This document shows positions 1-64,000 of a DNA stretch of 64,000 bases, piece after piece. This DNA is from Membranipora membranacea (lineage: Eukaryota > Bryozoa > Gymnolaemata > Cheilostomatida > Membraniporidae): positions 22,379,681 to 22,443,680 of the forward strand of contig OU612071.1 in assembly GCA_914767715.1 (NCBI GenBank), given 5' to 3'. A program made the translations under genes and the position numbers. Below the pieces are notes generated by a model, which was given only the letters and a program-made list of their open reading frames with translations, had not been told where the DNA came from and ran no database searches. The number at the start of each line of letters is the position of its first letter. The stretch's first letter is position 1.

Positions 1-95
1 GAGCATTGTTATAAAACGATTGTTCTTGACATTACTTCCATTAGACGTCATCAATTGGAGATGTAATTAGGTTATTTAATTTAGCTTAGGCTTAA

Positions 96-545
96 GGCTG
101 GTTCACATTGTCCGAGATGACACTGTGATGCCATCCCAGATGCTTATCCCAGATGGTCCCAGTCTTATGTTCACATTATAAAATTCATCCCAGACTAGCA
201 GTTAGGTTTTTGTCTGGGATAGTGCTGGGATGATGTTCACATTGTTTAGGATCGTCCCAGATCGAACCAGATGACCCCAGATCATCCAAATTTCTGGTTC
301 ACGTTGCACCCAGATGCAAAATGAGTCTGGGTCCGTCTGGGATAGCATCGGGAAAGTTTGACGCTTACGAACTTTCCCGATACTGTCCCAGACGGAGCCA
401 GACAGCCTGGGATTGTGTCATTTTCATGTTCACATTGACTGGGATGGTTCACACTACCTGTTTGGTTCACACTATCTGACTGGGATGGTTCACACTTCAT
501 GTTCACACTATCTGGGATGGTCGTCTGAGACAATGTGCACCAGCC
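96..545. mobile_element. 450-bp MITE-like non-autonomous DNA transposon
   Basis: The ends are inverted repeats. The left begins GGCTGGTTCACATTGTC, and the right, read on the minus strand, begins GGCTGGTGCACATTGTC. The interior is built from diverged copies of a motif pairing CCCAGA or TCTGGGAT with GTTCACA, in both orientations, so the element can fold on itself. No protein frame is credible. TAA lies directly before the left end (93-95) and again one base after the right end (547-549), which fits a TWA-type duplication as in PIF/Harbinger, but the one-base offset leaves the exact boundary open. Seen: inverted ends and repeated core. Inferred: the superfamily. Confidence 0.75.
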
Positions 546-1074
546 ATAAGATTATTTCTCAAAACAAGCTGAAAGATAATACCAAGATAATATAAGCTTC
601 TCCTTGTAAGCTATTCATAGCAGCTCTCATTAAGCTTTCCTATTAGCCAGCAGTGCATAGCTTCTGTTGTTGAAGTAACCAGTTCTAATAATGTTATCAT
701 TTTCTAAAGTTTACCTTCACTTAGATAATGAATTCAATGTTTCTCTGTTTGGATAATTGAGGACTGGAGTCACAGAGTTTGACCTTTTCAGTTGAGGATT
801 GATCTCAATACACTGCACTGCTTGTGATTCTCTTTGAGGTGGTGAGTTGTTAATATCGTATTTCTTGACTGCGTAATTCTCCATCTGCAGCATAAAACGC
901 CAACGACATAGTTTTTATTGTATTTGTATTTACTCGATTGACTAAACAGGTGTTTTAGTCTACCTTTATAAACAACATTTTTTTGAGGCATAGATTAAAC
1001 AAAATGTTTCCTTTGGCACCTCTGATCTATTCATTAAAAATAAATGCTTTACATGTTTAATGATAGATAATCAC
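546..1074. other. intergenic, nothing recognised
   Basis: AT-rich sequence with only short chance frames and no repeat or domain that I recognise. Confidence 0.5.
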
Positions 1075-4000
1075 TGGTAAGTTGAACGCATCAGCTTTCA
1101 AGGACCATACTGATGTAAAAATCCTTGTCAAGACTATCCTATGCGATCAGTTTTCTTTAAGATCTGACAAACTTTGATATGAAAACTTGCACAAAACATG
1201 AAGGCGCGCACCTCGATGTATTAAGTTGATTATCCTTTATACCTCCTGTTATACTTTAGATTGTTCCTGTCTAAAACAATGAAGGTGGAATTGTTATAAG
1301 CTCTGTACCCACAAGCAACGACGTTACAAAGGTCACCAAGGTCACCAAGAAAAAATGCCCCCCAAGATGCTGATATTGATGACACAGACAGCAGCCAATA
1401 TGACAAGGTCAGTGTTGCGTTTTTGTTTCAACAACTTGTGATCTGCCTGGTGAAAATTGTTGCGTTCAACCAGTTTGTCATTTATGTCATAGGTTATATG
1501 TTGTGAGAAATTCTCTTCTGTTGAATGGCTTGCAAACTTGTTTAAAAATTCAGTTATTCTGGCCTGTAGATTGATAAACAGCTGACCATAACAACTGCTT
1601 GATCTAACATTTCAACTCTTGTGACATTCAGTATAGAGGCAACTCAAATCAAACACTAAACTCAATCCCACAATTCACCTCTTTACCGTTGTACCAGTAT
1701 TATATTGTAAATCCTACAATAAGTTTATTATAAGAGTAATACACATATTTGTCAGAATTTCTGTTGGTGTCCGGTTCTCTGATGCTGTGGTTATCCCTAT
1801 CTGAAACTTCAGTTTGAATTTCAGGTGATGAACAGTTTTTGCTAATGGAAAAGAGACAGATGTGTGATCAGAGGTTGTGTAAAATTGGAACGTCTTGGCA
1901 GAAGACGCTGTAGTTACAACTGAGCCAATTCAGCAAGCTGAAAACTCCTGACTACTCCGTCTGCTCTCTGCCCTCATTTTACAACACTCTATGCAGGTGA
2001 GAATTTTGTTGCCACTACTCTTTTCATAAGTGTATCAATGTGCTCTTGTGCGTCTTACACTACGGTGAATTTTTTTCACATTAAATTTATATCAAGAACA
2101 AAGAATAGGACCTTGATTGTCAAAATTCAGGTCTTGTGTCTTAAAACCATGCTGCTCACGCTTATATTGGTGTGTTGAAAATGTTTTTTTGTTGGCATCA
2201 TCCTCATAAATAGTGATTTATTTAAAGTCATGATCCTGATGACACAAGCTTGAGAATCCAAAGTACTGTAAACAATTGTTCTTTGCTAGAATATGATTTA
2301 AAATATGAACACGTGGCTGGACACGCTAAAGTGCTGGACATGCTAAAGTAAAATATCCTATGTGTCTGCAGCTTTCCTAACCATAATGTTTTGATTTCTT
2401 TCAGCGCAGTATTCCATATCTGAGTAAGAACATCAAGCTGTTAACTGGTGGATATTTGGTATCAGCTTTCATCTTACCTACTGCCTGTTCGTTATGTGAT
2501 GGACAGCAATACAGATTGAAACAACAGGTAAGCATATATCAATTAGTCAACTCAAACAATTTATTTTATATGAATGGGGGGTACAAATCTGACCCTTAGC
2601 AGGTGTATGGCTTGTCTGGACCACATTTCTCATCTTTTATTGGGCCACAAGTTCAGAATCTAAAGAAACTGACACTTGTAAACTTTTCTCAAGCAGCTTG
2701 CCTGAGTTTTCGAAGGTTGTTACTGGGACGTCAATCAATGCATTACATGAAAGCTGCCAGATACATAGTTTGATTTAGATCCTGACACAAAACTTCATAC
2801 TGATGGTGTATCTCTAAAAATAGCCACGCTATGTATTTCACCACTGATCCATAAATTCATATCCATAAGTCTATTCAAACCCTCAAAAACATTTTAGCTC
2901 AATCAATGCTTGTTTAAAGCTCCCCTGCTTTTACTGTAAAATGTAGTGCACGCTATCAGCTTTATGATATGCTTTAGGCTTTATCTGTCTTGAATTGTAT
3001 ACCACATTTTGTAGCCAAAAGCCCAATCATCAGAGGCATTCAAGGTTGCTGTGGAGATGATATTAGTAACTGGTGGCTTAAATGCATATGTCAGATGTGT
3101 GGTCATACAATGACCGTGGAGAAAAATTCTGAGAAAACTGACACACTGCAACGTTACCCCACACAATACTAATTTATTATATTATTTAAGTTATGTAACG
3201 GTATGGGGTAGCTTTGCACACAGAGCTTCGGTTCCACAGACCCTAGATATAATAATTTGCTCAGTGCCAAGTTTGATTGCCTTGACAAACCAATGTTTCC
3301 GTCTTTAATCATCAAGGATTCCTGTCACTTAAATGTTATAGGTCAATCTGGTCGTCAGCTTTCATCGCCCAGTTTCAAATGAAAATTTACAGTTTCCGTT
3401 TTTTTTAAGATAAGCTTAAAAAACTGCAATTACGAACCAATATACACCTGATCTCCTGTGCGACGAAAATTTTAACAGTAACCACATCACATCAGTGACA
3501 TTCAAATAACGAGGAAAGGCTATGGAAGAAGGGAAGAAAATTTAGTGTCAAAACCTATTGACTAATTTCCCTAGGCAACACAAATTCAATAAGATGATCG
3601 CATCACCTTTCAAAGACGATAGTAGTTTCTGATGTAAAAATCCTTGTCATGACTATCATTGGCGATCAGTTTTCTTTTAAATATGAAAAACTTTGATTAG
3701 AAATTGTCCATAAAACATGAAGAGTGTACTGTGCTATATTGAGATGATCGTCATTAAACCCTTTTGTATATTTTGGTTGTTTCAGCCCATCACAATGAAG
3801 ATGGAGCTCTGTTCCAACAAGTTTTAACGACAATCAAGCAGAGATCAGGGCAATTCTGAATTAACATCTTGCAGTTCCCGGCATGTTATGCACAAGTACA
3901 AAGACCACCTCAAGATGCTGATGCTGATAACACAGACGGCAGCCGATATGACAAGGTGAGTTTTGTTTTTCTCTCAACAGCTTGGGATCTGACCGGTAAA

Positions 4001-6165
4001 AGCCGTTGCAGTTGAGCCAGTTTGTGTCTTAGGCTATATGTTATAAACAATTCTATACTGTTGAATGAGTTGCAAACCTGTATAAAAAAATCAGTCACTA
4101 TGGTCTGTAAATTGATAAACTGGCCATAAAAAAACGCTGATTATGAAGGATTGATAGAAAAGCTTAATCTAACAATACTCTAGCATTGAAGTTGAATTCT
4201 AGTAAGCATTTTTATATATGCTCTTGTAATTTATGATGACATAAACTGCTAACATTTTGTATTGGGGCAACTTAAATCAAACACTAAAATCAATCCCACA
4301 ATTCACCAGTTTTATTGTGTACATCCTACAATAAGTTTATTATAAGAGCTATGCATACATTGGTCAGAATTTCTGTTGGTGTCTGGTCCTCTGATGTTGT
4401 GGTAATCCCTAGTTCACACGTTAATTTAAATTTCAGGTAATGACCATTTATTGCTAATAGAAAAGAGACAGTGTTGTGATCAGAGGCTCTACATTCATGA
4501 AGCTGCAAAAAAAACTGATGCAACTAGCTGAAATCTCCTGACTACTCTGTCTGCTCTCTGCCATTATTTTACAACACTCTATGAACGTGAGAATTTTGTT
4601 GCCAGTATTATTTTCATAAATTTTCACTGAGCTCTTATGCTTCTCACACAACAATAATGTTTTTCTCACTAAATTTATTACAAGAACCTTCCAACAAGAC
4701 CGTGATTGTCCCAATTCAGGTCTTGTGCCATAAAACCATACTACTAATGCTTAGCTGCGTTGAAAATGTTGTTGTTTTTGGCATCATCCTCATAAAATGG
4801 TGATTTATTCAAAGTCATGATCCTGATGCCACAAGCTTGTGGATCCAAAGCACTGTTGTTATCTAGAATATGAAATAAAATATGAACACGTTACTGGTCA
4901 TTGTGATAATTTTCAAGATACGTAAACTATCGTATATGTCTGCAGCTTTTTTTTTCTTTCAGCACAATATCAAAAGTCTGAGTAAGTGCATCATGCTGTT
5001 AACTGCTGGATAGTTGGTATCAGTTTTCATCTTACCTACTGGCTGTTTGTTATGTGACGGACAACAATACAGATTCTAACTATCGGTAAGCCTATATCAA
5101 TTAGTCTGCTTAAACCAAACCCTCAAACAACATTTGAGACCAATCAATGCTTGTTTAAAGCTCCCTGCTTTTACTGTAGAAGGTTTCAGCTTTATAATTT
5201 AACCATTGAATTCCATATCTGGAATAACATCATAAGCTTCCTTTTGCAAAACGATGGGCTTGCAAAAATAGCCAGACACTAGTAACATTCTATACAAGCC
5301 CGAAATCATTGACGCTGAAAGCATTTTGTTTCTGTTCGCAGTTTTGTAAAAAATGCAATTTCCCAGCTTATATTATTCATGCTAGTAGGGACAGCCAATC
5401 AGTTTGATGTCAGATGATCTGTGTTGAGCTTTCTAGCAGCATGATGTTATGATACTAATTCTGTTCCATAAGAAGAATTTAATTCAGTGAATTTAACCTA
5501 TTTGGCTTTATCCGTCTTGAATAATATGCCACATTTTGTAGCCATAAGCACCAACTTTTGGAACATTCAAGTCAACTGTGGAGATGATAATAGTAACAGG
5601 TGGCTCGAATGCATATATGACAGATAGCCTGGGCAGGCTGTCGGGGGCTGTCAGCCTGTCAACAGCCTGCCCAGGCTATATGAAAGATGTGTAGCCTTAT
5701 AATGACAGCTTGAAGCAACTTGATAGAGTTACCCCACACAATACTTATATTTTATTATGTAAGTAAAGTAATTGTATGGGGTAGCTTTGCACACAAAGCT
5801 TCAGCTCCACAGACCCTAGTTATAAGAATTTGCTCAGTGCCCAGTTTGATTGCCTTGACAAACGAATATTTTCATCTTTAATTATTAAGGATTCCTGTCA
5901 CTTGAATGCTATAGATCAGGTCAATCTGGTCGTCATCAGTCTTCGACAATAATATCAAATGAAAAATTTACAATTTCCCTTTTATTTTCAGATAAGCTTG
6001 GAGACTGCACCTGCACTCCTGGGATACAACGGCAGTAACAGCATCACATCAGTGACACTCAACCAGGAACCCAATAGAAGTAGGGAGTAGTAAGGAAGAC
6101 ATTATGAAGAAGATTTAATATCAAAACCTACACACGGCTATTTTCCCGAGGCAACTCGAATTCAG
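1075..6165. repeat. two diverged tandem copies of a ~2.5-kb unit (A 1075-3590, B 3590-6165)
   Basis: The same landmarks recur in the same order about 2.5-2.6 kb apart: the block ending AAAATCCTTGTC near 1118-1130 and 3637-3649; a block with CACAGACRGCAGCC near 1381 and 3930; ATCAAACACTAAA near 1649 and 4276; a block with TCTTGTGYC near 2131 and 4710; the TTGTTATGTGA block near 2490 and 5045; and CACATCAGTGACA near 3485 and 6045. Several landmarks sit beside splice-like signals (CAGGTAAGC near 2527 and a matching GGTAAGC near 5095), so the unit may once have held exons. Both copies now have stops in all frames. I do not recognise a protein. Confidence 0.65.
5615..5688. mobile_element. 52-bp palindromic insertion flanked by an 11-bp target duplication
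   Basis: A 17-bp perfect inverted repeat (5625-5641 and 5662-5678) has arms built on AGCCTGGGCAGGCTGT. The insert proper is 5626-5677. It is bracketed by ATATGACAGAT (5615-5625) and ATATGAAAGAT (5678-5688), a 10/11 match. Copy A at about 3085-3102 and copy D near 14835 carry the equivalent site with only one such motif and no palindrome. The paralogous empty site shows that this is an insertion rather than a local stem. It encodes nothing. Confidence 0.8.
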
Positions 6166-8670
6166 TAAGTTGAACCCTGCGTCTTCCAAATACTATATTG
6201 GTTTTCGAAAAAATACGAATGATTGAATTTCTTAAGTGAGCAAAGTACGATAGAAATTGAGGGTGGTTCAAGTACACTGATATATTGTTAAGGGTATGTT
6301 TATCAGACATTTTGTTACACTTTAGATATGTTTTGATACAGTCCATAATGATGAGATTGAGTTGTGATGAGCTCTGAACCAAATGGTGCCTTCAGGGTTT
6401 TAAACGACTTCCAAACAGAAAATAGGGCAATAAAGTCTGAATACAGACCTTACAGTTTTAACTAAGAATACTGGTATACCATGCACAGGAACAGTCAATG
6501 CCTCAAGATGCTTATGTTTGTAACACCAATATGACATAATGAGAGTTTTGTTCTTCTCTCAACAACTTGTGATCTGACCTTTAAATATTGTTGCGGTCAT
6601 TTTCATGTTAATTGTTATAGGAAAATTTTACTCCGCTAATGAATTGCAAACTTGTTTCAAAAATCCATATATTTCATTCTTGTATCAGTGTCAGATTCAG
6701 TGAAGTTTATTTATACAGTCGGCAAAATGAGAATAATAAAATTGAATGGTTACATTACTTAAAACATGGACTCGGAAAAAGCGAGACATAGATAAAGTTT
6801 ATAAACATAAAATTACAAAGGTTGTATGTCAAAATAAGGCATCACGGTTGGAAAAAATAATTTTGGTACCTTTTTGAGTCTTGCAGATGTAAGTTAAGAA
6901 AATAGCATTAGAGGATGTACTTCTGCTGTGTATATATATGTACGTATTTTGTATCAATTTTCATGATAAAATTTGTTGCTTTCCTGAGTGCTCCGTTATA
7001 AAATATAGGCATAAGAATTCTCAATAAAAAATGACTGAGAATAAGTATAAAATGAGTTATGAAAAGATAGAGTTTAACAGTCTTCACCTGAAACAGAATT
7101 TTCTGGCATTAACTCTGTATTTTGACACACAGTATCTACCAGATGGCAATTTTTCGAAGTCTATGATAGTGTCTAGTCCACAGCATTTCATATGCAAACA
7201 TTTGGTTTTGAAAGCTTTGTTGTATACTTCACTGATGTTTGTACGAGAGATTCGGTGTTGGCTTAGACGAAATGCTACAGTGATGGTGTGGTTGTACTGT
7301 TTCATGTCATCTTGATTTAAGTGTCCGTAGATTATGGATAGATGGTAAGATAAGGACACTTTCTATAAATGTGGTGTAAGCTAACTGAATTGTGGTTGCG
7401 ATGACATTGAGGTAGGCTAATTGTTTCACGATGAATAATCTTTTGTTAGACTTCTCCAATGTATGGTATTAAATGAGAGTTTTCTTTCCAGTGTTGTTCC
7501 GAGGTATTTGTATTTGTACTGAAGTAGCCCATGACTGAAGTTGCAGCAGTCACTGATACTTTATTGATAACAATGGCTGATCTAAATAATGCATAAAAAT
7601 AATGAAATATATTACATATAGCCAGTCCAGATAATTCTTTGGGTGATTGAAACCTCGAAGCACCAAATGCGTGTAAAATTGAAAAGTTTGATCCTTATAA
7701 TGGATGTACACAAATTTCAGATGAAGGAGAAAAGAAGGCATATTGATTGAAGGATTTAAAAGCACAATTGTTTTCTCAATTGAAGGAGCAAAAAATTCCC
7801 AGCATGCTGGACAGCTTTGTACTTCTGTGTAAAATCTGCCAATGGTACATAATACATTATATCGGACAGTCGGAGGTATAAACATCCTGCTGTTGCCTGA
7901 CTAAAATCTAAATCTCTCTTTTCAGTTTTCATACCGCTTGCACTCAAAAATCAGTCTCCTTGTTCACTAATATGATGTTTTGCGCTTTATAGTGTTTCCC
8001 ATCTGAGGTCGCAATCGATTCCCCTGCTTTGATTTTTTCCTTCCATTCAGTCACTCCTCCGCTAACGCCGTCCAGAGAGGTTAATGATTGGTCTGCTGGG
8101 AATTAAAACGGCATTACAGATCAGTGTCAGCATAATTATGTATATAAAATTAAATTTAAGTTCAAGCATGAAAGACAGTTGACTTTTTAGATTTACATTT
8201 ACATTTTACTTAGAACGATACTTGGCTATCAAGTGCTCGAGAAAAATCAACACCCCCCCCCCTATAATTGTACTTGAGTATTGTGAGCCAAATCTAAATC
8301 TGATTTTATATCATCAATAAGCTGTAGAATAGCGTCTAGTGTCCCAACAAAAAGCATACTGATTGCTACCGATGGGATGTTTCACACAAAACTCGATCTT
8401 GTCAACGATAACCTGTTCACAGACTTTGCCTAAAAGATGCAGCAAAGAAACTTTGATCCAATAACTGGGTCCAAAAACACCGATTGAGATCAACTGATAG
8501 AACAGCTTGTTTTTATTTTTCAACTCTTATGGCATTATGTTTTGAGGTAGCTCAAGTTGATCAATCACTAAAAACACCAAAAATTAAGTAGGAAAGAATA
8601 TCTGTTGGTGACTATTAATGTTTGTAGCTGAAATGTTCAACTACTTGTTGTGGTAACCCTTAGTCCTAAT
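6166..8670. repeat. third diverged copy (C) of the 2.5-kb unit, split by a LINE
   Basis: Left part 6166-6680 matches copies A and B: AGTTGAACC start, AGCTCTGWACC block near 6370, and the block before TCTCAACAACTTGTGATCTG near 6557. Similarity resumes at about 8522 (AACTCTTATGGCATT, TCTGTTGGTG near 8600, TGTGGTAACCCT near 8650), where A and B have the next part of the unit. The intervening 1.8 kb is the LINE remnant. This gives a relative order: unit duplication first, LINE insertion later. Confidence 0.5.
6690..8521 (-). mobile_element. degraded non-LTR retrotransposon (CR1/L2-type)
   Basis: Reverse-transcriptase signatures survive on the minus strand in the expected order. SLLHLLGKVCEQVIVDKI followed by IGSNQYAFC (about 8450-8340) is the early RT block. 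YLGTTLERKLSF (about 7515-7480) is the post-catalytic block. FIESVLILPSI, IIYGHLNQDD and LPSGRYCVSKYRVNARK (about 7380-7090) form the C-terminal tail seen in vertebrate and invertebrate L2/CR1-like LINEs. Stops and shifts separate the blocks. The 3' part near 6710-6735 reads as an AT-rich tail. It is not functional. The family call rests on motifs only. Confidence 0.7.
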
Positions 8671-9460
8671 CCTGAACAGGGTAACATAGTGAAAACAAAC
8701 TCCCACCGGGAAGAAGCTCAAATAGGGAGCTTCTCAGCTCTAGGGTGGTGATGGGTGGCATCTTGAGATCTATTATATCACCCGATAAACACTTAACAGT
8801 TCTGCCCATTCAGCTTCATTCACTGCAAGACATACTATATTCTTACCTGTTCTTCTCTTTGGTTATACTATCAAACACTGGGTAACCAACTAAGTTGCTT
8901 TGCTTGTAATTTTCATATTAGCTTCAATTAACCCGCGAGTGAGTAGCGCATAGGTTATGATATTTGAACACACACTCTGAAGTCTAACCAGTAAGAGACT
9001 GTGTTTGTTACAAAGTGAGGTCACTTCCGCTAGTCTGGTCCTTTGAGTATTGTCAAGAGCACATTCTATCCCTCAAAGTTTTTAAGCCTCAGTGCCTTGG
9101 AGATTTTCTGGTACAGGGACTTTTTTTATTCAAAGGTGTATCCTAGTATGTTGAGTCATGCCTTTTGTTGAACTTTGAAATGCACCGAACTCAAAATGAA
9201 TTTTACAACAGCCAATCAGCTGCTTGGGTAGGTCACTTTGTTATTCATTCAACTATTGGAGCCAAACACTGTAAAATTCGAAAATATATACTTTTTTTTG
9301 ATAAATCAACAAGCCAGGCAGGAAATTTCTGGGGGTTCTCGACATATAAGTAATACTATTATCTCCACATATCTGATTACTACTTATTCCCGATTTCGAT
9401 CTTATCATATTGTGCAACCCAGTGGCGTATATTATCACTCACGGCCCACAGATATCCGCG
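8671..9460. other. intergenic, nothing recognised
   Basis: No coding or repeat signal that I can support. Confidence 0.45.
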
Positions 9461-9461
9461 A

Positions 9462-9546
9462 GTGGCTGAATAGCTCAGTGTGTAGAGTGTCTGCTTTATA
9501 ATCACTGTTGATCAGATTGTTGTGGGTTCGAATCCCATCAAGGTCG
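9462..9546 (+). repeat. tRNA-like sequence (tRNA pseudogene or SINE head)
   Basis: A good Pol III A box (TAGCTCAGTGTG, 9471-9482) is followed 43 bp later by a perfect B box (GGTTCGAATCC, 9525-9535) with a T-arm-like stem around it. The D stem can form, but the acceptor-stem halves (GGCTGAA against the bases after the T arm) do not pair, and the anticodon arm has a non-complementary 3' side with an over-long variable region. It is therefore not a working tRNA gene. A tRNA-derived SINE head is the likeliest reading. I see no second clear copy in the window. Confidence 0.6.
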
Positions 9547-9867
9547 AATTTTTTTCAAATGGGTGCTTTATAACTGGAGCATTTTTACCGTAATCTTCTA
9601 CTGCTATTGAGTTGTTTTCTGAAAGTACCCAACAGCTCAGTGAGCTATTGAAATACCTCTCTGCTTGCACTATTTTGCTACCGATATGCAATAATTTCCG
9701 TGGTGGGAGGGCACTTAAGCGCCCCTCCCACACCCTCCTCGCCACGCCTACGGCGTGTGGATAGGGCTGCGCCCGATCATTATGCTCATCTCTAAAAATT
9801 CAGTGAGTGAAAATTTTTGCAACCTTATAATTAGCTTCCTATGTGACTGTAAATATTTTTTTTTTAT

Positions 9868-10510
9868 GGCAGCTGTCAAAGTCAGAAGCCTACAACACAG
9901 GGAGCGCTTTTTAAAAGGCATATACCTGTGTGGCGTTGTTGGTTCGATACCCAGTGGAATGCTGCTTTTCTCTCTTTCTGCTCTTCTTTTTTTATCGCAG
10001 CTGTCAAAGTCGGAAGCTTGCAAGAATTTTTTTTACCAGGCTGTATCACTTTGTTGGTTCGATACCTAGCGGTATGCTGCTCTTCTTTTTTATCGCAACT
10101 GTCAAAGTTTAAGGCTTGTCACAATTTTTTACCATGCAGTGGTTTTTGACAGACAGGCATCTAATTGTGTTGTTTTGTTGTTTCGATTCTCAGAGTTTTG
10201 CTGCTCTTCTTTTTTATTTTATAGCAGCTGTAAAATTCAGACCCTTACCACAACTTGTTTTATCAGGTAGCACTCTTTGACACGCATCTACGTATATTGC
10301 AATAACTATTTCATAACATACTGCATAGTTAGCAACGGGTTAGGTTCTCAGAGGGTTGCTGCGCTTCTCTTGTACTCATACTCTGTAACTTTGTTGACCC
10401 AATCCTGAGAAGTTTGTTCTTCTTTTCTATAGCAGCTGTCATAGCCAGAAGCTTGCCACAACTTTGTTTCACCAGGCAGCACCTGTTTATAGAAGATGGA
10501 TACTTGTGCA
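9868..10510 (+). repeat. five diverged ~100-200-bp tandem copies with B-box-like cores
   Basis: Copies begin with a variant of TATMGCAGCTGTCAAAGTC at about 9866, 9992, 10090, 10219 and 10426. Each continues with an AAGCTTGCCACAA-like block, a TTACCAGGCAG-like block, then (in copies 1-4) GTTGGTTCGATACCCAG and GCTGCTCTTCTTTTTT. The GGTTCGATACC core resembles a Pol III B box and lies close to the tRNA-like sequence at 9462, so the array may derive from a SINE body. Age is suggested by heavy divergence. Confidence 0.6.
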
Positions 10511-10729
10511 TAATGTTTCAATTACTTTTACTAAGCAAACCCATTTGTCTCCTGTAGTTTCAATTTTCGGAAAGTTGGACTGGCCTCCTACCTGTACTGA
10601 AACCTTTAATAGTCCCTGCTAGATTCTACTCATAGCTTTTCATCATGTCTCTGTGAATGCCTTAGTTATTGAAACAACCATAGCTCCCATTCTCTACAGC
10701 ATTGCAGTGAGCCTCGCAGGCAGTGTGCC

Positions 10730-11111
10730 ATGTCTATGTATAGTAAGCAGGGGCTGCGGCATCAATCTTCCTATGCCAGTAGGAATTACTATCAGCGCCA
10801 GGCAGCTCGGCAGATTCTCTTTCCTGACCCTACCAATGCTGGCAATGCGGATGCTTATGCCAAACCACTGCCACATCAAGACCCTCGCCCACCATCTCCT
10901 CAATCTGTTAACTTTGACCTGGTTTTCCTTTACAAAATGCTGCTTACGATGATGATGGATGAAGACATGATATGACATTGAACAATTCCACCATGATCCT
11001 CAGTTTCTCCAACTTCAGCGAAAGTTCTCTCACAAGTTCAATGGTATCAGTCAACTTGTTCGCCAATATTGTAGTGGAAGATCTCTTCTGAAAACTGTGC
11101 AAGGGGGATAA
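10730..11111 (+). pseudogene. coding-looking relic, unknown protein, one frameshift
   Basis: Two adjacent plus-strand frames look coding rather than random. The first (10730-10975) has NYYQRQAARQILFPDP and a Pro-rich stretch. The second (10971-11111) has IEQFHHDPQFLQLQRKF and ISQLVRQYCSGRSLLK. They abut at 10968-10974, offset by one frame. Local GC is higher than the surroundings. I recognise no family. It may be an exon pair, a pseudogene or chance. Confidence 0.3.
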
Positions 11112-12425
11112 ATTTCATGACCAAAACAAACATTGATACCATCTTTGCGCCTGCCCTGATCACGATATTAGTCAGTGAAGTGGTCATGCACTTTTCGAAC
11201 AGCATTCCTGATCTCGTTGAATCGTCTATCATAATAGGTGGATGATTTTCTCTTTTCCAGTGCACTGATTCGGTTTGTCAGAAGTTCTGTTCGTTTTCTC
11301 ACGAAGTTTTAGACATTTTGGGCGTTTAGTGTGAACATAATATATCCTCACCCATTTCATAATTTCTCTCAACAGAGAAGATATCACTTGGGATTTGGTC
11401 ATTGCATACGATTTCAGGCAATGAGGATAATGGTGATGGTGTACCTGAAAATGATTCTGAACATCTGGCATATTGTTTAGTGTGGTTTGTTGGGTTTGGT
11501 GGTACTGCTAGCTTAGGAACAATGTTGTTTACTACGGTGTTCTTGATGAGGTTTCCTATGGATTAAGCTTTGGCATCCTGAATATGGATTGTCCCAGATT
11601 TTAATATAGTGATATGCACATCAAGGTTTATTGATGTCATCATGTACCCATTATTGTAATTTACTGGGCGTTGTTTGCTGTTGGAAAAGAGTATCAGTTA
11701 TTTCTATTTCCCGAGAAATAAATCTTGCAACAGTCTATAGTGTACACACAGAAACTGCCAGTATACTCTGCACAGTATCTTTAGAGGTGTAGCTGATTGA
11801 TATATTGATCAGGAGCACACAGTTTGAGTCGGTTTTAGTTTTTAGATTTCAAGAGCATTCATGCTTTTTTGCTGGAACAAAAGACTTGGTCGTTCTTGAT
11901 CGCTACCTGCACTAACAGTTTGTGTACATCTGCACAAAATCATCATCTGATATGAGATCAGTCATGGCTGACCCAGAAAAGGAAAAACCGCTATGGAAGC
12001 CCAAAAGAATGAAAATAACTTTGGGGCAGCTGGAAATTAACAGCACAGACTCGCCAGTCCAAGACTGATGTAAAATTTTGTCAAAGATATGAATCAGAAT
12101 CAAGAAGTCATAATTATTGTTAGGTTTATTGGTGATGTTTAGGATATTTATTGGGAGCAATTACAGAGGCATCTTGCATGTAGTGTGGTTGACGTAAAAA
12201 GGAAATAGCCACTGCATTGTGGTAATCATAATAGACAATAGAATACGACATCACATCCTGTCCTGCTGGTTTACTTAATTCATATGCTATGATATGTAGA
12301 TTGGCGATTTGAAAAAAGACCAAAACCTGCTTGCGAAGAGACATACAGCAAACCTTACATGAAGATCGTAGTTCTCTCCAAAACAAGATTCACAGGTTTT
12401 GTGCTCATATTCTCCTCAATATTTT
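11112..12425. other. intergenic, nothing recognised
   Basis: Only short frames, and no repeat or domain that I can support. Confidence 0.4.
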
Positions 12426-12427
12426 GT

Positions 12428-12533
12428 TCTTTTTTTTCTTCACTTTTTCAGTTTTTCACTTTTTCACTTCTTCACTTTTTGACTTGACTTTTTGACTTTT
12501 TGACTTTTTGACTTTTTGACTTTTTGACTTTTA
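12428..12533. repeat. CTTTTTCA / CTTTTTGA microsatellite
   Basis: An eight- to nine-base unit, first ACTTTTTC variants, then five near-identical TTTTTGACT units (about 12475-12530). The strand is strongly pyrimidine-biased. Read on the minus strand it gives a Lys/Ser-rich string that should not be taken for a protein. Confidence 0.85.
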
Positions 12534-12789
12534 CAGTAGCAGAACACCAAAGGTTTATTGATGTTGAGGCCCATTCATAAAGCAATCGCGCAGTCACAAT
12601 TGACTGTTGATTCGTAATACCCTTACCCTTACCCCATATCTTAAGTTTGAGGACCTCCCGCAATGTTCGGCAAAATTGGGGAAATCTGCACATCCATGGG
12701 CTCAAATAGTTGTCGTACTTCATGGATTCACTTATTGCCACAGAGCATGAAATAGCACAACAGTTGGAATCCTGCCATGCAACCTGATA

Positions 12790-13327
12790 ATTACCCTGTG
12801 CATGATTGCATACCTGATTTAGACCATGAAGATTTGGTCAATATCTACCGAAAACACACAAGATGTAAGGGTTAAACATGATGGCCAGCAGAAGTGCAGG
12901 TTTTTTTTTCAATTTACCATTGGAGTATTCACAAATGATGCTCAAGGCTTCTGGGAAAATTCAGCAGTCACTGTCTGTCATGTTAGCGTTCCAACCCTGC
13001 ATTGCAGACAACAAAGGTTGGCATGTATATTACCAATACACCCTGCTCGACATGACCATTCCTCTTTCCTCCGAGTCTTCAGTCATTTTCTTTCAGATGC
13101 AGAGGTCAAATACTGGTTTAGGTCAACGGAGAGGAGATAAAGCTATCCTCCAGGTCCATCCTTGCTATCCTGATGACCCTAATGATCCATCACTCGCATT
13201 GCCGCATGTAATTGCTCATTCTTCCTTTTCGACCATGGGCACATGTCACTGTTGGCTTTGGCTAGAGGAAGAGGTGCCAAATAAAGATCAGGTTTACCGA
13301 CCCATGAGCCTTATAGTAGCCAGATGA
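12790..13327 (+). pseudogene. coding-looking relic of unknown family
   Basis: A 149-codon open frame (12878-13327) includes QVHPCYPDDPNDPSLALPH. Just upstream a different frame reads DLDHEDLVNIYRKHTRC, ending in a stop at about 12868. The switch of frame suggests decay or a missed intron. I cannot assign it. It lies between the B-box repeat array and duplicated unit D and may belong with the fragment at 10730. Confidence 0.25.
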
Positions 13328-13479
13328 CCAACTCATCAATTCAGTACATGCAGGTTTTTATGGCTTGCTCATACCCAACCAAATCAGCATCTCATTCAAC
13401 CATCCCGCTCATGCCTCATACAATAAAAAAATGCAAATCCTCCCAACCCGCCTGTTGTTTTGCTTGGCACGGACTATGA

Positions 13480-15000
13480 CCCTCAGAAGCTGAGCGCCGA
13501 GCAGAGGAGCGTGCTTTTATTTTCAGATCAGCTCAAAAACTGCCTGTTAAAGCCAGTGAACATCTGCTCCCCTGCACGACGACTGCGACATTAACAGCAT
13601 GATGTCAGTGACGCAAAAAGAACCACAGCAAACCATAGAAAAAGTGAGTAGGCAGTCTAATTATGGAGGAAATCGAGTAACAAACACAACATTGACTACT
13701 CATTTTCTTAGGCCACAAAAACTCAGTGAGTCGCATCTCCTTCCAAAGAACTTAGTGATTTTTGTCATAAAATTTTCATGCCAAAACTATCATACCCTGT
13801 CACTTTTTCTTTGAATATGCTATTTGAAAAAAACCATGAAGCATACAAATCATCCACTTTTGTTTTTATTGTGACTGGAGATAAAGGGTCTGAAGGGCGG
13901 TTCAAGTACCCTGCTATATCGCGATTGTCATTTTCATCCTTTGCTATGTTTTAGGTTGATAAATTCAATAACAACAAATATGAAACTGTGGTCAGCTCTG
14001 TACCAACAAGGCCGTCAAGCTGGAAATAGGCTAATGTAGCCTGAACAAGATGACTGCAGGCATCACCTCTGATTAAAGACGTGTCGCTGCAAATGTAAGT
14101 AACTCTCATAATCATTGACCTGATTTTTCATGATAGTGTACCCACCAACTATGTCTTTATAAAAGTAATTTAATTTTTTTAATTAATTTAGTATAAATAG
14201 AGATTCGAACCAATGGTTGATCATTTGGTGTCATGATCGTCAAGCCCGGCACTTCCTAAAGACTCACAGGAATCCGGAGCAGTGCAAGTTCTGGAAAAAA
14301 AAAAAAATTCAAGGAATACAAAAAATAAGCATGCATTTTTCCTGTATAAATTGTAATGGTAAGTCAAATATCTGATTTGTCCGTGAAAGTCAATGTGTTT
14401 ATAAGTGTTGAGACTGACTGCATACTTACAGATTAAAGTTGGCGCATCATGCTGAAAGCCGTTGGATAATTGGCACTGGTATCGGCCTCCTGGCATTAAT
14501 CCATCATGAGACATAATAGATAGCGGAAGCAGGTGAAGAGTGAGAAGGTAGGATACTTTTTACAGAATTTGACATGAGTTTGACAATAAAGAGTGGTCTG
14601 GACCAACAAGTTAGCACAATCGATACTTGTTTATGTAAAACTACCTTGTTTTTATTGTCGAGGTATAACCAGGTACCAGTTTCACATTTTCACATTTAAT
14701 TATTAATTTTTATCCACTGAAACCTAGTATCATGAATAATATGCCACATACATATTGTAGCCAGATGCAGAAGCATCTGTGATAGTCGAGTCCATTGTGA
14801 AGAAGGTTATGGGAACCGACAGCTCATACGTGTATATGACAGAAGTGTAACATTATTATGACTAAAACAAAGCAACTTGAACATTGTAAACTCAGAAGTT
14901 CTACAGAGAGAATTTTGGTAAGATAACATCATAGGTAACTTGGTCAAGGACGATTCAAGCTTCAAGCCCCAAAACTCCTAAGATAGAATATTAATCTCAT
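13480..15000. repeat. fourth, most diverged copy (D) of the 2.5-kb unit
   Basis: It shares with copies A-C a block with CTGCAYGACGA and GATGTCAGTGACG (about 13570-13615), the TCGCATCTCCTTCCAAAG block (13730), the ATGAAGCATAC block (13836), the GTCAGCTCTGTACCAACAA block (13993) and the TATATGACAGA site (14833), which has no palindrome insert. The order is kept but spacing is shortened. No intact frame remains. Confidence 0.45.
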
Positions 15001-16640
15001 TGCCCCTTTAAATTGCCTAAATATAATAATAATATTGCCACAATGAGATCTGATGCATTTTAAGTTTAACTTACTTTGTTCCTGTCACTCACGATGCCTT
15101 CAATAACACTATCAAAGGCTCTTGAATGGCGCTATCGAAGATAGGAAACTATCTTTAAAGACCTTTTTGTTTGTTTTTGTAATCGCATCCCTTAAATTTC
15201 TAGGGTTCAAGAAGAGAGATAGGTATCTCGATCAAACTTAAATCAACTCGCCATGCTGCCCTTGCAATCTTCAAAGGTCAATGGTGCTTTAACTTATTGA
15301 CTTGGTAAGCCTGAGCTGAAATATATATATATAAACATAAATAAATACATATACATGCCATGTAAATGATGAGGTAGTTGTGGACTTATTCCAGTCCAAC
15401 TAGAATAGATAATACCTGGTCTTCATGTTTACATACTCGTAAAATCAATAATTTGGTTGAACAAAACCTGCAGAAACAATTAGTTTACAGAATTCTATGT
15501 CAACTTTGCACCGATCAACAAGATATAGTAATTTCCATGCGTTTATTTTACAAATGGCTTTATTCTGTCAAAATAGCCTTGCTTATTATTCCTGCACAAA
15601 CTGACTTTCAACTATCCACTGACAACATTTACAAGTATAATCGGACTGTTAGGCATAACATGATACACTGAGTGATAGTCAAACTTTACTTAATGCGTTA
15701 TGATACCTATTGGAAGTTAGGGTGACAGCCTGTTATTGTAGGATGAGTAAATGTTCTCACCACAGTGTGTTATTACTGTAGGTGAAATGCTGCGTGTAAC
15801 TTGTACATTGTGGGCAATGAGATGTTCAGTCCTAGTATATATACGGCGATCTCTGTAACTGTTACAAAGTAAGTACATATTATAATATGCATGACACATA
15901 AATTAAAGTAACACATGTATTTTATATCACAACTCGTGATTGATCGATTGGAGAACATTCAGGTGTCACATAGATGGGGATTTCAGCGCCCATTTCCACC
16001 ATAGGCAATTGAGCAAAAATATTCTAGCAAACAACTTAAATCTCCTCCATTTGTAATTTGTAGCATTGTATGCCCTAAAACCTAAAAATATGCATCCGAA
16101 TGTATTGGAGTGAACTAGAAACCAACACCAAACAACTTCCGATTGGTCAACAGCTCCAGGTAGATTCATTCTTTCATCAATAATAGAATGCTCAGATTAG
16201 ATCATGAATAAATCATATTAATATCAATACAGAGTAGATTGACTCATAAAGAGGCAATAACAGTTTATTTCAAGTATCCATGAGCAAGGCAGCTTGGCAA
16301 TATTCTTCAAGATATTGTATTTCTTTTATTGTATGTTGAATAAACGAGTCCATAAGTGGCACCTTGATCATACTTGTTTGTGCATAATTATTTGGTTTTG
16401 CAAGGCTTATTATTTTGGGTCTGTGTGTACAGTCTGTGGCATTATTGTGCAAAAACTACATTGCATTATGCAATAAACATTGATCACAAAAGAAGTTTAA
16501 AGATAGTGCAAAGAATTGGAACAATGTTGCTCAGATGAGACTTCAACCTAAACTGGAAAAAATCCAAAACTGATCACACAATTCTGCATTCCTTTTTCTC
16601 AATGCAGCAATCAATCATCATTTTGGTACCAACACATTCT
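15001..16640. other. intergenic, nothing recognised
   Basis: AT-rich, with a short TA-rich run near 15322. No gene or repeat family recognised. Confidence 0.45.
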
Positions 16641-18360
16641 TTAAATAATATCCTGACATTCTTTCTTCCTTGTCAACACTTTCTTATAGTACTTACCTTT
16701 ACTCACCTTTATTGTGATGAATACCTAAGACTACTATCCTACTTGCTTTTGCTCGCAAATACTGACTCCGCTTGCCTACACTTACTACACTTGCTTCCAC
16801 TGACCTACATTCACTTTCCCATGCCTACAACTGTCTTCAATTAAAGCCAATTGCCTGCACTGGCCTCCACTCACCGTCCATTTACTTCTACTTGCATCCA
16901 CTTGCTTTCACTTAATTCCACTTGCGCCATCGCTTACGTCCACCAACTCGAACTTGCCTTTACTTACATCCACTTACATCCAACTTGCTTCCACTTGCGT
17001 GTGCTTACTACACTTGCCTACACTAACTTCCGCTTGCCTACACTAACTTGCCGCTTGCATCCACTTGCCTACACATACTTCCTCTTGCCTTCACCTATTC
17101 CCACTTGCTTCAGCTTGCATACACGCCTTTCACTTCTTACCGCTTGCTTACACATGCGTCTGCTAGCGTACACTCTGTTCAACTTGCATACACTCCCTTC
17201 AAATTGCCTACACTTCCTTTCTCTTGCCCGCTTGTATACGCATATTTCCGCTTGCCTACACTTACGTCCATTTGCATGAACTTGCCTTCACCAACTTGCA
17301 TTTACTTCTACTTCCAACTGCATTCACTCGCATCCATTTGCAACCACTTGCCTTTACTTACTCTTGCTTGCCTTCACTTACTCTCGCTTGCCCTCACTTA
17401 CTCCCGCTTGTGTTTACTTAGTCTCACTTGCCTTTACTTAGTCTCGCTTGCCTTTACTTATTCTCGCTTGCCTTCAATTAGTGCTGCTTGCCTTCAATTA
17501 CTCTCACTTACCGTCACCTGCCTTTGCTTACTCTCACTTGCTTCCACTTACTTACACTTGCCTTCGCTTACTCTTACTGCTTCCAGTTATTTCCACTTGC
17601 TTCCATTTGCCCTTACTTATTCGCACTTGCCTTTACTTATTCTCACTTGCCTTCACTTATTTGCACTTGCATACACTTATTCTCATGTGCCTTCACTTGT
17701 TTTCACTTTTCTTGACTTACTCTCACTTGCCTTGACTTACTTGTACTTACTCTCACTTGCCTTCACTTACTTGCACTTAATCTCGTTTGCCTTCATTTGC
17801 ACTCAGTTGCCTTCACTTGCTCTCACTTGCCTTCACTTGCTCTCACTTGCCTTCACTTGCTCTCACTTGCCTTCACTTCTTCTCAATTGCCATCACTTGC
17901 CTTCACTTGCCTTCAGTTGCCTTCACTTACTCTCACCTGGCTTCACTTACTCTCACCTGGCTTCACTTACTCTCACTTGCCTTCACTTGCTCTCAGTTGC
18001 CTTGACTTGCTCTCACGTGCCTTCACTTGCTCTCACTTGATCTCGCTCGTCTTCGCTTGCTCTCGCTTACTCTCACTAACCTTCGCTTGCCTTCACTTAC
18101 CTGCACTTACTCTCACTTGCCTTCGCTTGCCTTCACTTGCTTCCACTTGCCTTCACTTGGGTTCACTTGCCTTCACTCGCCTTCACTTGCCTTCACTTGC
18201 CTTCACTTGCCTTCACTTGCCTTCACTTGCCTTCACTTGCCTTCACTTGCCTTCACTTACTCTCACTTACTCTCACTTGGCTTCACTTACTCTCACTTAC
18301 CTTCAGTTGCTCTCAGTTGCCTTCACTTGCTCTCACGTGCCTTCACTTGCTGTCGCTTGC

Positions 18361-19163
18361 CTTCACCAGATCTCGCTCGTCTTCGCTTGCTCTCACTTAC
18401 TCTCACTTACCTTCGCTTGCCTTCACTTACTTGCACTTACTCTCACTTGCCTTCGCTTGCCTTCACTTACTCTCACCTGGCTTCACTTACTCTCACTTGC
18501 CTTCACTTGCTCTCAGTTGCCTTGACTTGCTCTCACGTGCCTTCACTTGCTCTCACTTGCCTTCACCAGATCTCGCTCGTCTTCACTTGCCTTAACTTGC
18601 CATCACTTGCCTTCACTTGCCTTCACTTGCCTTCACTTGCCTTCACTTGCCTTCACTTGCCTTCACTTGCCTTCACTTGCCCTCACTTGCCTTCACTTGC
18701 CTTCACTTGCCTTCACTTGCCTTCACTTGCCTTCACTTGCCCTCACTTGCCCTCACTTGCCCTCACTTGCCTTCACTTGCCTTCACTTGCCTTCACTTGC
18801 CTTCACTTGCCTTCACTTGCCTTCACTTGCCTTCACTTACTCTCACTTGGCTTCACTTACTCTCACTAGGCTTCAGTTGCTCTCAGTTGCCTTCACTTGC
18901 TCTCACGTGCCTTCACTTGCTGTCACTTGCCTTCACCAGATCTCGCTCGTCTTCGCTTGCTCTCACTTACTCTCACTTACCTTCGCTTGCCTTCACTTAC
19001 TTGCACTTACTCTCACTTGCCTTCGCTTGCCTTCACTTACTCTCACCTGGCTTCACTTACTCTCACTTGCCTTCACTTGCTCTCAGTTGCCTTGACTTGC
19101 TCTCACGTGCCTTCACTTGCTCTCACTTGCCTTCACCAGATCTCGCTCGTCTTCACTTGCCTT
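18361..19163. repeat. 570-bp higher-order repeat inside the minisatellite
   Basis: Positions 18361-18593 recur without a difference that I can find at 18931-19163, starting CTTCACCAGATCTCGCTCG. Flanking variants upstream (18290-18360 and 18860-18930) also match with few changes. The shared unusual units show that a block of about 570 bp, not single units, was duplicated recently. Confidence 0.8.
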
Positions 19164-19186
19164 CACTTCACTTCAAGTGAAGGCAA
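19157..19186. repeat. inverted unit inside the minisatellite
   Basis: TTGCCTTCACTT (19157-19168) and its exact reverse complement AAGTGAAGGCAA (19175-19186) flank a 6-bp loop. It is the only unit in the core array with the opposite strand polarity, and it shifts the register of the units that follow. Confidence 0.85.
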
Positions 19187-20000
19187 CTTGCCATCACTTG
19201 CCTTCACTTGCCTTCACTTGCCTTCACTTGCCTTCACTTGCCCTCACTTGCCCTCACTTGCCTTCACTTGCCTTCACTTGCCTTCACTTGCCTTCACTTG
19301 CCTTCACTTGCCTTCACTTGCCTTCACTTGCCCTCACTTGCCCTCACTTGCCCTCACTTGCCCTCACTTGCCCTCACTTGCCCTCACTTGCCCTCACTTG
19401 CCTTCACTTGCCTTCACTTGCCTTCACTTGCCTTCACTTGCCTTCACTAGCCTTCACTTGCCTTCACTTGCCTTCACTTGCCTTCACTTGCCTTCACTTA
19501 CTCTCACTTACTCTCACTTGCCTTCACTTACTCTCACTTACTCTCACTTGGCTTCACTTACTCTCATCTGCTTCTACTTGATTCCACTTGCATCTACTTA
19601 CTTCTACTTACCTACACTTACTGCCGCTTGCTTCCACGTACTTCCGCTTATTGCTGCTTGTTTCAGCTTGCTTCCACTTGCTTCAACTTACTTCCGCTTA
19701 CTTCAACTTATTTCCATTTGCCTACATTTACCTCCACTTGCCTACACTTACTTCCCTTGCTTTGACTTACATCCGCTTGCATCCACTTGCTTCCGCTCGC
19801 ATCCACTTACTTCCGCTTGCTTTCACTTACATCCACTTAATTCCACTTACTTCCACTTCCTCCCACCTACTTCCGTTTACTTCCACTAGCATCTACTTCC
19901 TTCCACTTGCCTACAGTTATCCCCACAAACCAACACTTACCTCAACATGCTTCCACATGCTTAAACTGGCTCCAACACGCTCCTTCTTGCCTCCACTTGC

Positions 20001-20339
20001 AAGTGGGGGCAAGTGGGGGCCAAGTGGGGGCCAAGTGGGGGCCAAGTGGGGGCCAAGTGGGGGCCAAGTGGGGGCCAAGTGGGGGCCAAGTGGGGGCCAA
20101 GTGGGGGCCAAGTGGGGGCCAAGTGGGGGCCAAGTGGGGGCCAAGTGGGGGCCAAGTGGGGGCCAAGTGGGGGCCAAGTGGGGGCCAAGTGGGGGCCAAG
20201 TGGGGGCCAAGTGGGGGCCAAGTGGGGGCCAAGTGGGGGCCAAGTGGGGGCCAAGTGGGGGCCAAGTGGGGGCCAAGTGGGGGCCAAGTGGGGGCCAAGT
20301 GGGGGCCAAGTGGGGGCCAAGTGGGGGCCAAGTGGGGGC
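20001..20339. repeat. perfect 11-bp G-rich array, unit AAGTGGGGGCC
   Basis: Twenty-nine identical 11-bp units (20011-20329) are bounded on each side by a 10-bp unit lacking one C. The G5 run in every unit makes the plus strand a strong candidate for G-quadruplex formation, and the opposite strand could form an i-motif. CAAGTG is the reverse complement of the CACTTG core of the neighbouring array, so this is the same repeat family in opposite orientation with a changed spacer. The open frames across it (Gly/Ala/Lys/Trp/Pro/Ser/Gln/Val) are repeat artefacts. Confidence 0.95.
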
Positions 20340-20344
20340 AAGTT

Positions 20345-20657
20345 CTTCCCCCGCATCGAATCTGGGCCACGCTGCGAAGGGCCGGGGCCCTCCTTGCGCG
20401 TCCAGCTTCCCCCGCATCGAATCTGGGCCACGCTGCGAAGGGCCGGGGCCCTCCTTGCGCGTCCAGCTTCCCCCGCATCGAATCTGGGCCACGCTGCGAA
20501 GGGCCGGGGCCCTCCTTGCGCGTCCAGCTTCCCCCGCATTGAATCTGGGCCACGCTGCGAAGGGCCGGGGCCCTCCTTGCGCGTCCAGCTTCCCCCGCAT
20601 CGAATCTGGGCCACGCTGCGAAGGGCCGGGGCCCTCCTTGCGCGTCCAGCTTCCCCC
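20345..20657. repeat. five copies of a GC-rich 61-bp unit
   Basis: Copies start at 20345, 20406, 20467, 20528 and 20589, with a stub at 20650. Each begins CTTCCCCCGCATCGAATC and contains GGGCCGGGGCCC. The only difference I see is one C-to-T change in copy 4 (CGCATTG). GC content is about two thirds, far above the surroundings, and there are several CpGs per unit. All frames are open only because of the repeat. Confidence 0.95.
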
Positions 20658-23342
20658 TGGCCAACCATCGACCAGATATTCTTTGCATTTAAATGCGAAT
20701 TCATCAGTCACATTGGCTTCAAACAACTCTACTTCATGTATATCAGGGACCAAGTCCTCAAACATACTATCAATATAATACTCAACAGCTGCACTGTTTT
20801 TATAATGGGAAAAATCATTTTTTAAGACTCATCGTCATCTATTGATATTCGAGATTCAAAAAACATAAATTTTCAGAGAGTATGCTCTTTTGACTACAGT
20901 GATAGTCTGTTTTAATACAGATAACAATAATCTATGACACCCCTTTCTTGATATGTCTGCTTGCCTATAAATTGTTGTGTCGTATGTTGTGCACTTTGGA
21001 TTGTATATCACTAGAGTTAAAACCAAGGAGTGATAAGTAATCAGCTGTTATAATCCTTGTCAAAACTGACACCAGCTGTTGTCGTTACTATAGCACTGAT
21101 TAAGTCCATTGTGTGTGCAGTACGATTATTTGGACCCAACAGAACCCATGACACTGTCAAACATTAAAATGGGACGTTAATAACATTTTTAATTTAATGA
21201 AAAACACAAAAAGTAGGGAGCTGTAAAAATAGTATATTATTCAATAGGAATAACAAAGCATGAAATATCATAACTTCATAATTGAAGGAAAACTCCAGGT
21301 AAGTCAATGCGAGATAATATGATACTTTCATCCATCCCTTCCTGCCTTGTGCGTGATCCGTCGACTTCTTAGCTTATATAGGTTGAACAGATATAGTTTA
21401 AGAACGGTAACTTAACATGTGTGTACGCATATGACGGTAGAAGGTGTGTCTTAAATATGTTAGATGTAAATTTAGGGTTAATGGAGTTAGCCTTTTTACG
21501 CAAATACTTTTTAGTGAGCGGGTGGCAATGCAAGCCTTGAGTATTGTGCAAAGTGACAAAAGTGACTTAAAAGTGGTTTAAAATACACATACATCCATAC
21601 ACTATCTAAACAATATCTAAACCTGAAACAATGTAATAATGGGGTTGGGGACAAACTCCCTGATCTACAAAGAAGGGGCTCCCCGCGTATTTTACTGAAT
21701 ATTGAAGATTGAGTGTTTTAAAGTTGAAAAAAAGAATTAGTCAGATTAAATAAAAAATCAATAAAAGATTTTAGACTGAAATTCAGTCAAACAATTTGGA
21801 ATGAGCTATTCAGATAAGGTGTTTTGGACGTACAACTCCAGGCAATAACAAACTTAAACTCGTCAGCCCATCAAAACAAAACCAAAACTCAAGCACATGG
21901 GTCATTCTAAGCAGAAATGAGCTTAGATAACACCACGGTCCAGTTGTTTTGAAGAATTAAGTCTGAAGATGGAAGTTTTAAAATTGAAGATTGCGCTATT
22001 TTCTCTGAAGGAAATGAAGACAGCTTTGTGTGCAGGGAGCCCAAAAGAAGCAATACAATAAAGTGACACAAAGTGAAAATCTAAAGAGTTGTCTGCACTC
22101 TGCCCTATATATTATTTTTGTGAGAATATTTTGACCAATCAGATAGATCAGAACATATCTGAACTTTAACCTGGCACATGGATCAGTCAAGACAGGGAGT
22201 ACTCCTTGGTCAAGATATGACTCGTTGGTGCAGGTGTGACTGGTGGTTGGAAGAAAGGGCCTAACAATGTATTCCGACCATGTTGATGACGAATGTCTAG
22301 TGCATGTGAGTATTTGTACAACTATATAGAGTGTGGAATTTAAGTAGATGGTATCTATTTTTGTTGTTCAAGCAGGGAGAGTTCTCCCTGGTTCAAGGAG
22401 AAAAGATTTTTTTACTCCTTGACCTTGGTTTGTCTATTTTTTTCATCTTCTATCTATAAATTATTTGCACACAAAGAAGTAGGCCTAATACTTATGGGTT
22501 ATCTGTTGCAAATAACTATTTAACTGCTTTTTGTTGCTGCTTATAACAAATTGCTACTGGTGGTGTGGGTTCCAGGATAGGCCTGAGAGCTAACCCAGCC
22601 GGCAAGGCTTAGCCAGCAACCTTTTGAAGAGGTTGCCAATGGGCAGATTTTTTGTTGGTCAATATCCTCTGACATCACCTGTCTTTGATAGGTATGCCAG
22701 AGGGGGCCACATATCCCCATTTCCAAGCAACAGATATAAGTGGTTTTAGATGCTTCTGCTTTTATACTTTCATTACAAAATAAAGTACACCTATGCAGTA
22801 GTATGTCCGATCGGCCCCCAGGGCCGATGTCGGGAACTGGCTGGAAGATGTAGCAGACCATGTCTGGGCACCCCATAGAGCATGTCTTACAGGGTGTGTC
22901 CGGTCTAGTTGCTGGGTCAGCGGACATGTTGTGCTTGCAAGCCCCATGGCATGCTGGCCAGTCGCCCTTGGTCAGTCGGACATGTCGTGAACACTTTCTG
23001 GGAGACAGAAGCCGACATCCATCTCATTTCATGACTGTCCTTTGATTGCTGTGGCTTGGTCAATATGTCGAAAATATAACCACCATACTATAAGATAAAT
23101 GTTGAGGAGTACACTTTCAACCCAACTACTTTGTAAAATAGAAAAATGATTATCTTGGCTAGGTCAAGGTCATGATAATATTATGAATACTGCTGTAACT
23201 TGTGCGGTTATATTTGAAATAATTTTTGACTGTTACTGAGTAAGAGATGACTTTTTTGGCACAACTTGTAGTGAAAATAGTTGACATACAAACTCTCAAA
23301 TCAGGTAATTTGAATAGTTGACTGAGAAAAGCTTTCAATACT
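20658..23342. other. intergenic, nothing recognised
   Basis: No gene that I can support. Short stems occur, for example GCAACC...GGTTGC at 22619-22639. Confidence 0.45.
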
Positions 23343-23424
23343 AACCAAGGAGTAAGTAACAAAGAAATGTTAGCAAGAGGTTGCTGTTGGTGGTGTTAGT
23401 GTAACGTGTTACTCCTTGCTCTAA
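23343..23424. repeat. hairpin with CAAGGAGTAA arms
   Basis: AACCAAGGAGTAA (23343-23355) faces TTACTCCTTGCTCTAA (23409-23424). The same arm motif forms a tight stem at 37908-37930 and a partial one near 22190, so it marks a small dispersed inverted-repeat family. Confidence 0.5.
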
Positions 23425-23955
23425 CATGTACACACACTCGACTCAGACACTCCACCACGTCCACTGTGAGTGGTACATTACTGTGATATAATTTGTGCTT
23501 ATATGTCTGAGTAACACAATTCAGTAAGCTCCTGTCAGGCTGCTTATTGCTGCAGCACACATGCACAACACCGCCACTCACTGACTGACTTGAGTAGTGA
23601 GACATTACTTACATTTAACATTTGAATAAGCTAGTCAGCGATTAAATATATTGACTCGAGTGAGTAATAATGTTGTTGAGTTTCAGTAATAACAAGGAGT
23701 ATCGTTGCTGCCTGATAACTTCTAAGGGAGATGGTCCATAGGCCTATCCCTCTATATGCATCATGTGGTTTAACTTCACTGCCTTTGAGTCGGCCCAGGA
23801 GTAGTGTTGAGTTTACATGGTATGATAATGCTAAATACTACTATTTGATTCAACACTTACTAGGCAATTATAACCTTATAATTTCTAGCTGCCAGTAATC
23901 TCATCTGTTTTTAGATAAATTTTCATCAAACCTTGAGTATCATTTGCAAAATGCA

Positions 23956-24082
23956 TGATTGCAATCGCTTTCTTGAGAGTTATTGTTGTTGTGAGTGGAT
24001 GATGATACTCCATCAAGCCTGTGATGGAGTCAAAACATCAGAGCAAAACTCACAACAACAAAAAATGAAGCAATTGCAATCA
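23956..24082. repeat. 127-bp hairpin element
   Basis: Outer arms TGATTGCAAT and ATTGCAATCA, middle arms TTGTTGTTGTGAGT and ACTCACAACAACAA, and an inner stem ACTCCATCA/TGATGGAGT pair in register. A related hairpin lies in inverted orientation at 24426-24501. Confidence 0.75.
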
Positions 24083-24118
24083 CAAAACTCCCTTGAGCAA
24101 CTGTTATAACACCTTTCT

Positions 24119-24864
24119 TTTTTATAGGATATTTTGAAGTTCACCATTCAAAGGGTATCACACTAGAGGTGACTAAGTCATAGTCGAGCATTACTAAATC
24201 AAGGTTCACAGTCAAGACACACAGACCAGATACACAGTCCAGACAGTACAGACACACAGTCCAGACAGTACAGACACACAGTCCAGATACACAGTCACAG
24301 TCGAGATTTACTCAGGGCCTACTCCGACCTTCAGGTGGGTGAGAGAAAACAAACTAAGTGCTGCACTATATTCATATGACAAAACAAGTCTGAATTTCAC
24401 TCACTATAAAAAGTTCTTCCTTTTTCATTGTTGTGAGTGATGATCTGAGTTTTGACTTCATCACAGGCTTGATGGAGTTTCATTACTCACTCACAACAAC
24501 ATTGCTTGCTTTGAAATACACCTTGAAATACACCTGTATAACATTATATAATATTTAGCAATTCACCAAGTTATAGGATGAAACTTAACTGCCGCAGTAT
24601 ATAAGCTAAACGACCAATCGAATAGAGAAAGATATCTCAGAAATGAACTTTTTATAGTGAGTGAAGTTCAAACTTGTTTTTTCATAGTGCAGCACTTTGT
24701 TTTATCTTCTCACCCAGCTGAGTATTGGAGGAGGCCCTGAGTAAATCTCGACTGTGACTGTTTGTCAGGACTGTGTGCCGGTACTGTGTGTCTCGACTGT
24801 GACTGGGTCACCTCTAGTGTGATACCTGTTGAATGGTGAATTTCAAAAGATCCTATAAAAAGCA
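24119..24864. repeat. 746-bp foldback element with long inverted arms
   Basis: The left arm 24119-24416 and right arm 24646-24864 are inverted copies. Matching blocks include TTTATAGGAT, TTCACCATTCAA, TATCACACTAGAGGTGAC, GTGCTGCACTAT and TCACTCACTATAAAAAGTTC. The left arm is longer because of a local tandem expansion of an ACAGTCCAGACAGTACAGAC-like motif (24225-24290). The 229-bp spacer contains a second hairpin. The right edge lies 18 bp before a splice acceptor (24881-24882) upstream of the RAG1-like gene. It has no protein. Confidence 0.8.
24426..24501. repeat. hairpin in the foldback spacer
   Basis: TTGTTGTGAGTGATGAT pairs with ATTACTCACTCACAACAA around a CTTCATCACAGGCTTGATG core. It is an inverted relative of 23956-24082. 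Confidence 0.7.
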
Positions 24865-24882
24865 AACTCTTTTTTTTTTCAG

Positions 24883-24987
24883 CGATGTGGTAGCCTTATC
24901 TCGGGTCAACCAGAAGCAAGGCATTTTGAATCCCACTCTCTCAAGCTCTTTGCCCAGAACATTTGCTTATTTGATCTTTCAATAAGC
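24883..24987 (+). other. candidate untranslated exon of the RAG1-like gene
   Basis: A long pyrimidine tract and CAG (ending 24882) precede, and AGC|GTAAGT follows at 24988. One frame is open through it, but the next exon has an in-frame stop before the start codon, so it would be 5' UTR. It is supported only by splice signals. Confidence 0.35.
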
Positions 24988-25531
24988 GTAAGTCATAGAT
25001 CGATCACTTAAAGCTGTATAATTCCACCTAGTGATTAGAGATCAAGCAGGTCTTGTTCATTTGTAACGAACGATCTTATCCCAAGTTTGTCAGTTTTGTG
25101 TGCAAATAAACACTCTGCTCAAATTATGTTTTGACGACATTGTCAACTAATTCTTAAACATGCAGACATATGTTTGTCAATTCACACTCTTTTGGTCCTT
25201 GTAGAACTGCCCAATGAATTACATATTACCCTTCCCATGTAGGTGTAGTTGAATCACATTTCATGACTGGCAATAGAGATTTTCAAAATGATGAGATAGA
25301 TTTGAAAAGAAAACATATCACCAGCAAGTTTTTGTTGAATATACTTGTTCCGTGTCGATAAACTCAGGATTCAGGATGCGTGTTGAGTGTATGTTCTTGG
25401 TTATCTCCTCTTTGAGATTAATATCAGGGAGAGGACAACCCGGTCTGCAAAGTGCCAAAGCCTGTAGTTATTATTAGTTTATGATTTGTATTGTCTATTT
25501 TTTTCAATTCCAAATTTTCATTATATTACAG

Positions 25532-25571
25532 ATATCCCTCTTCTCTTTGATATGTAGCTAAACCTGCATCT
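25532..25571 (+). other. 5' UTR part of the first coding exon
   Basis: The acceptor TTACAG ends at 25531. An in-frame TGA lies eight codons before the ATG at 25572, which argues that translation begins there and not upstream. Confidence 0.55.
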
Positions 25572-28500
25572 ATGGAGCCAGTTAGAGGTAAGTTGGTTTT
25601 ACATATCATCATACCTAGCCCTATGTCCCTATCATCAGATAGCAAATGAGTTGGAGTCTGTATTGCTGTACACACGGGTGGTGGGTGATATTGTAGTGTG
25701 AATCAGTGATCAATTTTAATGTCATGAGAATCATCATGCTGTACTGTACTGATCTCCATGTAGCTGACTGACTTTTTGAGTTTATCTTGTTTTCTAGTGT
25801 GATTTAACACCCTGAAGACTGTTTGTTATTCTCAAATATATTTTTTAGGCCCAGATGGATTCTTTGAGGGTCGCAAAATGTATGTCTCACAGGAAAGGGG
25901 ATTGTTTTTATCACAGGCTGCCTACTACGAGATTCTAGACATAAAACCAGATTGTAGGAGAGCTAAAGTCCCAGAAAACTTTCTTAAATCAAGAGGCTTG
26001 TCCATATCCGAGCACAAGGTAACAATGAAAATTTTGAAAAGTAGATTACTTTTTCCTAAGCAAGTCTCGTGTATCTGCACATGTACATGTTACTAAAATT
26101 CGAGCCGATAGGAGAACCCCTGGTGAATACAGCCAAAGTCCAGCTCTGATGCTCATCCTCAACCTATTTTCTTGCATTCGATCTTTATGGTTTGTTTTTC
26201 TGGCATTTCAGAAAGATCACAAGACCATTGGAGAAAGAAAGATTTCATTGTTATGCACAATAATGCAGTTGTTAAACAGACCACTTTCCTCTGGCGGTGA
26301 GGTTCTACCCAACCAGCTCAAGCTAGCAAAGTACTTGGAACGTCTTATATATAAAGAGTGTAAGTGTCCACTACAATTAATTTGTAGAATATACTATAGT
26401 GAGCTACGTAAGCACATTTTGCATAATATCACCAGCGTGAATCTCATTTATAAATTTTATGTGTTTGACCTTATTAGATGTTATGTGAAACAAAGTGAAA
26501 GAAAAAGGCGAAGTTTTTTTCTAATACGCTTGTTCTATTAAAATTAAATACTATAGTCAGCTGGCATCAAAAGCATATTATCTTTATTACCTTATGGAAA
26601 CTTGTTCGCCAATTTGATACCTTATTCTATCTTTTTCAGGTTTTCCTGATAATCGCCCTATAAGAAAACATAATGCTATTCTGAAGCCACTTGAGCCAGC
26701 CATCCAACTACGAAAACCACCAGTCAACACCAGAAAGAGGCTGATGACTCGTGTGAAAGCCGAACAGATCCACCGAAACAATCTCATCGGACAGGTTCAT
26801 GGAGGTATAAGAGAGTATAACAGCAGTGTGTTTTAAACCTAATTGTGGCCAAACCAAAGCTGAAAAGGCTGTGTGAGTACTGTTCTTTTTAAAGATTTTG
26901 TGTTGGTAACTCACATGTTGGATAGTTTTGGGGCTCTCTTGTGTGTCATTACAGGTATATGGGAATCTGATAACATGATATCTGGATGATGTTTATTTAC
27001 ATTAATTGTAGGATCTAAAGACAGTTTTCTCGCCTCAATGGCCTACCAGGCAAAAACTTGGAGGTTCGCCGTTTGTGAAGGAAGATTCAGTGGTGAGGAC
27101 CTTAATACCATCATCGAACGTCTACCATCGGACAAGATAGTAAAAAGACTCTCAAAAGCTGTCAACCGCAGACACACTATTAGTCCACGTGAGATTATTC
27201 ACATCACTGATAGTCAAAGTGTCAGCCGTACTATCAAGACACTCCGTCGTCACATCCCCAGTGCATTTCCAAGTGAGTCATTACATCTATTTTTAAGCAT
27301 AATGTTGATCCCTTCATTGTCATTATTTTCTAATTTCTAAAAAGATTTGAATTATTGATAACCTTGACTTCAAAATAAATTTAGACAGGCCACTGTATGG
27401 AATATTACCATTGGAACACCAAAGTGCTAAATTGTTTGTGATGTGACATTGGATTATGTAGTAGCAATGGTTTGTAGTCAACTGGTTTTTTGTTGCTAAC
27501 TCAATCAATTTTGATCAAATTTGAAGTTTGAACTCTGATTAGATTTTGCAGCTTGTTGTACTTTGTTGTTTACCTTTACCTAAAAAAAGGCTGTAAACAA
27601 TGTCAAGATAATCACAAGAAGCTGCTGATATTCATTACGTGCTACTTGACTGAAATAAATTTAGCTGAACTGTTATATGTTAGCTGCATTGCACAATCAT
27701 ATAGATACTTATTTAGACTCGATTCTTCACAGGTGATGTTCTTATAAATCTGGAGAAAAAGATGATGCGGTGTGATTTTGAGTTGCTATTCAAGCCCATG
27801 AAAACCACACACGGATGGAGGATCGAGCCACGATCGGTCAAAAACTACTTGCAGCTAATTATCCCTGCCAATACAAAAAACAACCGCTGGAAAGTAAGTC
27901 TGCCTTAGTGTGTAATATGGATGTTGAGTATCATTCATCAAATTATAAATTAATCTGTTCTGTTATTTGATGATTGCTGTGTAGTTTGAACCTTAAATGT
28001 TTATCAGTATGGTTATTTGTGTATTGTGCTGCTGTTAGCACTTTTCACTGCAGTTTTAGGGCAGAATTGTGGAGTTGTATTGTTGCCCTATCTGTTCATG
28101 AACAAAGAAAAGTGGATGCCATGTTTTTCCTTTTAATTAATATTTATTTCCATAAAGGCAGCATCATAAATGAATTTAATTATACTTCTGTAACAGGCAT
28201 TGCTCTGGTGGCAGCCTATTCAAATAGTGAATTGGTTGCTTTCACTGATAGTGCCTCCAAATTTAAGCTTGATGTGGTATTCTTGCTGACCAGTATGGGC
28301 TAATCAAAATTCAGCTTCCACTCTACACCAACTTTTCTATAATTTAGACACTGGTCAAGAAATGCTTATTGATTTGCAATCTTGTTTACTTCAGAACATA
28401 AACTGGATTCGAGGTGTTTCCAATTACTCTAATCAAACACATGTTGTCCATGTATTTTAAAACTGGAAATTTTCCTTATCTTGCTAATACCATCAGTATA

Positions 28501-31500
28501 CATTGAAACAATAGAGAGCTTAGTACACAGCGTTGTGGGGTGCCGTTGTTGGTAATTATGGTGTCTGAGAGTTTGTATTGGCTATTGTAAGTTGTCATTG
28601 ATTTGTTTATCTTTTGATTTGCTATTAGATATGGGGTGACGGGAGAGCCGTTGGTGGGCACAAAAGCACTGCCATCACAATCTCAGCTATAGACAACGGA
28701 TTAATTCTTAATCCACCGAAAGACCTCAAGATCCACTCCCCTCTCCTTGCCATGTCAGTGTGTGTATATTCAGGAGATGACCATCGCCTATCACTATCTG
28801 CCAACATCGGAGGTTGGCTTGATGAGTTTGTGGCCAATGACGATGCTGTGTGGTACTTAACGGGAGACACAATGTTTCTGAATGCTCTTGAGGGAGATTT
28901 TCATCCTAGAAAAATCAATGGTAAATTTAGTGAATGAGTTATTGATCAAGTTACTGACTGAAAGACATGACTAGCACATACTTGCTGTTTGAAAATGATG
29001 CAAAATAACTCTGTGTACATAATGATAATTTTAGCTGCATCTCAAGTATATATAAGTATGTATTACAGCATCAAATCTTTCCCCTAAATCAATTGGCTGC
29101 AAACTGCCAATCTGATAATTGTGTCAATGAATTTTCCATTGCTGGAGTTATCTTTGGCCAATATATTCCAGTATTATTGACATGAGCTCATCTATCGCAG
29201 TTGTAGCTTGTTGTTGCAGCTTGATAGCTGGTTATACATGCATTGGTGTATTCATAGGTAGGGTTAGCGGGCCATGGACCTACCACAATTTTGGAAAACC
29301 CCAAAAATTGACTAAGGTGATATTAGTACACATTAACTGTATTTATGTTTATCAATAGCAGCTGCTAAGGAAGGCCCCTTGTGTTATATTTAGGTATTAT
29401 GAAGGGATTAAACTGATGTAGCTGTTTTCCTTGGAAAATTTCTGCTTGTCATAAGGTTTAGAGTTCATCAATACATTTAAACTTTGAAGCATGTCAGCTA
29501 TGCTTCAATGCCATGGCCCCCTCAAAACATTTGCGCATATACGGGCCAGGCTCTAACAAGTAGCCTGTTTTGAATTGGTTGCGAAGGGAGATTGACCTCT
29601 AATCTTAGAAGGATATTGCCCTGAAAACTGCCTCAATTTTTAAATTTGTGTTTGGAGAGCCCCCATACCTTACTGCTATTTGAATGCCAAGCGATGGTAC
29701 TTGCTTTGTCTATCCTCAAGTCAAAATAATTGCAGAAAAGTATCAATTCCAGTAGGGATCAGAAATGATTTATGAAGCCCTAAAATTCAGTTGTTGCTGT
29801 AGCCAATTGCTTGTTAATCCCTTTCCAAATAGGGCTCAAACCCCTCAAGATTGCTTCAACTTTTCAAATTGTTTCTGGGAAGGCCCCCATATCCCCCCCT
29901 TGTGGGAAGGCATTCAGCCCCCCTCTCACACCCACCCCGCCTGGCCCTACAACTCTAAAACTCATGGATACAACCCTGTAATTATGATTGTTCTATTTAG
30001 GTAGTAACATATACAGTGAGGGCATGGAGGATAAAGATGCTACTGGTGCAGATGGGCTCAGGTCTTCATTGGGTCTGACCATCGACCGCTGCAATATGGA
30101 TAGTCTCTTGCCCTCTGTTCCCTTAGTCAGAAAAGTGATGTGTATAGATCACGCTGCATCTCGAGTGGCTGAAAAGCTCATCAACCTTACCCTAGAGACG
30201 ATTGTCGATGAGACTAGTGTCAAAGTGAAAGGGGATGTTATGTGGCGTGTAGACCTATTCTGTGATCGACTGAAGCAGCGAGATGTACTGACTGGTCACA
30301 TAGACATTGTCAATGGAAAGTTACAGGTACTAGTGCTTATCCTCTTTTGATGAAGTTGAAGTATTACAAAATTATTTGTTCTCATAAATTGTTGAAAAGA
30401 AACTTTATAAGCGCAAAACAATTATGGCTTTTCAGATTGAATTTACAGAAATCTGCTGCACCAGAGTTTCGTTCAAGGAATTTCCCCCTTATAATATATG
30501 ACATTTTCAGCTAATATTAACACGATGTCAATAATCCGTTTAATCCCATTTCATTCTTTTGACCATTCATTTATATCTACCTGATGTTGAATATGGTATA
30601 AACTGAACTGAACTTTAATCTGCGAGCATGTTAAAGGATTAAAATTATCCTGATGTAAATGCTATCTACTCACTAAACGCTGCGCTGAGCTGAGACCCGC
30701 AAAGTCACCTCTTCCTTTTTATTCCTAGTCGGAAATCACACTCAACAAGTCGAAAGCTCTCTCTGTGCTGGCACCGAAGGAGTATTTTGACTTCCCTGGT
30801 GAGACAAACGGGATTTATGACGACCTCTTGGTGGATGTCATCGTTCAAGCTCCAGTGATAAATGTACCAGCTATTGTCTTGAGAGAGCTAGATGGTTCTC
30901 GATGTCAGTCAACGTTAGTACGTTTCATCTGGAGAACTGCTGGGACCATGCTCCATATGCTTCGGTTAGTATTGTGTTGCACAACATCAGATATCCAACC
31001 AGAATTTTTAATTGGGATGATTTCTTCAAGTATTAAGATATAATATCATTTTAATTGGAAGTAAGCAGCACATAATTTGATAATAATAATATATTAACAT
31101 TACTTCTGCAATGTAGGATCTCTCACAAGTTGTATTGATATGAGTTTTGTCTATTTCTACAGTTCCACTGATGGCCTCATATATTATTACATTGATACTC
31201 TCTAGCAAGTATGTTTGTAAGTTTGTTGATGATGACTTCTTTTACTCTGCAGAGATAGCGAAAAGCCTCCAAGGCTGAAACCTGGTCGCGAGGAAGGCTC
31301 CAAAGATCCAGAGGATTATGACTTTGGATTGGAGTCATCTGACAAGAAAGAGTACCAACGGCTAGCAGACCTGCTGCATGCCTCAATGAAGTGTATGTGG
31401 TCATCAAAAGCAATGACCTCATATATCATGAAGCTGATTGACTATGTTCCGGCTTACCTAAACACCAGAGAAATTGCATCATTTATGCGGTAAGTAATTG

Positions 31501-33756
31501 ATTGGTTTTTTAAAGTATTCAAATGGTTTGCCCTTGCCATCGTAAGCAACTTGGGCGATACAAGCTACATCTGCCACTTTGTTTTCATCACTGAATTTCT
31601 CAAGGTGATATATATTGTTAAATGATACAGCCTTGTGCAAGAATTTTGAAATTAGTTTGGTTTGAAAGAGAAACTGTTCTTCTTATTTATTTGCAGACAA
31701 ATTAGTATGATATTATAATAATTAATAATACTTTTATCAAATCTACTCTGCTGTAGTCTTCTTATTTTTCTTGTGCTTTGTTCTTAGAATGTCCACAGAG
31801 CAGGGAGAACATCTCAACTATTCTCATCAGCGGCATTATATCAGCTGCACAAGCCATGGTGGGGGTAAAGCTCCAACATCCACTAACTATGAGCTACTGT
31901 TCTTTGATTTCCGAAAACTGTTGCCTTATCTGAAGGAAAAAACTAAACTACAGCATTGGATCGCTGAAGAAAAAGAGAAACAGCGAGAGAGGTGAAATAA
32001 TAGTCCTAATGCTCAGTATGGAAAGGGATTTTTTGGTGGCTTTCTAGTGGGAAACTCTTGAATTGGTTTTAGTGTGTTGTGATAATATCCCTTGAATTCG
32101 GTAGAACCATCATCACCATCAACTACTTGTGATTACAAAACAAAGCAAAACCATTTAGTAGCCCACTGACGCGATTACTATCAACTTGTTATGCCACAAG
32201 CACTTAGCAGATACGCTTCATATTTTTTGTATCTAATATGTGTAATGTAATTTTTTTCAGTGATGGTACTAGCACTACAGAAAGATTCAAGCATTTCAAG
32301 TCCTATGTCAGTTTTTTTGGGCAACTGCCCAAGAAGCTAGCTTCGATGAGAGATCAGTTCCTGGAGATGACAGATAATGTGCATCTTGATGCAAGCAAGG
32401 CTAGCTCTTGCCCAGATGGCATTCCTGTTCTGGTTATTGCCTCTGCTAGAGCTCCAGAGAGGAAGGTCACCCCACGGATCCTTATCACTGCTAAACGTCG
32501 AGGGTGGCCGGTAGTCAGTCACCAGTGGATGGATGCGTGTCTCAAAGCTAAGACAGTTATGCCTCACAATGAGTACCTGATTGACTACTCCCAGTTGAAG
32601 CTGAGAGTAACATCCATCAAAGCTGTAAGTCTATGATGTTATTGAATTACTTGATTATGTGGGATATGATCAAATAACATTCAATCACTCCCACTTATGA
32701 ACTCGCGACTCCCATCTCAGCTAGCCAACATAAGGTGCTAGCCAACATTAAGTGCCCAAACTAGCTTAACTAAATAAAATAGTATAAATTGTATTTCAGC
32801 TTAATGAGATCCAATCATGCAGATACCTATGCAATGGAATTTACAACCTAGTCAGCTAGAAGGAATATATTATATAGTTAGGTGGTATTTGACTGACATT
32901 AAGCTGCAGATCAGCACTGTCTTGTGATAAGCATATATATTATAATATATATTTAACAGCAGACTAATAGTAAGAACATTTTTCATTTCAGCCACCTCTC
33001 CTGGCACCTGGTACAAGGCGGAGCTATACAGTATTGAAAGCTGCAAAGCAAGCTCGTGAAAATGCTCTGAAGTCCCTATCTTCAGTGACAGTCATCAAGA
33101 GGAAACAAAACAAATATGTGTCACCATTCGTTTTGTTTTCAAAAAACGCGTATGGTAAAACATCTCAGGTGTTATCTTACACAGAGCGGAGGAGGGAGGT
33201 TGGACTTATGTGGAGAGAGATGAGAGAGAGTGAAAGAAATGATTATGTGCAGGCTGCCAAAAGAATCAGAGAGCGAGGTGCATTGAATATATTGAACTGC
33301 TGTCTGCCAAAATCCAAATGATGCCTATAAATGTTTTGGCTTTTAATCTAGTTATAGCAATACATTGTTGGCTCTACCCTTGTCAAACCTAGTTAGGAAG
33401 GCCAACGTAACTTTGAAATTATTTACATCAGTTACTGAGTAAAAGGCGATGGAAAAAGCAGTATTTCAGAATGCAACAGAGTGAAATTGGCTGATGTTAC
33501 AGAGTGGAGATATTTTAGGATTAACATTGATAACACTGTACTAAGACACAGAATTAGGATACTAATTACATGTTGTAACCGTTATTACCTTGTCATTTCA
33601 GGATTGAGAGTCAGTACGGATGGAGCAGTTGAACGTACTAGACGTGACAGGGAGATGGGAGAAGGCATGGTGCGAAAGAGAAGGAGAGACTGGAAACTGG
33701 ACAGTGAGGAGATGGGAGCGATTCCCAAATTTCAAAGGAGAAGTGGTATGTCATGA
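25572..33756 (+). CDS. RAG1/Transib-like DDE-core protein with BRCT and HMG-box domains
   Basis: Fourteen exons join in phase: 25572-25587, 25849-26018, 26212-26359, 26640-26804, 27012-27272, 27733-27893, 28629-28920, 30001-30326, 30729-30964, 31253-31489, 31788-31991, 32261-32624, 32992-33277, 33602-33745. All have GT...AG borders; the exon 9 donor is a weak GTTAGT. If exon 14 reads on to its TGA (33754-33756) the protein has 1006 residues. Residues 1-307 are helical and unassigned. Candidate catalytic residues are D311 (WGDGR), D387 (TGDTMF) and E678 (EQGEHLN), with a long helical insert between the last two, as in RAG1 (D600, D708, E962). The stretch before E678 (RLADLLHASM, IMKLIDYVP) also parallels the RAG1 region before its glutamate. 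BRCT is at about 745-850 and the HMG box at about 899-955. Seen: exons and motifs. Known: RAG1 residues and HMGB1 as a RAG cofactor. Inferred: homology and nuclear DNA role. Confidence 0.85.
28300..28625 (-). mobile_element. LINE reverse-transcriptase fragment in intron 6
   Basis: The minus strand reads KSMTTYNSQYKLSD then NNGTPQRCVLSSLLFQ (about 28600-28500), the RT block normally written GTPQGCVLSPLLF. Downstream it decays into stops. It lies antisense inside the last intron before the DDE core exon. Confidence 0.6.
28629..28920 (+). CDS. exon 7: first two acidic residues of the DDE-like core
   Basis: It starts IWGDGRAVGGHKS (D311), runs through a beta-rich stretch (AITISAIDNGLIL, LLAMSVCVYSGDD), then WYLTGDTMFLNALEG (D387). 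This strand-rich block followed by TGD resembles the RNase-H fold order of RAG1, in which GTGYD carries the second aspartate. Phase 0 in, phase 1 out. Confidence 0.6.
31788..31991 (+). CDS. exon 11: candidate catalytic glutamate
   Basis: It encodes MSTEQGEHLNYSHQRHY. The spacing E-x-x-E followed two residues later by N matches the RAG1 motif SEGNESGN, in which the second glutamate is catalytic. E678 is therefore the better candidate and E675 the alternative. The rest is a charged helical tail (KEKTKLQHWIAEEKEKQRE). Confidence 0.55.
32261..32624 (+). CDS. exon 12: BRCT domain
   Basis: The C-terminal BRCT half is clear: PRILITAKRRGWPVVSHQWM then DACL, with the conserved Trp at residue 828 and Cys three residues on, followed by P..EYLID. 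The N-terminal half (residues 745-800) has a FKSYVSFF strand and a VLVIAS strand but lacks an obvious Gly-Gly turn. BRCT domains bind phosphopeptides or DNA ends in repair proteins. A single domain occupying one exon suggests capture by exon shuffling. Confidence 0.7.
32992..33277 (+). CDS. exon 13: HMG box
   Basis: KYVSPFVLFSKNAYGK, a second helix TERRREVGLMWREM and a third helix with ERNDYVQAAKRIRER give the P..F.LF, W and Y positions of an HMG box in correct order and spacing. A basic linker (VIKRKQNK) precedes it and a very basic tail follows in exon 14 (MVRKRRRDWK), as is common beside HMG boxes. HMG boxes bend DNA. Confidence 0.75.
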
Positions 33757-34352
33757 TTACGGACCATTATAGACTTTGCATTACTTTCATATGCTATATG
33801 TACTGTTCATGTCAAGCAATTGGCAAGGAAAAAATTGCCCCCCATGTTTATTAACTATCAACGAATATAACTTTATGCTTCCCTTAAAGCACACACTTTA
33901 GAGTGTACAAATTGCAACAAGATTTGATTGAATTGAGCAGTGTATCACAAACGATGGACGAAAGGCTTTGTTCAGGGTTGAATTATTTTATTTACCACCA
34001 ATATTAATGCTATTAAATGGATATTCACTGGCTAAATTTGTCAAGTATACATAGGTGAGGATTACATGACACATGGGCCAGAAAATGATTCCAAAATAAA
34101 ATGTGTTATTGTGCAGAAAACACCACCATAACTATCATGGCTTAAAAGTTGGAGCTGGACAGCTGCTAATAATACAACTTTGGTGATAAAATGATTTTTT
34201 AGAGATGATACATAAAATATTTGATAATGGTGATCCAGCCCAGACAATATTTTAGGTTTTTGAAAGCTTTTGATACCAGAAATCATGAAATTTTACTTTC
34301 AAATTTTTGCTTATTTAAATTTAGTCATTCAGCAATACAACTCATCTGTTCC

Positions 34353-35020
34353 TCTCTAAGTAACCGTAGGCAATTTATCAAAATATATTCCTAGAAATCA
34401 ATTTTTAGGAATGTAACCCTTGAAGTGCCCCAGGGTTCTGTTTTAGGACCATTGTTATCACAAATGTGACATTGTGAAAGTTTCGGCTGCTTTCAATTAT
34501 ATTTTATTAGCCGACAACACAAGTTTACTCTGTGAAGATCTTGAAATTAATCCGTCAGAAATTGTTGAGATTGCGCAATGGCAATTGCCAATGAACTCAT
34601 AACACATTTTAGCAAAACCATGAAAGTAATTTTCAAAAATCCACAAAAATAATTAAGTATTAAGAAATTCGACAATTATAAACTTGGAATAGTGGACCAA
34701 GTTAAACAATTTTGTAACTATAATCAGTTTATTTTAATGATGTTTTGATATCTAACTAAATTTATGGGTGAGAGAATGATCCTAAAATATGTATTATACT
34801 TCTAACAACCCTCATCTCATCTATAGTGTGGAATTTTGGGGGCATGCGCCAGCATCTTTGATTTCAGGTGTTTTGATTAGTCAAAAGAAAGACTTCGAAT
34901 AATTACATCCAAGCCTCCTAATTCCCGCGTGACTCACAAATTTAAAGAATTGAACATAATGCCATATTCCATGCTTTTTGAGTTCAGGTTGCTTATTTTC
35001 TACAAAAATAACATCCTGGG
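34353..35020 (+). mobile_element. LINE reverse-transcriptase remnant (jockey/CR1-type)
   Basis: Plus-strand motifs in order: LSNRRQFIKIYS (34355), NVTLEVPQGSVLGPLLS (34410), ADNTSLLCED (34510, the ADDT catalytic block with D to N), YSVEFWGHA (34823), then SQKK (34877) and RIITSKPPNSRVTHKFKEL (34896). Frame changes and stops separate them. It sits in the gap between exon 14 of the RAG1-like gene and the next good exon and may have disrupted an exon there. Confidence 0.75.
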
Positions 35021-35294
35021 TGCCTAATGAAAACAGCTGCAATTTGATTGAAACATGTCACACCTTGACTACTAGAAAATCTAAATTATCATAAATTATG
35101 ATGACATGAGCTGATAAAAGAATTTCCTTTTGCTTAGAATTCTTCTAGCATCCTGGCCGAAGTCAGAAATGTTTCTGTCTGACAGCCCTTCTTTTTAAAG
35201 AAATTCTGTCATTCTCACTGTTTGCTAGCTCAAATAAATCTAATCATGATTAAATTATGTAATCTAAGGATATCATTACTTGCTCTAGTTTCAG

Positions 35295-37813
35295 GAGAAG
35301 AATGTGAGAACCGCAGTGCCAGCCAGGGAATTGGGGCGGAAGATCAAAAGAACAAAATTAGAGCAGCTGGTGAGGGAAGACAAGTTTTGGATGGAGCAGT
35401 ATGAATTTCAGGTCAAGATTAATGATCCCTTCCTTGCCACCATCACGACAATGTGTGATAAGGTAAGGCAAATATCCATATAGCCGCTTGTTTTTTTGCA
35501 AAGTGTGTTGTTATTGCGTTGACTCCCTTAATAACATGTACACAAAATATTGAATAATTTTTTTCCTGAATACAGTAGATAAAAATATGTTCGGAAGATG
35601 TCCTTTAATGTAATTTTTGCATCTGAGCGTATCCCCAATATGATCAGGACCTTTATTGACTATTGACATAGCTTACATCAACAAGTATCAAATCAGCTAG
35701 CTCATCCATTTGTTAAGTTGTTGATTGTACCATTGTCACTGTGTGATTTTGTATGTGAAAGTGGTTTCCAGAACTTGGCCAAGCACCTGGAAATTTCAAT
35801 CTTGATTTTGCTGTTACAAATTTCTGATCAATTCTTTTTCAGACTGTTTTCTACGGTGATGTTCAGCTCGTGCCTCCCTCACCAGGATCTCCTGTAAAGA
35901 AAACTCGATCAACTGCACCTACTACAACTTCTGCACTCTCTATCTCTCCAGCACCTGCTACAACTCTGTCTATTTCTACTGCACCTACTATGCCTACTAC
36001 TGCGCCCTCTACATATACAGAGCATTATATTTTGATTACTGGAAACATCTTACTCGTGATTGGGATGGTTGTTCGATGGCTTGGATTGAAAGCTCGGGTT
36101 TCACTCCTTGAAACAGATGGTGAGTGATTGTTACACTTACTATTTTTATGTAACTATAGATAAATGTCATTATGTGTACTTTGTGTTGCGAAAATTAAGC
36201 CTCAGCCATATAGATTGATGGAAGATATTATCATGCTTCCGAAAACCTCTCTTGTCACATTCTTTGTATGATGATGGCTGCGAAGTATTCTTGTATCTGC
36301 TTGTAAAGAGCCTTTGCAATGACATGAAGTTTTTACCTCCGCCCAAGATATTGCTACCGACCTCTGTTTTGGAAGATATTAATAGAGCATTAGCTGTGTA
36401 ACCGTTAAAAAATTTCTCATTTTAGCTGCGGGTGAAGCTCATGTATCTCTTATTCTGGAAGATGACCCATTGGCAATTGTTAAGGTTAGAGCCTCCGTTC
36501 TTGAGCTGCCGGATATGCAGATCTCCAATGATAACATTGTAAGTATTATTCATATCCCAGTAGGCCTATTCAGATTGCCTCATCAGCCTCTCGCTCGCCT
36601 GCTTAATTGAGAAAAAAACTGGATTGAGGATTTTTCAAAGAAGCCTGTCATCCGGTCGATGTTCACGTGCAAATTCTCTCCAAATCTGTTGAAATGATCT
36701 GTCATAGTCGCAATTCTACTGGATTGTATGCATGTACAGCTAGTACTGACGTTTGTGTCCAGATCAACAAACACCCCATCCTTAATGTGCCGTTTGAATT
36801 CTGCTTGAAAGACCTACATAGCACTGTCATCGGCATTGCTTTCACCCCAATAATCCTTGGTGTATTTTTAGATGAAAGATTTACAGCAGAAGAAGCGAAA
36901 TCTTATGCTAAAACCAACCAGTCACACATTCGTTTACCAGCTGTACCTGCACATTCAGGAGTTTTTTAAGAAGAAGGGCACGTCATTTTCTTTCACCCTG
37001 CCAATAACGTCGGTACCAGTAGGAATGGAGGACATGCTCAACTTTAAGGGCATGTTCCCACAGCTAACACACTTTGATAAAATGATGCCAAAACAATGGA
37101 AAATAAAACTGATCGATAATAAACTGGTTTTTTTAACTCAACTGAGCATAACACCTAATCTTCTTAAAATGAGCATCACTGTTAAAGTTTCTAAATCAAC
37201 TCTTGGTACTGCTTCTTCAATACCTGAAAATTACGATATCTTATGTATGGAAAAATTTATTGCCTTAACTAATTAACTATCGATTTCATTGTGATTGTTA
37301 AATTGTATTATTTCCTTCTTTTTTTCTTGACATTTTTCATACTGTACTAGCGCTTCTCATTATTCATAAGTTGTCATGCAAATCATGTCCTAGTCAACAT
37401 GTTGTCAGTTAATGTACTCCTCTTCTTCTTGCCTTGTATTAATATGTCAACTCAAATTATCATGGTTACCTGCATCATGGTGCTTTTAAAAACAAAAGAT
37501 ATATTTTCCTTGCCCATGTTCATGTCAAAATTTCTTTGAACAGATTTATGACACAAGAATATACTTAAAAGATGTGAAAAATTCTTACATGATTGATTGT
37601 ATTGCTAGCACTAAATGTAAAAGTTGTGAGACAAAGGAAACCGATATACATACTCTGCTTTTAAAAATAGTAAAGTTGCCTTGCATGCAGAAATATGGTC
37701 AGGAAATGTTTGATATAAATGCACATGTGTCGCAAACAACAGTCTTTATCCAGGCAGTAAGATATTTGGGGTGTCTTGAGCAGACCTTAGGGGCAGGGGC
37801 ATCTTGCAAGTAA
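35295..37813 (+). CDS. probable 3' exons (Ser/Thr/Pro stalk plus one hydrophobic segment)
   Basis: Four exons join in phase: 35295-35462, 35843-36119, 36426-36538 and 37544-37813 (stop). The first is a charged helix (REDKFWMEQYEFQVKIND). The second is rich in Ser, Thr, Pro and Ala, then has a ~21-residue hydrophobic run (YILITGNILLVIGMVV) that could span a membrane. The last has Cys-rich KCKSCETKET. No start codon is available: an in-frame TAG lies just upstream of 35295, so an upstream exon is required. The RAG1-like exon 14 would be the natural partner, but it ends in phase 1 and this exon begins in phase 0. Either a small exon was missed, or a base is wrong, or these are two genes. Function unknown. 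Confidence 0.5.
36624..37276 (+). pseudogene. coding-looking insert in the last intron, one frameshift
   Basis: Frame 1 (about 36636-36890) includes INKHPILNVPFEFCLKDL and GVFLDERFTAEEAKSY. A second frame continues from about 36885 with TFVYQLYLHIQEFFKKKG, FSFTLPITSVPVGMEDML and KGMFPQLTHFDK to a stop at 37276. Neither fits the phase of the neighbouring exons, so this is probably an inserted single-exon sequence broken once near 36870-36900. I do not recognise the protein. An alternative terminal exon with an unseen splice is possible. Confidence 0.45.
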
Positions 37814-37894
37814 CTCCTGTGTAAAATTTTCATCAACATTATATAACTGCATTATCTGATTCTTTGAGTGAGTGTCAACTAGATTATATTTCAG

Positions 37895-37936
37895 TCCTAG
37901 TCCTAAGCAAGGAGTAACAGTTACTCCTTGGTCCTA
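37895..37936. repeat. CAAGGAGTAA/TTACTCCTTG hairpin
   Basis: A perfect 10-bp stem (37908-37917 and 37921-37930) with a 3-bp loop is extended imperfectly by CCTA/TAGG-type flanks. It shares its arm with 23343-23424. Confidence 0.6.
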
Positions 37937-37989
37937 GCAAGGATGCATCTCTAAAGATTTGATGCATATCCCTATGATCGGATTGGTAA

Positions 37990-38310
37990 TTGACATGTGA
38001 ATCGTGTGTTCCGAGCCGATATGGCTACAGTAGATAAGATTGTGAAAGCTACATGCTGCCTCCACAACTACCTACTATGTACCGATAATGCTGGGTATTT
38101 ACCAACAGCATTTTGAGACTCATATGCTGACAACAAACTGAAAGAGGGTGACTGGCATAATATTGTCAACCAATATGAAAACCCAGCCCTAGATGCTCCA
38201 TCGCGCCTAGGCACAAGAAACTATACACATGACGCCGAAGATCAGAGGGATCACTTGTGTAAATATGTAAATTCCGCTGAGGGAGCTGTCAGTATATCAT
38301 TATCATCATA
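37990..38310 (+). pseudogene. PIF/Harbinger nuclease C-terminal fragment
   Basis: One frame reads MATVDKIVKATCCLHNYLL, then AGYLPTAF-stop-DSYADNKL, KEGDWHNIV, LGTRNYTHDAEDQRDHL and YVNSAEGAV. These match the conserved tail of Harbinger DDE nucleases: the VDKIV..C.LHN helix carrying the region of the final acidic residue, a GEW-like block, and A..IRD.L..YF.. before the end. A TGA at about 38116 replaces a residue in the PGF.D block. The N-terminal catalytic half is absent nearby. It faces the MADF-BESS gene tail to tail, the usual two-gene layout of such elements. Confidence 0.7.
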
Positions 38311-38440
38311 TATTTTATCACTTGGGCAAAATTTAGCTGCTGGATTGAATTGCTTTTTTTGTGCTTATATAGAAAATACAATGATGTGCAAAATAAGCAT
38401 TTGACTAGTGTTAAAGTTTATTTTTTTAAATCTGTGAACA

Positions 38441-38658
38441 AAGAACGTATTCTGACTGAGACTGAGTATTAAATCTACTGGTATTAGAAGTAAAAAATAA
38501 TCCTGGTAATAATATTACAAATCGAGTGTTTGCGAAGATAAATTGTGAGATCAAGTAGTAAGTAAAAAGAACGTATTCTGACTGAGACTGAGTATTAGAA
38601 GTAAAAAATTATCCTGATAATAATATTAAATATCGAGTGTTTGTGAAGATAAATTGTG
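38441..38658. repeat. 126-bp tandem duplication
   Basis: AAGAACGTATTCTGACTGAG starts copies at 38441 and 38567. The second is shorter by an internal deletion of about 17 bp and some changes. Confidence 0.85.
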
Positions 38659-38672
38659 TAAGTAAGAAAAAA

Positions 38673-41423
38673 TCAAAGATTTTGATAAGTATGCTGCGAG
38701 CTTGTTGGGGTCGAAACCTGAGGGGGAGGAGGAGGCATTGAATCGGTATAAAGTTGATGAGAGCTTGATGGGGTTCCAAAATTACCAGTATAATTTAAGT
38801 TTTGGTAAAATGAGTTCTGCTGTGCTGGTGCGTTCTGACGCCGGAGAATATCAGCATATTTACCCAGCATCTCCTGCTGAAATAGCAGCTGATTATCAGT
38901 ATTCAGCTTTTTAACTTTGATTAGCATGGATTTAAAGAAGCTGACGTTGTCATCAACTTCTTCGTTTGTGTCAGAATGCCTGATGGCCTTCAGTAACTCC
39001 ATCAGCACAGGATCTGCGGTCGAAGTCTGGAAAAAATATCAAGAGCACTGTTGTTATCCTATGGGGTGTACAGTACTCACAGGAGGAAAAGCTAGCAAAA
39101 TTTTTTCCAAGCTCATAATATGAGCTTGGACAACATTTTGCTACATTATGGGGCTACATAATATTATTATGTAGCCCCTTAACTAGCGTCACCAAACTCA
39201 AGTTTATATCATTACTTTTCAACAAAATGATAAATTTGCATCCAGGCCAGCAGTAGAAAGCCAACTGTTACACCAAGGAGTTTATATAATCTTGTTATAA
39301 TATCAAGATAATATAATACAATACAATATAATACAATAATATCCTCTTTTTGATAGGGTTGTTTAAAGTATCAGGAAACAATGCACCAGGATCTTACCGT
39401 AGTTTTCCGTTTCTTTCCTGTAACAATACACTCCGATGAAGTTTGGTCAATCGTATTACTGGCACCTGTAAAAAAACCGTCATTTTTAATAATCTGGCCT
39501 GGAATACACCAAAATTATGACTATACATGGGTGAAGCAACAGCATCAAATTATCAGCTGTTTCCACACAGCTCTATAGCAGCTCCTCGCCTATAGCCAGC
39601 AAGATTATAACAAAATCAACTCCTGCTGACTCCCGTTTTCGTCTCTTCAGTCAAAACAAGTAAAGAATCAGATCAATTTTTTGTGAGAGAAGAGTTTGAG
39701 TCATGAGTAAACTATTCATTCCAAGTCAAGTAAAATCCTTCTTTCAAGAGAACTGGTAGGCTTAGTGAGGTTGAGGTTTGACAGCTCTTGTACAAAAAGT
39801 CTATATCGAAATTCCCTTTTCAAGAAATAGCTGGGACAGCAGGTTTTTGTTTGGAAAATATAATACATGCCATTGCCAACACATCAGGAGGTAGTAACAA
39901 AGCCCATATATTCATTTGATTAACTATGAGCTGCCTGTTGGAGTTTTGTTAGCTATAGATTTCAAATGCTTCAACAACTCAAGCGCCATCAAAAATAGCT
40001 AACGATGATGGTAGGACATGCAGAAATTGTTTTGAGGGTTTTCTGTGTTATATTGTAAATCATGTGTAAATGAAGAAATAAAGTCTAACTGTCTAAGCAA
40101 CAAAGCCACCATATGCACAAGGCTTCTCCTAGCTAACGCCTTTACTTACCTATTTCTTTGATATTCTTGTTCTCGCCAAGTAGTTCCTTGTCCGACTCAT
40201 TGCCCGTGCCAATGTCTAAAATAAAATTCCAGAACAGGTGAGGTGGTGTTAGTCAATTGCATGAAAAATTCACATACATCTTACAATAATTTTAGTAAAG
40301 CCTGTATCTGTGAAACTTAAAATCAGCGATTAGACCAGGGTGAACATGACGTTGGTGTTCAACATTAGCAGGGGTGTCATAAAAAAAAACTAAAGGCTCA
40401 CAATTTAGAATCATAATCACTTCCATCTTACGCAGGAAATTCAGTGAAACTACATGTGTATATACCTGACAGGCACTACCTAAGCTTGAGCCTATAAATT
40501 GATCTGGGTGTTTTAACTTTGAGAGCCATGCACGGCAAGTAAGTTTATCAATGTTGGTACAATTGGAAATTGGTTAATACGTGACTCGTAGAGGAATAGA
40601 GCTGAGACACCAACAAACTTCCACACTGATATTTATTCCATATCATACAAACTCCTAAGATTTTGTGACCTGGCATATTGTAGGCCTACTAGTATGGTAC
40701 TAAGTGGAAATGAAACACGGAAAATTGGTACAACTTTACTCCAATTTATGTCCAAATCACAAGGTATATCAGGTATGCTTTGCTGTAAAATTTTCCTATC
40801 AGAAAACAATTCTCACCATTATTTGAACATCTCTTCTTGTCATGCCGTGGTGTTTCCTGGATAACTGGTGTTGTTGGGGATGCTGCTCCTGTTGATGATG
40901 TTGCTGTAGTTGCTGTAGCTTTTCTAGTAAGCGATTTCTTAATACATTGTTTTAAGATGGGGTATAAAAACATTGTTTCTTTGTGGAATGTGCTTATATC
41001 CTTCTCTGTTTGCACGTTTGCATGTTTAGATTTGAGATGTCTGAGGAGAGAGGATCGTCTGTTCTCATACACAGATTTGCAGACCTCTGAAGGTTTCCCC
41101 ACAGCCCTGGCCACCTCTTCCCAGGCTGCCTTCCTAGCTGCAAGTTTTCTAGTGTTGCCTGTGTCCAGATAGATGACTTCCCTCGTACTCACTTCACTCA
41201 TAATCGAGTCCCTGATGACATCAGGGATATTCTCAAATGGTGTACCTGGTCTTCGTGTAATAATCTCATTGTTAGTACTAGTAATATTGTCTAGTGCTAC
41301 CACTGGTCCTGGTGAAGTAATCTCAGTGATACTAATATTGGCTGATGCAACTGGACCTGGTGTAGTATATTCCCTGCTACCAGCAATATTGTCTGCCTCC
41401 ACTGTAGTATTTGCAGATGCCAT
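38673..41423 (-). CDS. MADF-BESS protein of a Harbinger-type element
   Basis: Four exons on minus join in phase: 41423-40817, 40215-40150, 39465-39398 and 39026-38673, giving 364 residues. The first exon holds a Thr/Pro-rich leader and a MADF (Myb/SANT-like DNA-binding) domain, residues about 65-165, with ARKAAWEEVARAVGKP, KSVYENRRSSLLRHLKS and a tail helix FLYPILKQCIKKS. The last exon starts with a BESS motif (NVSFFKSMLIKVKKLN then LFQQEML), which mediates protein contacts, and ends in a Gln/Ser/Pro-rich tail. PIF/Harbinger elements carry a Myb/SANT- or MADF-type partner that brings the nuclease to DNA and the nucleus. Here the nuclease is a broken remnant just downstream in opposite orientation, yet this gene has no stops or shifts. 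It could be domesticated or recently stranded. An untranslated 5' exon upstream is possible. Confidence 0.85.
39108..39178. repeat. two adjacent perfect-stem palindromes
   Basis: CCAAGCTCAT/ATGAGCTTGG with a 3-bp loop (39108-39130), and GGGGCTACATAAT/ATTATGTAGCCCC with a 3-bp loop (39150-39178). Both lie in the third intron of the MADF-BESS gene. Confidence 0.8.
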
Positions 41424-41704
41424 GAGTGTATCAATAAGTAGTAAGATGAGTTGGTGATATCAATGTTTTGACTTTGAATGCTGGAGATTGTCTGAACTGC
41501 CATGGTCCTGTAAACGTATTAAATACTGTATATGTATGTTACTGTAGCAACATAATGCTCTAGTCTCTAATCCTGAGTAAGCCCCGCCCATTGTAAATGG
41601 TAATGCAACTCCCCATACTACACTAAGCATGTTACGACACCACTTACGGCAGTGATTACAGCATGCTGTGTGGCATGTGCTCTTGCTGGCACAGCATGCT
41701 GTGG

Positions 41705-41811
41705 ACCAGCGTCGGCGCAGGTTGGCAAGACATGTTGGATTCGAGCTGGTAGCAACGGACCAGTATCGGCGCAGGTTGGCAAGACATGTTGGATACCAGC
41801 TGGTGGTCTCG
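41705..41811. repeat. 54-bp unit repeated twice
   Basis: Copies start at 41705 and 41759 and share GGCGCAGGTTGGCAAGACAT and AGCTGGT. It is upstream of the MADF-BESS start and may be a promoter-proximal repeat or chance. Confidence 0.75.
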
Positions 41812-44789
41812 GAGAGGCCTGGGACTTGTTCTATGCATGGCATTGTAGCCTTATATCACTAAATATATTACCGCTTTGTTTGGGTCCTGTTTAAACACAC
41901 CCACAACTAGAAATGTCAGGATCCACTGGTTAAGGATACTGCATAGGTGTACTTTATTTTGTAATGTTATTTTCTTGCCGTTGGCGGTTGCAGAAATAAT
42001 TTTCTGGACTGACAAAGCTTAGCTAACACTTAAATTATAATGTATTTTACCATCTATTAGTATGGCTCCAGCATGAGAACAGTTTATTCCTCACTATTTT
42101 CAATGGTACACAGAAGTCTAGGCTGAGTGTAAAAATGGTTGTCAATGCGAGGTCGATGTAATTTGCAGACCAAAGTAGCATTTATCTCCCCTAGCTGATT
42201 GATTGTATTCGAGAATTATCTAAACTCAGACACCAGACAACCAAATGAGAAATCAGCATCCCTATTTTATTCCTGTGAACCAGTATCCCATCCAAGAAAT
42301 TTGAAATAGGCAAATATGTGGCCATTGATTGAATCAACTGCTTCTGGCACCACTTGCCACTCAACACAAAAAGTGGTGGTCATGGAAGGATTCCAGCTGA
42401 GTCTTTACACTCTCAGGCTAAATGCTCTAAGCATGGCAGAAGCCTGCTACAGCAGACCCACTCAGACCTGCCCTGCCCTGACTCCCTCCTCTACAGGCCT
42501 TATGAGTAACATAATAAATAAATATTTATAACAAATAAATGAACTATTCAATTTTAATATTGGATAGAGACAGTTAACAATATCCCTGTTATATCCTTCC
42601 CTGAGAAGGATATAAAACTTATATTAAACTTCTTGAAGAGGTTGCTAAAAATCCCTTTTTGGCAACCTCTTCCACCGGTCCATATGGCATACAATTGGCA
42701 ACAGTGTTCAGCCTCTTCTGGTAACCTCTTTCCAACTCAGTTTAGACAACTAATTGCCCGCTGGGAAGTGAAGAAGGTCAGAAGGGCCTGGTTGGTAGGA
42801 GTGTGAAGAGGGTTTAGTGTTGACTGCTCCTTGTCACAGTGTTTCCAAAATTATATTGGTGTCGGCCATGATGTTTGTTCGTTTGCTCCAGTACCTCAAA
42901 ACCCAGCTGCATGTCATTCACCCATTGTTGGCTTGGATTGTGTAGAGAACGTGTTCATGTTTGAAGCCTAAATAACTCAGGTACGCTGCCTGTGTAACAA
43001 ATTAGACCATATAGATGTGTGACTGGTTTTGATGTTTCTGTCTGAATGTTGTTTGATCCTGGTTTAATTTGGCAGCAATGTACCAGAGATAATCAGACTA
43101 CAGGCAGACTTAAATCGCTCTGTCGCTTTAGACATACATGACAAGATGGCTGAGCTCTATATCTGGTTGTGCATCACCTTGCACGCTGGGTTGGTCTGGG
43201 GGACCCTGAAAGTCTCCTGCTGGCGTCACACTGCCGCACCCAACTCGTTGAAGTTTTAAAATTTTGTTTTTGTTGTTAATTATTATGTGATAAGTGTAAT
43301 TTGCCCCATTCTAGCTAGTGTTTCACAGAGTGTGACTTTGTAATACAGTTAAAAATGAATGCAATTGGTTTAAATAAGTTGAAAACTAGACCTCATGACA
43401 AGCTGTGTTATGAGGTATTGAAGTAGACCCTTTCAATAATCGCTCATTATATCGGAAAGCCTGGGTGTAAGGTAACATCAGGGTTTTTGAGCAATATTCG
43501 TTATTTTTATGTATATGGAACTGTCAAAGTGAAACCACGAAAAATGTGTTAATATCCTTCGACTTTTTGCTTTGAGTTAATCTCTATTTAATCTCTAATT
43601 ACTCAGGAGCTATTGTGGATTTCAACTCATTTCCAAAGTTTCTAATGCTAGGCATATAAGCAAAATGTATGTCTATGACATCACACCAATGAAATAAACC
43701 TAGTTCATTGATCAAACCCCCTGCGCAAGGTCCTCGAGGGAGCGTCTGCAAGTCCTTACTTGGATAAGTTACAACTTCAGTCCTGATTGATAAATTGAGC
43801 TGTTCTTGGGCTCATTTTGAAGCTTACAAGCCGGAGCAGTTCCTCTGATTATTTAAATGTTTATTTCATGCATGCTCTTATATAAGATTTGTAATCACAG
43901 TTAACAAGAAAATCACAGTATTTTGATTGCTTCCGAGCCCTGTCTAGGTTTTCATCAGTAGGATACTGTCGGCTAGGTTTTGCCTATGTGATATCTCCCA
44001 AACCGTTTCTCTGCATGGATATCCAAGTGGATGGTTTGAGTTTTCCATCTCATCTTAGAAATTTTTGCATTTTTGAATATATGATATGGGAGGGTGTTGT
44101 TGTTACTTATGGCGTGAGAAACAGGGGCTTTGGCGGTGGTGGTGGTCTGAGTAGCCAGATTGGTCAGGACTAGATCTAGCGTATTGCCATGTCTGTGAGT
44201 TGATCCTCAGACATTTTGTTCTAAGTCAGAGGAATCTACAAGGTTAAGCAAAGATTTGTGTAATGCAGGATCTTGGAGAATGGTTACTCCAGTCAATATC
44301 TCGAAGATTGAAGTTGCCGACAATTAGATTGTTACAAGAAGGCTGACATGAAATTAGCAGAAAAAAGAGTGGGAAAACTGAGTTGATTTCCCTCCAAATG
44401 AACAGAGCCTGAAGCTAGTAAAATTATAAAGGTATGGTGTGGCTTTGGGGTATAGGCCTACATTAGATAGGGTAGAATAGGCTCAGATATAACTGATTAC
44501 TTCAATCATACTATAGATATTTTGAAGCTGCACAAATCTCCAGCATGGTTTTTATGTTGAGATCAACAACATAAGTCTTTTGTTTTCAACTTACTTGTCA
44601 GTGGTTGGTTTTTGGCTTTTGTCATCGTCAGAATGTTACATAATCTTGTCTTTCATTCATTACACTAAAGATTATTAATACTTTGATTACACTATAGCAA
44701 ATATTATTGACTACTGTGTCAGATGTCAACAGTGTTGTTCAAATAGCATAACAATTAAACTGTGAATGTCTGTTTTCTCCTATACACAG
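41812..44789. other. intergenic, nothing firm
   Basis: A short stem GAAGAGGTTGC/GCAACCTCTTCC lies near 42633-42672. No gene or element recognised. Confidence 0.4.
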
Positions 44790-44918
44790 TGATGAAAGCC
44801 CACAGAGAAGAACATGACAGGAGAGCCAGGCATAGGTGGATTTTTTCATCCAGCAGTCATTGATGGTTGCGTGTTTAACAGGATGTGTACGAAGAAACAC
44901 ATCGCTGTAGGACAGCAG
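44790..44918 (+). CDS. candidate first coding exon of an unknown gene
   Basis: Acceptor TACACAG and donor CAG|GTAGG enclose a frame with ATG at 44814 that gives 35 codons, including GIGGFFHPAVIDGCVF and KKHIAVGQQ, ending in phase 0. A possible next exon is 54699-54753. No domain recognised; splice signals only. Confidence 0.3.
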
Positions 44919-46645
44919 GTAGGAAAAACTATTGTTATTATTCTCATACCTAAAATATGTTAAACAAAACAGCTCAAGGCTGACTCTTTTGGGGGAGGGG
45001 GGTGCATAGCACTGAATTTGAATTCATTTCGCAGCTATTCTCACCTGTACTTTTTTGGAGAAGTAGTAACACCATTATCTAGACCAAATTATAAGGTAGC
45101 TTGATGCTCAGCATCAGGCCACCCACTAATATGAGTGAGACAGCTAGCTGTCACCTGGTGATGACCACAGCTGTCAACTAGTGGTGTCTAACATCAGCAG
45201 CTAGGTAGAATTATGGCTGATTGGGTACTAACTAAACTGTCGTACTTGTTTGTTTGCTGTCGATACCGTAGATGAATCTTGCTGCTGTAGAAGTCTAAAA
45301 TCCATGTTCACAAGTTTTGAGAACTGTTTGACTAGTATTTCAACTAAGACAAACCATTTTGATATTTGTAGATTGCAGTAGGCCTACTTGAAGGTACACT
45401 GAAGATTTGGGTCTGATATCCATAGTTGAGAACTTAGAACATGTGACTGACTGCAGGCTATACCTACAGATAATTCCATAGTATGACTCATCTTCACTGA
45501 ACTGTGAGTTTGATTTCAGTTCAAATATTGAGATGTAGTTGAGTAATTTCATAGTATTTCCCTAACATTGTCACCATCAGTATTAGACCAGTGCTTGATT
45601 GTTAGCAGCGAGTTATTATTTAGGATGTAATATTTTGATCAACTAGAATGTTCCTCATGCTGCATATCCTCGAATTACCAGCTATATTTACCCTAGACTG
45701 TCTATGCTTATTGAACTAGATTTACAGCGCTTTGTTCGGTGCTAGGCAGGTGCTATTGTACCATATTAGTCAGACGGTTAGGCAAGTACGGAATTTTCCC
45801 TGTTAGAATTTCTCAAGCTGATCAAAGTGGTGATCATTTACCTTACAAGATGTTGGATGGAGGGATTTATTGCTATCACTGACAATAAATCCGTGAAATT
45901 CGGTGTATACACTGGCAGAAGACAATACATAGAAAAATCAGGTCTCTGTGGTACAAATCAAACAAGAATATTGTTTAGTGTGTGAGTCAGATGTCATAAA
46001 ATCAGTCTCGACCCCAGGCAACTCGGTACTTAAAGTGGAGTGTGGGCAAGGGGGTGCACGGGGTTAATCATGTGTAGTGACAGGCAAGACCATTGGCTGA
46101 TCAGTGTAATTAGAGGCGGAGACTGGCCGGTTGAAGTTACATGGTTTTACATGTCAAGCACTTGATATTTTTCTCAAGTGGTCAAGTGTCTTATATAAGA
46201 AATTGTGATTTGCAGACACCTATAAATAAAGTTGGATAGCAGCGTATGATATAGCTATTGTTATGTTGGCTCATCACACCTGGGATTATAGGATTTTATT
46301 ACAACGGCCAATTTCAATCATGACAACGGTATCTAGGCAACCTCTGACTCATCAATCATAGACTTCAAAATTGACCAATAAGAGCCCGTATAATTTGAAG
46401 CGGATGATTTGAAATCATTGGGACTGGGCAGTTTTGATGTATTTTCACCACTTTCCAATGTGATTTTTGGAATAAAACTTTATTGGGCAAGAGTATCACA
46501 CAATTCCGCATTAGTACATCCGATTCCCATTAAAAAAATCACTACTGCTCCTCTTATTTCCGAAAAAGCCGGAGGAATTTGAATGCTGCTAACCCGATTT
46601 AAATTTGATATGGCAGGGTGATCGCTTTACATTGACTGGGCCTTA
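44919..46645. other. no gene recognised
   Basis: AT-rich sequence without a frame or repeat that I can support. Confidence 0.4.
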
Positions 46646-46649
46646 TATA

Positions 46650-47160
46650 CCCGTCAAGCCACTTTAATGGTGCGGTACCGTCCTGAAGAGCATTTATTTA
46701 GGAACTCATTTATGAAGTGGTCTTCATTGTGTATGTATCTGAGTGCGAGTGTCTTAGTTTGAGTGGTCATCAGAGCATCGACATCAGGGTGCTCGATACC
46801 TAGCTTAATAGCGCCTTTAACAAGTGCACATATGTGCTTCTTATCACTTGCATAGATTGATGTAAGTAAGTATTGAGAGTATTGTAGAGATACAATATAA
46901 CTTTTAAATAACATATTACAAAGAGGCTTGGAACTGAGGTACACAAAACTTTATACAATATACCTCATTTGCGAGGCTGTTGCCATCATTGATTGCACAT
47001 GTTCTTGAAAACGTAAATTTTCATCAACTGTGATGCCAAGATATCTCACTTTTTCACAATAGTAATATCGGTACCATTAAAAAACAGCTGCTGTAGTATT
47101 AGGTTTGACAAGCTGAGTTGAAAACATCATTATTTGTGTCGTAGTATAGGGTTTAAAGTG
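46650..47160 (-). mobile_element. LINE (CR1/L2-type) 3' coding remnant
   Basis: The minus strand reads MMFSTQLVKPN, a break, VRYLGITVDENLRFQEHVQS (about 47055-46995), a stop, FVYLSSKPLCNMLFKSYI, ICALVKGAIKLGI and FLNKCSSGRYR before the final stop at 46654. These are the post-catalytic and tail blocks of a CR1/L2 reverse transcriptase. At least one frameshift and one stop are present. Confidence 0.75.
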
Positions 47161-47384
47161 TTTGTAAAGGGAACAGGTTTCTTGGTATCATTTTTGAGCT
47201 TGAAATCAGATTAAGACAGCTATCACACTTGCATTTGCATGAAAAATAAGTCTTCAGGGTTACTTGGTCTGTTAGGTTTGGGGGTTATAAGTTGACATTA
47301 TTGAGTTGCCTACCCATGCACAGCACAACTAGTCAAGTCGATTTGTGATGAGCCTGTTGTTAGGGAAATACAGTAATATTAGTG

Positions 47385-47389
47385 ACTAT
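47385..47389. other. target-site duplication, left (ACTAT)
   Basis: ACTAT directly before the left LTR matches ACTAT at 52354-52358 after the right LTR. Confidence 0.95.
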
Positions 47390-47609
47390 TGTAAGAACTG
47401 CTAATTGTGATGGCAATGAATAGTCTGTTTATTCTTCTGATAATAAATGATGATCTCTAACCAAGAAATCTAAACATGTTCAAGATGGTTGACAATAATA
47501 ATTGGTATCAAGTTGGGCTGCTGTAATAAGCCACAATAGGGAGTAGACAACTCCAAAGTAGTAATGTATAAGTTAGGGAGTAAACAACTCCAAAGTAGTA
47601 GTCACTACA
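47390..47609 (-). repeat. 3' LTR (220 bp)
   Basis: Plus-strand ends are TGTAAGAACTG and GTCACTACA. It contains two near-identical internal blocks around ACTCCAAAGTAGTA. Identical to the other LTR. Confidence 0.95.
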
Positions 47610-47620
47610 TCCGCTTTTAT
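47610..47620 (-). promoter_or_regulatory. polypurine tract
   Basis: ATAAAAGCGGA on the minus strand directly abuts the 3' LTR, where plus-strand DNA synthesis would be primed. Confidence 0.6.
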
Positions 47621-47788
47621 GTCAATTACTTTGACTTTGAGCACCAGGTTCATGGTGGCGGCAACTAAGAATGTTTTGTGTCTCTGTATGTAATTATACT
47701 TGTTGTATACTGGAGATATCTGTGTAACATGATTTCTCATGGTGACTGACTCCACAGTTTCTCATGCTTCTTTTGAAACATCCAGTCA

Positions 47789-50700
47789 CTAGGTGTGGTA
47801 CTCGGTCACGAAACCATCATATTTAGCTGGCCGATTCTTAGCTCGTACAGATTTACGAGGAGTAGGCACATTTGGTTGTGATGAGCTGGGCATATTGGCT
47901 GCCTGAGGTATATCTTCGATCTCGACAAGTGCCGGTGGTACTGTAGGCGGCGTCACTTGAACTGGTCTATCTGTTACCGTCTCAGTATCGTTCTCTGACC
48001 TTGGTATTATCGGTATCATCTGTGATGGGCGGGTGGCTACTAAGGCTCCCTGCGTTTCAGAATCCACGTCCGCATCTACAACAGGTTTCTCAGAGCAGTA
48101 ATACGGTCTAACATGGCTTATGTTACGCTTATACAGCCGGCCTGCCCTGGATTTTACAGTGATCTGAGAGCCTTTTATGTCCATTACCACAAATGGATCT
48201 GGGTGGAACAGTGTCTGACATTTAGATGGACTATCTCTCTTAACCAAAACAAAACTGCCTATCTCTAGCTGGTGATTATTGCCACTACCAGTTTCCAACT
48301 TCTCGTTACGGGTGGCTATCATCTTATGTTTCATCTCACTATCTCTATCTCTAGCTTCAACGTCATCAAAACTATTAGGCAGACTTGGCAAGTTAGTCCT
48401 AAGCACACGCCCAAATAACATCTCTGCTGGGCTTTTGCCAGTAATGGAATGTGGTGTATTACGATATGTAAACAGCCATGTCATGAGGGCACTCTCATAG
48501 TCTACCCTATTGTTGTGTGCAATCTGAATACGCTTCATTATGGATCTGTTTTGTCTCTCCACTTGACCATTGGCCTCAGGCCACCTAGGGGTTGTCAGAC
48601 ACTGTTCGATACCATACCCGGAGCAAAACTCACCATACTCATGAGAGATAAACTGTGGCCCGTTGTCACTCTTCATGCTGAGTGGATACCCATGCGTAAA
48701 AAATACTGATTTCAGCCAAGAAATAACATCACTAGCTTTTGTGACTGTCATGAACTTTACTTCGTTCCACCTACTATAATAGTCTGTTAAGACTAGAACT
48801 GACTTACCGTTAGACAGGGGACCCAAAAAATCTAAGGCAAGATCTTCCCATGGTCCATTGGGAAGTTCTGTCACCCTTACTGGCTGCCTATCTAGTGGCT
48901 TACTGGTCAACTGACAATCGTGACAGTGTTTAACATACTTGTCTACATCAGAGTCGATTCCGGGCCACCAGACTCTTGTTCGTAGATATCTCTTGGTGCC
49001 TCCCATCCCACTATGACCCTCGTGAGCTATCTCAAGCATCTTCTGTCTGAGCTCTTGAGGTACTACTATCCTACCTCCCCTCAAAACTAACTCCCCTATG
49101 ACACATAACTCATTTTTAATGGCCCTATATACAGCTGGTATATCAACATTGTCGAATGAATTCGCTCTTATAGCTTGTTTTAAGGCCTTAATCTCCTCAT
49201 CCATATAAGAGACTTCCTCAATATAGCGGGGTGTGATTGCCGATGGCACATTGTCCTCCACAACACTACGTACATAGAGCTCAACATTTTCCCTTTCTAC
49301 CAGGTGTTCAGTCACCTTTTTCGAACATAGAAGCCTTGACAGGGGGTCAGCAATATTATCTGAGCTTTTTACGCGAACTATCTCAAAATCATATGACTGT
49401 AAACGAAGCTGCCACCTCTCTATACGAAGGGATGTCCTCTTGGTTTTGTTTCCATAAATGGACTCAAGAGGCTCACAATCAGAAACCACTTTGAACCGAC
49501 AACCAAAGAGATAATGATGAAACCTCTCACATGCCCAGACAATACCTAGAGCTTCTTTTTCTGTCTGCATGTATCTTTTCTCGACATCAGACAATGCTCT
49601 ACTTCCATAGCTAACCACTTTGGGCTCGCCATTTTGAATCTGTACCAGTATTGCGCCTAGCCCCACAGGACTGGCATCTGTGTACAGCAGAGTCTCACAA
49701 CTAGTATCGAAGTGAGTCAAAGTATCATGATTACATAAATCAGCCTTTAGCTGATTGAAAGCCACAATCTCCTTATCTGACAAACATATAGCCTCTCGGG
49801 AATTTTTACCCGCTGACAACCTCCTCAACACATCAGTTGTGTGAGAGTAATGTGGAATAAACTTAGACATATAACTAGTCAAACCGAGGAAACTCTTCAA
49901 CTCACCAACTGTCTTAGGAACAGCAGCATCTTTGACTGCCTTGACTTTGCAACCATGGGGATCAATACCCTTGTAACTAAGGAGATGTCCGAGAAACTCT
50001 AACTGCTGAACCCCAATCTCACACTTCTTTTTATTCAGAGTCATGTTAGCCTGCTCTAGACGACTGAACACCTCACCCAGCCTACGATCGTGCTCTTCCC
50101 TTGTTTTGGCATGGACAATGATATCATCGGCAAGATTTGCTACACCCGGCAGGCCTTGGATAATTTTGGCGACCTCCTTCTGGTATATTTCTGGAGCCGC
50201 ATTTATCCCAAACATGAGTCTCTTATATCTATATAGGCCTAAATGAGTACTGAAAGTTGTGATATCCCTGGACTCAGGGTGAAGAACAAATTGGTGGAAC
50301 CCCATGCGCATGTCCAGCTTCGAAAAGTACTGAGCCCCATTCATGTCATATAGCATCTCGTCTACGGTGGGGACTGGGTGTTGGTGCCTAACTATAGCCT
50401 CATTGGCTCTCCTCATATCAATGCATAACCTAATCTTACCGGATTCCTTCTTTGGAATGATCACTGCTGGACTTACCCATGATGACCCTGAATGACCTTC
50501 GACTTTCTCTATTATATCATGTGCGATAAGCTCATCTAAGTAAGCGGCTAGTTTATCTCTCAACAACAGTGGCACTCTTCGGAATGGCTGAGCAACAGGC
50601 GCTATATCATCTCTAATTGTCAGCTTTATCTCATTCTTAGACTTACCCAATACCTCTGAGAACAGCCTTGGATATCTAGCTTCATAATCATCTAAGCCTA

Positions 50701-52003
50701 CTCTATTTATAATCCTGATTACACCTAGTTGTTTACCTGTTTCATTTCCTAACAAAGATTCACCTTTATTAGGAATAACAGTAAATGCGACATCTTCTAA
50801 AACAGCAGTGTTGTTATGCAGCTGTAAATCACACCATACCCTACCTACTGGCTGAATAGGCTCTTTGGCTGTGTACGGGAGAATCTTTGGTCCTCCACTG
50901 ATGAACCGTTTGATAATAAACTTACTTGCTCTCAAACGTTCATAGGTATCCCGTGACATCACATTGCACTCTGACCCTGAGTCTATTATAAACCTCGCTG
51001 ATACACCACCGACATAGACATTAACTCTGTCTAGAGAGTTACTATTACACACTAAAGGTACATGGTAAGAATTGAATACAAATTCTGGGCTCTCAGAATT
51101 ATTGTTCACTGTTTCAGGGCTGGCTTGCTGGTGATCCCCCACATTTACATTGTTGGCCCTTCTAGATCTGTAATATCCTGCATTCGCACCTTGGCCATTC
51201 TGTTTGGCCTTGTTTTGACAGCACCGAGCATAGTGATTCATTCCATCACACTTACGGCACTGTTTTCCATATGCCGGGCACTCACGAGGTTTGTGTGTGA
51301 GATTACAACGGGGACATACATTAGCACCCTCAGTCTCTTGTGTGAAACTAGGTTTTCTGGCAGTGGATCCAGAGGCCACACGGTTTATTGCCGAGGCATT
51401 ATTCATCTCCCGGGACCTTTGGACCACAGCTTCATGTGTTGCTGACCGTGTCAATAGTATTTGCAATGTAAGTGCATTTCCCTCTTCCAATAGCTTTTCC
51501 CTCAACTTATCGGCTGTGCAACCTTCTACTATTTGATCACGGATTTGGTTATTCACAGCTTGGGCATCGCCATAATCACAATGGGTGGCCAATTTTCTGA
51601 GTCTAGCACAGTATTGGGATATAGTTTCGGTTTCCTTCTGTATACATTGCCTAAACATGTGTCGCTGATAGGTGATGTTAGGAGCTATATGGAAATGGCC
51701 TTGTAGAACAGCTACCATTTCAGTATATTGATCTCTCTGTGTTTGATCAAGTGTGCTATGAATTTCCCTTACTCTTGGGCCTGCATGATATAGTAATAAA
51801 GCTTTCCTCTGGGCTCTCATATTTGCATTATCTTCCCCTGCCAAATTGAACAGCCCTTTTGAATCAGCAAAAGCCTCAAATTCCTCAAGCCAAGCATCCC
51901 AATTGACTGATACTGTGCTAGCATCCCCATCTGGTGTGAAATGACTTGGGCCTCTGGTATCCATTTGCCAGTTTGGATTGATACAGCAATAAATAGTAAA
52001 CAA
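47789..52003 (-). CDS. Gag-Pol polyprotein of the gypsy element
   Basis: 1404 codons without interruption. Gag is about 1-225, with a capsid-like helical region. Two CCHC zinc knuckles lie at 230-261. The aspartic protease has DSG at 341-343. Reverse transcriptase is about 500-700 with catalytic LADD at 624-627 (Y or F is usual before xDD; here L). RNase H has D776, E817 and D842. Integrase has an HHCC zinc finger (H994, H997, C1027, C1030) and D1058, D1113, E1149 with 35 residues between the last two, then a GPY-like tail to about 1300 and a Pro/Ser-rich end. The true start may be Met14 (51964), because the 13 residues before it do not look Gag-like. It makes the proteins for a retrotransposition cycle in cytoplasm and nucleus. 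All catalytic residues are present, so it could be active. Confidence 0.95.
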   Translation of the reverse strand: MFTIYCCINPNWQMDTRGPSHFTPDGDASTVSVNWDAWLEEFEAFADSKGLFNLAGEDNANMRAQRKALLLYHAGPRVREIHSTLDQTQRDQYTEMVAVLQGHFHIAPNITYQRHMFRQCIQKETETISQYCARLRKLATHCDYGDAQAVNNQIRDQIVEGCTADKLREKLLEEGNALTLQILLTRSATHEAVVQRSREMNNASAINRVASGSTARKPSFTQETEGANVCPRCNLTHKPRECPAYGKQCRKCDGMNHYARCCQNKAKQNGQGANAGYYRSRRANNVNVGDHQQASPETVNNNSESPEFVFNSYHVPLVCNSNSLDRVNVYVGGVSARFIIDSGSECNVMSRDTYERLRASKFIIKRFISGGPKILPYTAKEPIQPVGRVWCDLQLHNNTAVLEDVAFTVIPNKGESLLGNETGKQLGVIRIINRVGLDDYEARYPRLFSEVLGKSKNEIKLTIRDDIAPVAQPFRRVPLLLRDKLAAYLDELIAHDIIEKVEGHSGSSWVSPAVIIPKKESGKIRLCIDMRRANEAIVRHQHPVPTVDEMLYDMNGAQYFSKLDMRMGFHQFVLHPESRDITTFSTHLGLYRYKRLMFGINAAPEIYQKEVAKIIQGLPGVANLADDIIVHAKTREEHDRRLGEVFSRLEQANMTLNKKKCEIGVQQLEFLGHLLSYKGIDPHGCKVKAVKDAAVPKTVGELKSFLGLTSYMSKFIPHYSHTTDVLRRLSAGKNSREAICLSDKEIVAFNQLKADLCNHDTLTHFDTSCETLLYTDASPVGLGAILVQIQNGEPKVVSYGSRALSDVEKRYMQTEKEALGIVWACERFHHYLFGCRFKVVSDCEPLESIYGNKTKRTSLRIERWQLRLQSYDFEIVRVKSSDNIADPLSRLLCSKKVTEHLVERENVELYVRSVVEDNVPSAITPRYIEEVSYMDEEIKALKQAIRANSFDNVDIPAVYRAIKNELCVIGELVLRGGRIVVPQELRQKMLEIAHEGHSGMGGTKRYLRTRVWWPGIDSDVDKYVKHCHDCQLTSKPLDRQPVRVTELPNGPWEDLALDFLGPLSNGKSVLVLTDYYSRWNEVKFMTVTKASDVISWLKSVFFTHGYPLSMKSDNGPQFISHEYGEFCSGYGIEQCLTTPRWPEANGQVERQNRSIMKRIQIAHNNRVDYESALMTWLFTYRNTPHSITGKSPAEMLFGRVLRTNLPSLPNSFDDVEARDRDSEMKHKMIATRNEKLETGSGNNHQLEIGSFVLVKRDSPSKCQTLFHPDPFVVMDIKGSQITVKSRAGRLYKRNISHVRPYYCSEKPVVDADVDSETQGALVATRPSQMIPIIPRSENDTETVTDRPVQVTPPTVPPALVEIEDIPQAANMPSSSQPNVPTPRKSVRAKNRPAKYDGFVTEYHT

Positions 52004-52120
52004 TACTTATCTTATTCTGTCTATTCCAGAGAGCTCACAGCTATTTCTTCACACAGAAAGTTTAGCAGCTTATCTTGTCAGATTCACTATTTGTGATATT
52101 TTTTTGAACTCATAATCCCA

Positions 52121-52132
52121 TCCTCGTCGCCA
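52121..52132 (-). promoter_or_regulatory. primer-binding site
   Basis: One base inside the 5' LTR the minus strand reads TGGCGACGAGGA, which would pair with a tRNA 3' end of CTCGTCGCCA. Mag-like elements commonly use tRNA-Ser; the identity here is inferred. Confidence 0.65.
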
Positions 52133-52133
52133 T

Positions 52134-52353
52134 TGTAAGAACTGCTAATTGTGATGGCAATGAATAGTCTGTTTATTCTTCTGATAATAAATGATGATCT
52201 CTAACCAAGAAATCTAAACATGTTCAAGATGGTTGACAATAATAATTGGTATCAAGTTGGGCTGCTGTAATAAGCCACAATAGGGAGTAGACAACTCCAA
52301 AGTAGTAATGTATAAGTTAGGGAGTAAACAACTCCAAAGTAGTAGTCACTACA
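52134..52353 (-). repeat. 5' LTR (220 bp)
   Basis: Identical to 47390-47609. It is followed by ACTAT (52354-52358), the right target duplication. Confidence 0.95.
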
Positions 52354-52358
52354 ACTAT

Positions 52359-55300
52359 TGTGGTTAGATGACAAATTTTGCAAATAAATGACTATGTCAC
52401 TAAGTCTGTTGATGACATAAAAGTTCAAAGAAAGTTTAATAATTTGAATGCACACTATTTGATGAGTTCAGACCGCTAATCAAAACAACCATTATTTCTG
52501 TTATGAGCCCATGTCAAAGAAAATATTATAAGAACCGCTGTACAACACAATCCATGAAGTGAAAACGAGTGATTTTCATTTCAGGCGGCTGTGCTTGTTT
52601 GCTCTGTTTAAATAAGATTACAATGGAGCAATGGTCTCTTCCTGCCGACAAAGCCTTGCTCATTTCAGATTTACCCAAAAATGGTCCATGCAATGCTTTA
52701 TAGTTTGTGCAAAATGTTGTGAGAATATCCTAACGCTAGCCTCCAAAATAAGATCCATACTGACGAAATAACTCAAAAACTTGACAATTTAATTTCAAGA
52801 TTCAAGCTTCAAATCACTGCATGGCTAAGATATTCTACTAATCTCATCAAAATAGGAATGAAGATCTGACTGATTGCCTATGCAGCCAATGATGCAGGTG
52901 GCATCTGCAAGATACACATTACTCAAATCAGAGGTAATCTTATTTGTATATACATAGAAATCAGAAGGGGGGATAAGCAACAACCCTGAAGAGTGCCAGT
53001 GCTAGCCATGATCTGTGTGGGCATTAAGCCGTCAGCTATTGTTCTTTGAGTAAGATTGGTTAGAAAACTGTATACACATTCAGTTACATTCGAGTCAAGA
53101 TGAGATTAAATCTGGTACATGTATTGTGTTGAATGCCGACAAAAAGTCAAGAAAAGTTGCAAGATTAATGGCTCATTTTCAAAATCGCTGCCAGCAAAAG
53201 GGAAAGTGATGGCATGGTTTCAAAACTTGCACAATCCGAGAGTGCATGTCAGAATTAGTGGATGTACAAATCTTAAATGGTTGCAATAAATCCATGTTTA
53301 TCACCCTTATAAAACTTTCATTGAAATAAAACTAAAACTAAGTCACGAATGGCTAATCGGTAGATCTGCACGAGTGATTACTCGAGTTGAGTTGACATCG
53401 AACTTGTTGGTCTTTTGCCCGAGTGATCTGGACGATCCTCTATGCTGATTGGTTGTTGATTGCTTGCTTCAACAATTACCCGGTTAAACACGTCATCTAT
53501 CAAATTGTGACAGGCTATCAAAAATGGAGGAGTTGATAATATCTGTAGTAAAATCACATCCTCCTATTTATGATAAAAAAGACCATAACTACAAAGATAG
53601 GAGTGGTGATGTAGTGAAAATATGAAAGGTAATAGCTGTATCACTTGGAAATGGAAGCTGTCCTGACATGACATCCATGGTATAGCATAGGAAAATCAAT
53701 TTTACAGAAGACTGAAATTTTATTTGGTGAAGATTCAAAGTGACAAAGACCCGGATGTAATATGACATCTATATCCGGTCATTTGTTAACACGCCCATTA
53801 AATATCTTTGGTCAATCGATTGAACTGAGGGAGTTCATTGGTCAATCTAGGCACCTGATTTATGACCCCACTATGACTCACTAGACCATCGTGTACTAAC
53901 TCATAGGCATGTATAGCAGTGTGAGATCGGCTGAGCATGTCTAGACATGTCATCGGCCTGTGATTACATCGCTCTGTATACCCACAGCTTAATTCTTCGA
54001 TTCTGGTACATGAAAATCAAGCTTTGGATATTTGTAATGAGTCAATTGATATGAATAGGGCTTTTTGGCAATACAAACGGTTCGAGGATATTTTCAGATA
54101 TTGAGATTTGCTTTATGTGTTGTATAACATTAAAGTTTCTTTTATGAAACAACAAGGATAACTAATAAATTCTTCCAATAGCAACAGCAAATGATTGTGT
54201 ATGTGATGGTATGGTATGTCTAGTTAAATCACATTTTGCAAGGTTTGAAACAAAATCGTTATCCAATCGCCAGTCTGCTGATCAGAACACACAAACAACT
54301 TGGACCTATAAAAACCCAAATAAAGCCATTTTAATCTGACTGTTCCCTACTGGTAGAGTTGGTCTTAAATTGAAGTATATATTCTGTACTGCAAACACTG
54401 TAAGCTCCCCACCTGGCTCCATGTCGTGGTAGAGGCCTACATCCAGATGCTTTGACTATAGGCCTACAGCAGTTCGACCAAATCATTTAAAATCCTCGCT
54501 TCCGACCTCCCTAATTCCACTCACATTACTTGTTGTTACTAAGTTATTCCCACATGAGAAAATAGAAGACAACTTGCAAAGATCAATTCCACTTATTTCA
54601 TTGCAGGAGTGCTGTCAAAACTAGTGACCTCAAACATGCTTTGAATCATTATAATAAAAGAAAGCTTCAGCTTCATTCATATTTCTTGTCTTTTGCAGGT
54701 GGAGGCACATGTTAGTATTGCACAATCCCCCAGTAAGACCCATATTCTCGTTGGTAAATGAAACTCTACATCGTCCTATGGAGACTGATTATGTAGATCA
54801 GCTATAAAATACGTATTGTCAATGGTTCACAAACAGTCAGTAGGTCTGAGGTGATAGGAATATAACTTTGAGCCTCAAGCTATAAACCAACACCCTTCTC
54901 TGCCTAGTTCAAACGATTCTATGTCAAATATTGCAGATTAGTCAATTGACCTTGTCCCTGAACACTCATTAGCCTATATGGTAAATGAATGTTGCGCCTC
55001 TATATAATACTGTTTTACGGTTTATAAAAACATTCAACTGTCGTTGCCTGTCTCCCCCATCTATTCCTCTTGCGGAGACTATCGTTAGATACGACAAGTA
55101 TATGATGACCAACCTGGATAGTTAAACTCATGATTTACAGATTTTACACATATCAGGTTGTGCAGTGTTGCATAAACAATTAAGAGTCTACCTGAAATAT
55201 TCAGTAAATGGACTTGTGGATCTGAACCTGACACGATATAAAATTACTGGGTCAGGATCACAACTACAACTTCTAAATCAAGATATTTTCCACAATAATC

Positions 55301-55985
55301 GTGTGATAATGTTTTTATTTACAGCAAGTAATCAAGTGTGACGACTATGAGATGTCAACGAAAAAAGATGTGTTGATTTTATACAGAGTTACCCGTCACG
55401 GCTCAGTATCATGAAATACTGGTGAGTTATGTGCAGTAAGACCAGAGACCATAGAAAGTATACGTTCTCTGGTCAGACTGGTATCGCTGTCATTGCAGGC
55501 AGTTTACATCTAATCTATTTAAACAATTAGCAATTAGTTACAATTTAATTTCTGCGAACAGCTTTGGAAACAAACATAACAGCTTAGAGGGCTTTCTATC
55601 GCTGAGGTCATCATAGCAAAGATCTTAAAGGTTTTGCAACAGGTGTGACATGGTGAACAATGTACCACTACTGCTGTTACACGTGGAGAGCCCCCTCATT
55701 GAATTCTGTATAGCTCAATGATGATAAACTGAGGCTTCATATCAGCACTGTCACCTAATGGGCTAAGTGTTTACTGCTTGAAATCATCATCACCATCATT
55801 GAGTCATTGTTTTCTCCCGCCGATATTGACACTCCATTTTGGCGAACACCCCCCCCCTCAATTATAGGTGATAGTGTTAAGATTTAAACCTCATTTTCTT
55901 CTTTGCTCCGAAGTAAAAGTCAGGTTCGCCAAGGGTTATCCTCTCATTTAATAGTGGAGGACAACTCTATATTGCACTTCTAAAC
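52359..55985. other. no firm gene
   Basis: Apart from the candidate small exon at 54699 I see no coding or repeat signal that I can support. A C-run lies at 55850. Confidence 0.4.
54699..54753 (+). CDS. candidate small exon
   Basis: TTTTGCAG before and GTTG|GTAAAT after enclose VEAHVSIAQSPSKTHILV, phase 0 in and phase 1 out. It is compatible with the exon at 44790, in which case the gypsy element would lie in their intron. Weak evidence. Confidence 0.2.
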
Positions 55986-55989
55986 AATA

Positions 55990-56840
55990 GAATTGAGTTT
56001 CTATTTTGATAAGCTTGCACAAACTGGCCACAACGGTGTGACTATCAGGGTTTCCCCTTTGAGCAGGCCACCCTCCACCCTACTCCGAGATTTTTGGTCT
56101 GCTTTTTTCTGTATTAAACTAATCCCTGTTTTGATTCAAGTTTTGATTCTTTTTTCACACCTGAAATATCTCTGCTGTGACCATTGAGGGGGCTTTTAAG
56201 GTCGATTGCTCCATCCCACAGCACCTTCGACTGTATACCTCTTCTGAGAGTGAAGCTATTCTGTCTGGCTGATGATAAGTAGGCACCAGCTGTTTTTATA
56301 TTGATGCAGTCTCTTTTTTTTCTCATCGGTTCATGTTGATGATCAACAAAGCTTTTTTTATTCCCGGAAACTCAGTACATCTCGGACTTAATTGATTAAT
56401 ATTACACATCAGTTCATTTTTGGCAACTTGAATATCCTTCAGCATGGAGTCGATCCCCAACCTCACCTCATAAATCCTTGAGAGGCCACCGTCATCATAA
56501 CGCCAGTTCTACTCTCACATTATTGTTGTATTTGTTGATCATCTCCTTGATTGTTGTGTTATACAGTCTAGATCTCTCAGCCTTTATTGCAGGTTTTTTT
56601 TACAATTTTGAGCGGGAGCACTCCAACCTCATTTGTCGTGTTTTATGTTGTATTTTTTCTAACTGAGCATGATACTCCCAAGTAGGCGGGAAGTTTAAGT
56701 TTCGTTTTACACTATTTTTTACGATCATTAACAAAGGAGTGAGAACTATTCCATAAGATCAGTACAAGTGGCTACAATTATATACCTGGCACTGGTTGAT
56801 ACTGAGAAGAAAAAAGATCAGGGTTAAGTTCTGATTACAA
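55990..56840. repeat. segmental duplication, copy 1
   Basis: Shared with 59600-60200 in the same order: GCTTGCACMAA and AAMGGTGTGACT, GAGCAGG/AAGCAGG, TAATATTAC, a block with CATCATAACRCCAGTTCTAC, CCCARGTAGGCGGGA variants, GATCAGTACAAG and AAAAAGATCAGG. This copy is longer. Neither copy has a convincing protein, although copy 1 has a frame with a hydrophobic run near 56510-56610. Confidence 0.7.
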
Positions 56841-58845
56841 ATTTGATTAGTCAGCTGCAGTAGATAAATGTGTCGTAGAACTCAAAACAGTTGTCATCTC
56901 AATGCTTCAAACAAGGTCTAGACTTTAATGTTAGCTTGTTTGATGGCCTTGATCGGATGGATTGATCCTACTCCTCTGCTTCTTCTATGTTGTATGGGTA
57001 TCATCAGTAGGGGATCAAACAGGCCAGCTATGCAGCTAGGAGAATTTTGATTTTTGACTTTATGGTTGATGTTTTCATTGAGCTTGATGACTTTGACTAA
57101 GTAGCCTTTATATGTGTGCTGAAACTTACTTCTCGGCTCTAAAATCGCCTGGCGACAAAGTCGATTAGCCTCTTTTCACCAACTTCTTTTGTTTTTTGGA
57201 GATCTGTTTTGGTATCTCTTGGTGCTTGAGTTCCACGGACAATGTGAACAATGTTTTCTGAATCATAGTTCAATAGATTGATGCATAGGCCTACCTCAAT
57301 TGCCTCCGTGATACCAATGAGGCCAATTCTACCACACCTGTGTTATAGTCTGCAGTAAAACGAAAAAAACAAGATAATTAACCATGAAAAATACAGGATG
57401 ACAATTTATTACAACAGCAAGTAACTTTCAATTTAAAATATTAAGTAAAATTAGGCTTTTTAAATAGGCCACAGTATTTTGCAATTACTTTTTTCCCCAT
57501 TATGTTTACTGATGGTAGGGATGGGAAGCTTTTGTAGAATAAAAAAACAATTGAGTCAACTGCTGAATCTTCTACTAATGAAACCAGGGGTGATGAGTGT
57601 GTTGTTAGTTGTCTGCTTATTGATACTCAACAGAATAATTTGATAAAATAATGCTTCACAAGCTTCAGAATTCATCTCGTCAAAAGATGTTCGCCACATA
57701 TCATAAGCGGCGATTACCAATGTGATGGCCTGAGTAAGAAACAGCTAGCCCTCTCAAACACAAACAAATAATCAATATGATTGATATTGATTAAAATATT
57801 AAAATATATGTGCCATTTACTACTATAAAGGCTACCTGAAACAAATCCCTTAAGTCTTGCAGGAGCCTTCACCACACATTTATTTAGATCTAGGCTATCA
57901 GCTTCATAACAATCCTCATCCTTATATAGTTCCTCCTATATTGTTTTTAAGAATTTCTTGTCATCTGTAGACAGCTTGCTTTGATTATTGTGGGAGGTTG
58001 ATTAAAAATCAGAACTGAACATCTTGATTATACATCTTCAAAAGTTACTGTCAGAAGTGTTTGTTTGAACTCTAAACTTTACTTCAGATCTATCGTCAAT
58101 GGATGCTACCACCACTCTATTTACAAAAACTTGATTCACTACTTCTTGTGGTGAAGAATCACTCATAATACACCATCCTACATTCTGTGAGTTTAGAAAA
58201 TGGCTTATGATCTATGCCAGAAATGTAGTCCCTACGTAAACTATCTGAACGTTCTCTAATGATAAAATCATAACTGACTTATCTCTCGACTGAAGATTTG
58301 CCGCTTTGGCGCTGGCTGTGGTTCTGGTGATCACAGTCGTAATAGTTGGCTGCAGCTCTCACTCTGGCTTTTGGCACTGTTAGGACTTTCCTCTTTGTAA
58401 GATTAGGCACGGTACGTTTGAAAGGTTGCAGATTAACACCTAAATTATTTGTCGCAGAAGGCAGATTGCTATACTTCTGTAAGGTAGTAGTTCTGTACGG
58501 GTTTCACTTCATCTGTGAAGTGGTCCAAGTTTCACTCTAACGACTCTCTTGCATATTTAAGTGAAGTGCTATAGCTTTGACTGGGTATTCTTTATGTGTT
58601 TCTCACTTTCCACATACAACGCTGTGAAACTAATTTTTTACCTATAGAAGAAATAATTATATCGCTAGAGTCCTGTTGATAAAATGTAGTTTTATACCAG
58701 CACATAATAATGTAAAGTTTTCTCATAAGATATAGGATCGAGACCAGATGAATTAAATATAGAAGTGAAATTTACAGAGTTGCTTGGAGATCTCTAAGCA
58801 ATTCATAAAAACAGTTATGATTTAAAATTATCGAGTTATAAAAAT
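56841..58845. other. intergenic, nothing recognised
   Basis: AT-rich sequence with no supported gene or element. Confidence 0.4.
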
Positions 58846-59287
58846 TCAGAAATAAAAATTACTTATCTTAAAATGGTTACATACACATTTGCTAAATTTT
58901 TCTTTGCCCTCGTTCCAAAACCCGACAGCCATTGCTGTTTTGGCATTGTACGTTCCATGCCCTAAACTGATCCTTTTGTCATGTACGACATTGAGTGTGG
59001 TATTGAAGCTTTGCACATACGCTGTGGACATGTCCTCAACATGCAAGTGGGCGTGCTTGTAATGGGGGACTTTTCTAGAGCGTCTGTTAGTAGTTGGACA
59101 GCCCTCTCACTTAATATTGGCCTCTTTGTGGGGTTAAAAAACCATCCTGCTGCTGGGTCAGTTTTGCAATTTTTGCAGCGAGCGATTCTGAGGCAGTTGG
59201 TGTGATCAACCTGGTAGTGTTTGATACAGTTGACGAAAGCTGTACGAAATTTTTTTGTACTTCCATTAGAATTCTTCAGACAGTCTA
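58846..59287 (-). pseudogene. DDE-type transposase-like C-terminal exon, frameshifted
   Basis: An acceptor-like GCCCAG ends at 59288 on minus. The first frame reads DCLKNSNGSTKKFRTAFVN, then HTNCLRIARCKNC and RPILSERAVQLLTDALEK. After a five-base C run (G run on plus, 59064-59068) the frame shifts to HYKHAHLHVEDMSTAYVQSF, NTTLNVVHDKRISLGHGTY and AMAVGFWNEGKEK, and ends at a stop. The H.HVE..Y..SFN...KRI...Y.......WNE pattern occurs in transposase-like proteins of marine animals, where the V.SFN block carries the final catalytic region. I cannot name the superfamily. One frameshift makes it a pseudogene unless the base is an error. Confidence 0.55.
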
Positions 59288-59599
59288 CTGGGCAAGATCA
59301 AAGATTATTATCATTTATGGTGTATAATTGTATAAAATTTGACTTACTCTCTGAACATTAAGTTTTATCAACTTTGATAATACTCGAGAAACTGAAAAAC
59401 AAGTTTTTAAAAACCAGAATACACTTACGTAGTAGATGGAGTGGTTGTTAAAGCCTCGCCAAATGACTGAATGTAAGCATGGAGCACAAAACCATTCTTT
59501 GTTGTAAATTCATCATAATGTATCTTTGTAACAGTAACAGTAACAGTAAAGATAGCCATGGTAATGATCCGTGAAATAGAAAACAATATTATTGTACTT

Positions 59600-60200
59600 G
59601 ACTGCTTACATGGGCTGTCTCTTTTTAAGCTTGCACCAATGTGCCACAAAGGTGTGACTCTCAAGGTTTTCCCTTTTAAGCAGGTAGGCCTCCATCCTTC
59701 TCCTAGATCTTTGGTATCTTTTTCTCTCTGCATCAAATAAATCCTGTTTTTTTTTGTTCGGTTCAATGTTTTTTCACACAGGAAGCACAGTACGGCATGG
59801 GCGTTAATCGTTAATATTACGCATCGGTTTGGTATCATCATTTTGAGCCGCAGGAAATCCTAGAGATCGATCCATATCCTCTCCTCATAAGTCATTTTTA
59901 TGCCACTATCATCATAACACCAGTTCTACACTCATACTGATGTATCTTTCCGTTTTGTTGCTGTTCATCTCAGTGATTGCAGTGATTGTTGAGTTCTGCA
60001 GTCTTATCTCACTCGCCTTAATTTATGTTTTTTTCTGTTCCTAGCTGATCATGATACTTCCCAGTAGGCGGGATGTTTAGAGGTTTTTTATACTGATTAA
60101 TGAAGTAGTGAGACCTATTCCATAGGATCAGTACAAGGGACAGCAATTATATACCAAGAAACTGTTTGTTACTGGGGAGTGAAAAAGATCAGGATTGAGT
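59600..60200. repeat. segmental duplication, copy 2
   Basis: Diverged copy of 55990-56840, about 3.4 kb away in direct orientation, with several deletions. It ends near AAAAAGATCAGGATTGAG. Confidence 0.7.
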
Positions 60201-60906
60201 TTCAATTATCATCATCATAGGAAGTGGACACTTGTCTACAGGTTTCTTCTCAGGAGATGGAGGATTCGGCTTGTCGGTATGGATCTACAAATACTTGGAA
60301 ATCTGCAAAAGATACCATCTAAGGGGTTTAACAATTGTGACTGGTATCAATTCCAAATTCAAGAGGCTGTGGAGTGTTCTCGTTGATACATGACATCATG
60401 TAACCATAGTTAACCGCAGGCCAGCCCAGCCTCACAGCTTGCATGGAGGGACCTTCTTGGTAGGTGCTGTCTCTGTGGTTGTCACTGTCACTGTATTCCA
60501 ATCTGGGCAGCTTCTCCTAGCTTGCATCTAACATGGTCACACAGGTAGCTGTAAGTAACTGTTCTCTTGTGATGGTTTTGTATTTTGCAGGAGTCGGCCC
60601 AGTTGATCTTGTGCTGAGGTGTTACGTTAGTCCATAGTGATTATATATTACCTGGTAGAGACCCTTTAATCCACATCTCATTCAAGGGCCAAGTAAGTGT
60701 TCGAGCCAGTCATGAGATGTCAGATATAGCAACAAAATCTCAAGAACTTGGAGAATTAAAACACATCACCAGACCCCAATCATTTAAGCTGTAATGAAAA
60801 AATACAGACTCGCCACGTTCAAATAGGTCATGGTAATTTTTCAGTTGCTGACTTCCTCTGCACTAATGGCTTACACCAGTGTTAGCCATTCGTGCATAGG
60901 AATGGC

Positions 60907-60946
60907 TTACACGGTATTTGGGCCACGGTATTTGAATACCGTGTAA
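60907..60946. repeat. hairpin, 12-bp perfect stem
   Basis: TTACACGGTATT (60907-60918) faces AATACCGTGTAA (60935-60946). CCACGGTATTTG also occurs as a direct repeat (60923 and 60954). Confidence 0.7.
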
Positions 60947-60949
60947 ACA

Positions 60950-63357
60950 CTGGACCACGGTATTTGCATGGTTTTTCCCTCGTATTTTCTGGGCTAATTG
61001 GTCAATTACTTTCTCACTTTCACATTATATCTACCAATGTGCAACCTATTTTAGTGAACTTGTTTTTAAGATGTTGTACTTTTAGATATGGTGCTGCAAA
61101 TTGCATGTTGCCTGAGTCGGACGTATTACTCGAAAACAACTGATTTTTTTCAGTATCACAAATTGTTTATCATCACAATTTGTAAGTTAATGCCTCGCCA
61201 AAATGTTGCTTGGTGTTGCTTAATCCATATGATAAAAGAAATCTAAACTGAAAATTTGACGTTATGCCATGATGTAAAGTCATAGCGCGACACTGAGTTT
61301 CAAAAATATGTCAAAACCTATTGTCACTATTGTCCATATAAAAAGACATCGCAAGTTCTTGTAGCAGAAATGCAGTTAATACATAGAGACTACCCTTATA
61401 TCATGCAGCCATAACGACAATAATGTTCAGTGTTTGATTCGACTTGACAAAAAACTGCATTCAAATTTACATACTGATAGCTAAACCATCAGTGTTGACA
61501 ATGCTTTGCCCTCACTAACCTGGTTCTGACCAGTATTGATGAAAAAAAATGCCGTGCCAGTTACCAATTTTTAATTATCTCACCTCTAAATTAGTCAAAA
61601 TTTTGACAAAAATGCACTTGTACCTAACAAAGCGAGACGTAAAAGTATGTGAAACCGTACCGAGACTGAAATATTTTTTTCTGTTAGGGATATCCTCCAA
61701 AGCCTTGGTGAGGGAACTGCTTTGGGAAAAAACTGCTCTGTGAGACATATGTGCACCTATATTAATAACACCATTGCTTACCCTATTTTAGCATGCAAGG
61801 CAATTTATTATTTTTTAACAGAATAAGTGTACCAGCAAGCCTTTTGTTACAACTTTTACAGTATGTGATAGAAATACAAACAATCAATTGACTGGAGTTT
61901 TTTTAAGTTACTTACAGTTAGGATTTTCCCCATAGTAAAATATTTTCTGTCGATGTGTTTAGTTTCGTAAGCACTTGAGGTTATCATCGAAAATAATCCA
62001 TTGCCTGTTTCTGGTACCTCCTCGCCGGTCGGCCGTCGATTGAACAGGATAAGATCTGGAGATCACTGTTTTACTGTGGAGCCTCATGTGTTGCCCTTCA
62101 GCGCTGTAGTTTGATAATAAATAAATTTTAGAGGTGTCCAGTTGTTTATTTACGTTGATTTACTCCATTTTGATGTACCCATTGACGTGTACTACAACGC
62201 CAAATTGCCTTGTCGCCGGACCTTTCGGAGTGTCAATTTCTTTCTTTTTGCTAAGAAAAATAACTTTAACTTTAGCGACTGATCTTCTTGCGCTATTCAT
62301 GGTGAATTGAGTGTTTGTCGATATCTCATCTGATTTGATTCAGAGACCAATTTGATAGCGCTATTTATAGGTTTTTTTGGCAGCCATCAAGGCCCTTGAT
62401 TGGTCAACACAGTGAGTTTTATATTATGACTGCTTATTCACTATGTTTGAATATTATGTAATATTATATTACATATCAACCTGAAAGCTCTCCTTTGGAG
62501 TAAAAATAAGTCCTATAGTATATCATTTGGTGATAGATTATAGTAAATTTGGATACCACTTATGATGTGGAAAAAAATAAAGTGATGGTAAAATATAATA
62601 GATGTTTTATAATATGTTAGATATTGAATTTAACATACGATAGTATATAAGCATTTTTCAATGAATTTTGAGTGACTTGCACAGTATGAGCAGAATAAGA
62701 TTTTGGTATTAGCGCAGTCCTTAAATCAGGAAAAATCAATAATTAACATTTGAACATATTAAGACATTTTATTTGAGAAGTCCCCTTCAAGAAAAAAGTG
62801 GCTGGAAGCTGTGCTCAAACGTATATGGAATAGAATTAAGGAAATACATCTTTTTTTATTACATCTCTAATCAATTTTCAGTCACATTACAGCATTTGAA
62901 GGCAGGCTGATCATACTTAGTTTTGTTTGTATATAAATAATTGTGAAGTGAGTTTTTTGTCTATCTTGCATTGATGTCACGTGACCAAAGATAAGCATGA
63001 AACTTAAGTTCATACATTAAGTTAGGTTATCCCACATTGAATAAGCAGATTGGTTGTGACAGGTTGTTCATCAAATTTGTCCTCTATGCTGTCATATTCT
63101 TCCTTCCTGAAGTCAAACCTGGTAGTATCCTATTGTTTTCTATCGTATTCAGAACCATGTCTAATGCTCTTTGATGAAAAGTAAACATCTTTGTAACTTT
63201 GCTATATTCGTTACACAAACTAATATCACGTAGGTTTAGATCGCCGTTGAGTTGAGTGGTAGTTCCTCAATGACCGTGGACTACTTAGGTGCGTGCCAAA
63301 AACATAGAACAATGAATGTATCATTATAAAAACAACAACCTATACAGGAAGCATATC
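60950..63357. other. intergenic, nothing recognised
   Basis: AT-rich, with no gene or element that I can support. Confidence 0.4.
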
Positions 63358-63597
63358 TTAGCTTGATTTCAGGGAGCTAGTTTTGGCCATCGCCTGACTC
63401 GCTGTTTGTATTGAAGGGGCGGAGTTGCCACCACATGAGTGACGTTGATGTGCAAACAATTGTTCTACTTCATCTTGATGCACAAGCTTCTTGCTTAGGA
63501 CAAACTGATTTCCTTCGGAGAGAATTTCCCTGCACAGAGATATAAAGCTGGCAACAGTCATCTTCCAGCCCTCATTTGTTACCCTGGAAGCAGTGTT
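63358..63597 (-). pseudogene. P-element/THAP9-like transposase C-terminal exon
   Basis: After an acceptor-like ACATAG the minus strand reads GWKMTVASFISLCREILSEG, then FVLSKKLVHQDEVEQLFAHQ and RHSCGGNSAPSIQTASQA, and stops at 63358. This follows the pattern of the P-superfamily RNase-H tail, in which a helix with ..QD..E..F...R carries the last catalytic acid and is followed by GG...NPS. Only this exon is inside the window. It may be part of a gene continuing past the right edge in other exons, or a relic. Confidence 0.5.
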
Positions 63598-64000
63598 CTA
63601 TGTTGTCAGGGGTCAGCTATGGTATAGCCCTGATATCCTCTTCCCACTCTTCAAGCCGGCCTATAAATTCTAGCTCCAGCAACTGTAACATAGTGATAAT
63701 ACATTCTCAAGATAATCATTTCATGTGAGAGACCAAAGAAATTGTTAGTTTCTTTTTAATTTCGAGACATAAATGTTGATTTTTTGCATTACCCTTGAGG
63801 ATGGGGGCCAGACAACAATAAGCCATGTATTTAAACAATAAGGCAAGGTATTACAGTGTCTGCAGTATATCACATCAGTGAAGCTAGATATTGTTGAGGC
63901 TTTTTAAAAGAATAATCAAAATTAAAAGATATGCCTATTGAAAGATAGCTGTTTCCAATGATACATGCAGTTTGCCTGTCAACTTGGCCGCAAAACCTAG

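Follow-up and report, generated by a model that had tools for sequence, protein, structure and literature searches.

An intron-rich gene combining a transposase-like order of motifs with a probable BRCT domain and an HMG box

The gene and its C-terminal domains

The window (the whole 64 kb stretch of DNA that was analysed) includes a gene of 14 exons encoding a protein of 1006 aa (Table 1). All 14 exons listed in the preliminary description of this DNA could be joined as proposed, the 13 introns (193–1080 bases each) all having GT-AG boundaries and the phase being continuous across every junction. The G+C content is 45 % in the exons of this gene and 34 % in its introns, and joining the exons gives a sequence with a three-base periodicity of 60.4, compared with 2.9 for the first 3021 intron bases and 9.0 for the last 2000. 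The joined exons contain a single, terminal stop codon in the reading frame and 56 and 70 stop codons in the other two frames. This signal is far above chance, and the 14-exon model is a real eukaryotic gene. Downstream of it, ATTAAA is found at 34012 and AATAAA at 34095.

Table 1. Exons of the gene and the motifs and domains assigned to them
Feature	Position	Strand	Basis or comment
Whole gene, 14 exons, 1006 aa protein	25572..33756	+	GT-AG boundaries of all introns, unbroken phase, coding periodicity
Exon 1, with the proposed start codon; five codons plus one base	25572..25587	+	Splice model
Exon 2	25849..26018	+	Splice model
Exon 3	26212..26359	+	Splice model
Exon 4	26640..26804	+	Splice model
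Exon 5	27012..27272	+	Splice model
Exon 6	27733..27893	+	Splice model
Exon 7, KIWGDGR (D311, 28638–28640) and YLTGD (D387, 28866–28868)	28629..28920	+	Proposed first and second catalytic Asp; putative catalytic role
Exon 8, C452-I-D-H455 (30141–30152)	30001..30326	+	Agrees with the C/DxxH of transposases that carry an insertion domain
Exon 9, within the proposed insertion domain	30729..30964	+	Putative assignment
Exon 10, residues 626–661 (31353–31460)	31253..31489	+	Weak RAG1 match just N-terminal of the RAG1 catalytic Glu
Exon 11, TEQGEHLN with E678 (31807–31809)	31788..31991	+	Proposed third catalytic residue; putative
Exon 12, with a probable BRCT domain at approximately aa 751–848 (32295–32588; limits set by eye)	32261..32624	+	Weak matches, all below cutoff
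Exon 13, HMG box, aa 896–955 (33097–33276)	32992..33277	+	HMG_box_2 on the exon ORF; SOX-9 chains in PDB
Exon 14, basic tail and stop codon (33754–33756)	33602..33756	+	Splice model

The splicing also bore out the earlier proposal that the region with the acidic motifs, the probable BRCT domain and the HMG box all belong to one phase-consistent gene. The BRCT and HMG exons were assigned to the same gene because the phase is continuous and because no ATG was seen by eye in exon 12 before the initial part of the BRCT domain.

The assignment of an HMG box to this protein is well supported by the sequence comparisons, in agreement with the preliminary description. The Pfam model HMG_box_2 (cutoff 22.4) gave 23.3 bits for the stop-to-stop ORF containing exon 13, though on the whole protein it scored 19.7, below the cutoff, and a second model, HMG_box, fell under its own cutoff on both. 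When the whole protein was compared with PDB up to E 10, the only matches were two SOX-9 chains (E 0.39 and 0.51).

The product of exon 12 is likely to be a divergent BRCT domain, and here the earlier claim stood in part. Exon 12 has 11 PDB matches, of which eight are to BRCT proteins (Brc1, 53BP1 and MDC1; E 1.1–1.7), the other three being two chains of a retron protein and LAMTOR3, and the C-terminal half of the domain aligns with Brc1 along the PRIL, VVSHQWMDACL and YLI stretches. However, every BRCT match in Pfam, whether of the whole protein or of the exon ORF, was below cutoff (E 0.02–0.19); on the exon 12 ORF, three BRCT models scored 12.3–15.4 bits compared with curated cutoffs of 21.3–27.3. 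Unlike the known BRCT repair proteins, the remainder of this protein matches no known repair protein. AlphaFold2 run on exon 12 alone gave a pLDDT of 33.9. For residues 1–300, the whole-protein search returned no Pfam match above cutoff. Matches to NT5C (Pfam, E 0.012), IL6Ra-bind (Pfam, E 0.053) and CLEC1B (PDB, E 0.29–0.30) were rejected as weak and without support elsewhere.

Putative catalytic core and comparison with known transposases

The proposed acidic triad consists of D311 (in WGDGR), D387 (in YLTGD) and E678 (in TEQGEHLN), and these residues were found at the positions previously given, with gaps of 76 and 291 residues. The order D-D-E is by itself weak evidence, because acidic residues are common. 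A further landmark, which the preliminary description did not include, is C452-I-D-H455. In transposases with a helical insertion, a C/DxxH motif following the second Asp is described as part of the active site in passages on Kat1 and Hermes (PMC4763223), and in excerpts on ISCth4 (PMC7780238) and on the P element and THAP9 (PMC8230255). At the level of residues, the order D311, D387, C452xxH455, E678 is that of DDE transposases of this type. As a [C/D]xxH site arises in the tested interval after D387 in 13 % of shuffles, C452xxH455 lends support to an insertion-domain transposase and is not proof of one. Hydrophobic stretches can be read in the sequence before D311, D387 and C452, and a low-confidence AlphaFold2 model of exon 7 alone (pLDDT 39.6) contains strands and no helix. 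No transposase family in Pfam matched at E 10, either with the whole protein or with ORFs from 10 of the 14 exons, in searches where the HMMER filters drop most weak matches.

The D-D, D-C and C-E intervals in this protein are 76, 65 and 226. For RAG1, in which D600, D708 and E962 are the catalytic residues and the PDB chain sequence contains D792-A-L-H795, the corresponding intervals are 108, 84 and 170. Excerpts of the relevant papers give 66, 21 and 86 for ISCth4 (PMC7780238) and 73, 36 and 192 for the P element (PMC8230255). The first two intervals found here lie within the values for these three transposases, and the C-E interval is longer than in any of them. The latter is bracketed only by that of Hermes, in which the CxxH site lies about 20 residues after the second Asp, compared with 65 residues from D387 to C452. 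The whole protein also matched neither a BED nor a hAT model in Pfam, though a CxxH in the active site and a helical insertion are features of the hAT transposases Hermes and Kat1 (PMC4763223, PMC7780238).

The preliminary description had taken the spacing of the acidic residues to be like that of RAG1. However, the first gap of 76 is nearer to that in the P element (73) and THAP9 (70) than to that in RAG1 (108), whereas the second gap of 291 is closer to the 254 of RAG1 than to the 228 of the P element or the 239 of THAP9, and the distance of 65 from the second Asp to the C/DxxH site compares with 36 in the P element and 84 in RAG1. The spacing was therefore set aside as evidence for RAG1, as it does not decide between RAG1 and the P element/THAP9. 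With the latter the protein also shares the [C/D](2)H after the second Asp and an insertion before the Glu, but no THAP domain was found in the whole-protein Pfam search.

Kinship of the core with RAG1, also proposed earlier, was not supported. Both a C(2)C and an H(3-4)H motif are reported in PMC12730594 for RAG1, Transib, EnSpm, Mirage, Chapaev, Plavaka, ESTA and Lanisha, and PMC7204232 describes protostome RAG1L as having four conserved residues that coordinate zinc and names H795 of RAG1 as an active-site residue. Though the protein resembles RAG1, RAG1L and Transib (CMCT) in having two Asp followed by a Glu with a long stretch between, none of its 1006 residues is a C with a second C 3–5 residues further on, and the C(2)C motif is thus absent between D387 and E678; H(3-4)H sites are found at 61 and 679 only, with none in residues 388–677. 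The RAG1 model of Pfam matched neither the whole protein nor ORFs covering 10 of its 14 exons, and the PDB searches yielded no chain of RAG1 or Transib. The BRCT and HMG tail is a further difference from RAG1 and Transib.

The protein was also aligned, using hhalign, with a profile built solely from 18 vertebrate RAG1 proteins (chosen from at least 120 listed of the 240 found). With the whole protein, residues 626–661 aligned with 921–955 of P0001, the numbering of which is that of mouse RAG1 plus 8, at 34 % identity (E 0.03, probability 1.7 %), and exons 10 and 11 produced the same match of 35–36 columns (E 0.0065, probability 5.8 %). In a run on residues 251–760, the distance from the end of the match to the Glu is 16 residues here (E678) and 14 in RAG1, and the register thus agrees within 2, though this is not independent support because E678 may have been chosen for its RAG1-like surroundings. 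None of 60 shuffles of residues 251–760 reached the score of the match. The score of exons 10 and 11 with the prebuilt profile, 25.42, was equalled or exceeded by 4 of 500 shuffles and by none of nine non-overlapping pieces of an unrelated Gypsy polyprotein; in another set it was reached by 3 of 400 shuffles, by 4 of 42 overlapping pieces of a Gypsy polyprotein and by none of 28 pieces from elsewhere in the protein itself. No significant match was placed around either Asp or at the IDALH of RAG1; by eye D792-A-L-H795 can be aligned with C452-I-D-H455 and exon 8 had been expected to correspond to the IDALH block, but hhalign placed no match there. The match at 626–661 hints at a distantly related helix preceding the Glu, and at no more than that.

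Two copies of CACWGTG, at 23462 and 35737, were considered as possible RAG-type ends and rejected, as two in approximately 15 kb is, by our own estimate, the chance level. No kelch match indicative of RAG2 was found among 10 other ORFs in the window. RAG1L and Transib homologues have been found across eukaryotes and bacteria in a study that does not mention sponges (PMC9435367), and excerpts of PMC7916673 report no sponge RAG1.

Searches for relatives of the protein covered several collections. No relative of the whole protein was found at E ≤ 0.001 among the 7993 candidates with the most words in common with it, nor of residues 300–740 at E ≤ 10 among 7160 candidates, from a collection that includes ncbi, nr, uniref and eukprot, using a search that needs shared five-residue words and a similar length and that distant relatives may escape. 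The 64 pattern stretches found in viral contigs (24, 26, 11 and 3) and the 20 found in genome contigs (10 and 10) included no relative, and these contig collections may leave out records of the genome from which the window derives. NCBIfam gave no match. Because no homologue was found in any search, no residue of the protein is known to be conserved. Among the literature matches listed, the titles and the openings of the abstracts mention no protein that pairs a transposase with a BRCT domain, an HMG box or both.

Possible origin and function

We favour, with a probability of approximately 0.5, the explanation that this is an intron-rich host gene of an animal-type genome, derived from a DDE transposase of the insertion-domain (C/DxxH) type to which a BRCT and an HMG module have been fused. 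Its RNase-H fold, the insertion domain, catalysis, the recruitment of repair proteins, domestication and the role of each part are inferred. The core would descend from a cut-and-paste transposase and would include an RNase-H-like DDE domain split by a helical insertion. If it is active, D311, D387 and E678 would coordinate the metal ions for DNA cleavage and H455 would be located at the scissile phosphate, while the HMG box would bend or recruit DNA and the BRCT domain may dock repair proteins at the break.

The gene appears to belong to the host and not to be a mobile copy, because it has 13 introns, no second copy is present in the 64 kb window and the flanking regions contain no inverted repeats above chance, with four exact 11-mers shared in inverted orientation between 23000–25571 and 33757–37500 compared with 4.0 expected from shuffles. 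The survey of inverted pairs covered the best 25 (the longest) of 95. Such repeats may be absent from a domesticated copy. The same three observations speak against an active DNA transposon with BRCT and HMG domains in its transposase, which we consider very unlikely, though the transposase-like order of motifs and the other mobile DNA in the window (a palindromic element and a Gypsy element whose LTRs are identical) would be in keeping with one. It is possible, though at odds well short of even, that the gene encodes no transposase at all but a chromatin or repair protein with BRCT and HMG domains, in which the first 740 residues adopt an unknown fold and the acidic motifs are due to chance. 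The BRCT domain and HMG box are indeed the only domains with consistent support, no transposase model was matched, and acids in the order D-D-E occur in almost any protein; however, D311, D387, C452xxH455 and E678 follow one another in the order expected of a transposase and the RAG1 match falls where it would be expected.

It is unlikely that the protein is a highly divergent RAG1/Transib (CMC-type) member that has lost its zinc ligands and gained the HMG and BRCT fusion. The best whole-protein match to vertebrate RAG1 does lie just before the catalytic Glu and was rarely equalled by shuffles, the second gap is the one nearer to RAG1, and an alignment by eye of TEQGEHLN with SEGNESGN pairs E with E and N with N. 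Set against this are the low hhalign probabilities, the match scores reached by overlapping Gypsy pieces, the lack of a significant match at either Asp or the IDALH, and the missing zinc motifs; in the hhalign alignment the zinc ligands H937 and H942 of mouse RAG1 face M and Y. RAG recombination borrows DNA bending and repair docking from other proteins, and a more specific proposal is that the gene encodes a domesticated, zinc-free relative of RAG1-type cores in which bending by the HMG box and repair docking by the BRCT domain are built in, forming a self-contained enzyme for programmed DNA cutting in an early-branching animal. We consider this quite improbable.

Should the core be of transposase origin, as we favour, such a fusion would give a domesticated transposase an unusual arrangement of domains, and it would provide a test of whether a single cutting enzyme can hold both DNA bending and repair recruitment. 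Should it not be, the protein would still be a large orphan, probably DNA-binding, with no relative in the collections searched.

Other features of the window

A palindromic foldback or MITE-like element lies just upstream of the gene, at 23984–24866, and its five longest arm pairs are 42–83 bases in length and 77–93 % complementary. The Gypsy-type retrotransposon is on the minus strand at 47388–52353 and includes an ORF (47789–52006) matching gag, protease, RT, RNase H and integrase. Its LTRs (47388–47609 and 52132–52353) are 222 bases each and identical, and hence this copy is probably young. Also on the minus strand, ORFs with a MADF domain (40746–41459) and a BESS motif (38673–39038), both scoring above cutoff, are perhaps parts of a single MADF-BESS gene (38673–41459) that is split by introns. 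A match to the Rfam tRNA model at 9464–9546 (31.7 bits, cutoff 29) was absent from the ARAGORN output.

Tandem repeats are found in two places. The region 17345–19910 includes about 2.2 kb of an array of the 10/20-base unit CACTTGCCTT, in which each of the three forward frames has long ORFs, and two adjoining arrays occupy 20000–20657, one of an 11-base unit present 31.5 times and the other of a 61-base unit present 5.1 times, each with 99 % matches. Segments within 1110–3417 recur in the same order within 3629–5999 at 77–85 % identity, representing an old local duplication.
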